A stretch of 64,000 bases of DNA from Thermosynechococcus sp. CL-1 (lineage in GTDB: Bacteria > Cyanobacteriota > Cyanobacteriia > Thermosynechococcales > Thermosynechococcaceae). The notes under the pieces are model-generated. The model saw nothing but the letters and a program-made list of their open reading frames with translations, did not search any database and was not told where the DNA came from. Each line of letters begins with the position of its first letter. Position 1 is the first letter of the stretch. Of this stretch, positions 1 to 64,000 are shown in pieces. Location: positions 434,001 through 498,000 of the forward strand of contig NZ_CP040671.1 of the NCBI RefSeq assembly GCF_008386235.1, given 5' to 3'. A program made the translations under genes and the position numbers.

Positions 1-12
1 GACAATTCACAG

Positions 13-273
13 TTAGTCCCAAGCCTCTAGATTTCGCAGCGGTTCCACAAGGATAGTGCTGGCATCTGTTGCCCGTATGGCCACATCGGTCAGGGCACCC
101 ACCCGTACGGCCAAGGTTTGACTGAAGGGGGCACGACGCAACAGGGTGACGGTTTGGCCGACCGTCAATCCCACGGCAGCAAGGCGCCGTTGCCAAGCAG
201 GTGCCCCCTCAATGGCAGTGATGCGTGCCGGCGTACCAAAAGGCAGTTCAGACAGCAACATAGGATGTATCAT
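13..273 (-). CDS. feoA: FeoA-domain protein (ferrous iron transport accessory)
   Basis: 86 residues, about the usual length for a stand-alone FeoA. It is a single SH3-like beta-barrel domain: the N-terminal LSELPFGTPARI, a central RRLAAVGLTVGQTV and a C-terminal stretch in which AIRATDASTILV corresponds to the family's 'GsriALRkeeA..I.V' core. FeoA is a small cytoplasmic partner of the Fe(II) permease FeoB. The start codon overlaps the stop of the upstream kinase gene by 4 bp, so the two may be co-transcribed. feoB, if present, would lie beyond the left edge of the window. Confidence 0.85.
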   Translation of the reverse strand: MIHPMLLSELPFGTPARITAIEGAPAWQRRLAAVGLTVGQTVTLLRRAPFSQTLAVRVGALTDVAIRATDASTILVEPLRNLEAWD

Positions 274-2492
274 GAAACCGATGCAGCAGGAGTTCCCAAG
301 CGCCGCACGTCCTGAAGGGCTTCCTTGGCGGAGGGGTAGCGATCGCTAAAGTTAAATTTCACCATCTTATTGAGCACTGCCGCTAGACCTTCACTCACTG
401 TGACACACTGCTGCCAATCCACTTCACCCGTGCGCGGATCTCGCGGTAGATCGCGGGGTTTAATACCCGTTAAAGCCTGCAGCACAATCATGCCGACAGC
501 GTAAATATCACTGCTGAGGGTGGGCTGACCGGAGAGCTGCTCTGGCGGAGCATAACCCATCGTACCAATGACCACGGTGCTCCCTTGAGTTTTCTCCACT
601 TCTTGGGGTTGAATTTGCTTCACTGCCCCAAAGTCAATCAGCACCAGCTTGCGATCGCTGGCACGGCGAATAATATTATCGGGCTTAATATCGCGGTGAA
701 TCACATAGTGACTGTGGACAAAACTCAGCACTTCCAAGATTTCCCGTAGGAGTTGAATGGCCTCAGCTTCCGTGTGTTTGCGTTGCAGTTCCTCACTTAG
801 GGAAGCACCATCAATAAACTCCTGCACCAGATAGAATTCCTGATTTTCCTCAACATAGGCCAGCAAGAGGGGAATTTGATCGTGGCGTCCTAGCTTTTCA
901 AGGATTTCTGCTTCGGTATGAAAGAGCCGTCGCGCCACCTGCATAAAGCGCTCATCGGTGCGTCCCGGTCGCAAATGCTTGACCACACAGAGGGGGTTCC
1001 CCGGTCGCTGGGTATCCTGAGCCAAATAGGTGCGGCCAAAGCCCCCTGACCCCAAGACTTTTTGGATTTTGTAGCGACCACTGAGGAGAGAACGGGGTTT
1101 GCCGGTAATTTCTGTGGGTTCTCGCAGGGCTGCATTGAGGGCTGCCGTATCCTCGGCCATCAGCGATCGCAACAGTGCCAAGGCTTTTTCCTGTTCCTGT
1201 ACTTTTTCTTGGAAAGATTTTTGCTCCTGCTGCGCCTGATAGCTAACGTAGCCAACCATGCCGACACTGCTGAGCACTAGGGCGATCGCCGGCGGCACCA
1301 CGGGAATCCAGCCACTCCCCATGACAAAAATGCCAAAGCCACCACCAAAAAGGACAATTAGCCCCCCCACTACCGCGCCCCCCAACCCCAGGGGTTGCCG
1401 CAACCACCAGCCAAGGACACTGCCCACCCCAGCCCACAGCAGAATCCAGCCGAGCACCACTGGCAGCGGCCAATACCAAATGGGACTTTCGCCGTCGAGG
1501 GCCGCACTCAGGAATTGACTCACCATCTGGCCATGAACAACCACCCCCGGCATTTGCTGCGTCACGGCATCACTACCGCTATAGGGGGTGAGGAAAATAT
1601 CCTTGATGCTCGGCGCAGACACCCCAATCAAAACGACGCGATCGCGAATCAGGTCTTCGCTCACCCGTCCGGTCAGTACATCCGTTAGGGAAACCGTTGG
1701 CCCCACTGCGTTGCGTGAGCGGTACTTCAGCAGGGTTTGCATGCCGCGATCGTCCACCCCCACATAGCCACCGGCATCGCTGCTGAGGAGGGGAAAATGC
1801 ACATCATTGAGGGTCAAACCCTTGTCATCGAGTTTGATAGTCTGAGCGGGGTCTTGTTCTAGGTAGCGCAGTGCCAGCATCAGGGCAAAGGAAAAGGGCG
1901 TTGTACACCGCTGTGCTTTAGGATTGCTGATCACAAATAGATTGCGGCGAATGACACCATCGTTATCGAGGGGGATATCGGCAAAGCCCACTCGCTCTGG
2001 CACCTGTGCTGCGGGAATACTGGGTGGTGGTGGCACTTCGGGTTGCTCCGCTGTTTCCCCCGTTGATTTGCACACTGGAATAATGCGCGGGTTGATGCGA
2101 ATCATGTTTTGCAACTCGTCGTGGCCGGGGGGGTGGGGCAAATCGCGGAAAATATCCAAGCCAATGGCACGCGGGCTAGCGGCATTAAGGCGGGTGAGGA
2201 GATCGGCAACGGTAGCATCCGGCAGGGGCCACGTTTTTTGGGCTTGAATGTCCTGCTCCGTCACCAGCACCGTCAGGATACGCGAATCAGGGTCACGGGG
2301 GGGTTGCGATCGCACATAGAAGTCATACAGACTCAGTTCCGACGGCTGAAGCAGTCCCAGTTGGCGCACACCGATCACCACAGCGGTTACTCCCAGTGTG
2401 GTGGCAACAACCGGCATCGGCAGCCATTTTGGCCAAGGGTAGGGCACGATTTCAACTCCTCGCGCAATTGTGCAGCGGCGCCCCGAGAGCAT
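270..2492 (-). CDS. CHASE2-domain membrane serine/threonine protein kinase
   Basis: 740 residues. From N to C: a membrane segment near residues 25-45, an extracytoplasmic CHASE2 sensor domain to about residue 330 (it contains the typical DRVVLIGVSAPSIKDIF stretch), a block of three hydrophobic helices to about 415, a Gln/Glu-rich coiled coil, then a Hanks-type kinase domain. The kinase has a glycine loop (GSGGFGRTYLAQD), the catalytic loop YVIHRDIKPDN, the metal-binding DFG (LIDFGAVKQI) and an APPEQ-like activation segment, so it should be active. An external signal is probably sensed by CHASE2 and passed to cytoplasmic phosphorylation; the ligand and substrates are unknown. ATG start at 2492; translationally coupled to feoA downstream. 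Confidence 0.9.
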   Translation of the reverse strand: MLSGRRCTIARGVEIVPYPWPKWLPMPVVATTLGVTAVVIGVRQLGLLQPSELSLYDFYVRSQPPRDPDSRILTVLVTEQDIQAQKTWPLPDATVADLLTRLNAASPRAIGLDIFRDLPHPPGHDELQNMIRINPRIIPVCKSTGETAEQPEVPPPPSIPAAQVPERVGFADIPLDNDGVIRRNLFVISNPKAQRCTTPFSFALMLALRYLEQDPAQTIKLDDKGLTLNDVHFPLLSSDAGGYVGVDDRGMQTLLKYRSRNAVGPTVSLTDVLTGRVSEDLIRDRVVLIGVSAPSIKDIFLTPYSGSDAVTQQMPGVVVHGQMVSQFLSAALDGESPIWYWPLPVVLGWILLWAGVGSVLGWWLRQPLGLGGAVVGGLIVLFGGGFGIFVMGSGWIPVVPPAIALVLSSVGMVGYVSYQAQQEQKSFQEKVQEQEKALALLRSLMAEDTAALNAALREPTEITGKPRSLLSGRYKIQKVLGSGGFGRTYLAQDTQRPGNPLCVVKHLRPGRTDERFMQVARRLFHTEAEILEKLGRHDQIPLLLAYVEENQEFYLVQEFIDGASLSEELQRKHTEAEAIQLLREILEVLSFVHSHYVIHRDIKPDNIIRRASDRKLVLIDFGAVKQIQPQEVEKTQGSTVVIGTMGYAPPEQLSGQPTLSSDIYAVGMIVLQALTGIKPRDLPRDPRTGEVDWQQCVTVSEGLAAVLNKMVKFNFSDRYPSAKEALQDVRRLGTPAASVS

Positions 2493-2831
2493 CGCTAGAC
2501 CGATTTTAGCGAACCGCCATCTTCCCTTTCCGCTGCTGCTAGGGGATGAGCAACGGGATAGGGGGTTAAGAAGCAGCCAATAGAGGCAACTGTTCTCTTG
2601 GTGCTAGATGGCGATCGCTCGCTCCCCAGCGCAATAATGTAACAACATGTAACAAAAGTCAGCGATCGCGCGGGGGAAACTGAACCCTTACAATAGGTTT
2701 CAGATGTGCTATTTTGCGTCACTGGCAAGCCAAACTCAGCTTTCTTGTGCGGGGATAGATATCAATTGGGCATGATTCCTGATAAGTTCAGAAAAACGCC
2801 TCTTAGTGGCACGCCTATGGCCTCAATGCCT
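2493..2831. other. Divergent intergenic region, kinase / rbcR
   Basis: 339 bases between two divergently read genes, so it should hold promoters for both. A direct repeat TGTAACA-ACA-TGTAACA lies near 2637-2654, between two HIP1-type GCGATCGC-like sites. LysR regulators often bind in such spacers and autoregulate, but no clear T-N11-A box could be assigned. In-frame upstream codons of the LysR gene reach to 2706, so part of this stretch could be coding if an earlier start is used. Confidence 0.4.
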
Positions 2832-3872
2832 ATGTCCGAACTGCCCTTTTCCCTTGATCAATTGCGAATCCTGAAGGCGATCGCCCTCGAAGGAAGCTTT
2901 AAGCGAGCCGCTGACAGCCTTTACGTCTCCCAACCCGCAGTGAGTTTACAGGTGCAAAACCTTGAACGCCAACTGGATGTTCCCCTCTTTGATCGCGGGG
3001 GACGCCGCGCCCAACTCACCGAAGCCGGACAACTCCTACTGGCCTACGGCGATCAAATTCTCTCCCTGTGCCATGAAGCCTGCCGTGCCATCGAAGACCT
3101 ACAAAAATTGCAGGGGGGGACATTGATCATTGGAGCCAGCCAAACCACCGGCACCTACCTGATGCCCCGCATGATTGGCCTGTTTCGCAGCAAATATCCC
3201 GAAGTCGCTGTTCAACTCCATGTGCATTCCACCCGCCGCACCTGCTGGAGTTTGGTCAACGGTCAAATTGATCTGGCGATTATTGGCGGCGAAGTCCCCT
3301 CAGAACTGAGTGAGCAAATTACCATCACCCCCTATGCGGAGGATGAACTGGCACTGGTCTTACCCGTGGATCATCCCTTGGCTAGTGCCGAAACCCTCAC
3401 CAAAGAAGACTTGTACAAGCTGGGCTTTATTGCCCTCGATGCCCAATCCACCATTCGCAAGGTGATTGATCAGGTGCTGCAGCGCGCCAACATTGACCCC
3501 CGCCGCCTGAAGGTGGAGATGGAGCTGAATTCCATTGAGGCGATTAAAAACGCCGTGCAGTCGGGCTTGGGGGCTGCCTTTGTCTCCATTTCCGCCATTG
3601 AGAAGGAGTTACAACTGGGGAGCCTGCGGCGGATAGGTATCGAAAATGTGGTGGTGAAACGCACCCTGTCACTGATTACCAATCCCAATCGCTACCGATC
3701 GCGGGCAGCGGAGGTCTTCTGCCGTGAAATTCTCACCCAATTTGCCACCTTTGCCATTGATACAGAACTGACAACGGCCAAGTCCCCCATCTCCGATAGT
3801 GAAAAACCCCTTAAGGAACTGCTGACGATCGCCCCCCTTGAGGAAAACAGCACCAATGTCAGTAATTCTTAG
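2832..3872 (+). CDS. rbcR: LysR-family transcriptional regulator, RbcR/CbbR type
   Basis: 346 residues from the ATG at 2832, chosen because the family's N-terminal [22 protein letters not shown] follows within a few residues; further in-frame starts at 2772 and 2706 would add an unconserved tail. An N-terminal winged helix-turn-helix (about residues 5-65, with [17 protein letters not shown] as recognition region) is followed by a two-lobed effector-binding domain from about 95 to 300 and a polar C-terminal tail. Close in character to cyanobacterial RbcR, which controls Rubisco and carbon-acquisition genes in response to carbon-state metabolites. NdhR/CmpR are paralogues that cannot be excluded without a tree. 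Confidence 0.8.
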
Positions 3873-3978
3873 GGCGACGCAGTGGCAGCCAACAGGCAGA
3901 ATAGTCGCGCTCAGGAGAGTTTATTATTTCAAAAGATCGGAGTATGATAATAGATCGCGCTATTCATAACTGATGACC

Positions 3979-4248
3979 ATGGCCCTGCAACACGACGTTA
4001 AACAAGAAATCATCAACACCTACCAGATTCACGGTACCGATACTGGCTCTGCGGATGTCCAAGTTGCCATCCTCACAGAGCGGATCAAGCAGCTTTCTGA
4101 GCATCTCAAGGCGAATAAAAAAGATCACGCCTCTCGCCGAGGACTGCTGAAAATTATTGGCCGTCGCAAGCGGCTACTGGCCTATATCCATCGCCACGAT
4201 GCCCAGCGCTATCGCCAACTCATTGAACGTTTAGGAATTCGGGGTTAA
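3979..4248 (+). CDS. rpsO: 30S ribosomal protein S15
   Basis: 89 residues, normal S15 length. It shows family landmarks: [34 protein letters not shown] and the C-terminal [13 protein letters not shown]...LIERLGIRG. It binds 16S rRNA helices in the small-subunit platform. The ATG at 3979 is preferred because S15 proteins usually begin with MAL; an ATG two codons upstream (3973) would add two residues. A TATGATAAT motif near 3944-3952 is a plausible -10 element. The stop is 5 bp before the PAM68 gene, suggesting an operon. Confidence 0.95.
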
Positions 4249-4253
4249 AGACA

Positions 4254-4718
4254 ATGGCAAAACGGTCGGATCTGCCTTTTGAGCCTAAAAAGAAAAAAGG
4301 AGCAACCAAGCCTGCCAAAGCTCCTGCTGCCGCAGCCGTCCGTTCTAATGCCCCAAAATCCCCAGCCAAGCCAGCCAAAAAAAGTACAGGCATTCCAGAA
4401 ATTGTCAGCCAACGCATGGTTACCCGGATGGCAATCTGCTGCGGTACCCCCACGCTTTTGGGATTGATGACGTTTCCCCTCAGCTATTTCATTGTCCATG
4501 AGGGCTGGTTTAAGTTGCCTAATGTGGCCGTTGTCATCGCTAGTCTCGGTCTCTTTGGCCTTGGGGCGCTGGGGCTGAGCTATGGGATTCTTTCTGCCTC
4601 TTGGGATGAGCACGAGCAGGGAAGTTGGCTCGGTTGGCGAGAATTCCGCACCAATTTTGGTCGTGTGATCGAGAGTTGGCAGGCCTATCAAGCCCAGCGA
4701 TCGCAAAACGCCGAATAG
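4254..4718 (+). CDS. PAM68-family photosystem II assembly membrane protein
   Basis: 154 residues. A basic, Lys/Ala/Pro-rich cytoplasmic N-terminus (about residues 1-45) precedes two transmembrane helices (about 63-80 and 90-115) and the conserved C-terminal region with SASWDEHEQGSWLGWREFRTNFGR. This layout is that of PAM68 (DUF3464), which helps insert and assemble photosystem II core subunits in thylakoids. It follows rpsO by 5 bp, so the two are probably co-transcribed. Confidence 0.85.
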   Translation: MAKRSDLPFEPKKKKGATKPAKAPAAAAVRSNAPKSPAKPAKKSTGIPEIVSQRMVTRMAICCGTPTLLGLMTFPLSYFIVHEGWFKLPNVAVVIASLGLFGLGALGLSYGILSASWDEHEQGSWLGWREFRTNFGRVIESWQAYQAQRSQNAE

Positions 4719-4896
4719 GGGCGATCGTTGAGTCACATCTGCTTCTCTCATCAATAAAATGTAAGGAATTCTTTACGGATTCTTATCATTCTCCGTCGCT
4801 TATCTACCATAGATTTATATAGTTACACCCTTTCAGTCACACCTGAGCACAGTCAGCAACACCTTAAAAGGGCTTGATGGCAACACTGCTTCAGGC

Positions 4897-5502
4897 ATGA
4901 CCAACGGCAAAGGGTGCTCAAGTCGCTCAAACCTTGTAACCCCTATGACAGCAACGGAAATGTTCCCAGTTGAGACTCGCACAAACGTGGGAGATCTGCC
5001 CATTAGCCTACAGTCCGCTAGCTTTCTGCAAAATTTGCTGGGATTAGTGGCAGAAACCCTTGAAGATGTCGTGGGTCTCGATGATGCCTCTGGGTTTATT
5101 GCCCTTGTAGGGCAGCAAATGGGCAATCAAATCAACGCTCTCTACACTCAAGCCCTTGGCGATCGCCCCCTTGATGCCAAGACGATTGCCCAAATTCTTG
5201 TGGATCTCAAAAATCGCATTGAAGGGGGATTTTTCCTGATTGAGCAGGATGAGGAACGTATTATCTTAGGGAATCAGCGTTGCCCCCTTGGCAGTGGCGT
5301 GGTGGGTCATCCCTCGTTGTGCATGATGACCTCAAATGTGTTTGGCGTGATTGTGGCGCACCATTTGGGCTATGCCAAGGTCTGTATTGAAAAGGCGATC
5401 GCCAATGGGGATCAAGGGTGCCACGTGGTGATCTATACCCAACCTACTGCTGCGGCCTCAGCGGCCAAGGGGCGAGAATACTATCGCATTGAGTCAGTCT
5501 AA
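4897..5502 (+). CDS. Methanogen-output-domain-1-like (MetOD1) sensory protein
   Basis: 201 residues from the first ATG; the ATG at 4945 gives 185 residues and is equally possible, with no clear ribosome site for either. An alpha-helical first half is followed by a cysteine-containing second half (NQRCPLG, HPSLCMMTSN, AKVCIEKA, DQGCHVVIY), the pattern of MetOD1-type domains found beside sensor kinases. The cysteines could bind a metal or a small ligand; this is inference. The 3' end overlaps or abuts the diguanylate cyclase gene, so the two products may work together as receptor and cyclase. Confidence 0.65.
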   Translation: MTNGKGCSSRSNLVTPMTATEMFPVETRTNVGDLPISLQSASFLQNLLGLVAETLEDVVGLDDASGFIALVGQQMGNQINALYTQALGDRPLDAKTIAQILVDLKNRIEGGFFLIEQDEERIILGNQRCPLGSGVVGHPSLCMMTSNVFGVIVAHHLGYAKVCIEKAIANGDQGCHVVIYTQPTAAASAAKGREYYRIESV

Positions 5503-5536
5503 GCCAGTCAAGTCCTTACATTCCGGCGGGGTTAAG

Positions 5537-6559
5537 ATGAGCGACTTTACACTCGATATTGGCGCATGGATCGATCTGTTGCCAGAGCCAACGCTGGTCA
5601 TGAATGTCCAAGGCAACATTGTGGCCATTAACCCCAGTGGCCGTGAATTTTTTGGCAGCAGTGTGCTCAATTGCAACCTTCGGGAACTGGTCGCCACCCC
5701 CCCAGAGAAACTCAATAAATGGCTGCCCCTCTGGCAACAGGCGACGCAAATGGTGCCCGGCACTCTTCGAGGTCCCCAAGGACAAAAAATCGAAGTGGAA
5801 GCCGTGGGTATCCACCGTTGCCAGCCCCCCTTGATTCTCCTGCGCCTGTTTCGCCAGCCCCGTTTTCTGCGACAGTTCATCGTCCAACGGCAGCAGTTTC
5901 AGCGCTTGCAAGAGCAAATGGCTCGGCAAACAGCTCTAATTGTGGAGCTACAGCAGCGGCAAAAACAGCTAGAGGCGGAAAATCGCCATCTCCAAGGGGT
6001 CTCCCAGCAGGACAGCCTGACCAAATTGGCGAATCGGCGTGCCTTTGAAGACGGTCTGCGGTCGGCTTGGCGGGAATCGGCCACCACCCATCTTCCCTTT
6101 GCCATTGCTCTGCTGGATATTGATCACTTCAAGCGCTACAACGACACCTACGGCCATCTGGCGGGCGATCGCGCCCTGCAACGGGTTGCCCATGCCATTA
6201 AATCCCAAGTGCGGGAAGCTGATCTCGTGGCTCGCTATGGCGGTGAAGAGTTTATTCTCCTGTTGCGCCACACCCACCATGACGTTGCCATTTGCGTTTT
6301 AGAGCGGATTTTTAACTACATTCGCAGCCTAGGGATTCCCCATGCCAGTTCACCAGTGCAACCCTACCTCACCGTCAGTGCCGGCATTTGCACCGTGAGC
6401 GCCACCCTTAGGGACTGCCCAATGGCGGAGCTGCTAGCGACTGCTGATGCTGCCCTGTACGAGGCCAAACGCTCAGGGCGCGATCGCTATGTGTTACAAA
6501 CCTATGCTTGGATGAGTGCGCCTGTCTCTTCCAGCCAAGAAATTCAGCCCTACCCCTAG
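5537..6559 (+). CDS. PAS-GGDEF diguanylate cyclase
   Basis: 341 residues from the ATG at 5537; an ATG at 5489 would add 16 residues and overlap the upstream gene. A PAS-like domain (about residues 10-110, LPEPTLVMNVQGNIVAINPSG) and a coiled coil (about 115-165) lead to a GGDEF domain beginning at QDSLTKLANRRAF. The active-site motif is GGEEF (about residues 235-239), and READ five residues upstream is the RxxD inhibitory site, so this should be a c-di-GMP synthase with product inhibition. No EAL domain is present. Its position directly behind the MetOD1 gene suggests a shared signal. Confidence 0.9.
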   Translation: MSDFTLDIGAWIDLLPEPTLVMNVQGNIVAINPSGREFFGSSVLNCNLRELVATPPEKLNKWLPLWQQATQMVPGTLRGPQGQKIEVEAVGIHRCQPPLILLRLFRQPRFLRQFIVQRQQFQRLQEQMARQTALIVELQQRQKQLEAENRHLQGVSQQDSLTKLANRRAFEDGLRSAWRESATTHLPFAIALLDIDHFKRYNDTYGHLAGDRALQRVAHAIKSQVREADLVARYGGEEFILLLRHTHHDVAICVLERIFNYIRSLGIPHASSPVQPYLTVSAGICTVSATLRDCPMAELLATADAALYEAKRSGRDRYVLQTYAWMSAPVSSSQEIQPYP

Positions 6560-6703
6560 GGAAAGCCCCTGTAGCTGCCTCTGCTAGATATAATGTGGGT
6601 GGCCAAAGCACGGCAATCCCGTAGCCGAAACGTGATAGTTGATCGCGGTTGGGACGTTGTGTTGCAGAATGTAAAGCTGAGTAAATTTTTGGAGATCGTG
6701 TAG

Positions 6704-7855
<1,152 letters not shown>

Positions 7856-7867
7856 GAAGATCAGTTG

Positions 7868-7889
7868 GGGGGCGATCGCCCCCTTTTTT
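7868..7889 (+). terminator. Rho-independent terminator after petH
   Basis: A perfect palindrome GGGGGCGATCGCCCCC built around a HIP1 core is followed directly by TTTTTT. It starts 13 bp after the petH stop. The HIP1 octamer has apparently been used as the terminator stem. Confidence 0.85.
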
Positions 7890-8034
7890 CCTCAATGCCA
7901 ATTGCCCTTTGGATCTGTCAGGATAGAAGTAAGTCGCCTGATGGAGCTGTTCCTGAAAGATGTTTGGCGTACGGTTGCTAGAATGTAGCCTATTTAACGC
8001 CAAGTCATGAGCATTCTCGTATTCTTCTAATGGT

Positions 8035-8343
8035 ATGGTGAGTACCCAGCGATCGCCTATGATTTATCCTCGCTTTCTGCGCAAAGCCTACCGTAAAGAA
8101 CCCATCTCCGCCTTCCTTCTGCTAATGGGAGGGGTGGATTCGACCATTGGTGGCTTGGGGGGCTACAACGGTCTGCTGCTATTGGGTCTAGGTTTGATGG
8201 GCAGCGCGCTGCTCTATCGCCTGCTCCAGCGATCGCCCGAACGTCCTCTCCCTGAGAAAGTTCCCCAGTATGCGCTGCCGCCCCAATCCTCCCAGCCCTT
8301 GCCGATGCTGACGATGAGCAAAAAACAGCCCCCCCTGCGCTAG
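8035..8343 (+). CDS. Small conserved-type membrane protein, function unknown
   Basis: 102 residues (94 if it starts at the ATG at 8059, where MIYPRFLRKAYRKEP looks like a natural beginning). A basic N-terminus precedes one or two hydrophobic stretches (AFLLLMGG and GLLLLGLGLMGSALLYRLL) and a Pro/Gln-rich polar tail. I do not recognise a named family. It ends 4 bp inside the 3' end of the convergent menF gene. Confidence 0.55.
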   Translation: MVSTQRSPMIYPRFLRKAYRKEPISAFLLLMGGVDSTIGGLGGYNGLLLLGLGLMGSALLYRLLQRSPERPLPEKVPQYALPPQSSQPLPMLTMSKKQPPLR

Positions 8344-9716
8344 GCTAAAGCAGAGATCATCGTCTGAAATTTCCACAGGATTTCCTGCCATTCCCGTTCC
8401 GGGTGAGAGCCTTTGACAATCCCCGCCCCAGCAAAAAGATGGGCAGAGTTGCCCTGAAGGTGGGCAGAGCGAATTCCGACAATGAATTCCCCTTCTCCGG
8501 TGGGTGTCACCCAACCAAGGGGCGCAGCATAACCACTGCGATCAAAGGGTTCCAGTTGCCGCAGCCAGTACTGTGCCCGTGAAGCAGGATACCCCGCTAC
8601 TGCTGGCGTCGGATGTAAGGCCGCCACCCCTTGGAGAATATGAATGGGTTGCGGCAGCGGGGCCTGAATCAGCGTTTGCAGATGTTGGATATGACTTAGC
8701 TCAAGGATACGTGGTTTAGTCGGCACCTCACAGGTCATGCCCAACTGTTGGAGGGTTTGGCAGAGAAATTCAACAATGACCTGATGCTCGTAGCGCTCCT
8801 TGGGGCTGTGGTAAAGGCCATTGCGCAGGCTTTGATCCTCCTGTTGGGTTTGCCCGCGGGGACGGGAACCCGCCAAAGCATCCGCACAGAGAACGCCATC
8901 GGCAATCTTGACCAAGCGTTCGGGACTCGCCCCCAAAAAGACCTGCTGCCGCTCTTGGCCAACACTAAAGATGTAGCAATTGGCGTACTGCTGACGCAGA
9001 TTTTGCAACGTTCCCAGCCAGTTGAACCCCTGAGGCTGCTCTAGGGTGAGGGCAGCGGCCAAAACCAATTTTTCGAGGTCTCCCTCCTCAAGGAGCTTGA
9101 GAGCCTGCTGGACACTGGTAATAAATTGCCCGTATTGCTCAGTTAGAGGCGGTAGGGCGATCGCCAGTGGTGGTGGACAGGGGGGTGGATCAGCCAGAAT
9201 GTGGGTCAGTGCCCGCTGCACTAGTTGCCAGTCTTGCCAGAGGCGATGGGGTGTACTGGTCTCTAGGGCACAACTGAGGGTGAGCCAAACCTGATCCAGA
9301 CGCTGAATCACCTGCCAGCGGGGTAAGAACCCCCAGTTAGAGCCTAGGTGATCCCAAAAACTAAATTGACAGAACAGGCGCGGTTCGGCTGGAGCGATCG
9401 CCCACACGCGGCTGAGAGTTTGTTCACTAAAACGCTGGAGTTCCACAAACCGTTGATGTCCCTGAACACTGCGGGTCGCCACCGCACCACAGGCAGCAAC
9501 AATCTCTCCCGCTTGCTCAAGGTAAAAATGCTCACTTTCGCCACTGACTTGCATCAGCCCAGCCAATAGGATCAGGGGATCAACGGTGGGTAAGGAGATG
9601 CCTAAACTCAGGAACTGACAATTGGCCTGCTGTGCTGCCTGCATTCCAGCGCTGACCTGAGTATAAAACTCGGACTCAGAGGACAAATCAAAAGTAAGGG
9701 GCAGCGAAACGGGCAT
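8340..9716 (-). CDS. menF: Isochorismate synthase
   Basis: 458 residues from the ATG at 9716 (a TTG two codons upstream is also open). The C-terminal chorismate-binding domain shows FLGASPERLVKI, LAGSRPRG, the region KERYEHQVIVEFL and HPTPAVAGYP, all typical of MenF/EntC/PchA enzymes that convert chorismate to isochorismate. In cyanobacteria this is the first committed step to phylloquinone, the photosystem I A1 cofactor. menE of the same pathway lies about 13 kb away. It is unlinked to its neighbours by orientation. Confidence 0.9.
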   Translation of the reverse strand: MPVSLPLTFDLSSESEFYTQVSAGMQAAQQANCQFLSLGISLPTVDPLILLAGLMQVSGESEHFYLEQAGEIVAACGAVATRSVQGHQRFVELQRFSEQTLSRVWAIAPAEPRLFCQFSFWDHLGSNWGFLPRWQVIQRLDQVWLTLSCALETSTPHRLWQDWQLVQRALTHILADPPPCPPPLAIALPPLTEQYGQFITSVQQALKLLEEGDLEKLVLAAALTLEQPQGFNWLGTLQNLRQQYANCYIFSVGQERQQVFLGASPERLVKIADGVLCADALAGSRPRGQTQQEDQSLRNGLYHSPKERYEHQVIVEFLCQTLQQLGMTCEVPTKPRILELSHIQHLQTLIQAPLPQPIHILQGVAALHPTPAVAGYPASRAQYWLRQLEPFDRSGYAAPLGWVTPTGEGEFIVGIRSAHLQGNSAHLFAGAGIVKGSHPEREWQEILWKFQTMISALA

Positions 9717-9844
9717 AACCAAACAAGGTCAAGATTGCCCTTACATTTTCCCCTTGGCAGGGAACCTTTGGCAAAAAGACTGGAACTTCCCTGTCTGCCT
9801 AAGTATGCTGAGGAGTAGGATCACTGTCTATTTCTGAGGCAAGC

Positions 9845-10249
9845 ATGGCTAAGGTTGTGAAAACAGATGCGGAATGGCAAGCTCAACTTACCCCTGAGCA
9901 GTACTATGTCACCCGCAAGAAGGGAACGGAGCGCGCCTTTACGGGCTGCTACTGGAATAACAAAAAGCCCGGACTCTATCGCTGTGTCTGCTGTGGCACG
10001 CCGCTCTTTCGCTCTGAGACCAAGTATGACTCTGGCAGTGGCTGGCCGAGTTTTTGGCAACCCCTTGACCCCAAAAATATCCGCATGGAGCGGGATCTGT
10101 CCCATGGCATGGTGCGCACAGAAGTTCTCTGTAATGTCTGTGATGCCCACCTTGGCCATGTCTTTGAGGATGGCCCGCCACCCACGGGACTGCGCTACTG
10201 CATTAACTCAGCGGCACTGGAATTTATCCCTGACGCTGCCGCCTCTTGA
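9845..10249 (+). CDS. msrB: Peptide-methionine (R)-S-oxide reductase
   Basis: 134 residues, normal MsrB size. Structural zinc cysteines are C47/C50 (CVCC) and C96/C99 (CNVC), the substrate motif SGSGWPSFW is at about 63-71, and the catalytic Cys is C119 in RYCINSAAL. It repairs the R-diastereomer of methionine sulfoxide. The stop overlaps the start of the next histidine kinase gene (TGATG), so they are translationally coupled. Confidence 0.95.
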
Positions 10250-12429
10250 TGACCCCCGTGATTGAACAACTGCAAAGTCTCAACCGCATTTTGGTAGAAC
10301 TGGCGCGGCGGCAGCCGTTCCACGGAGCAAACTTTGAGGAGATTTTGCAGGACATTCTCTGGACGAGTGCCCGCAGTCTCAATGTGGCACGGGTGAGTCT
10401 GTGGTTTTATTCGGGCGATCGCCAGCACATTGAATGTGCGCACTTGTTTCAACAGTCGCCGCCGGGGTTTACAGCAGGGATGAGGCTGACCGCCAGTGAC
10501 TATCCTCGCTACTTTGCGGCTCTACAAGAGGAGCGCACCATTACTGCCCATGACGCTTGGCACGATCCCCGCACGCGGGAGTTTCGCAAGACCTATTTAG
10601 AACCTCTTGGCATTACCTCGCTGTTGGATGTGCCCATCTGGGTTGAAGGGAGCATGATTGGCATCCTCTGCCACGAACACATTGGTTCACCTCGCCAGTG
10701 GACGGTTGCGGAGGAGCAGTTTGCCGCTTCCCTAGCGGATCTAGTGTCCTTGGTGGTGGAAAGTCGCGATCGCCACCGCGCCCTCAGAGCACTAGAGGAA
10801 AGCGAAGCCCGCTTAGCCACCTTCTTTCAAGCCACCTCTGAGGCAGTAATCATCCATGAGCAGGGGACAATTCTTGATGTCAACGCCGCAACTGAACGGC
10901 TGTTTGGCTATACGGCTTCAGAACTAGTGGGGCAGTCGGTGTTGTTGCTGACCCATCCAGAGGCGCGATCGCTGATTTTAGAGCGAATTCAGCAGCCCAT
11001 TGATATTCCCTTTGAAGCCCTTGCTCGCACCAAAAGTGGTGAAGCACTGATTGTTGAGGTTCAGGGAAAATCCATTCTCTATCGGGGGCGCTGGGCGAGG
11101 GTGGTGGGAATACGGGATATTACCCAACGCAAAACCGCTGAACAGAACGTACAATTGGCTGCCCAACGGCAACAACTGCTGGCGGAAATTGCCCTCCGCA
11201 TTCGCCAAACGCTGGAACTGCCAGAGATTCTCAATACCACAGTGGTGGAAGTGCGCCGCTATCTCCTCAGCGATCGCGTGTTTATTGTCTCTTTTGATCC
11301 GAGGACAGAGGAGATTCAAGTGGTGGCGGCGGCGATGGCGCCCCAATGGCACACGAATCTTGAGGTTCTCCTGCAAAACGTGCATTACCGTTCACGGCTG
11401 CTGACCACACCGGCCACACTCTCCTGCGAGCGGGAAATGCTTGATCCCCATCTGCGACAGGTGTATGCAGCGCACCATATCCAGTCTTGTCTGCTGATTC
11501 CGATCCAACATCAGCCCCAGGGCCCGTGCTTTTTACTGGGAGTCCACCAATGTGACCGCCCGCGAGAGTGGCAGCCCTACGAGCGCGCTTTTTTGGAGCA
11601 GTTGGCGACTCAGGTGGCGATCGCCCTGCAACAGGCAGAACTTTATCAACAACTGGCGGCCTTAAATGCCAACTTGGAACAGCAGGTGGCCGAGCGTACC
11701 GAGCAGTTGCAGCAAAAAATGCGTGAACTAGAGGAACTCAACCACCTCAAGGATGTCTTTTTGCACGCCGTATCCCATGATTTACGCACCCCTGTCCTAG
11801 GTACCCTGATGGTGATTAACCATCTCTTGCAGAACAACACCAGCGACACGATTCCTGTGCCCCGCAGCACCTTGACCTGTATTCAGCATAGCCAGCAGCG
11901 GCAACTACATCTGATTGAAACACTGCTGCATATTCACGTGGATCAGCAACCTTCCCTCTCTTTGGCGATCGCACCCACATCCTTAGCCACGCTTGTCAAG
12001 GCGATCGTGGCGGAGCTACAACCGCTGCTCCAGAAAAATAAAGCCACCGTAAAGCTTCAGATGGCACCAACCTTACCCCTAGTTCGCGCTGATCCCATCC
12101 AACTGCGGCGGGTCTATGAGAATTTGATTAGCAATGCCCTGAAACACAATCGCCCCGGCCTAACAATCACCCTCACAGCAGAGGTTCAGGAGGACATGGC
12201 TTACTGCACCGTTCAGGATAATGGGGTCGGTATTGGCTCTGACCAGCGATCGCGCCTCTTTGATCTGTATTACCGTGGCCGGGAAAGTCACCATCGCACC
12301 GGTATTGGTTTAGGGCTATACCTGTGTCGGCAAATTATTACGGCCCATGGTGGTGAGATAGGGGTTGAAGACAACCACCCGCAGGGGGCTACTTTTTGGT
12401 TTCGCATTCCCATAGCCAGACCAACATAA
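10249..12429 (+). CDS. GAF-PAS-GAF sensor histidine kinase
   Basis: 726 residues from the ATG at 10249; a TTG one codon earlier is possible. Domains: GAF (about 20-170), PAS with the sensing core SEAVIIHEQGTILDVNAATERLFGY (about 185-300), a second GAF (about 310-460), a coiled coil, then HisKA with phospho-acceptor H510 (AVSHDLRTP) and HATPase (N box NLISNALKHN, G boxes DNGVGIG and GIGLGLYLC). No transmembrane helix, so it is cytoplasmic. The second GAF has no conserved chromophore cysteine that I can assign, so a phytochrome role is not claimed. The coupling with msrB hints at an oxidative or redox signal; this is inference. No response regulator is adjacent. Confidence 0.88.
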   Translation: MTPVIEQLQSLNRILVELARRQPFHGANFEEILQDILWTSARSLNVARVSLWFYSGDRQHIECAHLFQQSPPGFTAGMRLTASDYPRYFAALQEERTITAHDAWHDPRTREFRKTYLEPLGITSLLDVPIWVEGSMIGILCHEHIGSPRQWTVAEEQFAASLADLVSLVVESRDRHRALRALEESEARLATFFQATSEAVIIHEQGTILDVNAATERLFGYTASELVGQSVLLLTHPEARSLILERIQQPIDIPFEALARTKSGEALIVEVQGKSILYRGRWARVVGIRDITQRKTAEQNVQLAAQRQQLLAEIALRIRQTLELPEILNTTVVEVRRYLLSDRVFIVSFDPRTEEIQVVAAAMAPQWHTNLEVLLQNVHYRSRLLTTPATLSCEREMLDPHLRQVYAAHHIQSCLLIPIQHQPQGPCFLLGVHQCDRPREWQPYERAFLEQLATQVAIALQQAELYQQLAALNANLEQQVAERTEQLQQKMRELEELNHLKDVFLHAVSHDLRTPVLGTLMVINHLLQNNTSDTIPVPRSTLTCIQHSQQRQLHLIETLLHIHVDQQPSLSLAIAPTSLATLVKAIVAELQPLLQKNKATVKLQMAPTLPLVRADPIQLRRVYENLISNALKHNRPGLTITLTAEVQEDMAYCTVQDNGVGIGSDQRSRLFDLYYRGRESHHRTGIGLGLYLCRQIITAHGGEIGVEDNHPQGATFWFRIPIARPT

Positions 12430-12463
12430 GGCATCATTACCCTTGACAAACCCAAGGCAAAAG

Positions 12464-12499
12464 CGAGACACTTAAGGCCAACCTCATCTTTTTGTCTCG
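12464..12499 (+). other. Inverted repeat after the kinase gene
   Basis: CGAGACA (12464-12470) and TGTCTCG (12493-12499) form a 7-bp stem with a 22-base loop that contains a T run. It could be an atypical terminator or part of the sepF upstream region. A second inverted repeat, CGTGGC...GCCACG, follows near 12548-12583. Confidence 0.35.
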
Positions 12500-12715
12500 G
12501 TTTCCTGTAAAATGGCCAGTTGAACCTTCCTGTTTTAACTCAACTCTCGTGGCCGTTTGTGCATAGGTTCCCTTTTAGCCACGAAACTAGGATTGTTAAG
12601 ACATGAAACATATTCATTTGGTTTTTATCCCTCTGACCTGTCGCGGTGACTCAGCTACGGCATGTCAGAAAATTCTTACAACTCATACATTTATTGGGAG
12701 CAATAGTGAGTCGTT

Positions 12716-13285
12716 ATGTTGGGCAAACTCCGTGACCTCATGGGCCTAACCCCAGAGACTGACATCTACGATGAGGAATACCCTCAAAGAACGGCACGAA
12801 CACTAACCACGGAATCCGACGTGGAATCGCTGCCCGCATCGCGGCCAACCCTGAGTCACGACTGTGACGCCAGTCCGTCTCCCTCAGTTGCCACTGGCTC
12901 AGTGCCGACGGGATCAGCTCCTTCGAATGTGATTGGGATGCCCAATGCCGGTCGTTGGTGGGGGGCAGTGGCGGAAGTTTTGGTGATGCAGCCCCGCAGT
13001 TTTAGTGAAATGCCTGAGGTGATCAAGGCTCTTAAAGAGCGGAAGTCTGTGGTGCTAAATCTGACCTTGATGGAGCCGGAGCAAGCCCAACGCTCAGTGG
13101 ATTTTGTTGCTGGTGCCACGTTCACGATTGATGGCCACCAAGAGCGCATTGGTGAGAGTATTTTCCTCTTTACGCCAAGCTGTGTCCAAGTGAGTACGCA
13201 AGTGGGGGGAGTGCGCCCAGCCGCAACACCGGTTGCCCCCCCACCCGCTTGGGGAATGGATGCCCAACAACAGCGCAGTGCCTAG
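12716..13285 (+). CDS. sepF: Cell division protein SepF
   Basis: 189 residues. The N-terminus [11 protein letters not shown] is the amphipathic membrane-targeting helix, a Ser/Pro-rich linker follows, and the core SepF domain (about 85-165: [26 protein letters not shown]...[11 protein letters not shown]...[12 protein letters not shown]) is intact. SepF (Cdv2 in cyanobacteria) tethers FtsZ to the membrane at the division site. The next gene is proC, a neighbour pair common in cyanobacteria and Gram-positives. The pipX/yggS genes sometimes found upstream are not here: 12430-12715 holds no recognisable gene. Confidence 0.93.
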
Positions 13286-14081
13286 GGTGCCTGCCCTGGG
13301 GATCATTGGCTGTGGCCGCATGGCGGAAGCAATGCTTTCGCGGTTGCTTACCAACGGTCTCTTGCCAGAGCAGGTGTGGGTATCGGCGCGATCGCCCCAG
13401 CGGCAGCAGTATCTAGCCCACACCTATGGGGTTAGGGTGACAACGAACCTAGAGGTCGCTACCGCCGAAACGCTCCTACTGGCGGTCAAGCCACAGGTCT
13501 TTGCCGATATTGAGTCAGAACTGGCGGATACGCCGGTAGCTCAGGGCACTGGCGTTGCCCTTTCCATCATGGCAGGGATTAACAGTGGGCGGCTGCGGCG
13601 GCTTTTTCCCCAGCGGTTGATCTTTCGCGCCATGCCGAATACACCAGCCCAAGTGGGCGCCGGCGTGATTGCCCTTGCTAGCGATAGTGCAGCGACTGAA
13701 GCAGAGATCGCAAAAATTAAGAATTTGTTAGGTGTGCTAGGGCAAGTGGTGGCCGTCAGTGAAGGGCAAATGGATGCGGTCACTGCACTTTCTGGCTCAG
13801 GGCCTGCCTTTATTGCCCTTATTGTGGAGGCCTTGTGCGATGCGGGGGTGGCGGTGGGCTTGTCGCGATCGCTGACACAGGAACTCGTTTATGGCACAAT
13901 AGCAGGCACAGTACAATTACTTAATGAGCGCGGGCTGCATCCAGCGCAACTCAAGGATGCGGTCACCAGTCCTGCGGGGACAACCATTGCGGGTCTCGAA
14001 GTACTGGAAGCTGCTGGTGTGCGTGGAACCCTCATGCAAACGGTAAAAGCGGCCTACGAGCGTGCCCAAGCCCTCAACTAA
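13260..14081 (+). CDS. proC: Pyrroline-5-carboxylate reductase
   Basis: 273 residues from the ATG at 13260, which overlaps the sepF 3' end by 26 bp; a TTG at 13233 would add nine residues. NAD(P) binding is shown by [13 protein letters not shown]; further landmarks are [30 protein letters not shown] and the C-terminal signature [18 protein letters not shown]. It carries out the last step of proline synthesis. It is very probably co-transcribed with sepF and translationally coupled. Confidence 0.95.
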
Positions 14082-14328
14082 GTGCCTATGCCCAACTCTC
14101 CCACAACCGCTGCCCCCCCCGCCATCGAAGGCTTAGATGGGAAGGTGGTGTTCATTGACTACTTTGCCTGTGTCACTGCCATCACTGCCTTGAGTTTGAG
14201 CCAAATTTGCTACTGGCGTCTGTTGTCTCCCCTGTTGGGGATTCGCCGTCGGAGTGGTGGTGGGGGCGATCGCCGGCGCGTGTACAGCCGCGCGGTCACA
14301 ATTCGGCAACTCAACAGGACTTGGCTGA
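14082..14328 (+). pseudogene. Probable small membrane protein with frameshift in a G run
   Basis: The open frame starting right after the proC stop encodes a Pro-rich start and a hydrophobic segment (VFIDYFACVTAITALSLSQICYW). It then turns Arg/Gly-rich at GGGG (14237-14240). If one G is removed the frame continues as LLGFAVGVVVGAIAGACTAA to a stop at 14326-14328, a typical second membrane helix with small-residue spacing. The restored product of about 80 residues would end 9 bp before dapA. Either a real indel or a sequencing error; I do not recognise the family. Confidence 0.45.
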
Positions 14329-14337
14329 GGGTGGACT

Positions 14338-15228
14338 GTGACTGACTTTGGACGTGTGATTACCGCCATGATTACGCCATTTACAGCCGATGGCGCGATC
14401 GCCTACGATGTGGCGGCAGAACTGGCACAGCACCTTGTGGCCAATGGCTCCGATAGCATTGTGGTTTGTGGCACCACCGGCGAATCCCCCACCCTCACTT
14501 GGGAAGAGGAATTTCAACTCTTTCAAACGGTGCAGCAGGCTGTGGCAGGCAAAGCCAAGGTGATTGCAGGTACGGGTTCCAACTCCACCCGTGAAGCGAT
14601 TGAAGCCACTGCAAAAGCCGCCGAATTAGGACTTGATGGTGCCCTCTTGGTGGTACCCTATTACAACAAACCCCCTCAAGAGGGTCTTTACGCCCATTTT
14701 CAGGCGATCGCCCAGGCGGTGCCGGACTTTCCCCTCATGCTCTACAACATCCCCGGCCGCACAGGGCAGAACCTGCTACCAGAAACAGTGATCCGCCTTG
14801 CTGACTACCCAAACATTGTTGCCATCAAAGAAGCCAGCGGCAGCCTTGATCAAGCCAGTGCCCTACGTGCTGCCCTACCGCCGACCTTTCGCATTTACTC
14901 CGGCGATGATTCCCTAACGTTGCCATTGCTGGCCGTGGGTGGTTATGGTGTCGTCAGTGTAGCCAGTCACCTTGTTGGCCCTCGCATTCAAGAGATGATC
15001 CAAGCCTTTGTCCAAGGAGCGACGGCCAAAGCCACTGCTATTCATTGTCAACTATTGCCCCTGTTCAAGGTTTTATTTGTGACGACGAATCCGATTCCGA
15101 TTAAAGCTGCTCTTCGCCTGCAAGGTTGGGCGGTGGGTGCTCCCCGACTGCCCCTTACATCTGCGAGTGACGCTGTGATTAGCCAATTGAAGCCCGTTTT
15201 AGATCACCTTGGCCTACTGAAGTCTTAA
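14338..15228 (+). CDS. dapA: 4-hydroxy-tetrahydrodipicolinate synthase
   Basis: 296 residues with a GTG start at 14338, chosen because the family begins [14 protein letters not shown]. Motifs: [15 protein letters not shown], the tyrosine region [17 protein letters not shown], and the Schiff-base lysine in [13 protein letters not shown]. It condenses pyruvate with aspartate semialdehyde in lysine and diaminopimelate (cell-wall) synthesis. It lies 59 bp upstream of rnj, an arrangement (dapA-rnj) also seen in other bacteria. Confidence 0.95.
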
Positions 15229-15287
15229 GACAACGCTGGGCATTTCCCAAGCTGCACCTTTTTTGTTGTTTCATCGTAAGGAGACCT

Positions 15288-17033
15288 ATGAGTCAATCCG
15301 CTGCAACTGCTGCCCTAAAAATTATTCCCCTCGGTGGGCTGCACGAAATTGGCAAGAACACCTGTGTTTTTGAATTCCAAGATGAAATTATTTTGCTGGA
15401 CGCAGGGTTAGCCTTTCCCACCGATGGCATGCATGGGGTCAATATCGTCTTACCCGATATGACGTACCTGCGGCAAAACCGCGAAAAAATCAAGGGAATG
15501 ATTGTGACCCACGGCCACGAGGATCACATTGGTGGCATCCCCTTTCATCTCAAGCAGTTTGATATTCCCGTCATCTATGGCCCGCGTCTTGCGATGGCAC
15601 TGCTCCAAGGGAAGCTGGAAGAGGCAGGGGTTGGCGATCGCACCGAACTGCGCACGGTACAGCCGCGGGAGATGGTGCGTTTGGGCAAAAACTTCCTTGT
15701 GGAGTATATCCGCAATACCCATTCCATTGCCGATAGCTTCTCCGTGGCGATTCATACCCCCATTGGCGTGATTATCCACACCGGGGATTTCAAATTTGAC
15801 TTTACCCCCGTTGATGGCGAGTGCTTTGACATTCAGCGGCTGGCGGAGCATGGGGAGAAGGGGGTTCTCTGTCTCATTAGTGACTCCACCAATTCGGAAG
15901 TGCCCGGCCACACCCCCTCGGAGCGATCGGTGTTTCCCAACTTGGATCGTGCCTTTAGCCAAGCAGAGGGGCGGATTATTTTTACCACCTTTGCCTCCTC
16001 GGTACATCGCCTCAGTATGGCTTTAGAGCTGGCTCAAAAATATGGCCGCGTGGTTTCGGTCTTGGGGCGATCGATGCTCAATGTCATTGCCCATGCGCGG
16101 CAGTTGGGCTACATTCACTGCCCAGACGATCTCTTTGTGCCACTGCACATGATGCACAAGTACCCCGATCATCAGGTGATGTACCTGACCACTGGCTCCC
16201 AAGGGGAACCTCTGTCTGCCCTGACGCGGATTTCCAAAGGGGAACACAACAAAATTAAAATTCGCCCCGGCGATACTGTGATTCTCTCAGCTCACCCCAT
16301 TCCGGGGAACACGATTGCCGTGGTCAACATGATCGATCGCCTGATGATGCAAGGCGCCAAAGTCATCTACGGTCGCGAACAGGGCATTCACGTCTCTGGT
16401 CATGCCTGCCAAGAGGATCAAAAGCTGATGCTGGCGTTGACCAAGCCCAAGTTCTTTTTACCCGTACATGGCGAGCACCGCATGCTGGTGAAACACGCCC
16501 AAACGGCTCAGAGCATGGGCATTCCCCCTGAGAATATGGTGATTATTGACAACGGCGATGTGGTGGAACTTACCCGTGACTCGATTCGGGTCGTCGATAA
16601 GGTGCCTGCTGGCATTGAGTTACTAGATCGCGGTGGCATTGTCAAAGCCCATGTGCTGCAAGAGCGACAACAACTGGCTGAGGAAGGCATTATCACCGTG
16701 GCGGTGGCGGTGGGTACTGATGGTAGCCTGAAGGCCACTCCTGAAGTCCACCTGCGGGGCGTGGTCACGGCGATTGAGCCACAGGCTTGGCAGGCTTGGG
16801 TACATGCCACGGTCGAAACCGCTTTGAGCGATCGCTGGAGTGAATATGCCCGCAACGGCGATATCGATTGGGCAGGGGTCAAAGCCCACATTGAACGGGA
16901 ACTGGTGCGACTGGTGCGCCGTGAACTTCAGGGCAATGCCTCAGTCCTATTGCTTCTGCAACCCATCGAAGTCACCCCCACGGTGACCACGGGAATTCGG
17001 CGGCGTCGCAGCACGGCTTCTGTGGTTGGCTAG
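15288..17033 (+). CDS. rnj: Ribonuclease J
   Basis: 581 residues. The metallo-beta-lactamase motif HGHEDH (residues 75-80) binds two metal ions. Further motifs are HTGDFKFD, SDSTNS, the beta-CASP region (FTTFASSVHRL, LGRSM) and VHGEHRML. The C-terminal domain contributes to dimer formation. It has 5'-3' exo- and endonuclease activity in mRNA turnover. An AGGAGA ribosome site stands 5-10 bases before the ATG. A long hairpin follows the stop. Confidence 0.95.
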   Translation: MSQSAATAALKIIPLGGLHEIGKNTCVFEFQDEIILLDAGLAFPTDGMHGVNIVLPDMTYLRQNREKIKGMIVTHGHEDHIGGIPFHLKQFDIPVIYGPRLAMALLQGKLEEAGVGDRTELRTVQPREMVRLGKNFLVEYIRNTHSIADSFSVAIHTPIGVIIHTGDFKFDFTPVDGECFDIQRLAEHGEKGVLCLISDSTNSEVPGHTPSERSVFPNLDRAFSQAEGRIIFTTFASSVHRLSMALELAQKYGRVVSVLGRSMLNVIAHARQLGYIHCPDDLFVPLHMMHKYPDHQVMYLTTGSQGEPLSALTRISKGEHNKIKIRPGDTVILSAHPIPGNTIAVVNMIDRLMMQGAKVIYGREQGIHVSGHACQEDQKLMLALTKPKFFLPVHGEHRMLVKHAQTAQSMGIPPENMVIIDNGDVVELTRDSIRVVDKVPAGIELLDRGGIVKAHVLQERQQLAEEGIITVAVAVGTDGSLKATPEVHLRGVVTAIEPQAWQAWVHATVETALSDRWSEYARNGDIDWAGVKAHIERELVRLVRRELQGNASVLLLLQPIEVTPTVTTGIRRRRSTASVVG

Positions 17034-17046
17034 CATCAAGCCCCTT

Positions 17047-17097
17047 GGGCAGGAGAAGGTGCCTATTTTGTAGGGCATCCCTGCCCGTTTATTTTTG
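17047..17097 (+). terminator. Putative terminator after rnj
   Basis: Outer stem GGGCAGG (17047-17053) pairs with CCTGCCC (17080-17086), with an inner imperfect stem GGTGCC...GGGCATC, followed by GTTTATTTTTGTT. A long but plausible intrinsic terminator. Confidence 0.6.
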
Positions 17098-17275
17098 TTG
17101 CCGCTGCGCTAGCTAGCGTTGAAACGATCGGGGGCTTTCGGTTGATTTCTTGCCGAGCAATAGCCCCTCAACACGTTCAACTGATTAGGAAGCAACTCAA
17201 CCATAGTTAACAACTAAAGCTAGAATTACAATAACAGACTAGTACCAATATCACAAATAAAAATTGTGGCGCGCA

Positions 17276-20200
17276 ATGGATATTGATGATTTTGATGTTA
17301 ATTCGATGACTACTGCAGCTCAGCATCCTGACCCTTGTGTACGTCGGCAGGTAGCGCAGTCTGCTACTACTTCACCAAACATTTTACGGATGTTGGCCAA
17401 TGACCCCGATAAAAAAGTGCGCCTTGCGGTTGCTGCCAATGGCAATACCCCTGCTGAAGTCCTAGAGGCTTGGCTATCGGAAGCTCAAAGCAATAAACCG
17501 TTAGCAGAAGCTCTTGCCAAGAACCCCAGTGCATCCCATGCTCTCCTGACAACTTTAGCACAACATCCAGCGGCCAATGTCCGCCGTAAAGTGGCGATGA
17601 ATCCCCAGACCCCTCCAGCGACCCTCTATAAACTAGCTGAGGAATTTCCAGTGGCAGTAGCTCGCAATCCTGGGATGAAACTCCTTGTGCTCCAAGACAG
17701 TGAACTACAGAGCATCAGTGATGAAACCTTAATACGAATATTAAAGCTTACAGAGCCGCCGACTTGGGCATTGACAGTTGCAGTTCAGCGTCAAAGCGCA
17801 AAAGTAAGACAGCAGGCGGCTAGGGCAAAAACGATTCTTCCTGAACTCCTCGCAACCCTTGCGAAGGATAAGGATAAATATGTTCGCGCAGCAGTAGCGG
17901 GGAACCCGAATACTCCTGTCTCTGCCCTCGAAACCCTTGCGAAGGATGAGAGTTGGGATGTTCGCGCAGTAGTAGCGGGGAACCCCAATACTCCTGTCTC
18001 TGCCCTCGAAACCCTTGCGAAGGATGAGGATAGCGATGTTCGCAGAGCAATAGCAGAAAGACCTGAAATTGTTTCGTTGATTGAGGAGGCTAAGAGCAAC
18101 GACACCGCTACCATCCGACTAGCAGAGCTAGCTAGCCACTTTTGTACGGATGTTCGCGCAGCAGTAGCGGGGAACCCGAATACTCCTGCTTCTGCCCTCG
18201 AAACCCTTGCGAAGGATGAGTATAGCGATGTTCGTGAAGTAGTAGCGGGGAACCCCAATACTCCTGTCTCTACCCTCGAAACCCTTGCTGAGGATGAGGA
18301 TAGCGATGTTCGCAGAGCAGTAGCGGGGAACCCCAATACTCCTGTCTCACTCCTCGAAACCCTTGCTGAGGATGAGGATAGCGATGTTCGCGCAGCAGTA
18401 GCGGGGAACCCCAATACTCCTGTCTCTGCCCTCGAAACCCTTGCTGAGGATTGGTATTGGAAGGTTCGTAAAGCAATAGCAGAAAGACCTGAAATTGTCT
18501 CGTTGATTGAAGAGGCTAAGAGCAACGACACCACTACCATCCGACTAGCAGAGCTAGCTAGCCACTTTTGTACGGATGTTCGCCAAGCGGTAGCGGGGAA
18601 CCCGAATACTCCTGCTTCTGTTTTGGCAACCCTTGCTCAGCCTCTTCGCGTAGCATTAGCGGGGAACCCCAATACTCCTGCTTCTGCCCTCAAAACCCTT
18701 GCGAAGGATGAGAGTTGGAATGTTCGCGCAGCAGTAGCGGGGAACCCCAATACTCCTGTCTCTGCCCTCGAAACCCTTGCGAAGGATGAGGATAGCGATG
18801 TTCGCAGAGCAATAGCAGAAAGACCTGAAATTGTTTCGTTGATTGAAGAGGCTAAGAGCAACGACACCGCTACCATCCGACTAGCAAAGCTAGCTAGTCA
18901 CTTTTGTACGGATGTTCGCGTAGCAGTAGCGGGGAACCCCAATACTCCTGTCTCTGCCCTCGAAACCCTTGCGAAGGATGAGGATAACGATGTTCGCAGA
19001 GCAGTAGCAGAAAGACCTGACATTGTTTCGTTGATTGAGGAGGCTAAGAGCAACGACACCGCTACCATCCGACTAGCAGAGCTAGCTAGCCACTTTTGTA
19101 CGGATGTTCGCCAAGCGGTAGCGGGGAACCCGAATACTCCTGCTTCTGTTTTGGCAACCCTTGCTCAGCCTCTTCGCGTAGAATTAGCGGGGAACCCCAA
19201 TACTCCTGCTTCTGCCCTCGAAACCCTTGCGAAGGATGAGAGTTGGGATGTTCGTGAAGCAGTAGCGGGGAACCCCAATACTCCTGTCTCTGCCCTCGAA
19301 ACCCTTGCGAAGGATGAGGATAGCGATGTTCGCGCAGCAGTAGCGGGGAACCCCAATACTCCTGTCTCTGCCCTCGAAACCCTTGCTGAGGATGAGCATT
19401 GGTGGGTTCGCACGGCAGTAGCGGGGAACCCCAATACTCCTGCTTCTGCCCTCGAAACCCTTGCTGAGGATGAGGATTGGTGGTTTCGCGCAGTAGTAGC
19501 GGGGAACCCCAATACTCCTGTCTCTGCCCTCGAAACCCTTGCGAAGGATGAGTATTGGACTGTTCGCGCAGCAGTAGCGGGGAACCCCAATACTCCTGTC
19601 TCACTCCTCGAAACCCTTGCGAAGGATGAGAGTTCGAATGTTCGCGCAGCAGTAGCGGGGAACCCCAATACTCCCGCCTCTGCCCTCGAAACCCTTGCGA
19701 AGGATGAGGATAGCGATGTTCGCAGAGCAATAGCAGAAAGACCTGAAATTGTTTCGTTGATTGAGGAGGCTAAGAGCAACGACACCGCTATCATCCGACT
19801 AGCAGAGCTAGCTAGCCACTTTTGTACGGATGTTCGCGCAGCAGTAGCGGGGAACCCCAATACTCCTGTCTCTACCCTCGCAACCCTTGCGAAGGATGAG
19901 AGTTGGGATGTTTGTGAAGTAGTAGCGGGGAACCCCAATACTCCTGTCTCTGCCCTCGAAACCCTTGCTGAGGATGAGGATAACGATGTTCGCAGAGCAG
20001 TAGCAGAAAGACCTGACATTGTTTCGTTGATTGAGGAGGCTAAGAGCAACGACACCGCTACCATCCGACTAGCAGAGCTAGCTAGCCACTTTTGTACGGA
20101 TGTTCGCCAAGCGGTAGCGGGGAACCCGAATACTCCTGCTTCTGTTTTGGCAACCCTTGCTCAGCCTCTTCGCGTAGCATTAGCGGGGAACCCCAATACT

Positions 20201-21958
20201 CCTGCTTCTGCCCTCGAAACCCTTGCGAAGGATGAGAGTTGGGATGTTCGCGCAGTAGTAGCGGGGAACCCGAATACTCCTGTCTCACTCCTCGAAACCC
20301 TTGCTGAGGATTGGTATTGGGAGGTTCGCAGAGCAGTAGCGGGGAACCCGAATACTCCTGTCTCACTCCTCGAAACCCTTGCTGAGGATTGGTATTGGGA
20401 GGTTCGCAGAGCAGTAGCGGGGAACCCCAATACTCCTGTCTCTGCCCTCGAAACCCTTGCGAAGGATAGGTATTGGAAGGTTCGCAGAGCAGTAGCGGGG
20501 AACCCCAATACTCCTGTCTCACTCCTCGAAACCCTTGCGGAGCAGCGGTATGTCCGCGCAGCAGTAGCGGGGAACCCCAATACTCCTGTCTCACTCCTCG
20601 AAACCCTTGCGAAGGATGAGCGTTGGAATGTTCGCGCAGCAGTAGCGGGGAACCCGAATACTCCTGTCTCTGCCCTCGAAACCCTTGCGAAGGATGAGAG
20701 TTCGAATGTTCGCGCAGCAGTAGCGGGGAACCCCAATACTCCCGCCTCTGCCCTCGAAACCCTTGCTGAGGATTGGTATTGGGAGGTTCGTAAAGCAATA
20801 GCAGAAAGACCTGAAATTGTTTCGTTGATTGAGGAGGCTAAGAGCAACGACACCGCTACCATCCGACTAGCAGAGCTAGCTAGCCACTTTTATACGGATG
20901 TTCGTGAAGTAGTAGCGGGGAACCCGAATACTCCTGTCTCTACCCTCGAAACCCTTGCTGAGGATTGGTATTGGGAGGTTCGCAGAGCAGTAGCGGGGAA
21001 CCCGAATACTCCTGTCTCACTCCTCGAAACCCTTGCTGAGGATTGGTATTGGGAGGTTCGCAGAGCAGTAGCGGGGAACCCCAATACTCCTGTCTCACTC
21101 CTCGAAACCCTTGCGAAGGATGAGAGTTCGAATGTTCGCGCAGCAGTAGCGCGGAACCCCAATACTCCTGCTTCTGTTTTGGAAACCCTTGCGAAGGAGA
21201 ACGATTGGACTGTCTGCAGAGCAGTAGCGGGGAACCCGAGTACCCCTGTCTCACTCCTCGCAACCCTTGCGAAGGAGAACGATTGGACTGTCTGCAGAGC
21301 AGTAGCGGGGAACCCGAGTACCCCTGTCTCACTCCTCGCAACCCTTGCGAAGGATGAGAGTTGGGCTGTTCGTGAAGTAGTAGCGGGGAACCCCAATACT
21401 CCTGTCTCACTCCTCGAAACCCTTGCGAAGGATGAGGATAGCGATGTTCGCAGAGCAGTAGCGCGGAACCCGAATACTCCTGCTTCTGTTTTGGAAATCC
21501 TTGCTGAGGATAAGGAGAGTGATGTCCGCCAAGCAGTAGTGCGGAACCCCAATACTCCTGCTTCTGCCCTCGAAACCCTTGCGAAGGATAAGGAGAGTGA
21601 TGTTCGCGCAGCAGTAGCGTGGAAGCCCAATACTCCTGTCTCTGCCCTCGAAACCCTTGCGAAGGATGAGTATTGGACTGTTCGCGCAGCAGTAGCGGGG
21701 AACCCCAATACTCCTGTCTCACTCCTCGAAACCCTTGCGAAGGATAAGGAAAGTGATGTCCGCAGAGCAGTAGCAAGAAGACCTGAAATTACTGCTTTAA
21801 TCACGGAAGCTTACAGTGGCAACACTTCTACAGACCGACTAGCCGAACTAGCTGGCCACTTTTGTACGGATGTTCGCGCAGCAGTAGCGGGGAACCCCAA
21901 TACTCCTGCTTCTGTTTTGGAAGCCCTTGCGAAGGATGAGGATAAATGCGAAGGATGA
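17276..21958 (+). CDS. Giant LRV/HEAT-like tandem-repeat protein
   Basis: 1560 residues from the ATG at 17276 (a TTG four codons upstream is also open). Residues 1 to about 205 contain older, diverged leucine-rich-variant (LRV) units. From about residue 206 there are 41 units of the type VAGNPNTPxSxLETLAKDxxxxVRxA, mostly 26 residues (78 bp) long. Eight units carry a 38-residue insert (ERPEIVSLIEEAKSND...LASHFCTDVR). Three units are 22 residues long (AQPLRV) and one is 24. No signal peptide, membrane helix or catalytic domain is visible, so a cytoplasmic alpha-solenoid scaffold or recognition protein is likely. The frame ends early at a 19-bp duplication. Function unknown. Confidence 0.85.
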   Translation: MDIDDFDVNSMTTAAQHPDPCVRRQVAQSATTSPNILRMLANDPDKKVRLAVAANGNTPAEVLEAWLSEAQSNKPLAEALAKNPSASHALLTTLAQHPAANVRRKVAMNPQTPPATLYKLAEEFPVAVARNPGMKLLVLQDSELQSISDETLIRILKLTEPPTWALTVAVQRQSAKVRQQAARAKTILPELLATLAKDKDKYVRAAVAGNPNTPVSALETLAKDESWDVRAVVAGNPNTPVSALETLAKDEDSDVRRAIAERPEIVSLIEEAKSNDTATIRLAELASHFCTDVRAAVAGNPNTPASALETLAKDEYSDVREVVAGNPNTPVSTLETLAEDEDSDVRRAVAGNPNTPVSLLETLAEDEDSDVRAAVAGNPNTPVSALETLAEDWYWKVRKAIAERPEIVSLIEEAKSNDTTTIRLAELASHFCTDVRQAVAGNPNTPASVLATLAQPLRVALAGNPNTPASALKTLAKDESWNVRAAVAGNPNTPVSALETLAKDEDSDVRRAIAERPEIVSLIEEAKSNDTATIRLAKLASHFCTDVRVAVAGNPNTPVSALETLAKDEDNDVRRAVAERPDIVSLIEEAKSNDTATIRLAELASHFCTDVRQAVAGNPNTPASVLATLAQPLRVELAGNPNTPASALETLAKDESWDVREAVAGNPNTPVSALETLAKDEDSDVRAAVAGNPNTPVSALETLAEDEHWWVRTAVAGNPNTPASALETLAEDEDWWFRAVVAGNPNTPVSALETLAKDEYWTVRAAVAGNPNTPVSLLETLAKDESSNVRAAVAGNPNTPASALETLAKDEDSDVRRAIAERPEIVSLIEEAKSNDTAIIRLAELASHFCTDVRAAVAGNPNTPVSTLATLAKDESWDVCEVVAGNPNTPVSALETLAEDEDNDVRRAVAERPDIVSLIEEAKSNDTATIRLAELASHFCTDVRQAVAGNPNTPASVLATLAQPLRVALAGNPNTPASALETLAKDESWDVRAVVAGNPNTPVSLLETLAEDWYWEVRRAVAGNPNTPVSLLETLAEDWYWEVRRAVAGNPNTPVSALETLAKDRYWKVRRAVAGNPNTPVSLLETLAEQRYVRAAVAGNPNTPVSLLETLAKDERWNVRAAVAGNPNTPVSALETLAKDESSNVRAAVAGNPNTPASALETLAEDWYWEVRKAIAERPEIVSLIEEAKSNDTATIRLAELASHFYTDVREVVAGNPNTPVSTLETLAEDWYWEVRRAVAGNPNTPVSLLETLAEDWYWEVRRAVAGNPNTPVSLLETLAKDESSNVRAAVARNPNTPASVLETLAKENDWTVCRAVAGNPSTPVSLLATLAKENDWTVCRAVAGNPSTPVSLLATLAKDESWAVREVVAGNPNTPVSLLETLAKDEDSDVRRAVARNPNTPASVLEILAEDKESDVRQAVVRNPNTPASALETLAKDKESDVRAAVAWKPNTPVSALETLAKDEYWTVRAAVAGNPNTPVSLLETLAKDKESDVRRAVARRPEITALITEAYSGNTSTDRLAELAGHFCTDVRAAVAGNPNTPASVLEALAKDEDKCEG

Positions 21959-22016
21959 GGATAAACATGTTCGCGCAGCAGTAGCGGGGAACCCCAATAC
22001 TCCTGTCTCACTCCTC
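17894..22016 (+). repeat. 78-bp coding tandem repeat array
   Basis: About 42 direct repeats with a 78-bp period (for example unit starts at 17894 and 17972). Many units agree at nearly every base, including synonymous sites in GTAGCGGGGAACCC and CTCGAAACCCTTGC. The difference sits mainly in a 12-15 base window before GTTCGC. Such identity means recent unit duplication or gene conversion. It also leaves long antisense frames open, which should not be annotated. Confidence 0.95.
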
Positions 22017-22034
22017 AAACCCTTGCTGAGTTAG
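21929..22034 (+). pseudogene. Cut-off last LRV repeat (19-bp duplication)
   Basis: GCGAAGGATGAGGATAAA occurs at 21929-21946 and again at 21948-21965, separated by one T. The 19-bp insertion shifts the frame so that the protein ends in DKCEG at 21958. Removing it restores DKHVRAAVAGNPNTPVSLLKPLLS with a stop at 22032-22034, a further repeat and a natural-looking end. Confidence 0.75.
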
Positions 22035-22077
22035 GGATAAGTATTGGCTTTCGTTTTGGTCATGCTTATGGTGGTGG

Positions 22078-23403
22078 CTAGGTCTCAATCGAGGATAATC
22101 GCACTTTTCCTTGGGGCGTGCGGGGAATTTGGGGCACAGAAATCCATTTCTTAGGGCATTTGTAGGCGCTGCACTGCCGTTTGAGCCATCGGCTGAGTTC
22201 CTCAGGGGAGGCATCTCCCACATAGAGGGCAATGACCTGCTCACCCCAAAGGGGGTCGGGTGCGCCGTAGATGTAGATGTCTTGGACAAGGCCACTATTA
22301 AGGAGTAAGGCCTCTACCTCTTCGGGGTAGATATTCTCACCACCACTGATGATTTTGCGGCTGCTGCGTCCCAAAATGTAGAGGCGATCGCCCCGCCATT
22401 CGCCGCGATCGTCCGTTTGGAATATCCCTTCATGGAATAACCCAGGGTAATAGCCAAGGGCAAGGGAGGCGGCCTGAATCTGAATCTCCCCCGTAGGGGT
22501 TAAAGCAATTTGGGCATGGGGTAAGACTTGACCACAGGAGCGATCGCCCGCCAAAAATTCCCCCTGCCGTTGGGCACAGATCATGCCAGCAGTTTCTGTC
22601 ATGCCATAACTGAGACATAGAGGCAATCGCTGGGTTGCTGCTTCCTCTAATAGTTGCGACCAAGTGGGGCCACCGCCCACGAAAATGCCCCTTAAATCTG
22701 CTAGCCATGGCAGAGGGTCTGCAAGCACCTGTTGCAGTTGCCGCGGTACCAGAGACAGCCACAGATCAACATTGGCAGGAGGCGCCGTTTGCCGTAGATC
22801 CCGTAGATGGGTACCGAGATAGAGTTCTCCACCACTCCAGAGCGATCGCACCACGGGCATCAGGCCACTGACATGGTATAGGGGCAAAATACTCAGACAG
22901 TAAATCGCCCTTTGTTGTAAATGGCTTTGCAGCCCCATTACTGCCGCTTGAAGGGTCGCCACCGTGTGAATTGCCCAGCGCAACCGCCCTTGAGTGCCGC
23001 CAGTGGGAATCAGAATCCAGCCTTGGGGCAATGGTTCTTCAGAGCCTTGGGGGTCGAGGGGGGGCACCGTTCCCCAAGCAAGGAAATTTCTAGGCAGAAT
23101 CGCTGCCACCTGCTGCCACTCTTGGAATTGCCAGTGGGGATTGGCCAGTAATAGGGGCGTCCCTGTGGAGAGCGCTGCGAGAAAACCACTGAGAAACGAG
23201 AGGGGATCGGGTTCTGCAAGAACGAGGAGAGTGGGTTGTTGCTCTTGGAGTTGCTCTTGATAGTTGGCTAATTGCTCGAGGAGTCTGGCGGTAGCAGTGT
23301 GCCATTGTCCGTTGTGGGGATACCACAGCCAGTGGGGGGCAATACTCGTAAGGTTTTGTAACAAATTTGCCCTACCCCTCCCTAAACCAATAGGTAAAAT
23401 CAA
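22078..23403 (-). CDS. menE: 2-succinylbenzoate-CoA ligase
   Basis: 441 residues at most, an acyl-adenylate enzyme: the P-loop-like ILIPTGGTQGRLRWA, LSYGMTETAGMI, the hinge-region LYILGRSSRKIISGGENIYPEEVEALL and the late catalytic lysine region CPKKWISVPQIPRTPQGKVRLS. MenE activates o-succinylbenzoate in phylloquinone synthesis; the short length suits MenE better than fatty-acyl ligases. No ATG is available near the N-terminus: TTG codons at 23403 and 23364 are the candidates. The first leaves only 11 bp to the divergent rsfS start, so 23364 may be the real one. Confidence 0.8.
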   Translation of the reverse strand: MILPIGLGRGRANLLQNLTSIAPHWLWYPHNGQWHTATARLLEQLANYQEQLQEQQPTLLVLAEPDPLSFLSGFLAALSTGTPLLLANPHWQFQEWQQVAAILPRNFLAWGTVPPLDPQGSEEPLPQGWILIPTGGTQGRLRWAIHTVATLQAAVMGLQSHLQQRAIYCLSILPLYHVSGLMPVVRSLWSGGELYLGTHLRDLRQTAPPANVDLWLSLVPRQLQQVLADPLPWLADLRGIFVGGGPTWSQLLEEAATQRLPLCLSYGMTETAGMICAQRQGEFLAGDRSCGQVLPHAQIALTPTGEIQIQAASLALGYYPGLFHEGIFQTDDRGEWRGDRLYILGRSSRKIISGGENIYPEEVEALLLNSGLVQDIYIYGAPDPLWGEQVIALYVGDASPEELSRWLKRQCSAYKCPKKWISVPQIPRTPQGKVRLSSIET

Positions 23404-23414
23404 AGGATAAAGGA

Positions 23415-23834
23415 GTGCATTTAGGAGACAGCAGCCTGACTATTCAACAGATGCAACGGGTAGCCGCAATTACTGACCCTAGCCTTAAACTAGCATGGAC
23501 CGCCGCCTATGCCGCCGACGATCGCAAAGGAGTGGATATCTGCCTTTTGGATGTGAGTGGCGTGTCCTACCTCACCGATTACTTTGTGATCATTACGGGA
23601 CTCTCAAAAACCCAAGTGCGCGCCATTTATCAAGGGATTGAGGAGGCGGCTCTTGAACATTGCCAACGCCAACCCCAACATATTGAAGGCCAAGCGGAAT
23701 GTTCATGGGTGCTGATGGACTACGGTGATGTGATTGTCCATGTGCAATTGCCCAAGGAACGTCAATACTACAACCTTGAGGCCTTTTGGGGCCACGCCCA
23801 ACGCATTCCCTTTGAGTCACTAGTGACCACCTAG
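23415..23834 (+). CDS. rsfS: Ribosomal silencing factor RsfS
   Basis: 139 residues with a GTG start at 23415, or 127 from the ATG at 23451. The Iojap/RsfS fold is evident in KGVDICLLDVSGVSYLTDYFVIITGLSKTQV, the ECSWVLMDYGDVIVHV core and the ending YYNLEAFWGHAQRI. It binds uL14 and blocks subunit joining when nutrients are short. Followed after 3 bp by a membrane GTPase gene, so co-transcribed. Confidence 0.92.
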   Translation: MHLGDSSLTIQQMQRVAAITDPSLKLAWTAAYAADDRKGVDICLLDVSGVSYLTDYFVIITGLSKTQVRAIYQGIEEAALEHCQRQPQHIEGQAECSWVLMDYGDVIVHVQLPKERQYYNLEAFWGHAQRIPFESLVTT

Positions 23835-23837
23835 CCG

Positions 23838-25715
23838 ATGCAGCCCTCTTGGTGGCAGTGGATTCTTTTGATCTTGCCACTGGTGGCGATCGCCAGCTTT
23901 ATCCTCACCGCCGCCTCGATCCAAATTCATACTTGGGGACTGAGTTGGGTCTGGGCAGTAGTCGTGCTGATTCTGCTGCTGTGGCGGTGGGGGGTTGCCC
24001 ATTGGCTCAAGGGTCAGTCGACAGAGATTGACCCCCGTCCCTTTGATTTGCCAAGAAGCAGTGATTCAGAAACGGATCAACGCGCCCTGAAGATTCTCCA
24101 ACACACCCTTGAGCAGAGTCGTCAAGACCCGCCCCCTTGGGAAAATTGGCCACTCTTTTGGCAGCGGGCACACACCCTTGTCAGTGAGATTGCCAAAGTC
24201 TATTACCCTAATGCCCAACGTCCGCTGTTGCAAATCTATGTGCCCCAAGCCTACCGCCTGCTGCGGGACACGATTGATGATGTGGATCGCTGGCTGGAAA
24301 CCCTCAACCCAATTTTGTCGCGGGTAACTGTGGGGCAGGCAGTGCGCGCCTATGAACTTTCACGGCAGGTGGCACCCGTTGCGCGTTGGGGCTTTACGGC
24401 TTGGAATTGGGCGCAGTGGCTCCTCAATCCAAGTGTGGCGATTACCAAAACCTTTACCCAAGAGCAGCAGCAAAAGGCCAATCAAGCCCTGATTGCTAAC
24501 TTGGGGCTCACCCTGCGGGAACAGGTGCTCAAGGCCTTGGGACTGCGGGCGATCGCCCTCTACAGTGGCAGCCTCACCCCACTGGAATTGCCCACCCCCA
24601 CCCCGCGCACAGATACAGGCACATTACAGGACATTTTAGAGCAGAGTCTGCCCCTTGCCCGTGCCGAAACTGAGCCTGTGAACGTCTTTCTCGTGGGTCG
24701 CACCGGCGCAGGCAAAAGTAGCCTGATCAATAGTTTATTTGCTGCCCCCACCACCCGTGTTTCCCCCTTGCCCAACACAAACGAGATCCAGCAATACCGT
24801 TGGCAGGAGGATTTGACCCTGTGGGATACCCCCGGCTACGAAGATATTCGCGGTGCCGATATTCAAGCTCGCCTGCGGGAATTACTGCCGCGCATGGATG
24901 TAGTGCTGCTGCTAACCCCAGCGCTGGATCCTGCCCTTGCCCCGGACATCACCGCCCTGCAACTGATTCGCCAACAGGTGAGGGACTTGCCGATTGTGGT
25001 GGCGGTCACCCAAGTGGATCGGCTACGCCCCCTGCGGGAATGGCATCCCCCCTACGACTGGCAACGGGGTACCCGTCCCAAGGAAGTGAGTATTCGCGAG
25101 GCGGTGGCCTATCGTCAAGAACAGTTGGGCACCTATACGCCCCATATTTTGCCGATTGTCAACGGCACTGAAGAACGCATAGCTTGGGGACTCGATGCCC
25201 TCAGTGATACCCTTGTGAATTTAATTGCCCCCGCCAAGCAGATCCGCATGGCTCGCTGGCTTAGCGATCGCCAGACACGGCTTCACGCTGCTTCTCGCCT
25301 CATTGACACCTATTGCCACCGCATCACCACCAGTCAGGGCATTACCGATTTGCTCAAGCGACCAGTGCTCCAGTTTCTTTCGACCATGCTCACGGGGTCT
25401 GCCGCCGCTGCATGGCTCCTCGCCGAACAACTGCCCCTAGAACACCTGCCGGTGATTCTTTGTAAATTGCAACTGGCCTATGAACTCTACACGCTGTTGC
25501 AAAATGCCAGCGATCGCATCGAGGTACCAACGCGCCCCTTTGATCTGAAAACCTTGGCTCCCTTGCTGCTACAACGTCGTAGCCCCCTCGATCAAGACAC
25601 TTGGGCAACGGGACACACCCTCGTAGAGTTTTGGACACAGCCTAAGCCACCTCTGACGCTGATGGCGCGCTATGAGGACTATTGGCAGCGCTTTGGTATG
25701 GTTCCAGCAAAATAG
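23838..25715 (+). CDS. Membrane-anchored Era-like GTPase
   Basis: 625 residues. Two N-terminal transmembrane helices (about 7-30 and 35-55) are followed by a helical region and a G domain: G1 GRTGAGKSS (about 286-294), a Thr-rich switch I region, G3 WDTPGYEDI, G4 TQVDRL. The C-terminal third is helical with a hydrophobic patch (TMLTGSAAAAWLLAEQL), as in DUF697/YcjF-type GTPases. It probably acts at the membrane, but the process is unknown. Adjacent to rsfS (3 bp), a pairing that suggests a ribosome or growth-state link; this is inference only. Confidence 0.75.
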   Translation: MQPSWWQWILLILPLVAIASFILTAASIQIHTWGLSWVWAVVVLILLLWRWGVAHWLKGQSTEIDPRPFDLPRSSDSETDQRALKILQHTLEQSRQDPPPWENWPLFWQRAHTLVSEIAKVYYPNAQRPLLQIYVPQAYRLLRDTIDDVDRWLETLNPILSRVTVGQAVRAYELSRQVAPVARWGFTAWNWAQWLLNPSVAITKTFTQEQQQKANQALIANLGLTLREQVLKALGLRAIALYSGSLTPLELPTPTPRTDTGTLQDILEQSLPLARAETEPVNVFLVGRTGAGKSSLINSLFAAPTTRVSPLPNTNEIQQYRWQEDLTLWDTPGYEDIRGADIQARLRELLPRMDVVLLLTPALDPALAPDITALQLIRQQVRDLPIVVAVTQVDRLRPLREWHPPYDWQRGTRPKEVSIREAVAYRQEQLGTYTPHILPIVNGTEERIAWGLDALSDTLVNLIAPAKQIRMARWLSDRQTRLHAASRLIDTYCHRITTSQGITDLLKRPVLQFLSTMLTGSAAAAWLLAEQLPLEHLPVILCKLQLAYELYTLLQNASDRIEVPTRPFDLKTLAPLLLQRRSPLDQDTWATGHTLVEFWTQPKPPLTLMARYEDYWQRFGMVPAK

Positions 25716-25760
25716 ACGAAGATAAAGAAAGGATAAAAACCGTTCATCTCCTCACCCGCC

Positions 25761-28586
25761 ATGACCTCCTCCAATGCCTCCTCCCCCATGGATCGTGAAT
25801 CAGTTTGGCATGCTCTGAGTGCTGATGAAGTCATTAGCCGCCTAGGGAGCGATCGCCAACAGGGACTGAGTTGTGCAGAAGTGCAACGGCGACAAGTCCA
25901 ATATGGCCGCAATGAACTCGTTGACAATGGTCGCCGCCCGCGCTGGCAGATTTTCATTGATCAGTTTCGCAATGTCATGCTGATCATGCTGCTCGTGGTG
26001 GCCTTCATCTCTGGCACATTGGAGATTCTCGAATCCCTCGAAGAAAACACCATTCCCTTCCCCAAGGACGCAACCGCCATTCTGGTGGTGGTCATTCTCA
26101 ATGCCATTTTGGGCTATGTCCAAGAAGCCCGTGCTGAAGAGGCGCTCGCTGCGCTGAAAAGTATGGCGGCGCCCAAAGTGCGTGTCCTGCGTGAGGGCAA
26201 GGTCATGGAAATTGATTCCCCTGAACTGGTGGTTGGGGACATTTTCTTTTTGGAAGCGGGGGTCAAAGTGGCTGCCGATGGTCGCCTCCTTGAAGCCGTC
26301 AACCTGCAAATCCGCGAGGCAGCACTCACCGGTGAAGCAGAAGCCGCCAGTAAAAATGCTGCGCAAATCTTGCCCCTTGATACGGAACTGGGCGATCGCG
26401 CCAATCTAGTCTTTGCGGGCACAGAGGTCAACCAAGGGCGAGGAGCCGCCATCGTCACCGCGATCGGCATGGACACTGAACTAGGGAAAATTGCCGCTGC
26501 CCTGCAAGGGGTGGAGCAGGAACCCACACCTCTGCAAAAACGGATGACCGAGCTGGGAAATCGCCTAGTCGCCATTGCTTTGGTGCTGGTGAGCATTGTC
26601 GTGATTGCTGGGGGTCTCTACGATCTCTCACTGCTGCCGCATCTCATTGAAGTCTCCCTCAGTATGGCGGTGGCCGTCGTCCCCGAAGGCTTGCCCGCCG
26701 TGATTACCGTCACCCTTGCCTTGGGAACGCAACGGATGGTGAAACGCCATGCCCTGATTCGGCGGCTGCCGGCCGTGGAGACACTGGGGAGTGTTACAAC
26801 CATTTGCTCGGATAAAACGGGTACCCTCACCCAAAACAAAATGGTGGTGCAGGCGGTGGCAACCTCCTCCTATCGCGCCAAGGTGAGCGGCAATGGCTAT
26901 GAACCAAGGGGGGAATTTTATGACGCCAATACCGATGACCCCTCAGCCCTATACGAACGCCAACTGCTCCTTCTAGCGGGAGCGCTGTGCAATGATGCCC
27001 TGCTTAAACAACACGCAGCGGAGTGGGTGATTCTCGGCGACCCGACCGAAGGCTCTCTCCTGCCCTTGGCCGCTAAAGGGGGGATTGACCTCAAAGCATT
27101 GCAGGAAAAGGCTGAGCGGGTAGTGGAGTTTCCCTTTGATGCCGATCGCAAGCGCATGAGTACATTCTACCGCAGTGAGTCCGTTCCTGCGATTGCTGCC
27201 AAGGAACCCTACTGGATGATTACCAAAGGGTCACCCGAGCTGACCTTGGAACGCTGTCAATGGCGCCAAGTGGGGCAAGACATTCAACCCCTCACACTGG
27301 CGGAGCGTCAAGAGATTCTGGCGCAAAACAATCGCTTTGCCGCTCAGGGTCTGCGGGTCTTGGGCATTGCCCATCGCTACTGGTCAGCGCTGCCACCAGC
27401 GGAGAGTGTAGACACCAGTGAGCAGGATTTGATCTGGTTGGGGCTAGTGGGCATTCTTGATCCCCCGCGTCCGGAGGTACTGGCGGCCGTCGCCACCTGT
27501 CGCACTGCTGGGATTCGCCCGATTATGATTACGGGAGATCACCAACTCACAGCTCAGGCGATCGCCAGTCAAATTGGTATCTGTGAGTGGGGCGACTGTA
27601 CCCTCACGGGTCGGGACATTGAAAAACTCAGTACCGAGGAATTGGATGCCGCCACCCCCACCGTCAGTGTCTATGCCCGGGTCTCGCCGGAACATAAACT
27701 GCGGATTGTTAAATCGCTGCAACGTCACGGTGAAATTGTGGCCATGACTGGGGATGGTGTGAATGATGCCCCGGCTCTCAAACAAGCGGATATTGGCGTA
27801 GCCATGGGGATTACGGGGACGGATGTCACCAAGGAAGCCAGTGATATGGTGCTCTTGGATGATAACTTTGCAACCATTGTGGCGGCTACCGAGGAAGGGC
27901 GAGTGATCTACAGCAATATTCGTCGCTTTATTAAATACATTCTCGGCTCCAACATTGGTGAAGTGATCACGATTGCCTGCTCACCCCTACTGGGACTAGG
28001 AGGTGTGCCTCTAACGCCCTTGCAAATCCTCTGGATGAACTTGGTGACTGATGGCCTGCCTGCCCTTGCCCTTGCCGTTGAGCCGGGGGATCCCGATGTC
28101 ATGAAGCGTCCTCCTGTTAAGCCCAACGAAAGTATTTTTAGCCGTGGCTTGGGTTCCTATATGATTCGTGTCGGTTTGATCTTGGCGATCGTCGGCATCT
28201 CCCTGATGGTATGGGCCTACAGCTACACCGCTGAACATCTGGAAGGAGGACTCGATCCAAGACGTTGGACAACCATGGTTTTTACCACCCTCTGTCTCGC
28301 TCAAATGGGTCATGCCCTTGCCGCCCGTTCCAGTACACGGCTGACGCTTGAAATGAGCCCCACCTCCAACCTTTTTGTTTGGGGCTCAGTCATCCTGACA
28401 ACGATTCTGCAACTCCTGCTGATCTACGCCTCCCCTCTGCGACGGTTCTTTGGTACCTATCTGCTCTCGGGGACTGAGCTAGCCGTGTGCATTGGCTTTA
28501 GCACCCTTGTCTTTGTGTGGGTGGAGCTAGAGAAACTGGTGTTGCGGCTATTCAACAAAGGCCAAGAACTAAAATTATTAGAGTAG
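25761..28586 (+). CDS. P2A-type cation-transporting ATPase (Ca2+-ATPase-like, PacL type)
   Basis: 941 residues. The phosphorylation site is D351 in DKTGTLT, the actuator motif is LTGEAE, and hinge motifs [11 protein letters not shown] are present. Ion-binding residues of SERCA-type sites are conserved: E309 in VVPEGLPAV (M4), N731 and E734 in SNIGEV (M5), and N760, T763, D764 in NLVTDG (M6). Both calcium sites of the SERCA pattern therefore appear intact. It lies 30 bp upstream of a two-component system, which may respond to the same cation. It begins at the ATG at 25761; a second ATG nine codons in is possible. Confidence 0.9.
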
Positions 28587-28616
28587 TGTCTCTAGGTTGA
28601 CTCAGGGTTTGGTTGG

Positions 28617-29291
28617 ATGCGCATTCTCCTCGTAGAAGATGATCCAGAGCAACTAGAGCCGCTGAGCACTGCCCTCTCCCACGTGGGGCATCTGGTGGAT
28701 GGGGTTCAGGAGGGAGAAACAGCCCAATGGCTGATGCAGGAAAAAACCTATGACTTGCTGATTTTGGACTGGATGCTACCGAAAGTCAGTGGCCTCGAAC
28801 TGTGTAGCCAGTACCGTCAACAGGGGAAGAGCACACCCATACTGTTGCTCACCGCCAAAGATACCACTGCTGACAAAGTGATGGGGCTAGATGCGGGTGC
28901 CGATGATTATTTGATCAAGCCCGTGGATGTGATGGAACTGTTGGCGCGGGTGCGTGCCCTTGGCCGGCGATCGCCCCAATGGCTAGGCGATCAATTGTAT
29001 CTGCAAGATTTAGTCTTAGATTTGCCCTCAATGACACTCCAACGGGGCGATCGCACGATCGTGCTCTCCACAAGGGAATACCAGTTTTTGGAGTTTTTTC
29101 TGCGTCATCCGGGGCAAGTCATTAGTCGCGAACAACTGGAACTGAACCTTTGGGAGTGGGACAATCAACCAGAAAGTAACGCCGTCAGTACCCAAATTCG
29201 CCGCTTGCGCCTGCGCCTAGGGGAGCTGGGGTGTGCCGATTGGCTAGAGACCATCTACGGTATGGGCTACCGCCTACAAGCCAGTTCCTAG
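28617..29291 (+). CDS. OmpR/PhoB-family response regulator (RppA/NrsR-like)
   Basis: 224 residues. Receiver domain with acidic pair E7/D8/D9, phospho-acceptor D51 (ILDWMLPKVSGLEL), T79-region LLTAKD and switch lysine in YLIKPVD. A C-terminal winged helix (about 128-222, STREYQFLEFFLRHPGQVISRE...VSTQIRRLRLRL...TIYGMGYRL). The sequence style resembles cyanobacterial RppA/NrsR regulators. The stop is 4 bp before the kinase gene, so they form an operon. Confidence 0.9.
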   Translation: MRILLVEDDPEQLEPLSTALSHVGHLVDGVQEGETAQWLMQEKTYDLLILDWMLPKVSGLELCSQYRQQGKSTPILLLTAKDTTADKVMGLDAGADDYLIKPVDVMELLARVRALGRRSPQWLGDQLYLQDLVLDLPSMTLQRGDRTIVLSTREYQFLEFFLRHPGQVISREQLELNLWEWDNQPESNAVSTQIRRLRLRLGELGCADWLETIYGMGYRLQASS

Positions 29292-29295
29292 AACG

Positions 29296-30690
29296 ATGCT
29301 GAAGGGATTATGCCTAAAGGTTCAAGGATGGCAGCGACTGCCCCCCACCCAACGGGGCATTGTCATCATTGCCCTACCTGTGTGCTGTCTCTTGAGTACT
29401 GTGGGGGTGTTGATTTGGCTCAGTGCTAGCATTGCGGACTACGAAGGATGGGTGCGCCATACGCAACGGGTGCAGCTTGAGGGACGGGAGCTATTAAATC
29501 ACCTCATTGATGCTGAAACAGGGGTGCGCGGCTATCATCTCACGCGACAGGTGGGCTTTCTCGAACCGTACTACACTGCTGCCGCCCAATTGCCCTTAAC
29601 CCTTGAGAATTTAGAGGTACTGATCAGCGATAATCCACACCAGTTAGAGCACTTTCGGCACTTCAAATCCTTAGTAGAAGAAACTTTTCACTTGTTAGCC
29701 CAGCAACTGGAGGACGCCCCCAACCTTTCTCTAGCAGAGACGGAGCAACGACTCTACTTTTATCAGCAATTGGAGCAAGCAAAACAGGCAATGGATCGTT
29801 CCCGTGTTGCTATTAACGCCTTCATGAGCGAAGAAGATCGCCTTTTGGCCGATCGCCAACAACATTTAGAGGCGCTGCGGCAGATCAATACCGTTGTGCT
29901 CCTATTGGCGGTGGTGGTGGGGTTGGGCAGTAGTGGTTTAGCAATTCATTGGTTTCGCCAACTCTATCAGGAAGTGGATCTGCGGGGACAGCGTCTTGAG
30001 GCCGCCTGCGATCGCCTAGCTCGATTTACGGCCAATGCTTCCCACCAACTGCGAGCACCCATTGCAGCAATTCTCAGCCATGCCCAAGTCGGACTCCTGC
30101 TGGCTCGACAAGCCCCTGAGCAGTCCCTACCTCGGCTAGAAAAAGTGGCCACGCTGGCGAAGGCCATGGGACAACTGGTAAATGATTTGCTCTTTCTGGC
30201 TCGCTATGAGGGGGTATCTCCCCCAGACTTTGCCACATCCTTTGATTTAGTGCCCTTCATCGAGCAAGTCGTCCAAGAATGGCAGGAAACAGGCACAGCT
30301 AGTCATCACTTTTATCTCGAAGTGCCATCGGTTCCTATGTTTATTCAGGGCGATCGCGAGATGCTCAAGCAAGTGATCCTCAATCTGCTCACCAATGCCG
30401 ATCGCTATACCCCCAAGGGAGGCACGATTACGCTTCGGTTAGAACCGCAGGGAAGCTCAGCAGTAATTCACGTCAGTGATACAGGCATGGGAATTAGTGA
30501 AGCGGCTCTGCCCCATATTTTTGATTATTTCTATCGGGATGAGCGGGTGCGACAACAGGGCATTAGCGGTTCAGGGCTAGGACTAGCGATTGTGCGCCAA
30601 ATCGTCCATCTTCACCGGGGCAGCATCACAGTTCACAGCCAAGAGAATCAAGGTTCTACCTTTACCGTCAGATTGCCCCTTGCTCCCTAG
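29296..30690 (+). CDS. CHASE3-domain sensor histidine kinase
   Basis: 464 residues. TM1 (about 20-45), a periplasmic CHASE3 helical domain with the signature LLNHLIDAETGVRGYHLTRQ and a repeat of four helices to about 185, TM2 (about 195-218), then HisKA with H250 (NASHQLRAPIAAI) and HATPase (NLLTNADRYTPKGG, DTGMGI, GSGLGLAIV). It is the cognate partner of the response regulator 4 bp upstream. The stimulus is unknown; proximity to the cation ATPase and a secreted protein suggests an envelope or ion signal. Confidence 0.9.
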   Translation: MLKGLCLKVQGWQRLPPTQRGIVIIALPVCCLLSTVGVLIWLSASIADYEGWVRHTQRVQLEGRELLNHLIDAETGVRGYHLTRQVGFLEPYYTAAAQLPLTLENLEVLISDNPHQLEHFRHFKSLVEETFHLLAQQLEDAPNLSLAETEQRLYFYQQLEQAKQAMDRSRVAINAFMSEEDRLLADRQQHLEALRQINTVVLLLAVVVGLGSSGLAIHWFRQLYQEVDLRGQRLEAACDRLARFTANASHQLRAPIAAILSHAQVGLLLARQAPEQSLPRLEKVATLAKAMGQLVNDLLFLARYEGVSPPDFATSFDLVPFIEQVVQEWQETGTASHHFYLEVPSVPMFIQGDREMLKQVILNLLTNADRYTPKGGTITLRLEPQGSSAVIHVSDTGMGISEAALPHIFDYFYRDERVRQQGISGSGLGLAIVRQIVHLHRGSITVHSQENQGSTFTVRLPLAP

Positions 30691-30696
30691 AATAGG

Positions 30697-30725
30697 CTGT
30701 CACTTTTACGTCACTTTCACTTGAT
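30697..30725 (+). promoter_or_regulatory. Tandem 11-bp box (PhoB/OmpR-type operator candidate)
   Basis: Three heptamers, CTGTCAC, ACGTCAC and ACTTGAT, are spaced by T-rich tetramers TTTT and TTTC, giving an exact 11-bp period. Units 1 and 2 agree at 10 of 11 bases (GTCACTTTTAC / GTCACTTTCAC). OmpR-family regulators bind such direct repeats, and one is encoded just upstream. It lies about 75 bp before the start of the secreted-protein gene. Confidence 0.5.
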
Positions 30726-30801
30726 ATTCTCAAGCTGTATCTGGCACAAACCACTGCTCCAAGCGCCAGATCTGCTTACTCAAGTTGAATTGGAGGATAG
30801 G

Positions 30802-31416
30802 ATGATGACTCTACGATGGCAACCTCTTGTGGCAACCACTGTTGCAGCAATTCTCCTACCGCTGGCGATCGCTCCAGCCGCAATGGCACGTCCCGGCTCT
30901 CCTTCATCTAGCTCTGTGGAACGGGAGGCGCGGAGTGCGTTTCGAGACCTCGCCAAAGCGCAATATGAAGGGATGCGGGCAAAGTCCATGAGTGGGGTAG
31001 ATGCCAGTCTCTTGAGCTTGGGCGATCGCCTACTGGCCTCAGCCCAGCAACTTCAGCAAAGCGGCAACTACTTCCAAGCCAAGGAAACGGCCAAAGCAGC
31101 CACCCGTATTTATGAAGCTGCTCGCAACCTCGGTGAGGCTCGCACGGGTCAAGCGGATCTCTCCCGCAGTTACTTTGATGCGCCTTTTCAAGTGAGTCGT
31201 GAGTTGACCCGCACCGAAGCAGAAATGGCCTACTTTCGTGGGGGCAATCCCACCGTGCGCGATCTGTTTAGCCGTGCTCAGCAGTTAGCCCAACCTGCCA
31301 GCTTGACAGCAGCTGCACCCACCACCGCCAATGTTGCCAGCTTAGCCACCAATCGAGCCGCAGTACAACTCTTGAAGGCAAGTCGCCACCTGATGCGAGC
31401 GGAGCGCGGTTTCTAA
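30802..31416 (+). CDS. Secreted protein of unknown function
   Basis: 205 residues from the ATG at 30802, chosen for the GGAG ribosome site just upstream and the following signal peptide (basic MMTLRWQPL, hydrophobic core, AMA cleavage). The mature part is mainly helical, Ala/Gln-rich with regular heptad-like segments ([38 protein letters not shown]). I do not recognise the family. It lies behind the tandem 11-bp box and may be a target of the adjacent two-component system. It overlaps the convergent thrC by 4 bp. Confidence 0.7.
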
Positions 31417-32501
31417 AAGCCCATGACCTTGGCTACAGTTTGCTCAGTGGGTTCAATGTGGCGGTGGAAGCGATCGCTCTGTTGCTTGAGCGCTGTTTCT
31501 GGATCCTTGAGACCATTGCCCGTCAGCACACAGACCACCGTGGCACCACTGGGCACCTGATCGGCCAATTTCAAGAGACCCGCCACAGAAGCCGCACTAG
31601 CCGGTTCACAGAAGATACCTTCCTCAGAAGCCAGCAGACAATAGGCATTCAGGATTTCCTCATCGGTAACGGCATTAAAGGCACCTTGGCTGGCTTCTTT
31701 GACGGCGATCGCCCGTTGCCAGTTGGCAGGATTGCCAATGCGAATGGCCGTCGCAATCGTTTCGGGATGGGTGACAACCTCGCCCTTGACAAGGGGGGCA
31801 GATCCCGCTGCTTGAAAGCCCATCATCCGCGGCAGGCGATCGCAACGATTTTGCTCACGATACTGGCAAAAGCCCATCCAATAGGCAGTAATGTTTCCTG
31901 CATTACCCATGGGAATACACAGCCAATCGGGGGCATTGCCCAAGCTATCCACCACCTCAAAGGCGGCGGTTTTCTGCCCCTCTAGGCGATAGGGATTGAC
32001 CGAGTTCACCAAGGTTACGGGATAGGTTTCTGCCATGAGGCGCACGATTTCCAAAGCTTGATCAAAGTTACCCTCAATGGCAATCACTTCAGCACCATAG
32101 AGGAGCGCTTGGGCCAGTTTTCCTTGGGCAACGTACCCTTCGGGCACCAAGACATAGGCCCGTAAGCCTGCCCGTCTCGCGTAGGCCGCTGCTGAGGCCG
32201 AGGTATTTCCTGTGCTGGCGCAAATCACAGCTTCGGCTCCCGCTTCCTTGGCCTTGGAAATGGCCATGGTCATGCCACGATCTTTGAAGCTCCCTGTGGG
32301 GTTGAGGCCATCGTACTTGACATACACCGCGACGTTGCGGCCAATGCGGGCTGCAATTTGAGGCACGGGAATCAGTGGGGTATTGCCTTCATAGAGGGTG
32401 ACCACTGGGGTGCGATCGCTCACCGGCAAAAACTCACCGTAAGCGTGAATCAGGCCATGCCAAGCAGGACGGATGGGGGGAGCAGAGAGTGTTACAGGCA
32501 C
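31413..32501 (-). CDS. thrC: Threonine synthase
   Basis: 362 residues with a GTG start at 32501. It is a fold-type II PLP enzyme: the Schiff-base lysine is K73 in [14 protein letters not shown], with [28 protein letters not shown] (phosphate-binding) and [13 protein letters not shown] near the C-terminus. It converts O-phosphohomoserine to threonine. The short form without an N-terminal extension is typical of bacterial thrC. It reads divergently from the phosphatase gene. Confidence 0.93.
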
Positions 32502-32616
32502 AGGTACGCAGTCAAAAAATATGAATAAATTTGAGGCTGAAGATAGAGATTAGCCACACAGTAGGATAATTTTAGCGATCAGGGGTTACACTTGCCAATT
32601 GCCGGAGAATCACATT

Positions 32617-33231
32617 ATGCGTCTAATTTTGATTCGCCATGGAGAAGCCGTTGGTAATGCTTCAGGCGTCATGCTCGGGCGGCAGGATGTACCCCTCACA
32701 GAACGAGGACGGCAGCAAGTCCTTGCCTTACGGGAAAAGCTCCCCTTACCCCATGCCATTTACACCAGTCCGCTGCAACGCTGCCGCGATACGGCGACAC
32801 TCATGAATCCTTGTCCTGACTTAAAGGTTCAAGAGTTGGCGGAGTTAATTGAAATTGATCAGGGCATTTTCACAGGACTCACGTGGGCACAGGCGCAGGC
32901 GCAACATCCCGATCTTTGTGAAGAACTGGAGGAGAGTGACTACCTGATTCCAGTTCCCGAGGCAGAGTCAATGGCCATGGCTTGGCAGCGGGCAAAACAG
33001 GCTTGGAAACAGCTCCGACGCCACAGGGATGAGGACTGTGTTTGGTGTATTAGTCATGGCGGCTTTTTGCAGTGCCTGATTAGCGTTGTTCTGGGGAGCG
33101 ATCGCCTGTGGGGGATGGAAATTCCCCCCGCTGCTTGGTTTGACTTTTCAGTACGAGTGGATTTAGATGGCCGCTTTGAGGCAGAAAATATCCGCTGGTG
33201 GCGCATCAATGCCTTTAATCAGTGCTCCTAG
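32617..33231 (+). CDS. Histidine phosphatase family protein (phosphoglycerate-mutase-like)
   Basis: 204 residues from the ATG at 32617; GGAG stands 9 bases upstream, so the TTG at 32599 is not favoured. The phospho-histidine is H8 in LIRHGEAVGN; the second active-site His is in CISHGGFL, and YTSPLQRCRDTA is the usual third landmark. Likely a small-molecule phosphatase of the cobC/gpmB group. No specific substrate can be given. Confidence 0.85.
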   Translation: MRLILIRHGEAVGNASGVMLGRQDVPLTERGRQQVLALREKLPLPHAIYTSPLQRCRDTATLMNPCPDLKVQELAELIEIDQGIFTGLTWAQAQAQHPDLCEELEESDYLIPVPEAESMAMAWQRAKQAWKQLRRHRDEDCVWCISHGGFLQCLISVVLGSDRLWGMEIPPAAWFDFSVRVDLDGRFEAENIRWWRINAFNQCS

Positions 33232-33283
33232 ACGGCCAGCTCAGGTTAAGGTTGTTAACAAACCGCAATTTGCTCGATTGGCA

Positions 33284-33949
33284 TCAAGATCTGCGAGCGG
33301 CGGAGGGTCGCGATCTTGGGGTTGGCACAGTTAGCTGCGGAATCCTGACCCAGCAATGGTCTTCAAATTCGTTGCCTAAGCGAAAGCGTTGAAAGGTTCC
33401 TTGGCTGCTCTGGCGATCGATCCAGATGGGCAGGCTAATGAGACCTCGATTGTCTTTAATGAGCCAGCGGATCGAGCCATCGTTGTCCCGATAGGGGCGT
33501 ACACCATTGACCAGTGCCCACGACTCCCCCAAACTCAGGCCACCAAAGCGGGAAATTTGCTGGGGTGTGGTGAAGGCGATCGCCAGCCGATCAACCAGCT
33601 TCAGTGGTGCATTTTCCTCACTCGAATCAACTTTGACAACCACTTGCACATCTGTGAGCAGTTCATGGTGATTCGGCTTGGAGAATTTACTCGTGGAATA
33701 GGTGCCGAGGCGATTCTTACTGAACTTGTGATGCCGCTGTTTACGCAGAATGCGAGAAATGGGTGGGTCAGCACCAATAATGCCAATGGCCAGTTTGACA
33801 CCCCGATGTTGATCCAAATTCTCTTCACCGATCAGGGAAAGGAGCATGCCATAGATCGTGGAGGGGGGTGGATAGCGGTAGGTCTCCTTAAAGTCGCGGG
33901 CAAAGCTGCGGGGAAAACTGGTACAGGGACAATCAACGTAAAGTTGCAT
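33284..33949 (-). CDS. cas5: Cas5, MYXAN/DevS type
   Basis: 221 residues. The N-terminal RAMP fold carries the Cas5 signature (DCPCTSFPRSFARDFKETYRYPPPSTIYGMLLSLIGEE). Cas5 caps the 5' handle of crRNA in the Cascade complex. The ATG overlaps the cas7 stop by one base (TAATG read on the minus strand), so it is translationally coupled and the last gene of the interference operon. Basic Arg/Ser tail at the C-terminus. Confidence 0.88.
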   Translation of the reverse strand: MQLYVDCPCTSFPRSFARDFKETYRYPPPSTIYGMLLSLIGEENLDQHRGVKLAIGIIGADPPISRILRKQRHHKFSKNRLGTYSTSKFSKPNHHELLTDVQVVVKVDSSEENAPLKLVDRLAIAFTTPQQISRFGGLSLGESWALVNGVRPYRDNDGSIRWLIKDNRGLISLPIWIDRQSSQGTFQRFRLGNEFEDHCWVRIPQLTVPTPRSRPSAARRS

Positions 33950-34821
33950 TAGGCGGGCACCTCAAGCTTGAGTTGTTGCTTTAATTGTTCTTTGGCGTGG
34001 GCGATCGCTTCTTTGACCCCGCGATAGACCTGAACCCCCAATGCCTTTAACTGCTGACCATAGGGAGTATCGGCAATCTCACCGCCAACGATTAGCTCAT
34101 CAGCCTTCACATCCCCCACTTCAACCAGTCGCACTAGCCGCGGGCAGCCCACCGATTCGCCAATGCGCTTAAACACGTCCATAATCCAAGGACTCGGATC
34201 ATCGGTTATCCGAAGCACAATGGACTCTGGATGAAAGTCGTATAAAAAGCGGGCATGGTTACCGCCCACATGACGCACCGCCCCAATGGCATCGAGGGTA
34301 AGGAGGGCACGTTCTGGTTTCTTCAAACTCTCTGGTGTGAGGGCGATCGTGTACTGATAGGCAGTGCAGTGTACTTCGGTGCTATGAATCGAAGTTTTTC
34401 CCTTTTCGCCGCCTTTAGAACCAAAGGCAATATCCCCCCAATAGGGATCCAGACTCATAGCGCGACTAATTTCTAGGGCACCCCGCCGTTTGGTCGTGGC
34501 ATCTTCATTATCCTTCCCCTTTTTGGCGTCCATGTAGCCAAACAAGTCATCATCAATGTATTTTTCAGCGCTGAATTGTTCATCCTTGAAGCTATACTTG
34601 TCAGTCTCAGCATTAAATGTGCGATTCACCTCTTTTTCATAATGATTTTGAAAATACTCCCGCAATCCCCAACGGATCGCTTCTGCACTCACAGTAGTGT
34701 ATTGATCATTGCCACGGGTGATTTTTTGCAAAGTTGAGAGAGTGCTCCCATCCCCTTCCCCCCGGTTATTGGCTGCAACAGCAGTGGTCGTTACAATTGT
34801 TGCAAAAAGATGTTTTGTCAT
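33949..34821 (-). CDS. cas7: Cas7, Cst2/DevR type
   Basis: 290 residues. A typical Cas7 backbone subunit: start MTKHLFATIVTTTAVAANNRGE, the SAEAIRWGLREYFQ segment and the conserved GAVRHVGGNHARFLYDF near the middle, which resembles the glycine-rich region of DevR/Cst2 proteins. Several copies line the crRNA spacer. AGGAG lies 9 bases upstream of the ATG. It follows cas8 by 29 bp and overlaps cas5 by 1 bp. Confidence 0.9.
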   Translation of the reverse strand: MTKHLFATIVTTTAVAANNRGEGDGSTLSTLQKITRGNDQYTTVSAEAIRWGLREYFQNHYEKEVNRTFNAETDKYSFKDEQFSAEKYIDDDLFGYMDAKKGKDNEDATTKRRGALEISRAMSLDPYWGDIAFGSKGGEKGKTSIHSTEVHCTAYQYTIALTPESLKKPERALLTLDAIGAVRHVGGNHARFLYDFHPESIVLRITDDPSPWIMDVFKRIGESVGCPRLVRLVEVGDVKADELIVGGEIADTPYGQQLKALGVQVYRGVKEAIAHAKEQLKQQLKLEVPA

Positions 34822-34850
34822 TGTTATTTCTCCTAAGTTAAAGACAGCAA

Positions 34851-36368
34851 CTATTCATCAACAAAGGAAAACATTTCCTCTTCCGTTACATTCACCTCAT
34901 CCATTGATTCAGAGGCAACCTCAGCACCATTGAGAGCATCTCCCTTCTTACTGCTGTAGGTGGCGATCGCCAGCAGTACCAGATCTCTTGCTCGCCGCCA
35001 GTTTTCCTCACGGTGAATCCAGTGAACAATTTGCGGGCCTTTATCGCGAGCGGCCTTGCTGCGAAACTGGCTTAGGAAATCCACCAATGCAGTAGCAAAT
35101 TCCTGTTGCGTACTCGGACGTTGGAATCGGTAGATAACCTTATCGGTCACTTGCCCATAGTCTAATTGGCGACCTTGCTTTTCAGCCTGTTTGAATTGCC
35201 CAGACAGGTATACGCTAAAGGCACCTTGGACCACCTCAAACAGCACTCGCTCATCAGGATTCAAGTATTCAGTCATTTTTACCAACCCTTCACGTTCATA
35301 GGCCTTATTACGTTTGTAAAACTCAAAGAAACCTGCATACCAAGGCTGACCTCCAATTAAATTGTCACAAATCCAAGGCAGTGCTTTAGAAAGAGCTAAC
35401 CAAGTTTCACCATTCTCCTTTTGTCGCACGTGCGCAGGAAAAACTTGGCGAGCGACTTCATACAATTCGAGGACTTCATCCATAACCTCTACGCGATACA
35501 CCGCCTGTTTCAGGTAAGCTTGCTGGGCATCCCAGACTTGCTTCCCCAACTGGTAAACCTCGCAGTAGTGCACGCCAAACTGCTGACTCTCTTCTATCGC
35601 CTTCTCTTGCAGTAGAAAGTGCAAAGCAGATTCACCAGCGCCACTGCTACGAAAGTCTCGATACGTGCACCCCGACATCGCCCGACGGCGCTTAACCCAG
35701 TGCTTTAGATTTTGAACTTCAGGAATCACCAGTGCTGAGCGGGCAGAGAGCTTGCCACCAACAGTTTGGGGAGGAAGTTGGTAGTAGCCACAGGCAAGGG
35801 GCAAAAAAAGCAACGCCAGAAAGCCCTGCGGCGATTCTTGATAGGGACCATTGACAAAACATTCCACCAGTCCGGGCAGATGATTTCCCTTCAGGGGAAT
35901 TTCTTTCTTGAAGGCTCCCTTATTGTTAAAGGCCTCCTTGATGTCGCTGGTGTAATAACAGCTCTCTAGGGGCTTCACCTCAATCGAGATCTCTGGTTGA
36001 TCCGGCTCAATTAAGAACGTGCGAGTGACAGAAGTGTTGCTGAGTTTGCGCTGCGTATTGTGCTGGAGGAATGTGGTGAGTACCCCTTGGGTAAACGTGT
36101 ATTGCCCCTGTGCATCAAGCTTGAGGGCAGGAACCTCTAGATAGCCTTGGTGATTAATCTGATAGGTTTGCTTTAGCAGCCATGTCACAACCTTTTGATC
36201 ACTGTCTTTCCATGTCAACTCAACTGCTTCATCAGTAATGTTCCACGCCAATGGAGCATCATTGCGTTGGTTCTCCAGTTCAGATAAGGCTAGAGCCAAT
36301 CCTGCAACCCCTGCGCGATGGGGGAGGAGGAAATTAGGGTCAAAAAGGGACAGGGTAAACTGACTCAA
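34851..36368 (-). CDS. cas8: Cas8a1/Cmx1-type large Cascade subunit
   Basis: 505 residues with a TTG start at 36368: an in-frame stop lies just upstream, and CCTCC on the plus strand at 36379-36383 is a strong ribosome site at proper spacing. The N-terminus QFTLSLFDPNFLLPHRAGVAGLALAL, the region PLACGYYQLPPQTVGGKLSARSALVIPE and the Cys-containing AMSGCTYRDFRSSG resemble MYXAN Cas8a1/Cmx1. The subunit recognises the PAM and recruits Cas3. The family is so divergent that a profile search should confirm it. Confidence 0.82.
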   Translation of the reverse strand: MSQFTLSLFDPNFLLPHRAGVAGLALALSELENQRNDAPLAWNITDEAVELTWKDSDQKVVTWLLKQTYQINHQGYLEVPALKLDAQGQYTFTQGVLTTFLQHNTQRKLSNTSVTRTFLIEPDQPEISIEVKPLESCYYTSDIKEAFNNKGAFKKEIPLKGNHLPGLVECFVNGPYQESPQGFLALLFLPLACGYYQLPPQTVGGKLSARSALVIPEVQNLKHWVKRRRAMSGCTYRDFRSSGAGESALHFLLQEKAIEESQQFGVHYCEVYQLGKQVWDAQQAYLKQAVYRVEVMDEVLELYEVARQVFPAHVRQKENGETWLALSKALPWICDNLIGGQPWYAGFFEFYKRNKAYEREGLVKMTEYLNPDERVLFEVVQGAFSVYLSGQFKQAEKQGRQLDYGQVTDKVIYRFQRPSTQQEFATALVDFLSQFRSKAARDKGPQIVHWIHREENWRRARDLVLLAIATYSSKKGDALNGAEVASESMDEVNVTEEEMFSFVDE

Positions 36369-36382
36369 AGCTCACTCACCTC

Positions 36383-38656
36383 CTACTTAGGTTCAACAGC
36401 ACCCAGTTCTGGGCAATAGCGCCACTGCTCTCTAGGGGCAATGAGATAACCGCTCTTATGGCGCTGCCAACCTTTGATGTTCTTAGTAGGGAGGGGAAGG
36501 GTGTAGCGCGGCAATTCACTCGACTTCAGTGGGGCAATTTTTTCCAGATCTTGTTCGAGGAGTGCAGTAATGGTATAGCCTGCTTCACGCAAGGGAGCAG
36601 AGTAGGTTTGCCAGCGACCGTCTAGCCAGATGCAGTGCTCCTTTGGCTTGGTGTTAATATTCACTTGCTTGAGCCAGTCTGACAGTTGCCTTTGACTCAC
36701 ATCTTGTTTTTTGAAGGCGCGTGCCAGTGCCCAGCCTGCCTCTAAGTCCCCTTGCTTATAGGGAAAACCAACGTTTTCGTCAGGGTAAAAGAGAGCATCA
36801 CAGGAATGACCACAGTATTGGCGATTTAGTCGCCCCAATCGCTGAATTAGCCCTGCGGGATCCGCCACTTGAGTCACAAGGAGGGTTGCAGATAGATCCA
36901 AAGACATTTCTGCCACTTGGGTCGTAATTGCTAGAACAGCTTGATCTTGCTGGAAAGCCTCCACCACGGCACGATGGTGTTTCACCCGATCTTCATAGCG
37001 AAAGCGACTGTGATAAAGGAGAGGCGTCAAGCCCCTCTTTTTTGCCTCTTGGTAGATGGCGATCGCTGTATCGACCTGATTGCAAACCCACAGAACTCTA
37101 CCGCCCTGGTCAAGTTCTTGCTGAACCCGCTCCCAATCTGGCTGTGCTAGCTCATGGAAACGATAGCGGGGCAGGTCTTCTAGCGTTTGAGGGCCTTGAA
37201 TTATTGCAATTTCCTCTGCCACTGCCTGCTGAATCGCCGCCACCTGCGCCGGTAGAAATGAGGCAGACATCAGCAAAATCGGCGCTTTAACAACCTTGAG
37301 AAATCGCAGTAAGGCACCAAAGAGAGCATCGTCATAGCAATGAACTTCATCAAAGACGAAAGCAGCCTTGGCAAGAGCTGGAAAGCAGTACAGGGGACGG
37401 CGGTGACATTGCAGGAGTCCCAAAACGGTATCCACAGTGCAAACATTGACCTTTGCCCCCCAAGCCTTGAAGGCTTCTAATTTCTGAGCGGCCTCATTAA
37501 CAGCTCCATCACCATTGTCTTCTTCTTCTCCTGTGCAAGCCAACTCCAAATCAACAGCCGACCGAGAGTGCAACAGCTCTGACTCTACTTGGTTATGAAC
37601 ATAGCCCAGAAAGCCCTCAGTGCTGGTGCCGGTTGTTGGATAGCAGAAAAATAACTTGCGTCCAATGCCGTGGCGGAGCGCCCAATTATAAGCCCCCAAG
37701 GTTTTGCCGGTACCGCAACCTGCCCGTGCCAATGTTACCCGTTTCGACTTGTCTTTAAGATCAATCTGAAATGGGCGCAGTGGATATTCCCCCCGACGCG
37801 CATCAATGACCTTTTGTAAATCAGCTTCCGTGAGGGTATTCTCTAGCTCTGATCGAATCCACTCCTGAATATTCGTTGAAACCTGCGCCGAGGCAGAACC
37901 AATGGCATCTGCTGCAATCAGTAGCGCTTTAACAACGGCAAGAAACGCTAGATCTGGTTCCCATTCGATGAAAGCATTCAAGACTTTGTCACGCTTATCT
38001 TTGATTGTTTTAATATCCCATTTGATTAACGCAAAAGGAGGAATGATTTGAGGCAGCCCTAGGGTTCTCACCCCATAGCGAAGCAGCTTGTGGAAGGAAG
38101 GATGATGGACATACCAGTACAGGTAAGGGTCGCCACTGCCCTCGCGGATCTCCCCCAGTGCACCGGTGTTTCGCCCCTGCTGACCGCCTAATTTGAGGTG
38201 ATGTCCTCCTGCTGCGGCGATCGCTGTCATCAAGTCAGCATTGGGGCATTGGCAAAGCCAGTTTCGGAACTCCCACGCCAGCAAGACAGACCCCACTTCA
38301 TGACGGATAAGTTGTGGGTATTGCAAGGGGTTCTGTTGAGGCTGCACCGATGGATTTGAAGCCCTGAGGGGGTACCTGACCACCCCTTGAAATTGGTGAT
38401 TGGCCTTACCCCAATCGTGCAGATAAGCGGCCAGTCGCGCCGTTGCCCGCAGGGTTTCCCTAGTGTCGTTGCTAAATCCAAACTGCTGGAGCAACCCTGT
38501 GCCCAGTGCATCAACCAAGGTGGTAATTGACTTCACAACCGCCGCGGTATGACCAGCCAAATGATACGTTCCTCTCCAGTCGGCGCTGCTTGGGAGTGAA
38601 GATTTTGCCAACAAAATATCTGGGTCTAGTTTTGGGGGTGGAGAACTAGGCAGCAT
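36383..38656 (-). CDS. cas3: Cas3 HD nuclease-helicase
   Basis: 757 residues from the ATG at 38656 (11-bp overlap with cas6); a TTG at 38695 would add 13. The HD nuclease domain has H32/H36 and H80-D81 (AAYLHDWGKANHQFQG). The SF2 helicase follows: Walker A GCGTGKT (about 312-318), DEVH (about 436), motif III MSASF, and motif VI LIQRLGRLNRQ (about 605-613). It unwinds and degrades target DNA after Cascade binding. All key residues appear present, so interference should work. Confidence 0.93.
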   Translation of the reverse strand: MLPSSPPPKLDPDILLAKSSLPSSADWRGTYHLAGHTAAVVKSITTLVDALGTGLLQQFGFSNDTRETLRATARLAAYLHDWGKANHQFQGVVRYPLRASNPSVQPQQNPLQYPQLIRHEVGSVLLAWEFRNWLCQCPNADLMTAIAAAGGHHLKLGGQQGRNTGALGEIREGSGDPYLYWYVHHPSFHKLLRYGVRTLGLPQIIPPFALIKWDIKTIKDKRDKVLNAFIEWEPDLAFLAVVKALLIAADAIGSASAQVSTNIQEWIRSELENTLTEADLQKVIDARRGEYPLRPFQIDLKDKSKRVTLARAGCGTGKTLGAYNWALRHGIGRKLFFCYPTTGTSTEGFLGYVHNQVESELLHSRSAVDLELACTGEEEDNGDGAVNEAAQKLEAFKAWGAKVNVCTVDTVLGLLQCHRRPLYCFPALAKAAFVFDEVHCYDDALFGALLRFLKVVKAPILLMSASFLPAQVAAIQQAVAEEIAIIQGPQTLEDLPRYRFHELAQPDWERVQQELDQGGRVLWVCNQVDTAIAIYQEAKKRGLTPLLYHSRFRYEDRVKHHRAVVEAFQQDQAVLAITTQVAEMSLDLSATLLVTQVADPAGLIQRLGRLNRQYCGHSCDALFYPDENVGFPYKQGDLEAGWALARAFKKQDVSQRQLSDWLKQVNINTKPKEHCIWLDGRWQTYSAPLREAGYTITALLEQDLEKIAPLKSSELPRYTLPLPTKNIKGWQRHKSGYLIAPREQWRYCPELGAVEPK

Positions 38657-39314
38657 TCGGTTCCTCCTTGACCGGGTAAAACCAGCCGCAGCCAAAATGT
38701 CTTCGTCCTCCTAATCCATGCCACTGCAACTTTAGAGAATCTTCAGGAGTTAAATCTTCAACAATCACGCGGTAGCCTACGACTTTTTTGCCTTTCACTT
38801 GAATCGTGCGCCGTGCTAAATCACCATTCGGATCAGAAGGAATAAATACCTTTCCCTGAATGCCTAAATGAGTTAGGCCTTTTTGACAAGATTCCAAAAA
38901 ATAGCGGGGCACTTCTAGGTGATCAATTGCTTCTAATTTGAAAGTGACTAGGCGAGCTGCGAGGGTTCCTGAAGGCTCTGGCAATGTAATTCGAGGTTGC
39001 ACAAGGCGAATCAGATGCCCCTGAATATCCAACACTTGGTTCTGGAAAAAGCGATACCACGTCTGCACTTGATCTGTAGGACAGCGAAGGCGAAAGCGTG
39101 AAGCACGATTTAGATAAATAATACCCTCACCGTTAGGAATTCCAGCAATACTGCTAAGGCGAAGATCACTTGGTATATCTGAAGGTAGATCTGGCCGCCC
39201 CGATTGTTGCAACTGTTTTTTAATAGCAGAGTATAATGCATAGCCATGATCTGCTGGCAGTGTTCTTCCACGCAAGCTGTAATGGATTTCAAGAAAGTGA
39301 TTGTGGCTAGTCAT
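38646..39314 (-). CDS. cas6: Cas6 endoribonuclease, Cmx6 type
   Basis: 222 residues. The start HFLEIHYSLRGRTLPADHGYALYSAIKKQL matches the Cmx6 pattern, and the C-terminal glycine-rich loop GLGGRRHFGCGWFYPV is the Cas6 signature. It cuts the repeat transcript at the base of its hairpin. It is the first gene of the interference operon; the 3' end overlaps cas3 by 11 bp. The array lies 222 bp or more upstream on the same strand. Confidence 0.88.
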   Translation of the reverse strand: MTSHNHFLEIHYSLRGRTLPADHGYALYSAIKKQLQQSGRPDLPSDIPSDLRLSSIAGIPNGEGIIYLNRASRFRLRCPTDQVQTWYRFFQNQVLDIQGHLIRLVQPRITLPEPSGTLAARLVTFKLEAIDHLEVPRYFLESCQKGLTHLGIQGKVFIPSDPNGDLARRTIQVKGKKVVGYRVIVEDLTPEDSLKLQWHGLGGRRHFGCGWFYPVKEEPNAA

Positions 39315-39535
39315 GACGCTATCTTATTATCCCCGCCTAATCTGAATGCTTTCCCTCAATTATGGATCTCTGGAGCACTGCCAAGGGTAGCCACTGTCTA
39401 GTTTCAAGAATCATGCTAACGGATAACTTATAGTTGTCAACTTACAAAAATTTTAACTTCTACTGTAGGTAACCACAAGGAGCAAAAAAGCTTTTGGATA
39501 CAATTTTTTATTTTTATTCAAGAAAGTTAACCAAC
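39315..39535 (-). promoter_or_regulatory. AT-rich spacer upstream of cas6
   Basis: 221 bases rich in A/T, with poly-T and poly-A tracts near 39480-39520. It presumably holds the cas6-cas3-cas8-cas7-cas5 promoter and the 3' end of the array transcript. No single promoter could be fixed. Confidence 0.35.
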
Positions 39536-39571
39536 CGCTGGGCTAGCCCACAGCACCAGAGGTAGAGGCAC
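39536..39571 (-). repeat. Degenerate terminal CRISPR repeat
   Basis: The last 25 positions (39547-39571) match the repeat well, including an exact GGTAGAGGCAC end, while the first 11 do not. It sits 35 bp (one spacer length) left of repeat 1. On the minus strand this keeps the repeat 5' part and loses the 3' part, as expected for the leader-distal terminal repeat. Confidence 0.75.
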
Positions 39572-39606
39572 CGACCATGGTTCGCGATAACGGGCTTATT
39601 CGCTGG

Positions 39607-40578
39607 GTGCTCAACGCCTTACGGCATCAAAGGTAGAGGCACGACTTGAGGCAGCGTCTTTGGTTGATTTTTGCTGGTGCTCAACGCCTTACGGCATCAA
39701 AGGTAGAGGCACGTGACTGGAACCACAAGAGGAGTTGTGAAGTAGGGTGCTCAACGCCTTACGGCATCAAAGGTAGAGGCACGGCGTTGGTCACCTATCT
39801 ATCTATGGCATTGGGGTGCTCAACGCCTTACGGCATCAAAGGTAGAGGCACGTCGACGACCTAGGCAAGAACAGGACAGCGACAGGAAGTGCTCAACGCC
39901 TTACGGCATCAAAGGTAGAGGCACATCCACCGTTAGGTGGTAAGTAGTAGCACAAGGGTGCTCAACGCCTTACGGCATCAAAGGTAGAGGCACATCCCCA
40001 CGACTACTGCTCCATCCCCACGACTACTGCTCGTGCTCAACGCCTTACGGCATCAAAGGTAGAGGCACTTGCTCCTTGGCGGAGCAAGCCATACTCAAGT
40101 TTAGTGCTCAACGCCTTACGGCATCAAAGGTAGAGGCACCCTCCCCCGTCCTCCCCGTCCTCTTTCTGTGCCTCCCCGTGCTCAACGCCTTACGGCATCA
40201 AAGGTAGAGGCACCAGAGGACAAGGCGGAACAGAAAGAGGACGGGCAGAGGAGTGCTCAACGCCTTACGGCATCAAAGGTAGAGGCACTTAGTGATGCTG
40301 AATATTGTTAAGAACCCCTCTTGTGCTCAACGCCTTACGGCATCAAAGGTAGAGGCACAGGCAAACGATAATGATGCAGTTCCTAGTAACCCTAAGTGCT
40401 CAACGCCTTACGGCATCAAAGGTAGAGGCACCTACTGCTGCCCCGTCCCGTGCTCAGCGCCCTAAGGGTGCTCAACGCCTTACGGCATCAAAGGTAGAGG
40501 CACTTCGTGTTGCATTAGTAGAGAGAGCGCAGCGGGTTGCTTGTGCTCAACGCCTTACGGCATCAAAGGTAGAGGCAC
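39607..40578 (-). CRISPR. CRISPR array, 14 repeats of 36 bp, 13 spacers
   Basis: The plus-strand repeat reads GTGCTCAACG...GTAGAGGCAC. Starts: 39607, 39677, 39747, 39816, 39889, 39958, 40033, 40104, 40178, 40253, 40323, 40396, 40468, 40543, all identical by eye. Spacers are 33-39 bp. The minus-strand RNA can form AUGCC-GUAA-GGCGU, a 5-bp stem with a GNRA loop, and cleavage at its base would leave the 8-nt handle UUGAGCAC; the plus strand would have an A-C mismatch in the stem. So the array is inferred to be read leftward, the same as the cas genes. Confidence 0.97.
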
Positions 40579-40830
40579 AGCGGCGCCCTAGAAATGCCTC
40601 TAGGACTAGCTTAGCACAGTCACTTTTCAAGCACCTCAGGCACTTTGTTTTTTTGTGACTGTAAAATTTTTAGCCTCGGACAGTATTCAGTTGTCAATCC
40701 CGCTCTGGGGAATAGGTTCAGAGATTTTCAAGCACCTCTAAATCTAACAAAAACTCTCAAACCTAGTCAAGGGGCTGTATTTGAATATCGGTGCGTTCGG
40801 AGAATATTTGAGTCCAGAGGTGCTTGTATG
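40579..40830 (-). promoter_or_regulatory. Inferred CRISPR leader
   Basis: 252 bases between repeat 14 and the cas2 stop. It contains ACAGTCAC (40616-40623) and its inverse GTGACTGT (40655-40662) about one integration-complex length from the array, a T run (40649-40654), and CAAGCACCTC twice direct (40628-40637, 40729-40738) and once inverted (40817-40826). Such elements may guide Cas1-Cas2 integration and hold the array promoter. Its leader role is inferred from orientation. Confidence 0.6.
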
Positions 40831-41124
40831 CTAAAAGATTTTGAAGTTCTGCTCCGACATTGGCCATGTCCCCGCTCGGTTGCAAGCGCATACCCGCTCA
40901 ACGCATTGGCTGCACAATCCTACGATTAGGAGACTGTCTTCCTTTGTGAGGATTTTTTCTAGTTGCCAGCGCAGCTTTTCCCGCTCCCGTGGCGTGAGAC
41001 GACAGCGAAAAATCGAGAACTGTAATCGTTCACCATAGCCCTCTAACTGCTTATAAGCCTGTCGCCATCGCTTGGGGTCGCGGATGTCGTAGCAGATGAG
41101 GTACCAATTTTTGGATTCACCCAT
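40831..41124 (-). CDS. cas2: Cas2
   Basis: 97 residues. Ferredoxin-like fold with the metal-site aspartate D13 in LICYDIRDPKRWRQAYKQL, the GERLQFSIFRC strand and an SLLIVGLCSQC end. Cas2 is the central dimer of the Cas1-Cas2 integrase. It starts 3 bp after the cas4-cas1 stop. The last about 20 residues (CNRAGTWPMSEQNFKIF) extend past the usual fold and read into the leader. Confidence 0.93.
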   Translation of the reverse strand: MGESKNWYLICYDIRDPKRWRQAYKQLEGYGERLQFSIFRCRLTPREREKLRWQLEKILTKEDSLLIVGLCSQCVERVCACNRAGTWPMSEQNFKIF

Positions 41125-41127
41125 GGG

Positions 41128-42786
41128 TCAACGCAAAATGAGTTTGCCAAATAGACCTGCTTCACCACACCATTCCTTTTCGAGCAAACGTACTTCCAGC
41201 TCCAAGATTCGCCGATAAGTGAGCGAGTAGTTGGTCACTGGATGTTTCCATGTTTCACCTTTGCGGGCTTCATAGAGTTCAATGAACTTACGCCGACCAT
41301 AGTCACTTAGCCATACGTGATCTCGGTGTACCTCAAAGCACTCGTCAAAGTTCCACTGCATACGGTTAATCGAACCAATAACGACCATATCCACAAGGGG
41401 GACGCGGAAAATTTCCATCAAGTCCAACGCAAGGGGTGGTGCTTGGGTACGCGGCTGATGATAGAAGCCAAAGGCGGGTTCAAGACCAACAGTGAGAATG
41501 GCATTCATCACGTCCTTGAGGAGCATGCCATAGCCAAAACTGAGCAGCGCATTAAAACGATCTTTCGGGGGGCGGCGATTGCGACCGTTGAAGTGCAACT
41601 CCTTCGGAACGTGATCCCCCAGTAAATAGGGCAACGCTGAAAAATACAGGGCGCCAAGATTGCCTTCAATGCCGCGTAGAGCCTCTAGGGAATTGGCGTG
41701 GGAGATGCTGCTAATGAGCCGATCCATTTGCGTAGTGGTCTCTTGCAATGCAGGCAGAGCATCTTGGCGATTCCGCTGTCCTCGGAGTAACAGGCGACGC
41801 TGACTCTGTCCCCGGCAGTTCACCAGTAACTGGGCAAGACGTAAACATTGGTCTGGGTTCGTCAGGGCTTGATATTGACGAATACGCCGTTGAATACTGC
41901 CCTTGCGGTTGTCAATGCTGCCGATATAACGCCCACCACTGCTGATGAAGTGAACACCGACATCCTCATAGGCACAGAGATGAATGGCTGGGGTGGTAAT
42001 TTGGGCAAATTTGTGGATAACAACTTGACCCACCTGCTGAATGGGCAGCTTTTGCTCAGGTTCATCGTCAATGGCAATCCGTAGCTGCTCGCCAGCTCGC
42101 CTGATTACCGCTTTGCCAGCCGTGACATGGATAATCTCACGCTCGTCATCTCGCGGAAATAACCGCAGGGGTAAATGCTCAGGATCTCGGGCGAGGCGGG
42201 CTTCTTCAGGCAGGCAAACAGGCGCCAAGGAGCAGTTGAGACAAAGTCTTTCGTTGCTACAGACAGGGGGACGTTCTAGGGAAGCACGCAGTTGACGCGC
42301 TTGCTCGATTGTGTCCCGCACCAGTTGGCGGCCTGCCTCATCCACAGGAACCCGTACAGTGACGTTATCGCGGTGATAGTGAATGCGGCCTTCGGGGACA
42401 GTGACGCCGAGAACGGTTTCTAGTAAACAGGCATAGGCCAGAATTTGTACCCTGTCGCTGTGCCAAGCTTGGGGCTGTTGCTGGCGATCGCGATAACAGC
42501 GACCGATTTTGTGCTCGTAGGGAATCAAATGCCCCTCTAGGGTACGCAGTGCATCAACCCGCCCCCGGAGGCCAAGGGCTACACTTTCCAGATTGAATTC
42601 TTGCCAATCTTCCCGTTCTAATTTTTGTAGCTCAGCGTGGAGCCGTCGCCCGGCAAAGACGGATTCATTTTGGGTGTAAAGTTCCTCAACTTCTTCGAGA
42701 TAAAATAACCGCTGACAGTAGGCAAAAGCATGGAGAGAATTAACGCGCAGTGTCTCCGTTTCAGCGCAGGCAACGGTCTGTTCCAT
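41128..42786 (-). CDS. cas4-cas1: Cas4-Cas1 fusion protein
   Basis: 552 residues. The Cas4 part (1 to about 205): C24 in FAYCQRLFYLEE, RecB-type nuclease residues D78 (GRVDAL) and E91/K93 (YEHKIG), and iron-sulphur cysteines C182, C185, C191. The Cas1 part (about 215-552): start of fold at PIQQVGQVVIHKFAQITTPAIHLC, the FISSGGRYIGSI strand, then catalytic residues in GIEGNLGALYF, GFYHQ and ALDLMEIFR. The fusion couples PAM-dependent prespacer trimming by Cas4 to integration. All catalytic positions that I can see are intact. Confidence 0.92.
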   Translation of the reverse strand: MEQTVACAETETLRVNSLHAFAYCQRLFYLEEVEELYTQNESVFAGRRLHAELQKLEREDWQEFNLESVALGLRGRVDALRTLEGHLIPYEHKIGRCYRDRQQQPQAWHSDRVQILAYACLLETVLGVTVPEGRIHYHRDNVTVRVPVDEAGRQLVRDTIEQARQLRASLERPPVCSNERLCLNCSLAPVCLPEEARLARDPEHLPLRLFPRDDEREIIHVTAGKAVIRRAGEQLRIAIDDEPEQKLPIQQVGQVVIHKFAQITTPAIHLCAYEDVGVHFISSGGRYIGSIDNRKGSIQRRIRQYQALTNPDQCLRLAQLLVNCRGQSQRRLLLRGQRNRQDALPALQETTTQMDRLISSISHANSLEALRGIEGNLGALYFSALPYLLGDHVPKELHFNGRNRRPPKDRFNALLSFGYGMLLKDVMNAILTVGLEPAFGFYHQPRTQAPPLALDLMEIFRVPLVDMVVIGSINRMQWNFDECFEVHRDHVWLSDYGRRKFIELYEARKGETWKHPVTNYSLTYRRILELEVRLLEKEWCGEAGLFGKLILR

Positions 42787-42832
42787 GATTGATATCTCCA
42801 GTGAGAAGATTCCACTGGTTTATCCATTGGCC

Positions 42833-43405
42833 TTAGGGAGAAAATGCAAGGCAAAAGTCAGGAAGAATTTCCTCTCCTGAAAGCGTTGTTGGCAGAGACA
42901 CGCTCTCTGGTGTTTGCTGGGGGCGATAAATTTCTGCCATTTGTTGCTGGGGGACAATCAACCAGCCAAGGCGGCAACCATTGTCCATGTATTCCTGCAT
43001 TTTTGCCCTTAAATGGGACAAGTCATCACTAGCAGACGCGAGTTCAATCACAAAATCGGGGCAAAGAGGCACAAAGCCTTGGCGTTCCTCTGGGGTTAGG
43101 CGCTGCCAATGTTCCTTGGTAATCCATGCAACATCGGGTGAGCGAATGGCGCCATTGGGCAGGCGAAATCCCGTTGAGGAGTCAAAGACCTCCCCTAGTT
43201 GAGTTTGGCGATTCCAAAGACTAATGTCAGCCGTGAGGGCGGCATTGTAGCGACCCGTTTCGCCGCCTGTAGGGGGCATAACAACCAATTCTCCCGCAGC
43301 AGTTAATTCAAACCGTAGATTAGGATTGGCTTTGATAATCTCTGCGAATTGCTCTTCAGTGAACTGAAGGGTTTTGGGTAGATACACGGGGGGAGCATGG
43401 TGCAT
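42833..43405 (-). CDS. Uma2-family (DUF820) putative endonuclease
   Basis: 190 residues. A PD-(D/E)XK-like fold common in cyanobacteria: LRFELTAAGELVVMPPTGGETGRYN, the site IRSPDVAWI, PDFVIELASASDD and the YMDNGCRLGWLIVPQ end. Many paralogues occur per cyanobacterial genome; their role is not known. It is read in the same direction as cas4-cas1 with a 46-bp gap, which could be chance. Confidence 0.85.
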   Translation of the reverse strand: MHHAPPVYLPKTLQFTEEQFAEIIKANPNLRFELTAAGELVVMPPTGGETGRYNAALTADISLWNRQTQLGEVFDSSTGFRLPNGAIRSPDVAWITKEHWQRLTPEERQGFVPLCPDFVIELASASDDLSHLRAKMQEYMDNGCRLGWLIVPQQQMAEIYRPQQTPESVSLPTTLSGEEILPDFCLAFSP

Positions 43406-43425
43406 AGCTATTGCCCCTCAAAGAT

Positions 43426-44037
43426 CTAACGGTTTTTCCACCATTCAAAACTACGTTTCCATTCTCGCGATCGCGGGGGTAATTCCTGCAATGATGCTGC
43501 CACATGGTTAAAAACCTGCTCCATCACGGGTAAGGGCACTTGGTCTTCCGCTTCAAAGAGAATAGCTAGCCGCTGCCCCCCTTGGAGATGCATCAAATAT
43601 AACTCTTGGTGAATCGGTCGGGGGGTTGGATAATAAAACATTTCACCACGGACTCGCCGTCCCAAAATTCGCCGCTCAATGCGTGCGGGGGCTGCTGAGA
43701 GAGGACCCCCCACTTGGGTAAACCGTAGCCAACTGCGCAACTCTTGATCCGAAAGTCCCCCCAGTACCTCGCTTGTTTTGGGTAGGCTAATCAGGCTCAC
43801 CATTAACTCGTGCTCCCCCGGTACGGCATTGGCGGGATAGACCACAGCAACGCCATTTTCACCAAAAGAAGTGGGTGGCGAAAATTGTAGGGGTGTTTCA
43901 AAGGATAACCCCAGTAGTTGATAGCGTTGGGGGACAGGGGCAGCAGCCTGAATTGTCGGTTCACTCGCCCGACCCATGAGCAGGGGAAAGGCGCCCAAAA
44001 GGGTCAGACTACAACCAAGGGTCAGCAGCAAGCGCAT
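43426..44037 (-). CDS. Secreted or lipid-facing protein, unknown
   Basis: 203 residues. N-terminal signal-type hydrophobic segment (LLLTLGCSLTLLGAFPLLM), then a beta-rich domain with LGLSFETPLQFSPP, a PGEHELMVSLI strand and a basic C-terminus. The shape suggests a periplasmic protein. Not recognised by name. It follows the RDD gene by 12 bp, so the two are likely co-expressed. Confidence 0.65.
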   Translation of the reverse strand: MRLLLTLGCSLTLLGAFPLLMGRASEPTIQAAAPVPQRYQLLGLSFETPLQFSPPTSFGENGVAVVYPANAVPGEHELMVSLISLPKTSEVLGGLSDQELRSWLRFTQVGGPLSAAPARIERRILGRRVRGEMFYYPTPRPIHQELYLMHLQGGQRLAILFEAEDQVPLPVMEQVFNHVAASLQELPPRSREWKRSFEWWKNR

Positions 44038-44049
44038 AACGGCCTCACA

Positions 44050-45804
44050 CTAGGGGGATGACTGGTATTGTTGACGATAGGCAGTGTATAGACCTTCTAG
44101 GAAGTCCTCAGCACTGAGGGTAGGCCAGTGGGCGGGATAGGTGGGCAGCAACAGGGGTTCTAATTGCTGACGCAGCTCTTGAGCCGCTTGATAGCGACCG
44201 ACAGGACTCAGGCGATCGCGATTGTTGAGGTAATTGCGTACTAGGAGATACTGTTCGGGAGTCATCCGTTCCCAATGGGCGAGCGATCGCAACTCCTGCA
44301 CCCAAGCCCCCTGTGGTTGCTGAAGGGTTGTAGCTTTAGGAGCCAACCGTGTCGCTTGTTCATCTTGAATCACAAGGGTACCCGCCACCATATCTCCCAA
44401 ACGTTTTTCTGATCGAGATAACGCCACTAGGAGTGCCCCTATACCGAAAAAAGCAAAATCAATGGGTTGCAGCAGACTGCGCAGGGTTGCTTCCTTCAGA
44501 CCAATGGGAAGGCCATTGTCTTGGACGACGCGAATTTCCGCAAAGCACTTGCCGGGGGTTTGCCCCTGCCAGTAGGTTTCAAAGAAAATGTAATAGCCGT
44601 TGTAGAGGGCAAACATTACCAACAGGTAAATGCCCAAACTCCAAGCTTCAATACTCTGGCCACTAGCGGGCAGCACCTCAATCAGCCACGGGTAAAGGGC
44701 ATAGAAGTAGATGTACCCTGCCGCCAGCGAAAAAAGCACAAGTGCCGTGTAGAGAATCACCTGATCAATCAGCCAAGCCAAGACGCGGCTGCCAATTCCC
44801 CCAAGGGCAAAGTCCAACTCGATGCTTTCCGGTGTGCGTAGTGTGACCCGCCGCAACCAGCGCAGGGGATTCACTGCTTCAGGGCGGACTTGAAACGCTG
44901 CTCCTTCATTGCGGACTCGCAGATCCCAGTACAGAACTGCCTTGATCCCTTGCCAGAGGGGCAGGAGTAAAACCCCTACAAAGAGGCCAGCAACGGGAAT
45001 AATCACCACGCTGTTGATAATACTGCCAAGGAGATTGGCGGGAATCGTTGCAAGGGAAGCAACAAAAAATACCGTTAGGGTATGCCATGCCTGTCCCTGC
45101 GTCAGTTGCCAACTGCGCCGAACGGATTTGAGGGGCGTACAGTCCGGTTCAAGGGCTAAGACCACATCAACAAGGGAGAGCCGCGCCATAAAGTAGCTAA
45201 TCACCAACAGCGCAAGGAGCACTAGCAACAGGATACTGAGCAGAAAAGTTAAAAAGAAGAGACTTCTTGCGGGTTCCGTTTGGATATTCTGCTCGAGGAA
45301 TTGCACTAAGGGGGATGCCACCAAATAAATTAAGTAGCCGATCGCCCCCAAGACCCCATACACCAAGAGCAAAATGACACCGACCATCAGAGTGGCCAGC
45401 AAATAATTCAGCATCTTGGGAAAAATGAAGCTGCGGGCTGCCGATTCTGATTCCTCAAGAGCCGTCAGGACAGCGTAAATACGACGAGAAAGCAGCGCAC
45501 CACTGGCCATTAGCCGTGTCCAACCAAAGAGATACAAGGGCAAAGCCACGAGGATACTAATGCCTGTGAGCCAGAGAAAGGGGGCAACATTATCCATCGC
45601 CCCAGCAAGAATCCCCCCAACAATCAGTGCTACGGCCACGATCAGCACGGCGGCAATGGTGAGCAGAAAAAACCACGCATGGGCAAAAAGGCTCAAAAGA
45701 AAGTAGCGATTGCCCTGATGACGGTACAGTTCCAAAGCAATCGTGACGACATTGCCACTAGAGAGCGCAGAGGGGAGTCGTCCTCGCCGCCGAAAAGGCC
45801 ACAT
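44050..45804 (-). CDS. RDD-family polytopic membrane protein
   Basis: 584 residues. The N-terminal half has about six hydrophobic helices resembling the glycerophosphodiesterase membrane domain. The RDD domain follows (ESIELDFALGGIGSRVLAWLIDQVILYTALVLFSL, TYWQGQTPGKCFAEIRVV, LGDMVAGTLVIQD) and ends in a soluble helical tail. RDD proteins are membrane proteins often linked to ion or envelope homeostasis. Downstream by 12 bp is the secreted protein; a functional pair is possible. Confidence 0.8.
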   Translation of the reverse strand: MWPFRRRGRLPSALSSGNVVTIALELYRHQGNRYFLLSLFAHAWFFLLTIAAVLIVAVALIVGGILAGAMDNVAPFLWLTGISILVALPLYLFGWTRLMASGALLSRRIYAVLTALEESESAARSFIFPKMLNYLLATLMVGVILLLVYGVLGAIGYLIYLVASPLVQFLEQNIQTEPARSLFFLTFLLSILLLVLLALLVISYFMARLSLVDVVLALEPDCTPLKSVRRSWQLTQGQAWHTLTVFFVASLATIPANLLGSIINSVVIIPVAGLFVGVLLLPLWQGIKAVLYWDLRVRNEGAAFQVRPEAVNPLRWLRRVTLRTPESIELDFALGGIGSRVLAWLIDQVILYTALVLFSLAAGYIYFYALYPWLIEVLPASGQSIEAWSLGIYLLVMFALYNGYYIFFETYWQGQTPGKCFAEIRVVQDNGLPIGLKEATLRSLLQPIDFAFFGIGALLVALSRSEKRLGDMVAGTLVIQDEQATRLAPKATTLQQPQGAWVQELRSLAHWERMTPEQYLLVRNYLNNRDRLSPVGRYQAAQELRQQLEPLLLPTYPAHWPTLSAEDFLEGLYTAYRQQYQSSP

Positions 45805-46015
45805 TCGCGATACCCAACCAATTGGAGATCGAAATGATCCTAGCGTTTGCGCCCATTGGTTCCTGCGCCACCTTTGTAAAATTTGTTAACATTAGAACAA
45901 TTTAATCCTTCGTTCATCACTGTTTTCGTTCTGTTTTCGATGGCTGAGGTGCGGGCATTGACCCCTCTGGCCAGCTTAGGTATTGATTGCGTTTTGGCCA
46001 GTTTAAGGAGCAGGT

Positions 46016-47068
46016 ATGGCACTGTACGCAGAATTACATCGGCATTTGGGTGGCTCAGTGGTACCGCGGATTCTTTGGCGGTATTTTCAGCGGAACGATC
46101 GCGCCCTTGCAGATCGCTTTCCTGACTATGAGGAATTTGAAACCTTTTATACTCGCCCCCGCCAATCCCTTGAAGAATACCTCGAACTCCACACCCTAGT
46201 GGAGAGTGTGCAAACGCCGCAAACTTTGCCCTATTTCATCTTTCGCTTGATTCGCGGCGCCTATATTTTTGAAAACTTGGCCTATCTAGAGCTGCGCTAT
46301 ACCCCCTATCTGCGCACGGATCCGCAGCGATCCCAGAGCGATCGCATTGAGCAGATGGCCGACATTGTTAAAACGGTGGGTCTGGCTTGCCAAGTACCAG
46401 AATACCCGATTGTCACGAGCCAAATCCTCTGTATGCACACGCGGCTACCCTATGCGGTGAACCGTGCCATTGTTGATCTGGCGGCGAGTTTTCCGCAGTT
46501 TGTCTGTGGCATTGACTTGGCCGGGGGCGATAGCGTCTATGGCGATCGCATGGCGGAATTTATTGAACTCTATGCCTATGCCCGCGATCGCGGTCTTAAA
46601 ACCACTGGCCACCTCTACGAAACGGTGAATGGCTGCTATCCCGAATTGCTACCCTACCTGCAACGCATTGGTCATGGCATTCAAATTCCCCTGCGCTATC
46701 CAGAGCTGCTCAAGGAAGTGGCGGCAGCCGGTCAATGCCTCGAAGTGTGCCCCACCACCTATTTTCAAACGGGTACCCTTGAGAGCTACGCGCAATTACG
46801 CCTCGTCTTTGAACGCTGTTTTGAAGCGGGGGTGGACGTGGCCATCTGTACCGACAACGCGGGTCTGCACAACGTGCGGCTGCCCTTTGAGTACGAAAAC
46901 TTGCTCACCCACGACATCCTCAACTTCAAGGAGTTACAAGCCTGTCAGGAAGCCGCCTTTCGCCATGCCTTTGCTTGGCCCCATGCGCAACCGCCGACCC
47001 TACTGTTGAGTAACCTGCTTCAGGGCAATTCCCCCCAAAATGCACTGGCAGGCTGCGCAATCCAGTAA
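46016..47068 (+). CDS. Adenosine deaminase-like amidohydrolase
   Basis: 350 residues with AGGAG upstream of the ATG. Metal ligands H8 and H10 (ELHRHLGGS), then TTGHLYETVNG (His and Glu of the active site), RIGHGIQI (His) and ICTDNAGLHN (Asp). In classical adenosine deaminase the last motif is TDDP; here the second Asp is replaced by Asn and the Pro is absent. So the substrate may be another purine derivative, for example a modified nucleotide or adenine. 9 bp upstream of leuD. Confidence 0.78.
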   Translation: MALYAELHRHLGGSVVPRILWRYFQRNDRALADRFPDYEEFETFYTRPRQSLEEYLELHTLVESVQTPQTLPYFIFRLIRGAYIFENLAYLELRYTPYLRTDPQRSQSDRIEQMADIVKTVGLACQVPEYPIVTSQILCMHTRLPYAVNRAIVDLAASFPQFVCGIDLAGGDSVYGDRMAEFIELYAYARDRGLKTTGHLYETVNGCYPELLPYLQRIGHGIQIPLRYPELLKEVAAAGQCLEVCPTTYFQTGTLESYAQLRLVFERCFEAGVDVAICTDNAGLHNVRLPFEYENLLTHDILNFKELQACQEAAFRHAFAWPHAQPPTLLLSNLLQGNSPQNALAGCAIQ

Positions 47069-47077
47069 GATAGACCT

Positions 47078-47668
47078 ATGAGCAAGATTGAACGCATTAC
47101 CGGTCGTGGCCTTCCTCTGCGGGGCAACGATATCGATACGGATCGCATTATTCCGGCACGGTTTCTCCGCTGTGTTACTTTTGATGGCCTTGGGGAACAC
47201 GTTTTTGCTGACGATCGCCAGTCGGGGCAACACCCTTTTGACCTGCCTCAGTACCAAGGGGCACGGATTCTGGTGGTGAATGCCAATTTTGGCTGTGGCT
47301 CTAGTCGCGAACACGCCCCCCAAGCGATCGGCCGTTGGGGAATTCAAGCAATTGTCAGCGAAAGCTTTGCCGAGATCTTTGCCGGAAACTGCTTGGCAAT
47401 GGGGGTTCCCTGTCTGACGGCAGCTCCAGAACAGGTACAAGCACTGCAAACCCTCTTAGAAGATCAGCCCACTACGGAACTGACCCTAGACTTACAGGCG
47501 CTGACCTTGACAGCAGGCGATCAAGTGATTCCCTTAACCATGGCGGAAAGTACGCGGCAAATGCTTCTTTCTGGTCAATGGGATGCCTGTGGTCAACTGT
47601 TGGCCAATCAGGACAAAATTCACGACGTTGCAGCGCGGCTGCCCTATGTGCGGTGGGCAGTTAGTTAA
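47078..47668 (+). CDS. leuD: 3-isopropylmalate dehydratase small subunit
   Basis: 196 residues. Aconitase-swivel domain with GNDIDTDRIIPARFLRCVTF, the ILVVNANFGCGSSREHAPQAI loop and the SESFAEIFAGNCLAMGVP segment. It forms the leucine-pathway isomerase with LeuC, which is not in this window. It overlaps the convergent glycosyltransferase gene by 8 bp. Confidence 0.95.
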   Translation: MSKIERITGRGLPLRGNDIDTDRIIPARFLRCVTFDGLGEHVFADDRQSGQHPFDLPQYQGARILVVNANFGCGSSREHAPQAIGRWGIQAIVSESFAEIFAGNCLAMGVPCLTAAPEQVQALQTLLEDQPTTELTLDLQALTLTAGDQVIPLTMAESTRQMLLSGQWDACGQLLANQDKIHDVAARLPYVRWAVS

Positions 47669-48617
47669 CCCGTCGCAGTAGCCAAAGCCAAGCCCCAAAG
47701 AGCCAACGCCAGCCTTGCCAGCGGCGCGATCGCCCCAATGCAATCACCTCTGGTAGATCAAACAGCTGGTACACTGCCTGTGCCCGTTGCCATTGCCGTC
47801 GCCGCAAAAATCGCCATGTTCCCGCCAAGATAAACTGGTGAAAAAAGTCACACTGGCACTGCCGTAGTTCCGCTGGTGAGAGAATCGATAAATTCGCAGC
47901 GGCGGCAAAAATATTCCCTAGGGTAGCCAAGGTCTGGGCTTGAAACATCCCCATCGTCAGAGCTTGATCGTGGATCATGTAGGCAGCAGTGGCATGGGGA
48001 ACCGTGTAAACCCCCTTCTGGGCAAAGAAGCGTAGCCATTGGTAGAGGTCTGTGGCTTCGCCGTAGGCGGGATCAAAATAGCCGACCTCCTCGAGGAGCG
48101 ATCGCCGCCAGATCAAGGCGGGAAACCGTACAAACGAGGAATGACGTAGCAATTGCCTAAGGGCTTGAGCTGGGGAGAGCCATGTTTGCTGCCGGGGTAT
48201 CTGCCGTCGCAAACAGCGTTGATGCGAATCCACCAAATGCACGCCAAAGAGAAAGACATCAAAGGCAGTGCCCTCCTTGGTGAGGATGTCGAGAATTGTT
48301 GGTATTCCTTGGGGCAGGAGGTAATCATCGTCGTGCAACAGCAGGATAAAGTCCCCTGAAGCCTTCGCCAAGCTGGCGTTCCAATTGGCCACCATCCCTA
48401 AGCGCTGGGCATTGTGTTGGTAGTGCCAGCGGCCTGACCATCCAGCCAGTAAATCCTCTACTGCTGTGGGGGTGGCAGAATCATCGGTAATAATGACTTC
48501 CACCGGATCGTGGCTCTCAGGGGGCAAGGCTGCGACAACTGAGCGAACCGCTTGTGCCAATCCTTGGGGACGGTTATAGGCCGGAATGCAAATGCTCAAT
48601 AGGGGTGCTTGTGCCAT
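47661..48617 (-). CDS. Family 2 glycosyltransferase
   Basis: 318 residues. GT-A fold: LSICIPAYNRPQGL, the first acidic site VIITDDSATPTAV, the metal site LLLHDDDYLLP and PALIWRRSLLEEVGYFDPAYGEATDLYQWL. It probably adds a sugar to an envelope polysaccharide; donor and acceptor are not known. Reads divergently from the SPOR-like gene. Confidence 0.88.
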   Translation of the reverse strand: MAQAPLLSICIPAYNRPQGLAQAVRSVVAALPPESHDPVEVIITDDSATPTAVEDLLAGWSGRWHYQHNAQRLGMVANWNASLAKASGDFILLLHDDDYLLPQGIPTILDILTKEGTAFDVFLFGVHLVDSHQRCLRRQIPRQQTWLSPAQALRQLLRHSSFVRFPALIWRRSLLEEVGYFDPAYGEATDLYQWLRFFAQKGVYTVPHATAAYMIHDQALTMGMFQAQTLATLGNIFAAAANLSILSPAELRQCQCDFFHQFILAGTWRFLRRRQWQRAQAVYQLFDLPEVIALGRSRRWQGWRWLFGAWLWLLRRVN

Positions 48618-48707
48618 TGTTGGGAACCTGCACAGTTTGCTGCATAATCCATTGGGGTGGTGCGTTCATCCAAGAGACTTTAGGGCACTGTTTTCGGAGC
48701 GATTGCT

Positions 48708-49670
48708 ATGACCTCTGCCACCGTCGATCGCCAACGTTTGCAAACGGCTTTGGCTTCCCTCAACCTTAGTTTAGAGGCAGAACTCACTCAATATCGCTGC
48801 CATCGCATGGTACAAGCCCATTCCCCCTTTGAAGCGCCGCCGGTTCCCGAGTCTGCAACTTCCCCAGAACCGAGTGTCACCCCTGCTGCCGCAGAGCCGA
48901 TTTCACAAACTGTTCCTCCCGTTGCCAGTTCTTTAGCCCTCACCCCTGAGACAGCACCAGCCACCGATGAACGCGCCAACGGGGGACTCGCCGATCCATT
49001 TTTCGAGTTTGATCCCACAGATTTAGCAGAACTCTTGCCCCCCTCCTATCCCAGTGATCCCCCTGCTCCCCAAACACCAAACCCAACAAAGCGTCCCTTT
49101 GCCTCTACCCGTGAACTACTCAAGCAGGCCCGAAAAAACCAACAGCGGCCTTGGTTCCAACGGCGGGAGAGCAATAGTCACCACCTAGTGCAACGCTGGT
49201 TAATTGTGGTTGGCATTCTGGCCGGCTTTAGTGGTGCAGCCCTGTGGTGGTTCAACCGCCGACCTGCCCCCGTTGCCACTGAATCACCTGCAACGCCAAC
49301 AGCAGCATCACCCACGCCCCCCGTCGGCCCTGATATGACTGCGCGGGAATTTCCCGATGTCAATCGCAGCACCCTTGCCCAATTAGAACCTGCGGCGAGT
49401 CCATCAACCAGTGCATCACCCACCCCTACGGCCAGCCCAACCCCGGCTGAACCTGAACATACGACGCAGCTTTTTGTGGAAAAAATGCCCAATGGTCGCT
49501 ACTATGTGCTGGCTCCCTACAAGGAACCTGCGGACTTAGAAAAAGTCCAAGCTGTGGTGCCGGATGCCTTTTTGGTGGGCAATGGCGACCAAACCAAGAT
49601 TCAACTGGGGATGTTTGTCGATGAGGCCTCGGCTCAAGCGATGGTCAATCAGTTACGCGATCGCCTCTAG
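48708..49670 (+). CDS. Single-pass membrane protein with SPOR-like C-terminus
   Basis: 320 residues. A long Pro/Ala/Ser-rich N-terminal part, one transmembrane helix near 165-185 (WLIVVGILAGFSGAALWWF), a second Pro/Thr/Ala-rich linker, and a C-terminal fold (GRYYVLAPYKEPADLEKVQAVVPDAFLVGNGDQ...QLGMFVDEASAQAMVNQL) that resembles SPOR domains, which bind stripped peptidoglycan. It may act at the septum or envelope. SPOR is suggested, not proven. Confidence 0.65.
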   Translation: MTSATVDRQRLQTALASLNLSLEAELTQYRCHRMVQAHSPFEAPPVPESATSPEPSVTPAAAEPISQTVPPVASSLALTPETAPATDERANGGLADPFFEFDPTDLAELLPPSYPSDPPAPQTPNPTKRPFASTRELLKQARKNQQRPWFQRRESNSHHLVQRWLIVVGILAGFSGAALWWFNRRPAPVATESPATPTAASPTPPVGPDMTAREFPDVNRSTLAQLEPAASPSTSASPTPTASPTPAEPEHTTQLFVEKMPNGRYYVLAPYKEPADLEKVQAVVPDAFLVGNGDQTKIQLGMFVDEASAQAMVNQLRDRL

Positions 49671-51193
49671 GGGATGAGCCAGCGATCGCTGGCATTGCCG
49701 TATTGCTCCTGCCACTGCGACCAAGTGAGATTTTCCCCCTCTAGGCGAAAGGGATAGGCCGCTTCACTCCACCAGTGGTTATCCTGCAATTTCAGCGTTT
49801 GCAAGAAGGGTTCCCCCTTGAGGGTGGTCAGGAGTTGCTCTTGGCGGCTACCAATCCAATTCCCCTCTAGGTACCAATCTTGAGAGGTCATCGTGACTTC
49901 CTCACCCGTTTCGGGTAGGGTGACGGTTCGAGGCGAAGGATCGCGGACGCCAATTTGTGCCCCTTGGTTTTCCCAAATCCAGTTGTGGCGCAGGGTAACA
50001 TGGGCAGCCGCCCAGCCAAAAATGCCGGGGGTTTGTAGATAGTTCGGGGCAATGCTGTAGTTATAGGCAATTAAGGAATCTTCAATGGTCACTGGACCTG
50101 TGCTCGCCTCGAGGAAAAGACCGACAACGGCATTGCCGAGAAATTGCGATCGCCGAATCTCAACGTTTTGATTATCAGTATCAAGCCACAGACCGGCCGC
50201 TTGATTCTCAATCGCGCGGTGGCGATCGAAGACAGCACGGCGCAGATGAAAGTACTTATCCCCCGCATCCCAATCGTAAAAGCCTGCCCAAGCTCCCCGC
50301 CAATTATTCCCTTGAACCAGCACCTGCTGCACTGTGAAGTCCCGCAAATGAACCCCCGCCATGCCCCGCCAGCCATTTTGCAGAAACTGTGTTCGTTCCA
50401 CCCGCAGGCGATCGCTCTGGTGACTTTCGAGGCCGCCCCAATTATTGCCCCAAAAAGTACAGTCTTTAACCTCAATGTCATGGCTGCGTTCAATGCGCAC
50501 TGCTTGGGTAAATGTGCCACCATAGTGCTCAAAGCGTAGCCCCACCAAACTGATAAAACCACTGTCTAAGATGCGTAAGGCCTCACGGTGAACAGCTACT
50601 TCCAATTCACTGGGTGAGATGCCCACAGACAGAGCCACATACAGTTGTTGCTCCGTATCATCCACGTAGAAATCATTCCCCTGCAATTCCCTAAATGAGA
50701 GTCGCTGCCGCAGGGGAGTATCTCGCCACCACACCAGTTCGCCCCGCTGTGCCACGAGGGGTAACTCAATGCCATAGTTTGTCCACGGGTTACCCGAAAA
50801 GCCCCAAGACAATGTCCAAGGGTGACGGTAAATGGTGAACCTAGGCGTGCTGGAGACTTCTTGCCAATCTGACCATCGTTGGCTCCCTCGCAAAATCACG
50901 CGTTCGCCTGCCTGAGCCACCAGTCGCAGGGGCGTCTGCCGCTGATGAATCGTTCCCAATGCCTCCCGATAAATGCCGCCATGAATGTAAATGTCGGTGG
51001 GGCGATCGTGCGCCTGTGCCCAAGCCAAAGCAGCAGCAATCGTACGGAAAGGGGTTACGGCATCGCTGGCTTGTGGATTGGCTGGATTGACTTCTAGGGT
51101 GAGGGGTGAGGCTGGAATGGCCGCAATTCTTGGTTGCCTCATCAAGCACAAAACAATCACAAGTACAATGAGCAGCGCGTGTGGCCCCTTCAT
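49667..51193 (-). CDS. Secreted right-handed beta-helix protein
   Basis: 508 residues from the ATG at 51193, which overlaps the upstream LapA-like stop as ATGA; an earlier GTG-like extension is not favoured. N-terminal hydrophobic signal (LLIVLVIVLCLM), then a DUF1565-like start (NPQASDAVTPFRTIAAALAWA) and parallel beta-helix turns (SHDIEVKDCTFWGN, SDRLRVERTQFLQN, NVEIRRSQFLGN, GPVTIEDSLIAYN). Such proteins often bind or cleave polysaccharide. No clear catalytic motif could be picked out. Confidence 0.78.
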   Translation of the reverse strand: MKGPHALLIVLVIVLCLMRQPRIAAIPASPLTLEVNPANPQASDAVTPFRTIAAALAWAQAHDRPTDIYIHGGIYREALGTIHQRQTPLRLVAQAGERVILRGSQRWSDWQEVSSTPRFTIYRHPWTLSWGFSGNPWTNYGIELPLVAQRGELVWWRDTPLRQRLSFRELQGNDFYVDDTEQQLYVALSVGISPSELEVAVHREALRILDSGFISLVGLRFEHYGGTFTQAVRIERSHDIEVKDCTFWGNNWGGLESHQSDRLRVERTQFLQNGWRGMAGVHLRDFTVQQVLVQGNNWRGAWAGFYDWDAGDKYFHLRRAVFDRHRAIENQAAGLWLDTDNQNVEIRRSQFLGNAVVGLFLEASTGPVTIEDSLIAYNYSIAPNYLQTPGIFGWAAAHVTLRHNWIWENQGAQIGVRDPSPRTVTLPETGEEVTMTSQDWYLEGNWIGSRQEQLLTTLKGEPFLQTLKLQDNHWWSEAAYPFRLEGENLTWSQWQEQYGNASDRWLIP

Positions 51194-51387
51194 CGCCGCA
51201 GTGGACGAGCTAAATAGGGCACCCACAGAGCGATCGCAGCCACAAAGATCAAGAGCAAGCCAAGGGGCATCTCAATGGATTGCCAAAATAAAAATTTTAG
51301 GGACACCGCTTTCGCATTCTGTACCGAAAAGAGGGCGATCGCCCCGCTGCTGATCATCCAGAGTAAAAAGAGCAAAAAGCGGCGCAT
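51190..51387 (-). CDS. LapA-domain (DUF1049) small membrane protein
   Basis: 65 residues. Two transmembrane helices with the family pattern (MISSGAIALFSVQNAKAVSLKFLFW, then PLGLLLIFVAAIALWVPYL) and a basic end. LapA in other bacteria takes part in lipopolysaccharide assembly control; whether it does so here is unknown. Abuts the 70-residue gene upstream and overlaps the beta-helix gene by 4 bp: a three-gene operon. Confidence 0.78.
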   Translation of the reverse strand: MRRFLLFLLWMISSGAIALFSVQNAKAVSLKFLFWQSIEMPLGLLLIFVAAIALWVPYLARPLRR

Positions 51388-51600
51388 TTACTTCCCTTCC
51401 GCTTGGCGAATCATCTCCTCCGTCTTATGGTAGCGGTTATAGGTGGAAAACCCCGTAAACATGCCCTTAAGAAAGCCATTCAGTTGCTCGCGGGTACTGG
51501 CACTGGCCGTACTCAAAGGTGCCGGCAAAAAGCGATCGCCAAAACCAACAAAGACCAAACCAACCACCAGCACAGGCAAAATCAAGTCCTTGACACGCAT
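51388..51600 (-). CDS. Small membrane protein, unknown
   Basis: 70 residues from the ATG at 51600, with GGAGG 7 bases before it. One N-terminal transmembrane helix (LILPVLVVGLVFVGFGD) and a polar helical tail (STREQLNGFLKGMFTGFSTYNRYHKTEEMIRQ). The strong ribosome site and tight linkage to the LapA-like gene support a real gene. Family not recognised. Confidence 0.65.
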   Translation of the reverse strand: MRVKDLILPVLVVGLVFVGFGDRFLPAPLSTASASTREQLNGFLKGMFTGFSTYNRYHKTEEMIRQAEGK

Positions 51601-51861
51601 AGAGCAAACCTCCACAGGATGATGGCGGAATCGAGAGGACGCGCTAACAGGGAGAACAGATAACTAATAGTTTCTAATGTGCCGCAGGATTGTAAATAAT
51701 TTTCAGCCTATGCAAAAGAGGGCGATCGCGGTTACAAAGCGTCTATAACAAGAATTGTCAACAAAAATGTCAATAAACATAAACCGTGAAAATACCCATG
51801 AAATCTCTGGGAAGGTTGTTGCTACTATAGTAGGCAAGCCATCCAGACCCGAACGCGCCCT

Positions 51862-53886
51862 ATGGTCAACACATCGTCATCTTCTTCTCGGAAAGCACTT
51901 ACCGTGCGCGGCAGAGCCGCTAGCCCCACAGAACGAGCCATTGTTGCCTCCGGTTACGCCAGTATCGATCAGGTGCGAGAAGCCATGAACACCGCCCGCA
52001 AAACGGGCAAGTCCCTCGTAACCGTGTTACAGGAGATTACCGGCAGCACCATGCCCCCCGATGTGTTGCGCCAGTACCACAAGCAACAGCTTTTTGAACT
52101 CAAAGTGATCTACGGCGTTGATTGCCTCGATCCCGAACTCAATCGTTTCCCCACCGAGCAAATCGAGGAACTAATCAACACGATTGTACCGATTGACACC
52201 TGCCGCACCTACCAAGTCATCCCCATTGCCAAGCACCTCGACGCTGATCCCCCCTATCTGCTCGTGGCGATGGTGGATCCAGATAACCTCCAAGCCATTG
52301 ACAACCTCACCCGCTTACTCCGCGCCCACAACCTCACCCTCAAGCGAATGGTGATCACCCTAGAGGATTACCAACGCCTCATTGACCCGATTCTCAATAA
52401 ACAGGTAGCTGAAACCACTGCTGGCAAAAACGCCCCGGCCGCGATCGGTGACATCAACATCGAAGAAGACATCGAAGCCATGGGCGGCCTCGAAGAGCTG
52501 GAAGGGGAGCAGGAGGTTGACCTTGCCGAGGCGCTGAAAGGCGCAGAAGATGCTCCGATTATTGCCCTTGTCAACAAAATTTTGGCCAAAGCCCTCACCG
52601 AAGGCGTTTCCGACATTCACATCGAACCTCAAGAGGAATACCTGCGGATTCGTTTCCGCAAAGATGGGGTGCTCCACCAAGCCTTTGATCCACTGCCGAA
52701 GAAAATCGTGCCAGCCGTCGTTTCCCGCTTCAAAATCTTGGCTGACCTTGATATTGCCGAGCGGCGTGCCCCCCAAGATGGTCGTATCCGCAAAATGTTC
52801 CAAGGGCGACGGGTGGACTTCCGAGTGAATACCCTCCCCAGCCGCTGGGGCGAAAAAGTCGTACTGCGAATTCTCGATAACTCCGCCACCCAACTCGGTC
52901 TCGACAAGCTGATTACTGACCCTGAGAGCCTTGCTATTGTGCGGGAGATGACCAAGCGCCCCTTTGGCCTCATCCTCGTTACAGGTCCCACTGGTTCAGG
53001 GAAAACCACCACGCTTTACTCAGCGCTGGCTGAATGTAATAGTCCCGGTGTCAACATCAGTACAGCGGAAGACCCGATTGAATACACGCTCCCCGGCCTA
53101 ACGCAGGTACAGGTTATTCGCGAAAAAGGCATGGACTTTGCCTCCATTCTGCGTGCCTTTCTCCGCCAAGACCCCGATGTGATTCTGGTGGGGGAAACCC
53201 GCGACAAGGAAACAGCAAAAACCGCTATTGAAGCTGCCTTGACAGGTCACTTGGTGTTAACCACCCTGCACACCAACGATGCCGCCAGTGCCGTTGCCCG
53301 TCTCTCGGAAATGGGGGTGGAACCCTTCATGGTCTCCGCTTCCTTAATTGGGGTCGTTGCCCAGCGACTTATGCGGCGGGTATGCAGTGAGTGTCGCATT
53401 CCCTATACGCCCACCCGTGAGGAACTGGCACGCTTTGGCTTGTCTGCCTCCAAGGATGTCAACCTCACCCTCTACAAAGCCAATAAACTCACACCCGAGC
53501 AGATTCAAGCAGCCAAAGCCAGTGGCCAGCCGATTTGTAGCAAGTGTGGCGGTGTTGGCTACAAAGGACGGGTCGGGGTCTACGAAATTATGCGGGTGAC
53601 GGAGCGCCTGCAAAGCCTGATTACTGAGGGTGCCCCCACGGAGCGGATCAAGGAAGCGGCGGTTGAAGAGGGCATGAAAACCCTGTTGGCCTATAGCCTG
53701 AACCTTGTCAAAGAAGGGGTCACCACCCTCGAGGAAGTCGAGCGCGTCACCTTTACGGACACGGGTCTCGAATCAGAACTCAAGGCCAAACGTAAGAGTT
53801 CTTTAACCTGCCGTACCTGCGGTGCCGAGGCGCAGCCCGAATGGTTAGAATGCCCCTATTGCATGACACCCCGCTTTGTGGATTAA
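51862..53886 (+). CDS. pilB: Type IV pilus extension ATPase PilB
   Basis: 674 residues. N-terminal MshEN-type domain (about 30-180), then the secretion ATPase: Walker A GPTGSGKTTTL (about 375-385), Asp box, Walker B DVILVGETRDKETA, His box TLHTNDAASAVARL, and the zinc-binding CSECR...CSKCGG. An extra C-terminal zinc-ribbon-like tail (CRTCGAE...CPYC) follows. It drives pilus assembly at the cytoplasmic membrane. A TATAGT promoter element lies near 51825. First gene of a pilB-pilT-pilC operon. Confidence 0.95.
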   Translation: MVNTSSSSSRKALTVRGRAASPTERAIVASGYASIDQVREAMNTARKTGKSLVTVLQEITGSTMPPDVLRQYHKQQLFELKVIYGVDCLDPELNRFPTEQIEELINTIVPIDTCRTYQVIPIAKHLDADPPYLLVAMVDPDNLQAIDNLTRLLRAHNLTLKRMVITLEDYQRLIDPILNKQVAETTAGKNAPAAIGDINIEEDIEAMGGLEELEGEQEVDLAEALKGAEDAPIIALVNKILAKALTEGVSDIHIEPQEEYLRIRFRKDGVLHQAFDPLPKKIVPAVVSRFKILADLDIAERRAPQDGRIRKMFQGRRVDFRVNTLPSRWGEKVVLRILDNSATQLGLDKLITDPESLAIVREMTKRPFGLILVTGPTGSGKTTTLYSALAECNSPGVNISTAEDPIEYTLPGLTQVQVIREKGMDFASILRAFLRQDPDVILVGETRDKETAKTAIEAALTGHLVLTTLHTNDAASAVARLSEMGVEPFMVSASLIGVVAQRLMRRVCSECRIPYTPTREELARFGLSASKDVNLTLYKANKLTPEQIQAAKASGQPICSKCGGVGYKGRVGVYEIMRVTERLQSLITEGAPTERIKEAAVEEGMKTLLAYSLNLVKEGVTTLEEVERVTFTDTGLESELKAKRKSSLTCRTCGAEAQPEWLECPYCMTPRFVD

Positions 53887-53953
53887 CAAGATTATTAATG
53901 TCAGTGATGAACTTTCGTGTTGTTGACCAAACTGCTTAGACGAGGAACACCCT

Positions 53954-55051
53954 ATGGAGCTAATGATTGAAGACCTAATGGAGCAAGTGGTGGCCAATGG
54001 TGGCTCCGATTTGCATATCTCCGCTGGCTTACCCCCCTACATTCGCATTAGCGGCAAATTAACCCCGACAGACTACGAACCCCTCACCCCAGAGCAATGC
54101 CAGCGCCTGATCTTCAGCATGCTCAACAATACCCAACGCAAGCACCTAGAGCAAAACTGGGAGTTGGACTGCTCCTATGGTGTACGTGGCCTAGCCCGGT
54201 TCCGCGTCAATGTGTATAAAGACCGGGGAACCTATGCTGCTTGCTTGCGAGCACTCAGTTCCAAAATTCCCACGTTTGAGCAGTTGGGATTGCCCAACAT
54301 TGTCCGCGAAATGAGTGAGCGGCCACGGGGCTTGATTCTGGTGACTGGGCCGACAGGATCAGGGAAAACCACAACCTTGGCGGCAATGATTGACTTGATC
54401 AACAAAACCCGCGCTGAACATATCCTGACGATTGAAGACCCCATTGAGTTTGTCTATGAACCCATCAAGAGCCTGATCCACCAACGGCAGGTGGGGGAAG
54501 ATACCAAGAGCTTTGCCAATGCTCTGCGGGCAGCGCTGCGGGAAGACCCCGATATTATCCTTGTGGGTGAGATGCGTGACTTGGAAACAATTCAGCTTGC
54601 CATCTCAGCAGCGGAAACAGGGCACTTGGTCTTTGGTACCTTGCACACCAGTTCAGCTGCCCAAACCGTTGACCGTATGGTGGATGTGTTCCCCCCAGAG
54701 CAGCAGCAGCAAATTCGCGTCCAGTTGTCCAACTCGTTAGTGGCGGTCTTTAGCCAAACGCTGGTTCCTAAGAAAAATCCCAAGCCCGGTGAATTTGGGC
54801 GGATTATGGCGCAAGAGATTATGGTAGTGACCCCTGCTATCTCCAACCTGATTCGCGAAGGCAAGACCTCGCAGATTTATTCGGCAATTCAAACGGGCGG
54901 CAAGCTGGGGATGCAGACCCTCGAAAAAGTCTTGGCCGATTATTATCGTGCGGGCATCATCACCTATGAAGCAGCAATGGCCAAGTCCTCGCGTCAGGAC
55001 GAGCTGCAACGTCTGATTGGTACGGGTACACCTGCGGCAGCAGCACGCTAG
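53954..55051 (+). CDS. pilT: Type IV pilus retraction ATPase PilT
   Basis: 365 residues. N-terminal PAS-like domain with GGSDLHISAGLPPYIRISG, Walker A GPTGSGKTTTL (about 131-141), VGEMRDLETIQLAISAAETGHLVFGTLHT, and the AIRAG-like end EIMVVTPAISNLIREGKTSQI. It powers pilus retraction for twitching, phototaxis and DNA uptake. GGAACACC precedes the ATG. It is 36 bp upstream of pilC. Confidence 0.95.
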   Translation: MELMIEDLMEQVVANGGSDLHISAGLPPYIRISGKLTPTDYEPLTPEQCQRLIFSMLNNTQRKHLEQNWELDCSYGVRGLARFRVNVYKDRGTYAACLRALSSKIPTFEQLGLPNIVREMSERPRGLILVTGPTGSGKTTTLAAMIDLINKTRAEHILTIEDPIEFVYEPIKSLIHQRQVGEDTKSFANALRAALREDPDIILVGEMRDLETIQLAISAAETGHLVFGTLHTSSAAQTVDRMVDVFPPEQQQQIRVQLSNSLVAVFSQTLVPKKNPKPGEFGRIMAQEIMVVTPAISNLIREGKTSQIYSAIQTGGKLGMQTLEKVLADYYRAGIITYEAAMAKSSRQDELQRLIGTGTPAAAAR

Positions 55052-55087
55052 TTAGCAATTATTGATCAAGAGAAGGGGTATTGAGTC

Positions 55088-56301
55088 ATGGCAACCTATG
55101 AAGTGCGGATCCGGGATGCCCAAGGCAAATACAGGACCGTTCGCGAGGAAGCTTCGACACCACGGGAAGCACGCATGGCCTTGCAATTGGAAGGGGTACA
55201 GGTTCTAGAGGTCAAGGAGGCCAAAAAACTCACCCTCAAGTCCGACCTCGACCTCAGCTTCCTCTCCAAAATTACGGTGAAGGATCGGGCGATCTTTGCG
55301 CGGCAGTTTGCGGCACTGGTGAATGCCGGTGTGGCCTTGGTGCGCGGAATCGGTGTATTGGCGGATCAATGTACCAACCCGAAACTGAAAAAAATCCTCA
55401 TGGCGGTCAACAATGATATTCAGCAGGGAAGTACCCTAGCTGATGCCATGCGCCCCCATCCAGAGGCCTTTGATAATCTGTTTGTGGCCATGATCCAAGC
55501 GGGGGAAACGGGGGGGGTGCTCGATGAGGTGCTCAACCGTCTCTCGAAGTTGCTGGAGGATCAAGCCCGCCTCAATAACCAAATCAAGTCCGCTCTGACC
55601 TATCCCGTGGTGGTGGGTCTGTTGGCGGTGGGGATTTTCTTGGGGATGGTGATTTTCCTGATCCCTGTGTTTGAGGGTATTTTCAAACAGTTGGGGGGGG
55701 AATTGCCGCCCTTTACCGCCATGATGGTGGCGCTTAGTGAATTCCTGCGCACGCCGCAGTATATGGCATTGTTGATTATCTGTGTGGTGGGCTTGGTATT
55801 GGGGATTCGCTTTTATTACAAGACCCCGGCTGGCCGGCTGATGATTGATGGCTTGCTGTTGAAGCTACCCCTCTTTGGTGATTTGGTGGAAAAAACAGCG
55901 GTGGCACGGTTCTGCCGCACGTTTGGTTCGCTGTCCCGTTCAGGGGTACCGATTTTGCGCTCCCTTGAAATTGTCAGTGCCACAGCGAAGTGATTTCCAA
56001 TGCCATTGATCGTGCCGCGAAGGAAGTCCAGACAGGGGGGATGCTCAGTCTTGCCCTACAACAGGAACGGGTCTTTCCAGTGCTAGCGACCCAGATGATT
56101 AACGTGGGCGAAGAGACAGGGGAACTGGATAAGATGCTGATGAAGGTGGCCGACTTCTATGAAGATGAAGTGGAACAGGCGGTGAAGTCCCTGACCAGTG
56201 TGATGGAACCCTTGATGATTGCGGTGCTAGGGGGTATGGTAGGGTCAATTCTGGTGGCGATGTACCTGCCCATGTTCAAGATCTTCGATCTGGTCAAGTA
56301 A
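55088..56301 (+). pseudogene. pilC: Type IV pilus inner-membrane platform PilC, frameshifted
   Basis: The first frame (55088-55993, 301 residues) covers GspF domain 1 and most of domain 2 and stops at TGA 55991-55993 after SATAK. The rest continues in another frame (GTG 55990 onward, VISNAIDRAAKEVQTGGMLSLAL...) to 56301 with the last GspF part and membrane helix. Homologues carry about two more residues between TA and VIS, so a loss of 1, 4 or 7 bases near 55984-55990 is likely. As it stands no full PilC is made unless the ribosome shifts frame. The second segment has no ribosome site of its own. Confidence 0.85.
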
Positions 56302-56309
56302 GCCTTGCC

Positions 56310-56783
56310 ATGGCACATCTGTCCCCGTCGCGAACCCACTACGACATTCTCGAGGTGGCACCCACGGCCTCGTTGGCGGAGATTCGCCGTGCCTATCGAG
56401 AGAAGAGTAAGCTCTACCATCCGGATACGACGACGTTGCCGGTGGCGATCGCCCGCGAGGAGTTTCATCGCCTCAATGAGGCCTATGCAGTGCTGACCAA
56501 TCCAGAGCAGCGGCAGTGGTATGACTTGCAATTACGCCTGCGGGCACAGTCAAAACAGTCAAGCACGATGGGGATAGGTGCCTCTTGTCGCTCTCAGAGG
56601 TCTGTTCGCTCTACTGCTGTGCCACCCGACGATCGCCCCCTCTCGCCGGGGGAGCTATTTGCTCTGTTTATCTTGGGGGTCACCTTTGTCGGCTGTTTGG
56701 TTCTGGCGGTAATTGTCGGTTTGTCCCAACAGGGGCAAGAATGGATCTTGCAAATTGTCAGTCGCATCTCAGAACTTGGATGA
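56310..56783 (+). CDS. J-domain membrane protein (DnaJ-like)
   Basis: 157 residues. A J domain at about 8-75 with the HPD tripeptide (LYHPDT) that stimulates DnaK, NEAYAVLTNPEQRQWYDLQL end, a polar linker and one transmembrane helix near 125-148. It probably recruits DnaK to a membrane client. The stop overlaps the start of the next gene (ATGA). Close behind pilC, though a different functional class. Confidence 0.85.
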   Translation: MAHLSPSRTHYDILEVAPTASLAEIRRAYREKSKLYHPDTTTLPVAIAREEFHRLNEAYAVLTNPEQRQWYDLQLRLRAQSKQSSTMGIGASCRSQRSVRSTAVPPDDRPLSPGELFALFILGVTFVGCLVLAVIVGLSQQGQEWILQIVSRISELG

Positions 56784-57052
56784 ACACTCTGCCTAATCCC
56801 CAAACCCCCCTCTACAACCATGCCCTGCCGCAAATTGAAGCATGGCTACAGCAAAAGGGCTGTGTGCGGGATGAAACGGATATCCACTGTTGGGAGTTAG
56901 AGTATCCCCAGTGGTCAGCTCGGATTTGCTTGGATATTGAGGAGCTACAGGTGGTCTATCACGATCGCCTTGAGGGCAGTGTGATTCAGCGCTCTTTTAA
57001 GTACTCCTGTCCCCGTGCCGAGGTGGAGGAAGCCATTTTTGCGGGGCCTTAA
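56780..57052 (+). CDS. DUF3143-family protein
   Basis: 90 residues from the ATG at 56780, coupled to the J-domain gene by a 4-bp overlap. Sequence NPQTPLYNHALPQIEAWLQQKGC, CWELEYPQWSARICLDIEELQVVY and the RSFKYSCPRAEVEEAIFAGP end match the cyanobacterial DUF3143 pattern. Function unknown. The constant pairing with a J-domain gene hints that it may be a co-factor or client. Overlaps the convergent gene by 4 bp. Confidence 0.8.
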   Translation: MNTLPNPQTPLYNHALPQIEAWLQQKGCVRDETDIHCWELEYPQWSARICLDIEELQVVYHDRLEGSVIQRSFKYSCPRAEVEEAIFAGP

Positions 57053-57402
57053 ATGCCCACGGCCATCATAATCGGCATTGCAGGGGCTGCTTCTTGGGTG
57101 GCTTGATTCTTGATCCGCTTCAGGCCAAAAATCCAGAGGATTTGATCTTCGATGGCTGCTGCTTGCTCTTTTGCCCCTGCTTTCAACAGCAGTTGATGGG
57201 TCATCATCAGCTTCTCAATTTCAGCCACTTGGGTGCGGACTTCTTCCTCATCTAAATAAAGGCTCTCGAGCACCGCATTCAAGTCTGCTTCGGGATCAGC
57301 CACTAAGCAAGCCCCTTCCACCACGACGGATTTGAGCTGTCCTTGGTATTGCCGCAATAGACGGCGAATTGTGTAGGCAGTAACGGGCAATAATTTTGTC
57401 AT
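57049..57402 (-). CDS. Helical protein of unknown function
   Basis: 117 residues from the ATG at 57402; an earlier in-frame start adds five residues. Predominantly alpha-helical, with LLRQYQGQLKSVVVEGACLVADPEADLNAVLESLYLDEEEVRTQVAEIEKLMM. Acidic middle and hydrophobic C-terminal segment (PAMPIMMAVGI). Family not recognised. A CRP-type site lies about 200 bp upstream. Confidence 0.6.
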   Translation of the reverse strand: MTKLLPVTAYTIRRLLRQYQGQLKSVVVEGACLVADPEADLNAVLESLYLDEEEVRTQVAEIEKLMMTHQLLLKAGAKEQAAAIEDQILWIFGLKRIKNQATQEAAPAMPIMMAVGI

Positions 57403-57598
57403 GTTGTGTTCCCCCAACTACTTATGTCGGCATCTTGTGAATTGATTTCCCGCTGTCCACTTCCACCCATGGGCAAATTTTGTGGGGGATCAACAGGGGA
57501 TATAACTGCTCGTTAAGGATTGATTTACTGTACGTTATTATTCTATGAACTTCGCAACTTGGGGATCATGCGTAATTCCACGTAAAAGCGCTTTTAGA

Positions 57599-57614
57599 TG
57601 TGATTTAGATCACG
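57599..57614 (-). promoter_or_regulatory. CRP-type (SyCRP1-like) binding site candidate
   Basis: TGTGA-TTTAGA-TCACG matches the CRP consensus TGTGA-N6-TCACA at 9 of 10 fixed positions. It lies in the 294-base spacer between the helical-protein gene (starts at 57402, minus strand) and the 3' end of the cysteine desulfurase gene, so the former is the likely target. Nothing else in the spacer was recognised. Confidence 0.45.
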
Positions 57615-57696
57615 GAAACCATGACATTATCGGCATTTGGGAATATTGTAAATTTATGTCAAGAAATCATAAATATTAAGAAATATAAATCTATCT

Positions 57697-58842
57697 CTAG
57701 TGGCGTAGTTGTTGAACACTGTGGCAAATCTGCTCAAGGGCAACATCAATCTCTGCCTCTGTAGTAGTGCGCAACAGACCAAAGCGCAAAGAGGCGCGGG
57801 CGAGGGCTGGCGATCGCCCCAAGGCAAGAAGAACGTGAGACGGTGTTGGTTTGTCGCTACTACAGGCTGCCCCCGTTGAGAGGGCGACATGGGGATAGAT
57901 GGCGCGCAGCAGAGCATTGCCCTCAACCCCACCAATACTGACATTGAGACAGTTGGGTAAACTCTGTTGCCAATCACCATTGAGATAAATGTCTCCAAGG
58001 GAGGCTAAGCCCTGCCACAGCCGTTCTTTCAGGTGCCGCAGATGGGGAATATCCGTGGCTTGACGTTCCTGAGCGAGTCGTACTGCTACCCCAAAGCCGA
58101 CAATGAGGGGAGTGGCCAAGGTTCCGGATCGCCAGCCCTGTTCTTGATGACCGCCGTGGAGTTGAGGTGCCAGTTGGACGCGGGGGCGATCGCGCCGCAC
58201 ATAGAGGGCACCAATGCCCTTTGGTCCGTAGAGTTTATGGGCAGTCAGGGACATGAGATCCACCTGAAGCGCCTGAACATCCAAGGGAATTTTGCCCAAG
58301 GCTTGAGCGGCATCGGTGTGGAAGAGTACCCCGCGATCGCGACAGCGGCGACCAATCTCGGCCAAGGGTTGGAGCACCCCAATTTCATTATTGGCGGCCA
58401 TCACGGATACCAAGATGGTCTCATGGGTAAAGGCTTGCTCTAACTCCGCCAGATCAATGAACCCTTTCTCATTCACCCCTAGATAGGTCACCCGAAAGCC
58501 AAGGGACTCCAAATAGCGACAGGGAGCAAGCACCGCATTGTGCTCCGTCTGCACGGTAATGATATGGCGACCGCGACTGTAGTAGGCTTCAGCCACCCCC
58601 TTGATTGCCAAGTTGTCTGCTTCAGTGGCACCACTGGTGAAAATGATTTCTTCGGGATGGGCATGGATGGCTGCGGCAATCGTTTCACGGGCAAGATCAA
58701 TGGCGGCGGCGGCCTCCCAACCGTAGGCATGGGCACGATTACTGGCATTGCCAGGGCGATCGCTAAAATAAGGCAACATTGCGGCTAGTACTTGTGGATC
58801 AACGGGTGTGGTCGCCAGTCCATCTAAATAAATTGGCTTCAT
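57697..58842 (-). CDS. Cysteine desulfurase (IscS/NifS family)
   Basis: 381 residues from the ATG at 58842, where the family start MKPIYLDGLATTPVDP lies; 35 upstream residues would be unconserved. PLP lysine K203 (SLTAHKLYGPKG), PLP-stacking His H101 (TEHNAV), the catalytic Cys in STGAACSSDKPTPSHVL and the GWRSGTL region are all present. It makes persulfide sulfur for Fe-S clusters and thiolation. Class I features (longer catalytic loop). The tRNA gene upstream reads on the other strand. Confidence 0.92.
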   Translation of the reverse strand: MKPIYLDGLATTPVDPQVLAAMLPYFSDRPGNASNRAHAYGWEAAAAIDLARETIAAAIHAHPEEIIFTSGATEADNLAIKGVAEAYYSRGRHIITVQTEHNAVLAPCRYLESLGFRVTYLGVNEKGFIDLAELEQAFTHETILVSVMAANNEIGVLQPLAEIGRRCRDRGVLFHTDAAQALGKIPLDVQALQVDLMSLTAHKLYGPKGIGALYVRRDRPRVQLAPQLHGGHQEQGWRSGTLATPLIVGFGVAVRLAQERQATDIPHLRHLKERLWQGLASLGDIYLNGDWQQSLPNCLNVSIGGVEGNALLRAIYPHVALSTGAACSSDKPTPSHVLLALGRSPALARASLRFGLLRTTTEAEIDVALEQICHSVQQLRH

Positions 58843-59033
58843 GGCAAAACCTCCAAGTAACCCCTGCATAGGGAGAGCGCTAACCGCAACACCTTTGAAA
58901 ACCTCTGAATGATGGCGGACATTATAGGGGACAAACAAGGGAATCAAATCCTATCCCAGTCTAGGTTTCCCACTCTTGGGTGTGTTCGAACCTTGTGAAA
59001 AGGGCTGTATATTGAAAAATAATAATCACCTGC

Positions 59034-59106
59034 CCAGGGTTGGCCGAGCGGATGAGGCAGCGAACTCATAATTCGCCATAGGCTGGTTCAACTCCAGCAC
59101 CCTGGA
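59034..59106 (+). tRNA. tRNA with CAU anticodon (elongator Met or Ile2)
   Basis: 73 bases. Acceptor stem CCAGGGT / ACCCTGG, D stem GCC/GGC, anticodon stem GCGAA/TTCGC with loop CTCATAA (anticodon CAT), variable loop CATAG, and T arm GCTGG-TTCAACT-CCAGC; discriminator A. The gene does not encode CCA. CAU can mean elongator methionine or lysidine-modified isoleucine tRNA; the D arm resembles plastid trnI-CAU, so Ile2 is possible. Not an initiator: the first pair C-G is matched. Confidence 0.9.
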
Positions 59107-59183
59107 TTTTTCAATCCCCTGAACCCTGACGGGGGGATTGCCTTCCGTTACACTGAAAGAAGTTTCGTGTCGCAAATTTTGCC

Positions 59184-59555
59184 ATGAGTAGCACCTATAA
59201 ACCGCAACAGGCCTCCGACAAAAATCTTGAAGCCATGCGCAAGTTTGCGGAAACCTATGCCAAGCGCACAGGAACCTACTTTTGCTCAGATTTAGGGACA
59301 ACGGCGGTTGTTCTGGAAGGATTGGCCAAGCATAAGGACGACTATGGCTCTCCCCTGTGTCCCTGCCGCCACTATGAAGACAAAGAAGCAGAGGTAGAAG
59401 CGGCCTACTGGAATTGCCCCTGTGTGCCCATGCGCGAACGGCGGGAGTGTCACTGCCTTCTCTTTTTAACTCCGGATCATCCCTTTGCGGGTACAACTCA
59501 GGAGATTTCCTTTGAACAAATTCGCGAGGAAACCAATCGCTTTACGGTTTCTTAG
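59184..59555 (+). CDS. ftrC: Ferredoxin-thioredoxin reductase catalytic subunit
   Basis: 123 residues. Cysteines C59/C61 (CPC), C78/C80 (CPC) and C89/C91 (CHC) carry the [4Fe-4S] cluster and the redox-active disulfide; C34 is also typical. It reduces thioredoxins with photosynthetic ferredoxin, linking light to enzyme activity. The variable chain gene is not in the window. Its stop overlaps the convergent spore-coat-U remnant by 4 bp. Confidence 0.96.
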   Translation: MSSTYKPQQASDKNLEAMRKFAETYAKRTGTYFCSDLGTTAVVLEGLAKHKDDYGSPLCPCRHYEDKEAEVEAAYWNCPCVPMRERRECHCLLFLTPDHPFAGTTQEISFEQIREETNRFTVS

Positions 59556-60002
59556 TATTCCAGTGTCACTACAATCGTATCGCTGTAGATGCCCGCAGGC
59601 ACAAACTGCCGCGTGGGGATGCGACCAAAAATTTCAAGGGTTGTAGGGGCATTATTCACAGGCACTAAGGTACGCAAACTGCTCCCACCGGTACCATCCC
59701 CCCAGATTTGGGTGCGAGCGGCATTAACGTAAAGGTTGTAGTCGCCCCCCGCCAGAGGTCATTTGTCGAGGGGTAAAAGAACCGGCATTGCCAGTGCTGA
59801 GGCGAATCGTAATTGCCCTTTGGACATTCGTACAGACGAAGATAAATTGACCAGTGGCATCGTTAGCAGAGGCACTAGAAGTACTGTAGGCGCCAAAGTT
59901 TAGGCCAGTCACGCTGTTAATGGTGCAGTTTGCAAAAGTAACTATCGGTAGAGCTAGGCCGCTGGCGATCGCGAGCAGGATACTGAAATGTGGTCGCACC
60001 AC
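59552..60002 (-). pseudogene. Spore-coat-U (SCPU) domain secreted protein, frameshifted
   Basis: The minus frame from 60002 has a signal peptide (LLAIASGLALPIVTFA) and a beta-rich SCPU start (NCTINSVTGLNFGAYSTSSASANDATGQ...FVCTN), then shifts at a run of six G (plus-strand CCCCCC near 59745-59750) and ends at 59724. With five G the frame continues as SGGGDYNLYVNAARTQIWGDG and ends VPAGIYSDTIVVTLEY at 59552-59554, the usual SCPU end. SCPU proteins are pilin-like secreted subunits of chaperone-usher type; no usher or chaperone gene is nearby. It could be a sequencing error, a phase-variable switch or decay. Confidence 0.75.
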
Positions 60003-60055
60003 TCACAAGTATTTAAGAACAACCTACGCCAATCATAGTTCATCCGTGATTTCCC

Positions 60056-60086
60056 TTGGCAGACATCCCCCTAGGGGGGATATAGT
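60056..60086 (+). promoter_or_regulatory. CsoR/InrS-type operator within promoter of MFS gene
   Basis: A G/C-tract quasi-palindrome TCCCCCTAGGGGGGA (60066-60080) sits between a possible -35 TTGGCA (60056-60061) and -10 TATAGT (60081-60086), a 19-bp spacer. CsoR/RcnR/InrS repressors recognise such tracts. The gene 28 bp downstream codes for an exporter with a His-rich tail. Confidence 0.5.
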
Positions 60087-60113
60087 AAACGTGTGGGTTC
60101 TGAGGTGGCCACC

Positions 60114-61448
60114 ATGACCTTTCAACTTCCTCCCCTGTTGCAGTGCCTACGGAATCGAGCCTTTGCCGGTCTCTATACGGCGCAAACGATCAATCTGATT
60201 GGGGATGCGTTCACATGGCTCGGCTTAGCACTCCTTGCTTTTGAGTTAGCAGGAGAGAAGTCTGGACTGTGGCTCTCCACTGCCTTAACGCTGCGGGTCA
60301 CCATTTTTGTGCTATTGGCTCCTATTGCTGGTGTCTTAGCAGATCGATTGGATCGCAAGGGATTGATGGTGACTACCCATCTTGTGCGGATGGTTTTGGT
60401 GTCGTTCTTGCCGTTTGTTACTGAGGGCTGGCAACTGTATCTCGTAGTGGCTTTGCTGAGTGGCTTTCACGCCCTTTTTACCCCAACCTACACGGCCACA
60501 TTACCCTTGATTACGACTGCTGAGGAGTGCCCACCGGCGATCGCCCTCTCGAATGCCACGTACCAACTCCTGAGTGTTTTAGGCCCAGCCCTCGCAGGTA
60601 GTGTTGCGGCGTTATGCAGTACCCGTTCAGTGTTCTTTTTGGATGCTTTGACCTTTTTGGTTGCAGCGGTGTTGATTGCTTGGCTGCCCACTGCTTTGAT
60701 CGTACCTAGAGCAGGATCAGTCCCCCCCCGTAGCGGATTTCTTGAGGAGCTAAGTGTTGGTAGTCAGTGCCTTTGGTGGGATGCAGCAATTCGCTATGGA
60801 TTACTACTGCAATTGGTGGCGGCGATCGCTGGCGCAGAAATTTTGGTGAATACCGTCGGCTATGTTCAGGGCACGCTACAGGCAGGAAGTCAGGCCTACG
60901 GCTCAATCATGGCGGCATTTGGTGTGGGTGCTACTTTGGCTGCGGTGATTTGGGGTTCTTCCTGTCGCAGGATGAGTGCCGTGAGGGTGATGGGTCTAGG
61001 GGGGATACTGACGGTGCTGCCGTTGCTGGCTGCCTATGGTGCCAATGTCCCTACCCTCGCTCTGTTGTGGGCGATCGCGGGTATCGGTAAAACCCTCGTC
61101 AATGTGCCTATGCAGACGGTAATTGCTGAGAGAGTGGCCGTGGAATTGCAGGGTCGGGTTTATGGCGCTCAGTTTGCTTGGAGTCATCTTTGGTGGGTCT
61201 TGGCCTATCCCCTAACGGGATGGTTCGGCAGTCAGTTTCCAGCCCAACATTTTTTCTATACTGGCCTCAGTAGCATGGTGCTTTTCATCGCTTTTGTGGT
61301 GTTGACCCAACCGTGGCACTTGCGGCATCTCCCCGCTGGTTTTTGGCACACTCATCCCCATGAGCACGACAGCGAGCATGATCATTGCCATCGGCTACAG
61401 GCTCATCAGCACCTACACTTTCATCTCCAGCCAAGCCACGGCAATTAA
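60114..61448 (+). CDS. MFS exporter with His-rich tail (NreB/NrsD-like)
   Basis: 444 residues from the ATG at 60114, with two earlier in-frame GTG codons (60093, 60105). About twelve transmembrane helices with the MFS loop ADRLDRKGLM between TM2 and TM3. The C-terminus has at least 12 His among its last 35 residues (HTHPHEHDSEHDHCH, HQHLHFH), as in nickel exporters NreB and NrsD. A nickel or cobalt exporter is the leading idea; the C/G-tract operator supports it. It overlaps the convergent aguB by 4 bp. Confidence 0.8.
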   Translation: MTFQLPPLLQCLRNRAFAGLYTAQTINLIGDAFTWLGLALLAFELAGEKSGLWLSTALTLRVTIFVLLAPIAGVLADRLDRKGLMVTTHLVRMVLVSFLPFVTEGWQLYLVVALLSGFHALFTPTYTATLPLITTAEECPPAIALSNATYQLLSVLGPALAGSVAALCSTRSVFFLDALTFLVAAVLIAWLPTALIVPRAGSVPPRSGFLEELSVGSQCLWWDAAIRYGLLLQLVAAIAGAEILVNTVGYVQGTLQAGSQAYGSIMAAFGVGATLAAVIWGSSCRRMSAVRVMGLGGILTVLPLLAAYGANVPTLALLWAIAGIGKTLVNVPMQTVIAERVAVELQGRVYGAQFAWSHLWWVLAYPLTGWFGSQFPAQHFFYTGLSSMVLFIAFVVLTQPWHLRHLPAGFWHTHPHEHDSEHDHCHRLQAHQHLHFHLQPSHGN

Positions 61449-62302
61449 ATAACACCATCCGCAGTCAACAGGGCTTTGTAGAGGCCGGGTCGGCGATCGC
61501 GAAAGAAGCCATAGGCCGCCCGTAGGTGCTCAATTTCCTCTAAATCAAATTTATGGACAAGCACTGCTTCTTGGGTGCGATCGGCCTCAGCCACCAGATC
61601 TCCCCTTGGATTAGCAATAAATGAACTGCCATAAAATACTTGCCCCCCCTCATCACCCACACGGTTCGCTGCCACCACTGGAATCACATTTGCCACTGCA
61701 TGACCAACCATCACCCGCTGCCACGGGTCTTTGGTGTCCAGTGTGGGATCGTGGGGTTCACTACCAATGGCAGTGGGATACACGAGCACTTCTGCTCCCA
61801 TCAGGGTCATCACCCGTGCAGCCTCTGGAAACCACTGATCCCAGCAGATGCCGACACCGATTTTGCCGTAGCGGGTACGCCAGACTCGAAAGCCCGTATT
61901 TCCGGGGCGGAAGTAAAACTTTTCCTCATAGCCGGGGCCATCGGGAATATGACTTTTGCGATAGACACCGAGGTTGACGCCCCCCGCATCAATCATGGCC
62001 ACACTGTTGTAATAGACGGTGCCCGCCTTTTCAAAAAAGGACACTGGAATCACCACCTCCAGTTCCCGCGCCAAAGCCTCAAAGTGGGCAATTGTTGGGT
62101 GGTTTTTCACGGGGTGTGCCCGCCGAAAGTGACTCTCCCGCTCTTCCTTACAAAAATAGTGACCTTCAAATAGCTCTGGCAGGACAATGACCTGTGCCCC
62201 CTGCTGATGCGCCTGCCGCACTAGATCACTGAGGTGCAGAATATTGGTCTCAACATCATCGGTCAGTTGAGCTTGAATGGCAGCAACGGTCAGTGTTCTC
62301 AT
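61445..62302 (-). CDS. aguB: N-carbamoylputrescine amidase
   Basis: 285 residues from the ATG at 62302. Nitrilase-fold Glu-Lys-Cys triad: Glu in VLPELFEGHYF, Lys in YRKSHIPDGPGY and Cys in VGICWDQWFPEAAR. The length and the DGPGYEEKFYF motif fit plant/bacterial N-carbamoylputrescine amidase. It hydrolyses N-carbamoylputrescine to putrescine. The ATG overlaps the aguA stop (ATGA), and the two steps are consecutive. Confidence 0.92.
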   Translation of the reverse strand: MRTLTVAAIQAQLTDDVETNILHLSDLVRQAHQQGAQVIVLPELFEGHYFCKEERESHFRRAHPVKNHPTIAHFEALARELEVVIPVSFFEKAGTVYYNSVAMIDAGGVNLGVYRKSHIPDGPGYEEKFYFRPGNTGFRVWRTRYGKIGVGICWDQWFPEAARVMTLMGAEVLVYPTAIGSEPHDPTLDTKDPWQRVMVGHAVANVIPVVAANRVGDEGGQVFYGSSFIANPRGDLVAEADRTQEAVLVHKFDLEEIEHLRAAYGFFRDRRPGLYKALLTADGVI

Positions 62303-63324
62303 AGTTCCTGCTGAGTAATGCAATGGAAGGCGCCTCCCCCTTCTAAAATCGTCCGTGCGGGAAGGCCAACGGTTTTGCGACTGGGAAAGAGCTTAGCGAT
62401 CGCCTCAACCGCTTTGGCATCGGCTTCGACACCATAGGTGGGGACGACAACAGTGGTATTGGCGATATAAAAATTGACATAGCTAGCGGGTAAAATCTCC
62501 CCCTTTCGACTCGTCACCCGCCCCGGCGAAGGCACTGGGATTACCTCTAGGGAGCGCCCCTTGGCATCCGTTAGCGTTTGCAACTGCTCATAAATCGTCA
62601 GCAGGACATCGTAGTTCGGATCCTCAGGGCTGTCGGGCAGCATACAAACCACGGTTGCCGGAGCCACAAAACGCACCAGCGTATCGATGTGACCATCGGT
62701 GTGATCGTTGGCCAGTCCCGATTCAATCCAGAGGATTTTGCTCACGCCAAGGGCGGGCTTGAGGCGGGCTTCCACTTCTTCGCTGTCTAAATAGGGATTG
62801 CGGTTGGGGTTGAGGAGACACTGGCGGGTGGTAAGGCAGGTTCCTTCGCCATCCACTTCGATCGCCCCCCCCTCCAAGAATAACGGCACCGCCTCATAGG
62901 GAAGGCCGATGGCTAGAGCAAGGCGCACAGCCAAGTCACTATCGCCGGGAAGTTGATACTTCTTGCCCCAACCATTAAAGGGTAAACAGAGGAGTCGGCG
63001 CTCCCCTGCCTCATTGATTAAGCCCACAGGAGCGGTATCCCGCAGCCAAATGTCACCAAAGGGGAGCTGATAAAACTGTGGATTCAGATCCCCGAGATAA
63101 GAACGAGCAGTGGCTTCTCCCACCTCGTCCAGCACCAGAATCTTCAGTTGCTCCCCGCGGCACTGACCTGTTACGGGATCGGGGTCAGCGATCGCCCGAC
63201 ACAGGGCTGCAAACTCTGAGCGTACTTGAGGTAAGAGATCGCCCCACAAATCCTCGTGACTGGGGAAAGCTAACCAACAGGCGCGATGCGGCAGCCACTC
63301 AGCGGGCTGAAAAAAGGGGGACAT
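62299..63324 (-). CDS. aguA: Agmatine deiminase
   Basis: 341 residues. Guanidine-modifying fold: start FQPAEWLPHRACWLAFPS, FGDIWLRDTAPVG, FLEGGAIEVDG, the ANDHTDGHIDTLVRFV His-Asp site and the catalytic Cys C335 in LEGGGAFHCITQQ. It converts agmatine to N-carbamoylputrescine and ammonia, feeding AguB. A polyamine route from arginine; arginine decarboxylase is not in the window. Confidence 0.95.
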   Translation of the reverse strand: MSPFFQPAEWLPHRACWLAFPSHEDLWGDLLPQVRSEFAALCRAIADPDPVTGQCRGEQLKILVLDEVGEATARSYLGDLNPQFYQLPFGDIWLRDTAPVGLINEAGERRLLCLPFNGWGKKYQLPGDSDLAVRLALAIGLPYEAVPLFLEGGAIEVDGEGTCLTTRQCLLNPNRNPYLDSEEVEARLKPALGVSKILWIESGLANDHTDGHIDTLVRFVAPATVVCMLPDSPEDPNYDVLLTIYEQLQTLTDAKGRSLEVIPVPSPGRVTSRKGEILPASYVNFYIANTTVVVPTYGVEADAKAVEAIAKLFPSRKTVGLPARTILEGGGAFHCITQQEL

Positions 63325-63333
63325 GAAGAGCGA

Positions 63334-63609
63334 TTAGCCCTTTTTGTTGGTTTTGGGTGCAGGTTTAGCGGCGGCTTTTTTCCCTTTAGCAGTTTGCTGG
63401 GGCTTGGCACCGCTGTATTTGCGGCGGAAGCGTTCCACCCGCCCTTCAGCGTCAACGATTTTCTGAGTACCCGTGAAGAAGGGATGGTTGCCTGACCAGA
63501 TATCCACGTGTAGTTCGGGTTTCGTGGAACCCACGGTCATCACCACTTCACCGTCACAATAAACTTTGGCTTCGGGATACCACTGGGGATGAATGTTCGG
63601 TTTTGGCAT
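63334..63609 (-). CDS. rpmE: 50S ribosomal protein L31
   Basis: 91 residues. L31 landmarks IHPQWYPEAKVYCDGEVVMTVGSTKPEL and WSGNHPFFTGTQKIVDAEGRVERFRRKY. Only one Cys is present, so it is a zinc-free (C-minus) form. It has a long Lys/Ala-rich tail beyond the core. It lies 39 bp downstream of rpsI, the usual cyanobacterial order. Confidence 0.95.
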   Translation of the reverse strand: MPKPNIHPQWYPEAKVYCDGEVVMTVGSTKPELHVDIWSGNHPFFTGTQKIVDAEGRVERFRRKYSGAKPQQTAKGKKAAAKPAPKTNKKG

Positions 63610-63648
63610 AGGAGTCTCACCACAAACGAGAAGTAAAAAACAAACATC

Positions 63649-64000
63649 TTAGCGTTTTGAGTATTGGGGGGCTTTGCGGGCTTTGCGCAGACCGTATTTA
63701 CGCCGCTCCTTGGCACGGGGATCGCGGGTGAGATAGCCTTCCGTTTTCAGAGGCTTGCGGTTTTCGATGTCCAGTTGACACAGGGCGCGGGCAATCCCTA
63801 AACGAATGGCATCTGCTTGCCCCGTCAAACCACCCCCCGTGGCATTGACATAAATATCATAGCTACTTTCAAGGCCAAGGGTTTCAAGGGGGGCTTTCAC
63901 CAAGTTGAGATAGGTGGGGTTGTTTTGCAGGTAGTCAGCCCCATTGCGGCCATTGATCAACAGTTGACCGCTACCAGGGATCAGGCGCACCCGTGCCACC
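63649..64000 (-). CDS. rpsI: 30S ribosomal protein S9, N-terminus outside the window
   Basis: The 117 C-terminal residues are present; the frame is open at the right edge, and S9 normally has about 15-20 more residues (its start GRRK.. region lies beyond 64000). Landmarks: [35 protein letters not shown], the C-terminal [25 protein letters not shown] that reaches into the decoding site. Any GTG start at 63999 is an artefact of the edge. Confidence 0.93.

Follow-up and report, generated by a model that had tools for sequence, protein, structure and literature searches.

What kind of protein is encoded by a gene whose repeat units share nearly the same DNA and differ at a few codons, and does the change at these codons reflect selection on a binding surface? 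We addressed this question for a gene of Thermosynechococcus sp. CL-1 that lies in a window of 64,000 nucleotides, the window being the whole stretch of DNA that was analyzed. An earlier note on this DNA had described a giant repeat protein with a frozen framework and a hypervariable site of four residues, and had suggested a binding scaffold in which unit copying spreads the framework while selection varies the contact residues. The four-residue site, positions 23-26 of a 26-residue unit, is called the tetrad below.

Family, repeat array and predicted fold

The open reading frame lies on the plus strand at 17276-21958, as given in the earlier note, with an ATG at 17276, a stop codon that ends at 21958 and 1560 uninterrupted amino acids (aa). 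The protein belongs to an already known family, the leucine-rich repeat variant (LRV) solenoid proteins. It matched PF01816 (LRV) with an E-value of 1.9e-256 and 812 bits, against a curated cut-off of 21.6, and PF25591 with an E-value of 7e-135, and its sole sequence relative in the PDB at E ≤ 0.01 was 1lrv (E 3.2e-9). Apart from LRV and LRV_2, no listed Pfam family had any stretch that was significant on its own, and no NCBIfam model scored above its cut-off. No NACHT/STAND NTPase or effector domain was found among the ten Pfam families listed, and the protein is accordingly not an NLR-like receptor in the sense of one chain carrying both. From the PADLOC anti-phage models only HEC-01B was returned (E 0.0097), without a significant stretch, and the protein was not classed as a defence protein.

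The N-terminal part (residues 1-202, 17276-17881) precedes the regular array and is orthologous to a gene of a congener, genome G007, whose best match covers residues 6-259 of the query at 73% identity. The array itself (17882-21871) comprises 36 units of 26 aa, three of 22 aa, one of 24 aa (20480-20551) and eight of 38 aa, and sequence and codon analysis placed the variable codons of the 26-aa unit at 3, 15 and 23-26. Together with the last unit of the open frame, 49 units follow residue 202. The 41 units counted in the earlier note were recovered as those with an [NK]P[NS]TP motif (NPNTP-type) beyond this residue, namely the 36, three and one units above and the last one. To that description we add the eight 38-aa units, which are interspersed in the array and nearly invariant (mean DNA identity 0.91); the first occupies 18038-18151 and the others start at 18464, 18800, 18992, 19718, 19988, 20786 and 21758. 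Each 22-aa unit (18578-18643, and from 19106 and 20102) stands directly 3' of a 38-aa unit. The 22-aa units mark a block that is present three times, and exact repeats of 120-207 bp were found at the spacings of these blocks.

The 3' end of the gene is slightly damaged. A perfect 19-bp tandem duplication at 21928-21965 (Tandem Repeats Finder: two copies, 100%) shifts the frame and ends it early, so that the last unit (21872-21958) closes with CEG and the stop codon, and one further LRV unit persists out of frame as a remnant beyond the stop (21945-22022; 77% identity over 26 aa in translation). The loss amounts to about one unit.

Structure prediction gave a pLDDT of 76.7 for a 370-residue model and a pLDDT of 95.1 with a pTM of 0.85 for a model of seven regular units. 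In the latter, helix A is predicted to consist of residues 25 and 26 followed by residues 1-7 of the next unit, and helix B of residues 13-19, giving two helices per 26 aa, stacked as in 1lrv. The closest fold matches were the alphaRep binders, with Z-scores from 15.9 downward and a best rmsd of 3.3 over 171 residues. The match to 1lrv had a Z-score of 13.0 and an rmsd of 4.1 with 167 of 182 residues aligned; such Z-scores are common among helical repeats, and the assignment to the LRV fold was therefore decided by the sequence match to 1lrv. The fold search also returned LRV proteins of uncultured phages.

The seven-unit model places residues 23-24 of the tetrad in the turn between units, residues 25-26 in the opening turn of the helix A that follows, and position 3 in the middle of that helix. 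It suggests that the tetrad is exposed to solvent. A helical wheel with positions 1, 4 and 5 as the core put position 25 at 166 degrees and position 3 at 154 degrees; it was ambiguous, and a weak argument for exposure, because the conserved alanine 6 also lies at 146 degrees.

Copying of units and change at the variable codons

Pairwise DNA identity among the 36 units of 26 aa averaged 0.845 (range 0.705-1.000). At the tetrad pN/pS was 0.43/0.10, compared with 0.10/0.14 at the remaining 22 positions. The framework, which the earlier note had called frozen even at synonymous sites, did show a low overall pS (the 0.14 above), but codons 9, 13, 14 and 20 reached 0.36-0.46. The same 16 tetrad motifs as in that note were recovered in the 36 clean units, and the codons of the tetrad differ at all three bases and with all four letters. 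The residues do not change quite as freely as had been supposed, however, with E at position 23 in 24 of 36 units and W or S at position 25 in 34 of 36. Most of the 144 tetrad residues (122) are E, D, W, S or Y; W and Y together make up 38 of the 144; the figure for other LRV arrays is 75 of 804. Position 15, previously noted as a second and milder variable site, is indeed variable but not milder. Its pN of 0.51, with a residue that is always A, L, T or V, equals the variability of the tetrad, as does that of position 3 (pN also 0.51), which had not been noted before.

The units are homogenised within the gene. In a tree of the 36 units with 22 units of the G007 orthologue (26 aa with NTP, from 23 of 26 aa listed), the two sets separated with a support of 0.987; DNA identity was 0.845 and 0.930 within the two genes and 0.743 between them. 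The units separate despite plainly orthologous N-termini, and this concerted evolution supports the unit copying proposed earlier. Block duplications are marked by identical stretches of 113 to 207 bp, which recur at seven spacings. The tetrad motif was associated with position 3 in the following unit (p 0.0025), which lies less than 10 bp away in the same helix, and no association was found with position 3 (p 0.47) or position 15 (p 0.73) of its own unit. This pattern points either to reshuffling of variable sites on a short scale or to joint selection of sites that share a helix. No copies of the unit were found elsewhere in the genome: 42 of 43 matches were in the gene or just 3' of it, and the other was 15 bp long. 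A target of a diversity-generating retroelement was considered and rejected, as the genome holds no template copy and the changes show no adenine-only pattern.

Proteins with many almost identical domains in tandem may be prone to joint misfolding or mispairing, and selection on the variable sites might serve to keep adjacent identical units apart, with no changing ligand involved. Neighbouring units should then differ more than chance at the tetrad. Instead, the 27 neighbouring pairs differed at 2.22 residues on average against 2.59 in shuffled arrays (p 0.046), and five pairs were identical against 1.96, a slight likeness such as tandem copying gives. We regard this explanation as very improbable.

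Change at the tetrad and at positions 3 and 15 is faster than neutral. In a codon-partition model of the 36 units of exactly 26 aa (the 22-aa, 24-aa, 38-aa and last units were excluded), omega was 4.21 for the tetrad (p 1.2e-8), 12.1 for position 3 (p 2.8e-12), 5.05 for position 15 (p 2.4e-4) and 0.59 for the framework (p 0.058). The tetrad still differed when given its own synonymous rate (p 0.012). By minimal event counts, nonsynonymous change at the tetrad ran at 2.7 times the unit's synonymous rate (p 0.0033), with 2.5 times for positions 3 and 15 jointly (p 0.05) and 0.50 times for the framework (p 0.047). Within the tetrad codons alone, nonsynonymous events per site were about twice the synonymous ones, of which there were two. 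The tree of the codon model assumes no recombination between units, though the linkage pattern suggests that it occurs; this and the few synonymous events in the variable codons are the weak points of the omega result. With tree tips shuffled, tetrad omega was 3.4-8.6 in the nine of 13 fits that left their start (2 of 3 and 7 of 10). A mutation hot spot at the tetrad was rejected, since its synonymous rate (0.17) did not differ from that of the framework (0.21; p 0.79), on few events. Because the tetrad exceeds the synonymous rate, the recognition idea of the earlier note withstood comparison with neutral change.

Across the family, too, these positions rank with the most variable ones (rank correlation 0.75), a pattern that weak constraint would likewise produce. 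Fourteen arrays linked to MoxR genes had at least eight clean units, from 100 LRV genes. The tetrad changed faster than the framework in all 14; its omega was above 1 in six of them, significantly in one, and significantly below 1 in three. Among six other arrays, which we chose from 15 available, omega at the tetrad was above 1 in all six and significantly so in three; one locus occurs in both tests (L166 among the 14, L101 among the six). The G007 orthologue has six tetrad motifs in 22 units, and its tetrad omega over 30 units was 1.68 (p 0.089). The family thus shares accelerated change at the turn, and above-neutral change occurs in some arrays, most strongly here among those tested. A plasmid of Deinococcus psychrotolerans (L097, 7236-15953) carries a pair of giant LRV genes at a short distance from each other; the array of one, with 30 units, has a DNA identity of 0.80 and a tetrad omega of 2.0 (p 0.0013), and the other gene 1.14 (p 0.41).

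These data bear on an explanation by relaxed constraint, according to which the array grew by block duplication not long ago, and drift acts on its turns, which tolerate almost any residue, but spares the residues that carry the fold, without any recognition. It would agree with the family-wide variability of the same positions and with the 14 linked arrays, in which the tetrad always outran the framework and only one was significantly above the synonymous rate. It would also agree with the gene being accessory, LRV units above the cut-off being present in 2 of 11 genus genomes. Relaxation alone, however, cannot raise omega above 1, as seen at the tetrad both with the shared and with its own synonymous rate, and the tetrad residues come mostly from the five kinds named above. 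We consider drift of this kind unlikely, although it keeps an appreciable share of our expectation.

Genomic site and neighbours of LRV relatives

The gene is flanked upstream by dapA (14338-15228) and an RNase J gene (15288-17033) and downstream by a menE-type O-succinylbenzoate-CoA ligase gene on the opposite strand (22078-23403). In six relatives with adjacent RNase J and ligase genes (G007, G008, G001, G005, G004 and G002), the stretch 17175-22087 has no counterpart at this site; the homologous sequence breaks off somewhere in 17033-17174 and picks up again somewhere in 22088-22103. Four genomes were left out of the comparison, G003 and G010 with the two genes not neighbours and G006 and G009 with the genes on different contigs. 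The spacer between the matched ends of the two genes measures 76 to 865 bp in the six relatives, compared with about 5 kb here (17033-22078), and the site may be one at which genes are gained and lost.

The GC content of 0.532 against 0.534 gave no sign of foreign origin. No HIP1 site occurs in the gene and 88 occur in the 64-kb window; as most of the gene repeats a single short unit, this low count was given no weight. A phage origin was rejected, with one of 50,697 phage records matching, at 32%, as was a plasmid origin, with 86 of 72,556 plasmid records matching, all below 60%. Elsewhere in the window a CRISPR array was observed at 39607-40578 (14 exact copies of a 36-bp repeat), near genes for Cas6 (38646-39314), Cas3 (36383-38695) and a Cas4-Cas1 fusion (41128-42786), a Cas7-type DevR match (33949-34821) and a Cas5 match below its cut-off (33284-33949).

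The orthologue in G007 (1199 aa) stands in a row with genes for a MoxR-type AAA ATPase, a DUF2201 protein with metallopeptidase-like and vWA-like parts, a second small LRV protein and a protein with a weak DpdK match, which we read as PLD-like. Among 386 sampled genomes of the phylum, 17 had DUF2201_N, 26 had LRV_2 and seven had both, where 1.15 were expected (p 3.4e-5). DUF2201 regions were compared in 13 of the 17 genomes; six contained LRV genes, all six among the nine closest to the G007 type. Loci with relatives of the G007 MoxR ATPase gave a similar picture. Among the best 80 of 114, which are related to one another, include some genomes twice and are not independent events, DUF2201 was found in 75, LRV in 52 and both in 48. 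The LRV gene lay within 500 bp in 44 of these 52 loci and on the same strand in 49, and LRV was present in 33 of the 50 loci of at least 14 kb. Named organisms with such loci among the best 80 include cyanobacteria, Herpetosiphon, Ktedonobacter and Meiothermus, the last three also among the LRV-bearing loci, and all nine sampled LRV frames scored above the Pfam LRV cut-off.

The link loosens when LRV genes are the starting point: MoxR or DUF2201 occurred in two of eight regions outside the genus, which were picked by similarity to the 1560-aa protein and have short flanks, and in two of four plasmid regions. On the Synechocystis plasmid pSYSA an LRV gene lies about 4 kb from VWA-like and MoxR genes, on the other strand and beside CRISPR type I-D genes, and on an Allomeiothermus plasmid LRV, VWA-like and MoxR genes lie side by side. 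One locus (L108, G064:C41:22000-41000) holds eight LRV frames in a row at 1868-8482, one of them only 90 aa long; MoxR and DUF2201 genes follow immediately downstream. The Aeromonas caviae plasmid pAC1520 (L098) has six LRV-like genes in two groups, annotated as hypothetical, and no MoxR or DUF2201 relative was found in that region. Among the matches listed in a literature search, whose coverage leaves out most subscription journals, none described an LRV-MoxR-DUF2201 gene set.

The gene of CL-1 does not stand beside MoxR and DUF2201 genes as its G007 orthologue does. Its genome contains no DUF2201 and no match to the partner MoxR of the G007 type. Generic MoxR (PF07726) was found at two places and vWA (PF13519) at three, none near the LRV gene (C1:451279) or near each other. 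The missing pair means that the protein acts alone or with other MoxR or vWA proteins, or that it is an orphaned, perhaps decaying arm.

The last of these can be taken further, to a gene that was acquired or stranded without MoxR and DUF2201, lost its 3' end to the 19-bp duplication and now changes its repeats by copying errors without present function. The missing partners, the stretch absent from the site in six relatives, and the frameshift with its remnant unit would all fit. Against this, 1560 codons are still open and the loss seen is only about one unit, the framework omega of 0.59 points to constraint, if only at p 0.058, and generic MoxR and vWA genes exist elsewhere in the genome. 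Decay of this kind seems doubtful to us, and distinctly less credible than drift under relaxed constraint.

A candidate recognition scaffold and its known counterparts

Taken as a whole, the data are best explained, we think with a confidence slightly above the halfway mark, by a diversifying giant LRV alpha-solenoid that serves as a modular protein-binding scaffold. Block duplication spreads and homogenises the units inside the gene, apparently together with short-range recombination, which would keep the fold intact. Selection would retain changes at the turn between units and the start of helix A (23-26) and at position 3 of the same helix, sites whose place in the turn and helix is predicted by the model, and position 15 probably tunes packing. 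We infer the exposure of the variable sites, a changing binding partner and the protein's role. Judged by the genes that adjoin many LRV relatives, the protein would most likely serve a MoxR ATPase/DUF2201 system as a variable arm, acting as sensor or adaptor. For the 1560-aa protein itself we likewise infer a sensor or defence role, the variable binding arm being suggested by analogy and by the neighbours of its relatives.

A wider proposal would be that LRV arrays, MoxR ATPase and DUF2201 (metallopeptidase and vWA-like) make up a bacterial recognition system not described before, where a varying binding strip comes from block copying and short-range recombination, as a retroelement-free counterpart of the repeats of fungal NLR proteins. 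The CL-1 protein would then be a highly diversified, now partnerless recognition arm. We put this forward tentatively, as a possibility that falls well short of being probable. If true, the widespread LRV-MoxR-DUF2201 set would be a place to seek bacterial recognition systems that diversify through both copying and recombination of repeats and not by reverse transcriptase.

Within the LRV family (PF01816/PF25591; Azotobacter LRV protein, 1lrv), the 26-residue unit is shared. The Azotobacter LRV protein has an iron-sulphur N-terminus. The CL-1 protein, in contrast, has no LRV_FeS domain in its list of ten Pfam families, is far longer and is homogenised at the DNA level. Its mode of evolution is not new, as fast horizontal evolution of repeats is known in general (Persi et al. 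2016, PMC5120217).

Another counterpart is provided by the MoxR-vWA (VMAP) ternary conflict systems, in which a MoxR ATPase and a vWA protein are coupled to superstructure-forming repeats, HEAT included (Kaur et al. 2020, PMC7159879). The main text of that paper uses neither the word LRV nor the word DUF2201, and the LRV gene of CL-1, unlike the genes of those systems, is not linked to a MoxR-vWA pair.

The NWD genes of Podospora, with the WD40 repeats of het-d and het-e, are reported to work alike, combining concerted evolution with strong positive selection at a few codons per unit, in their case four (PMC1805685). They encode fungal WD40 propellers in NACHT-type proteins with allorecognition shown, whereas the CL-1 protein is a lone alpha-solenoid. 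The alphaRep proteins, its closest fold matches, are artificial HEAT-like binders which likewise combine a constant scaffold with few variable positions per unit and are described as binding chosen proteins (PMC3754942). They are man-made, and their six randomised positions (18, 19, 22, 23, 26 and 30 of their own unit) do not necessarily form the same surface. If our reading is true, the CL-1 protein would be a natural alpha-solenoid that evolves like such an engineered binder library.
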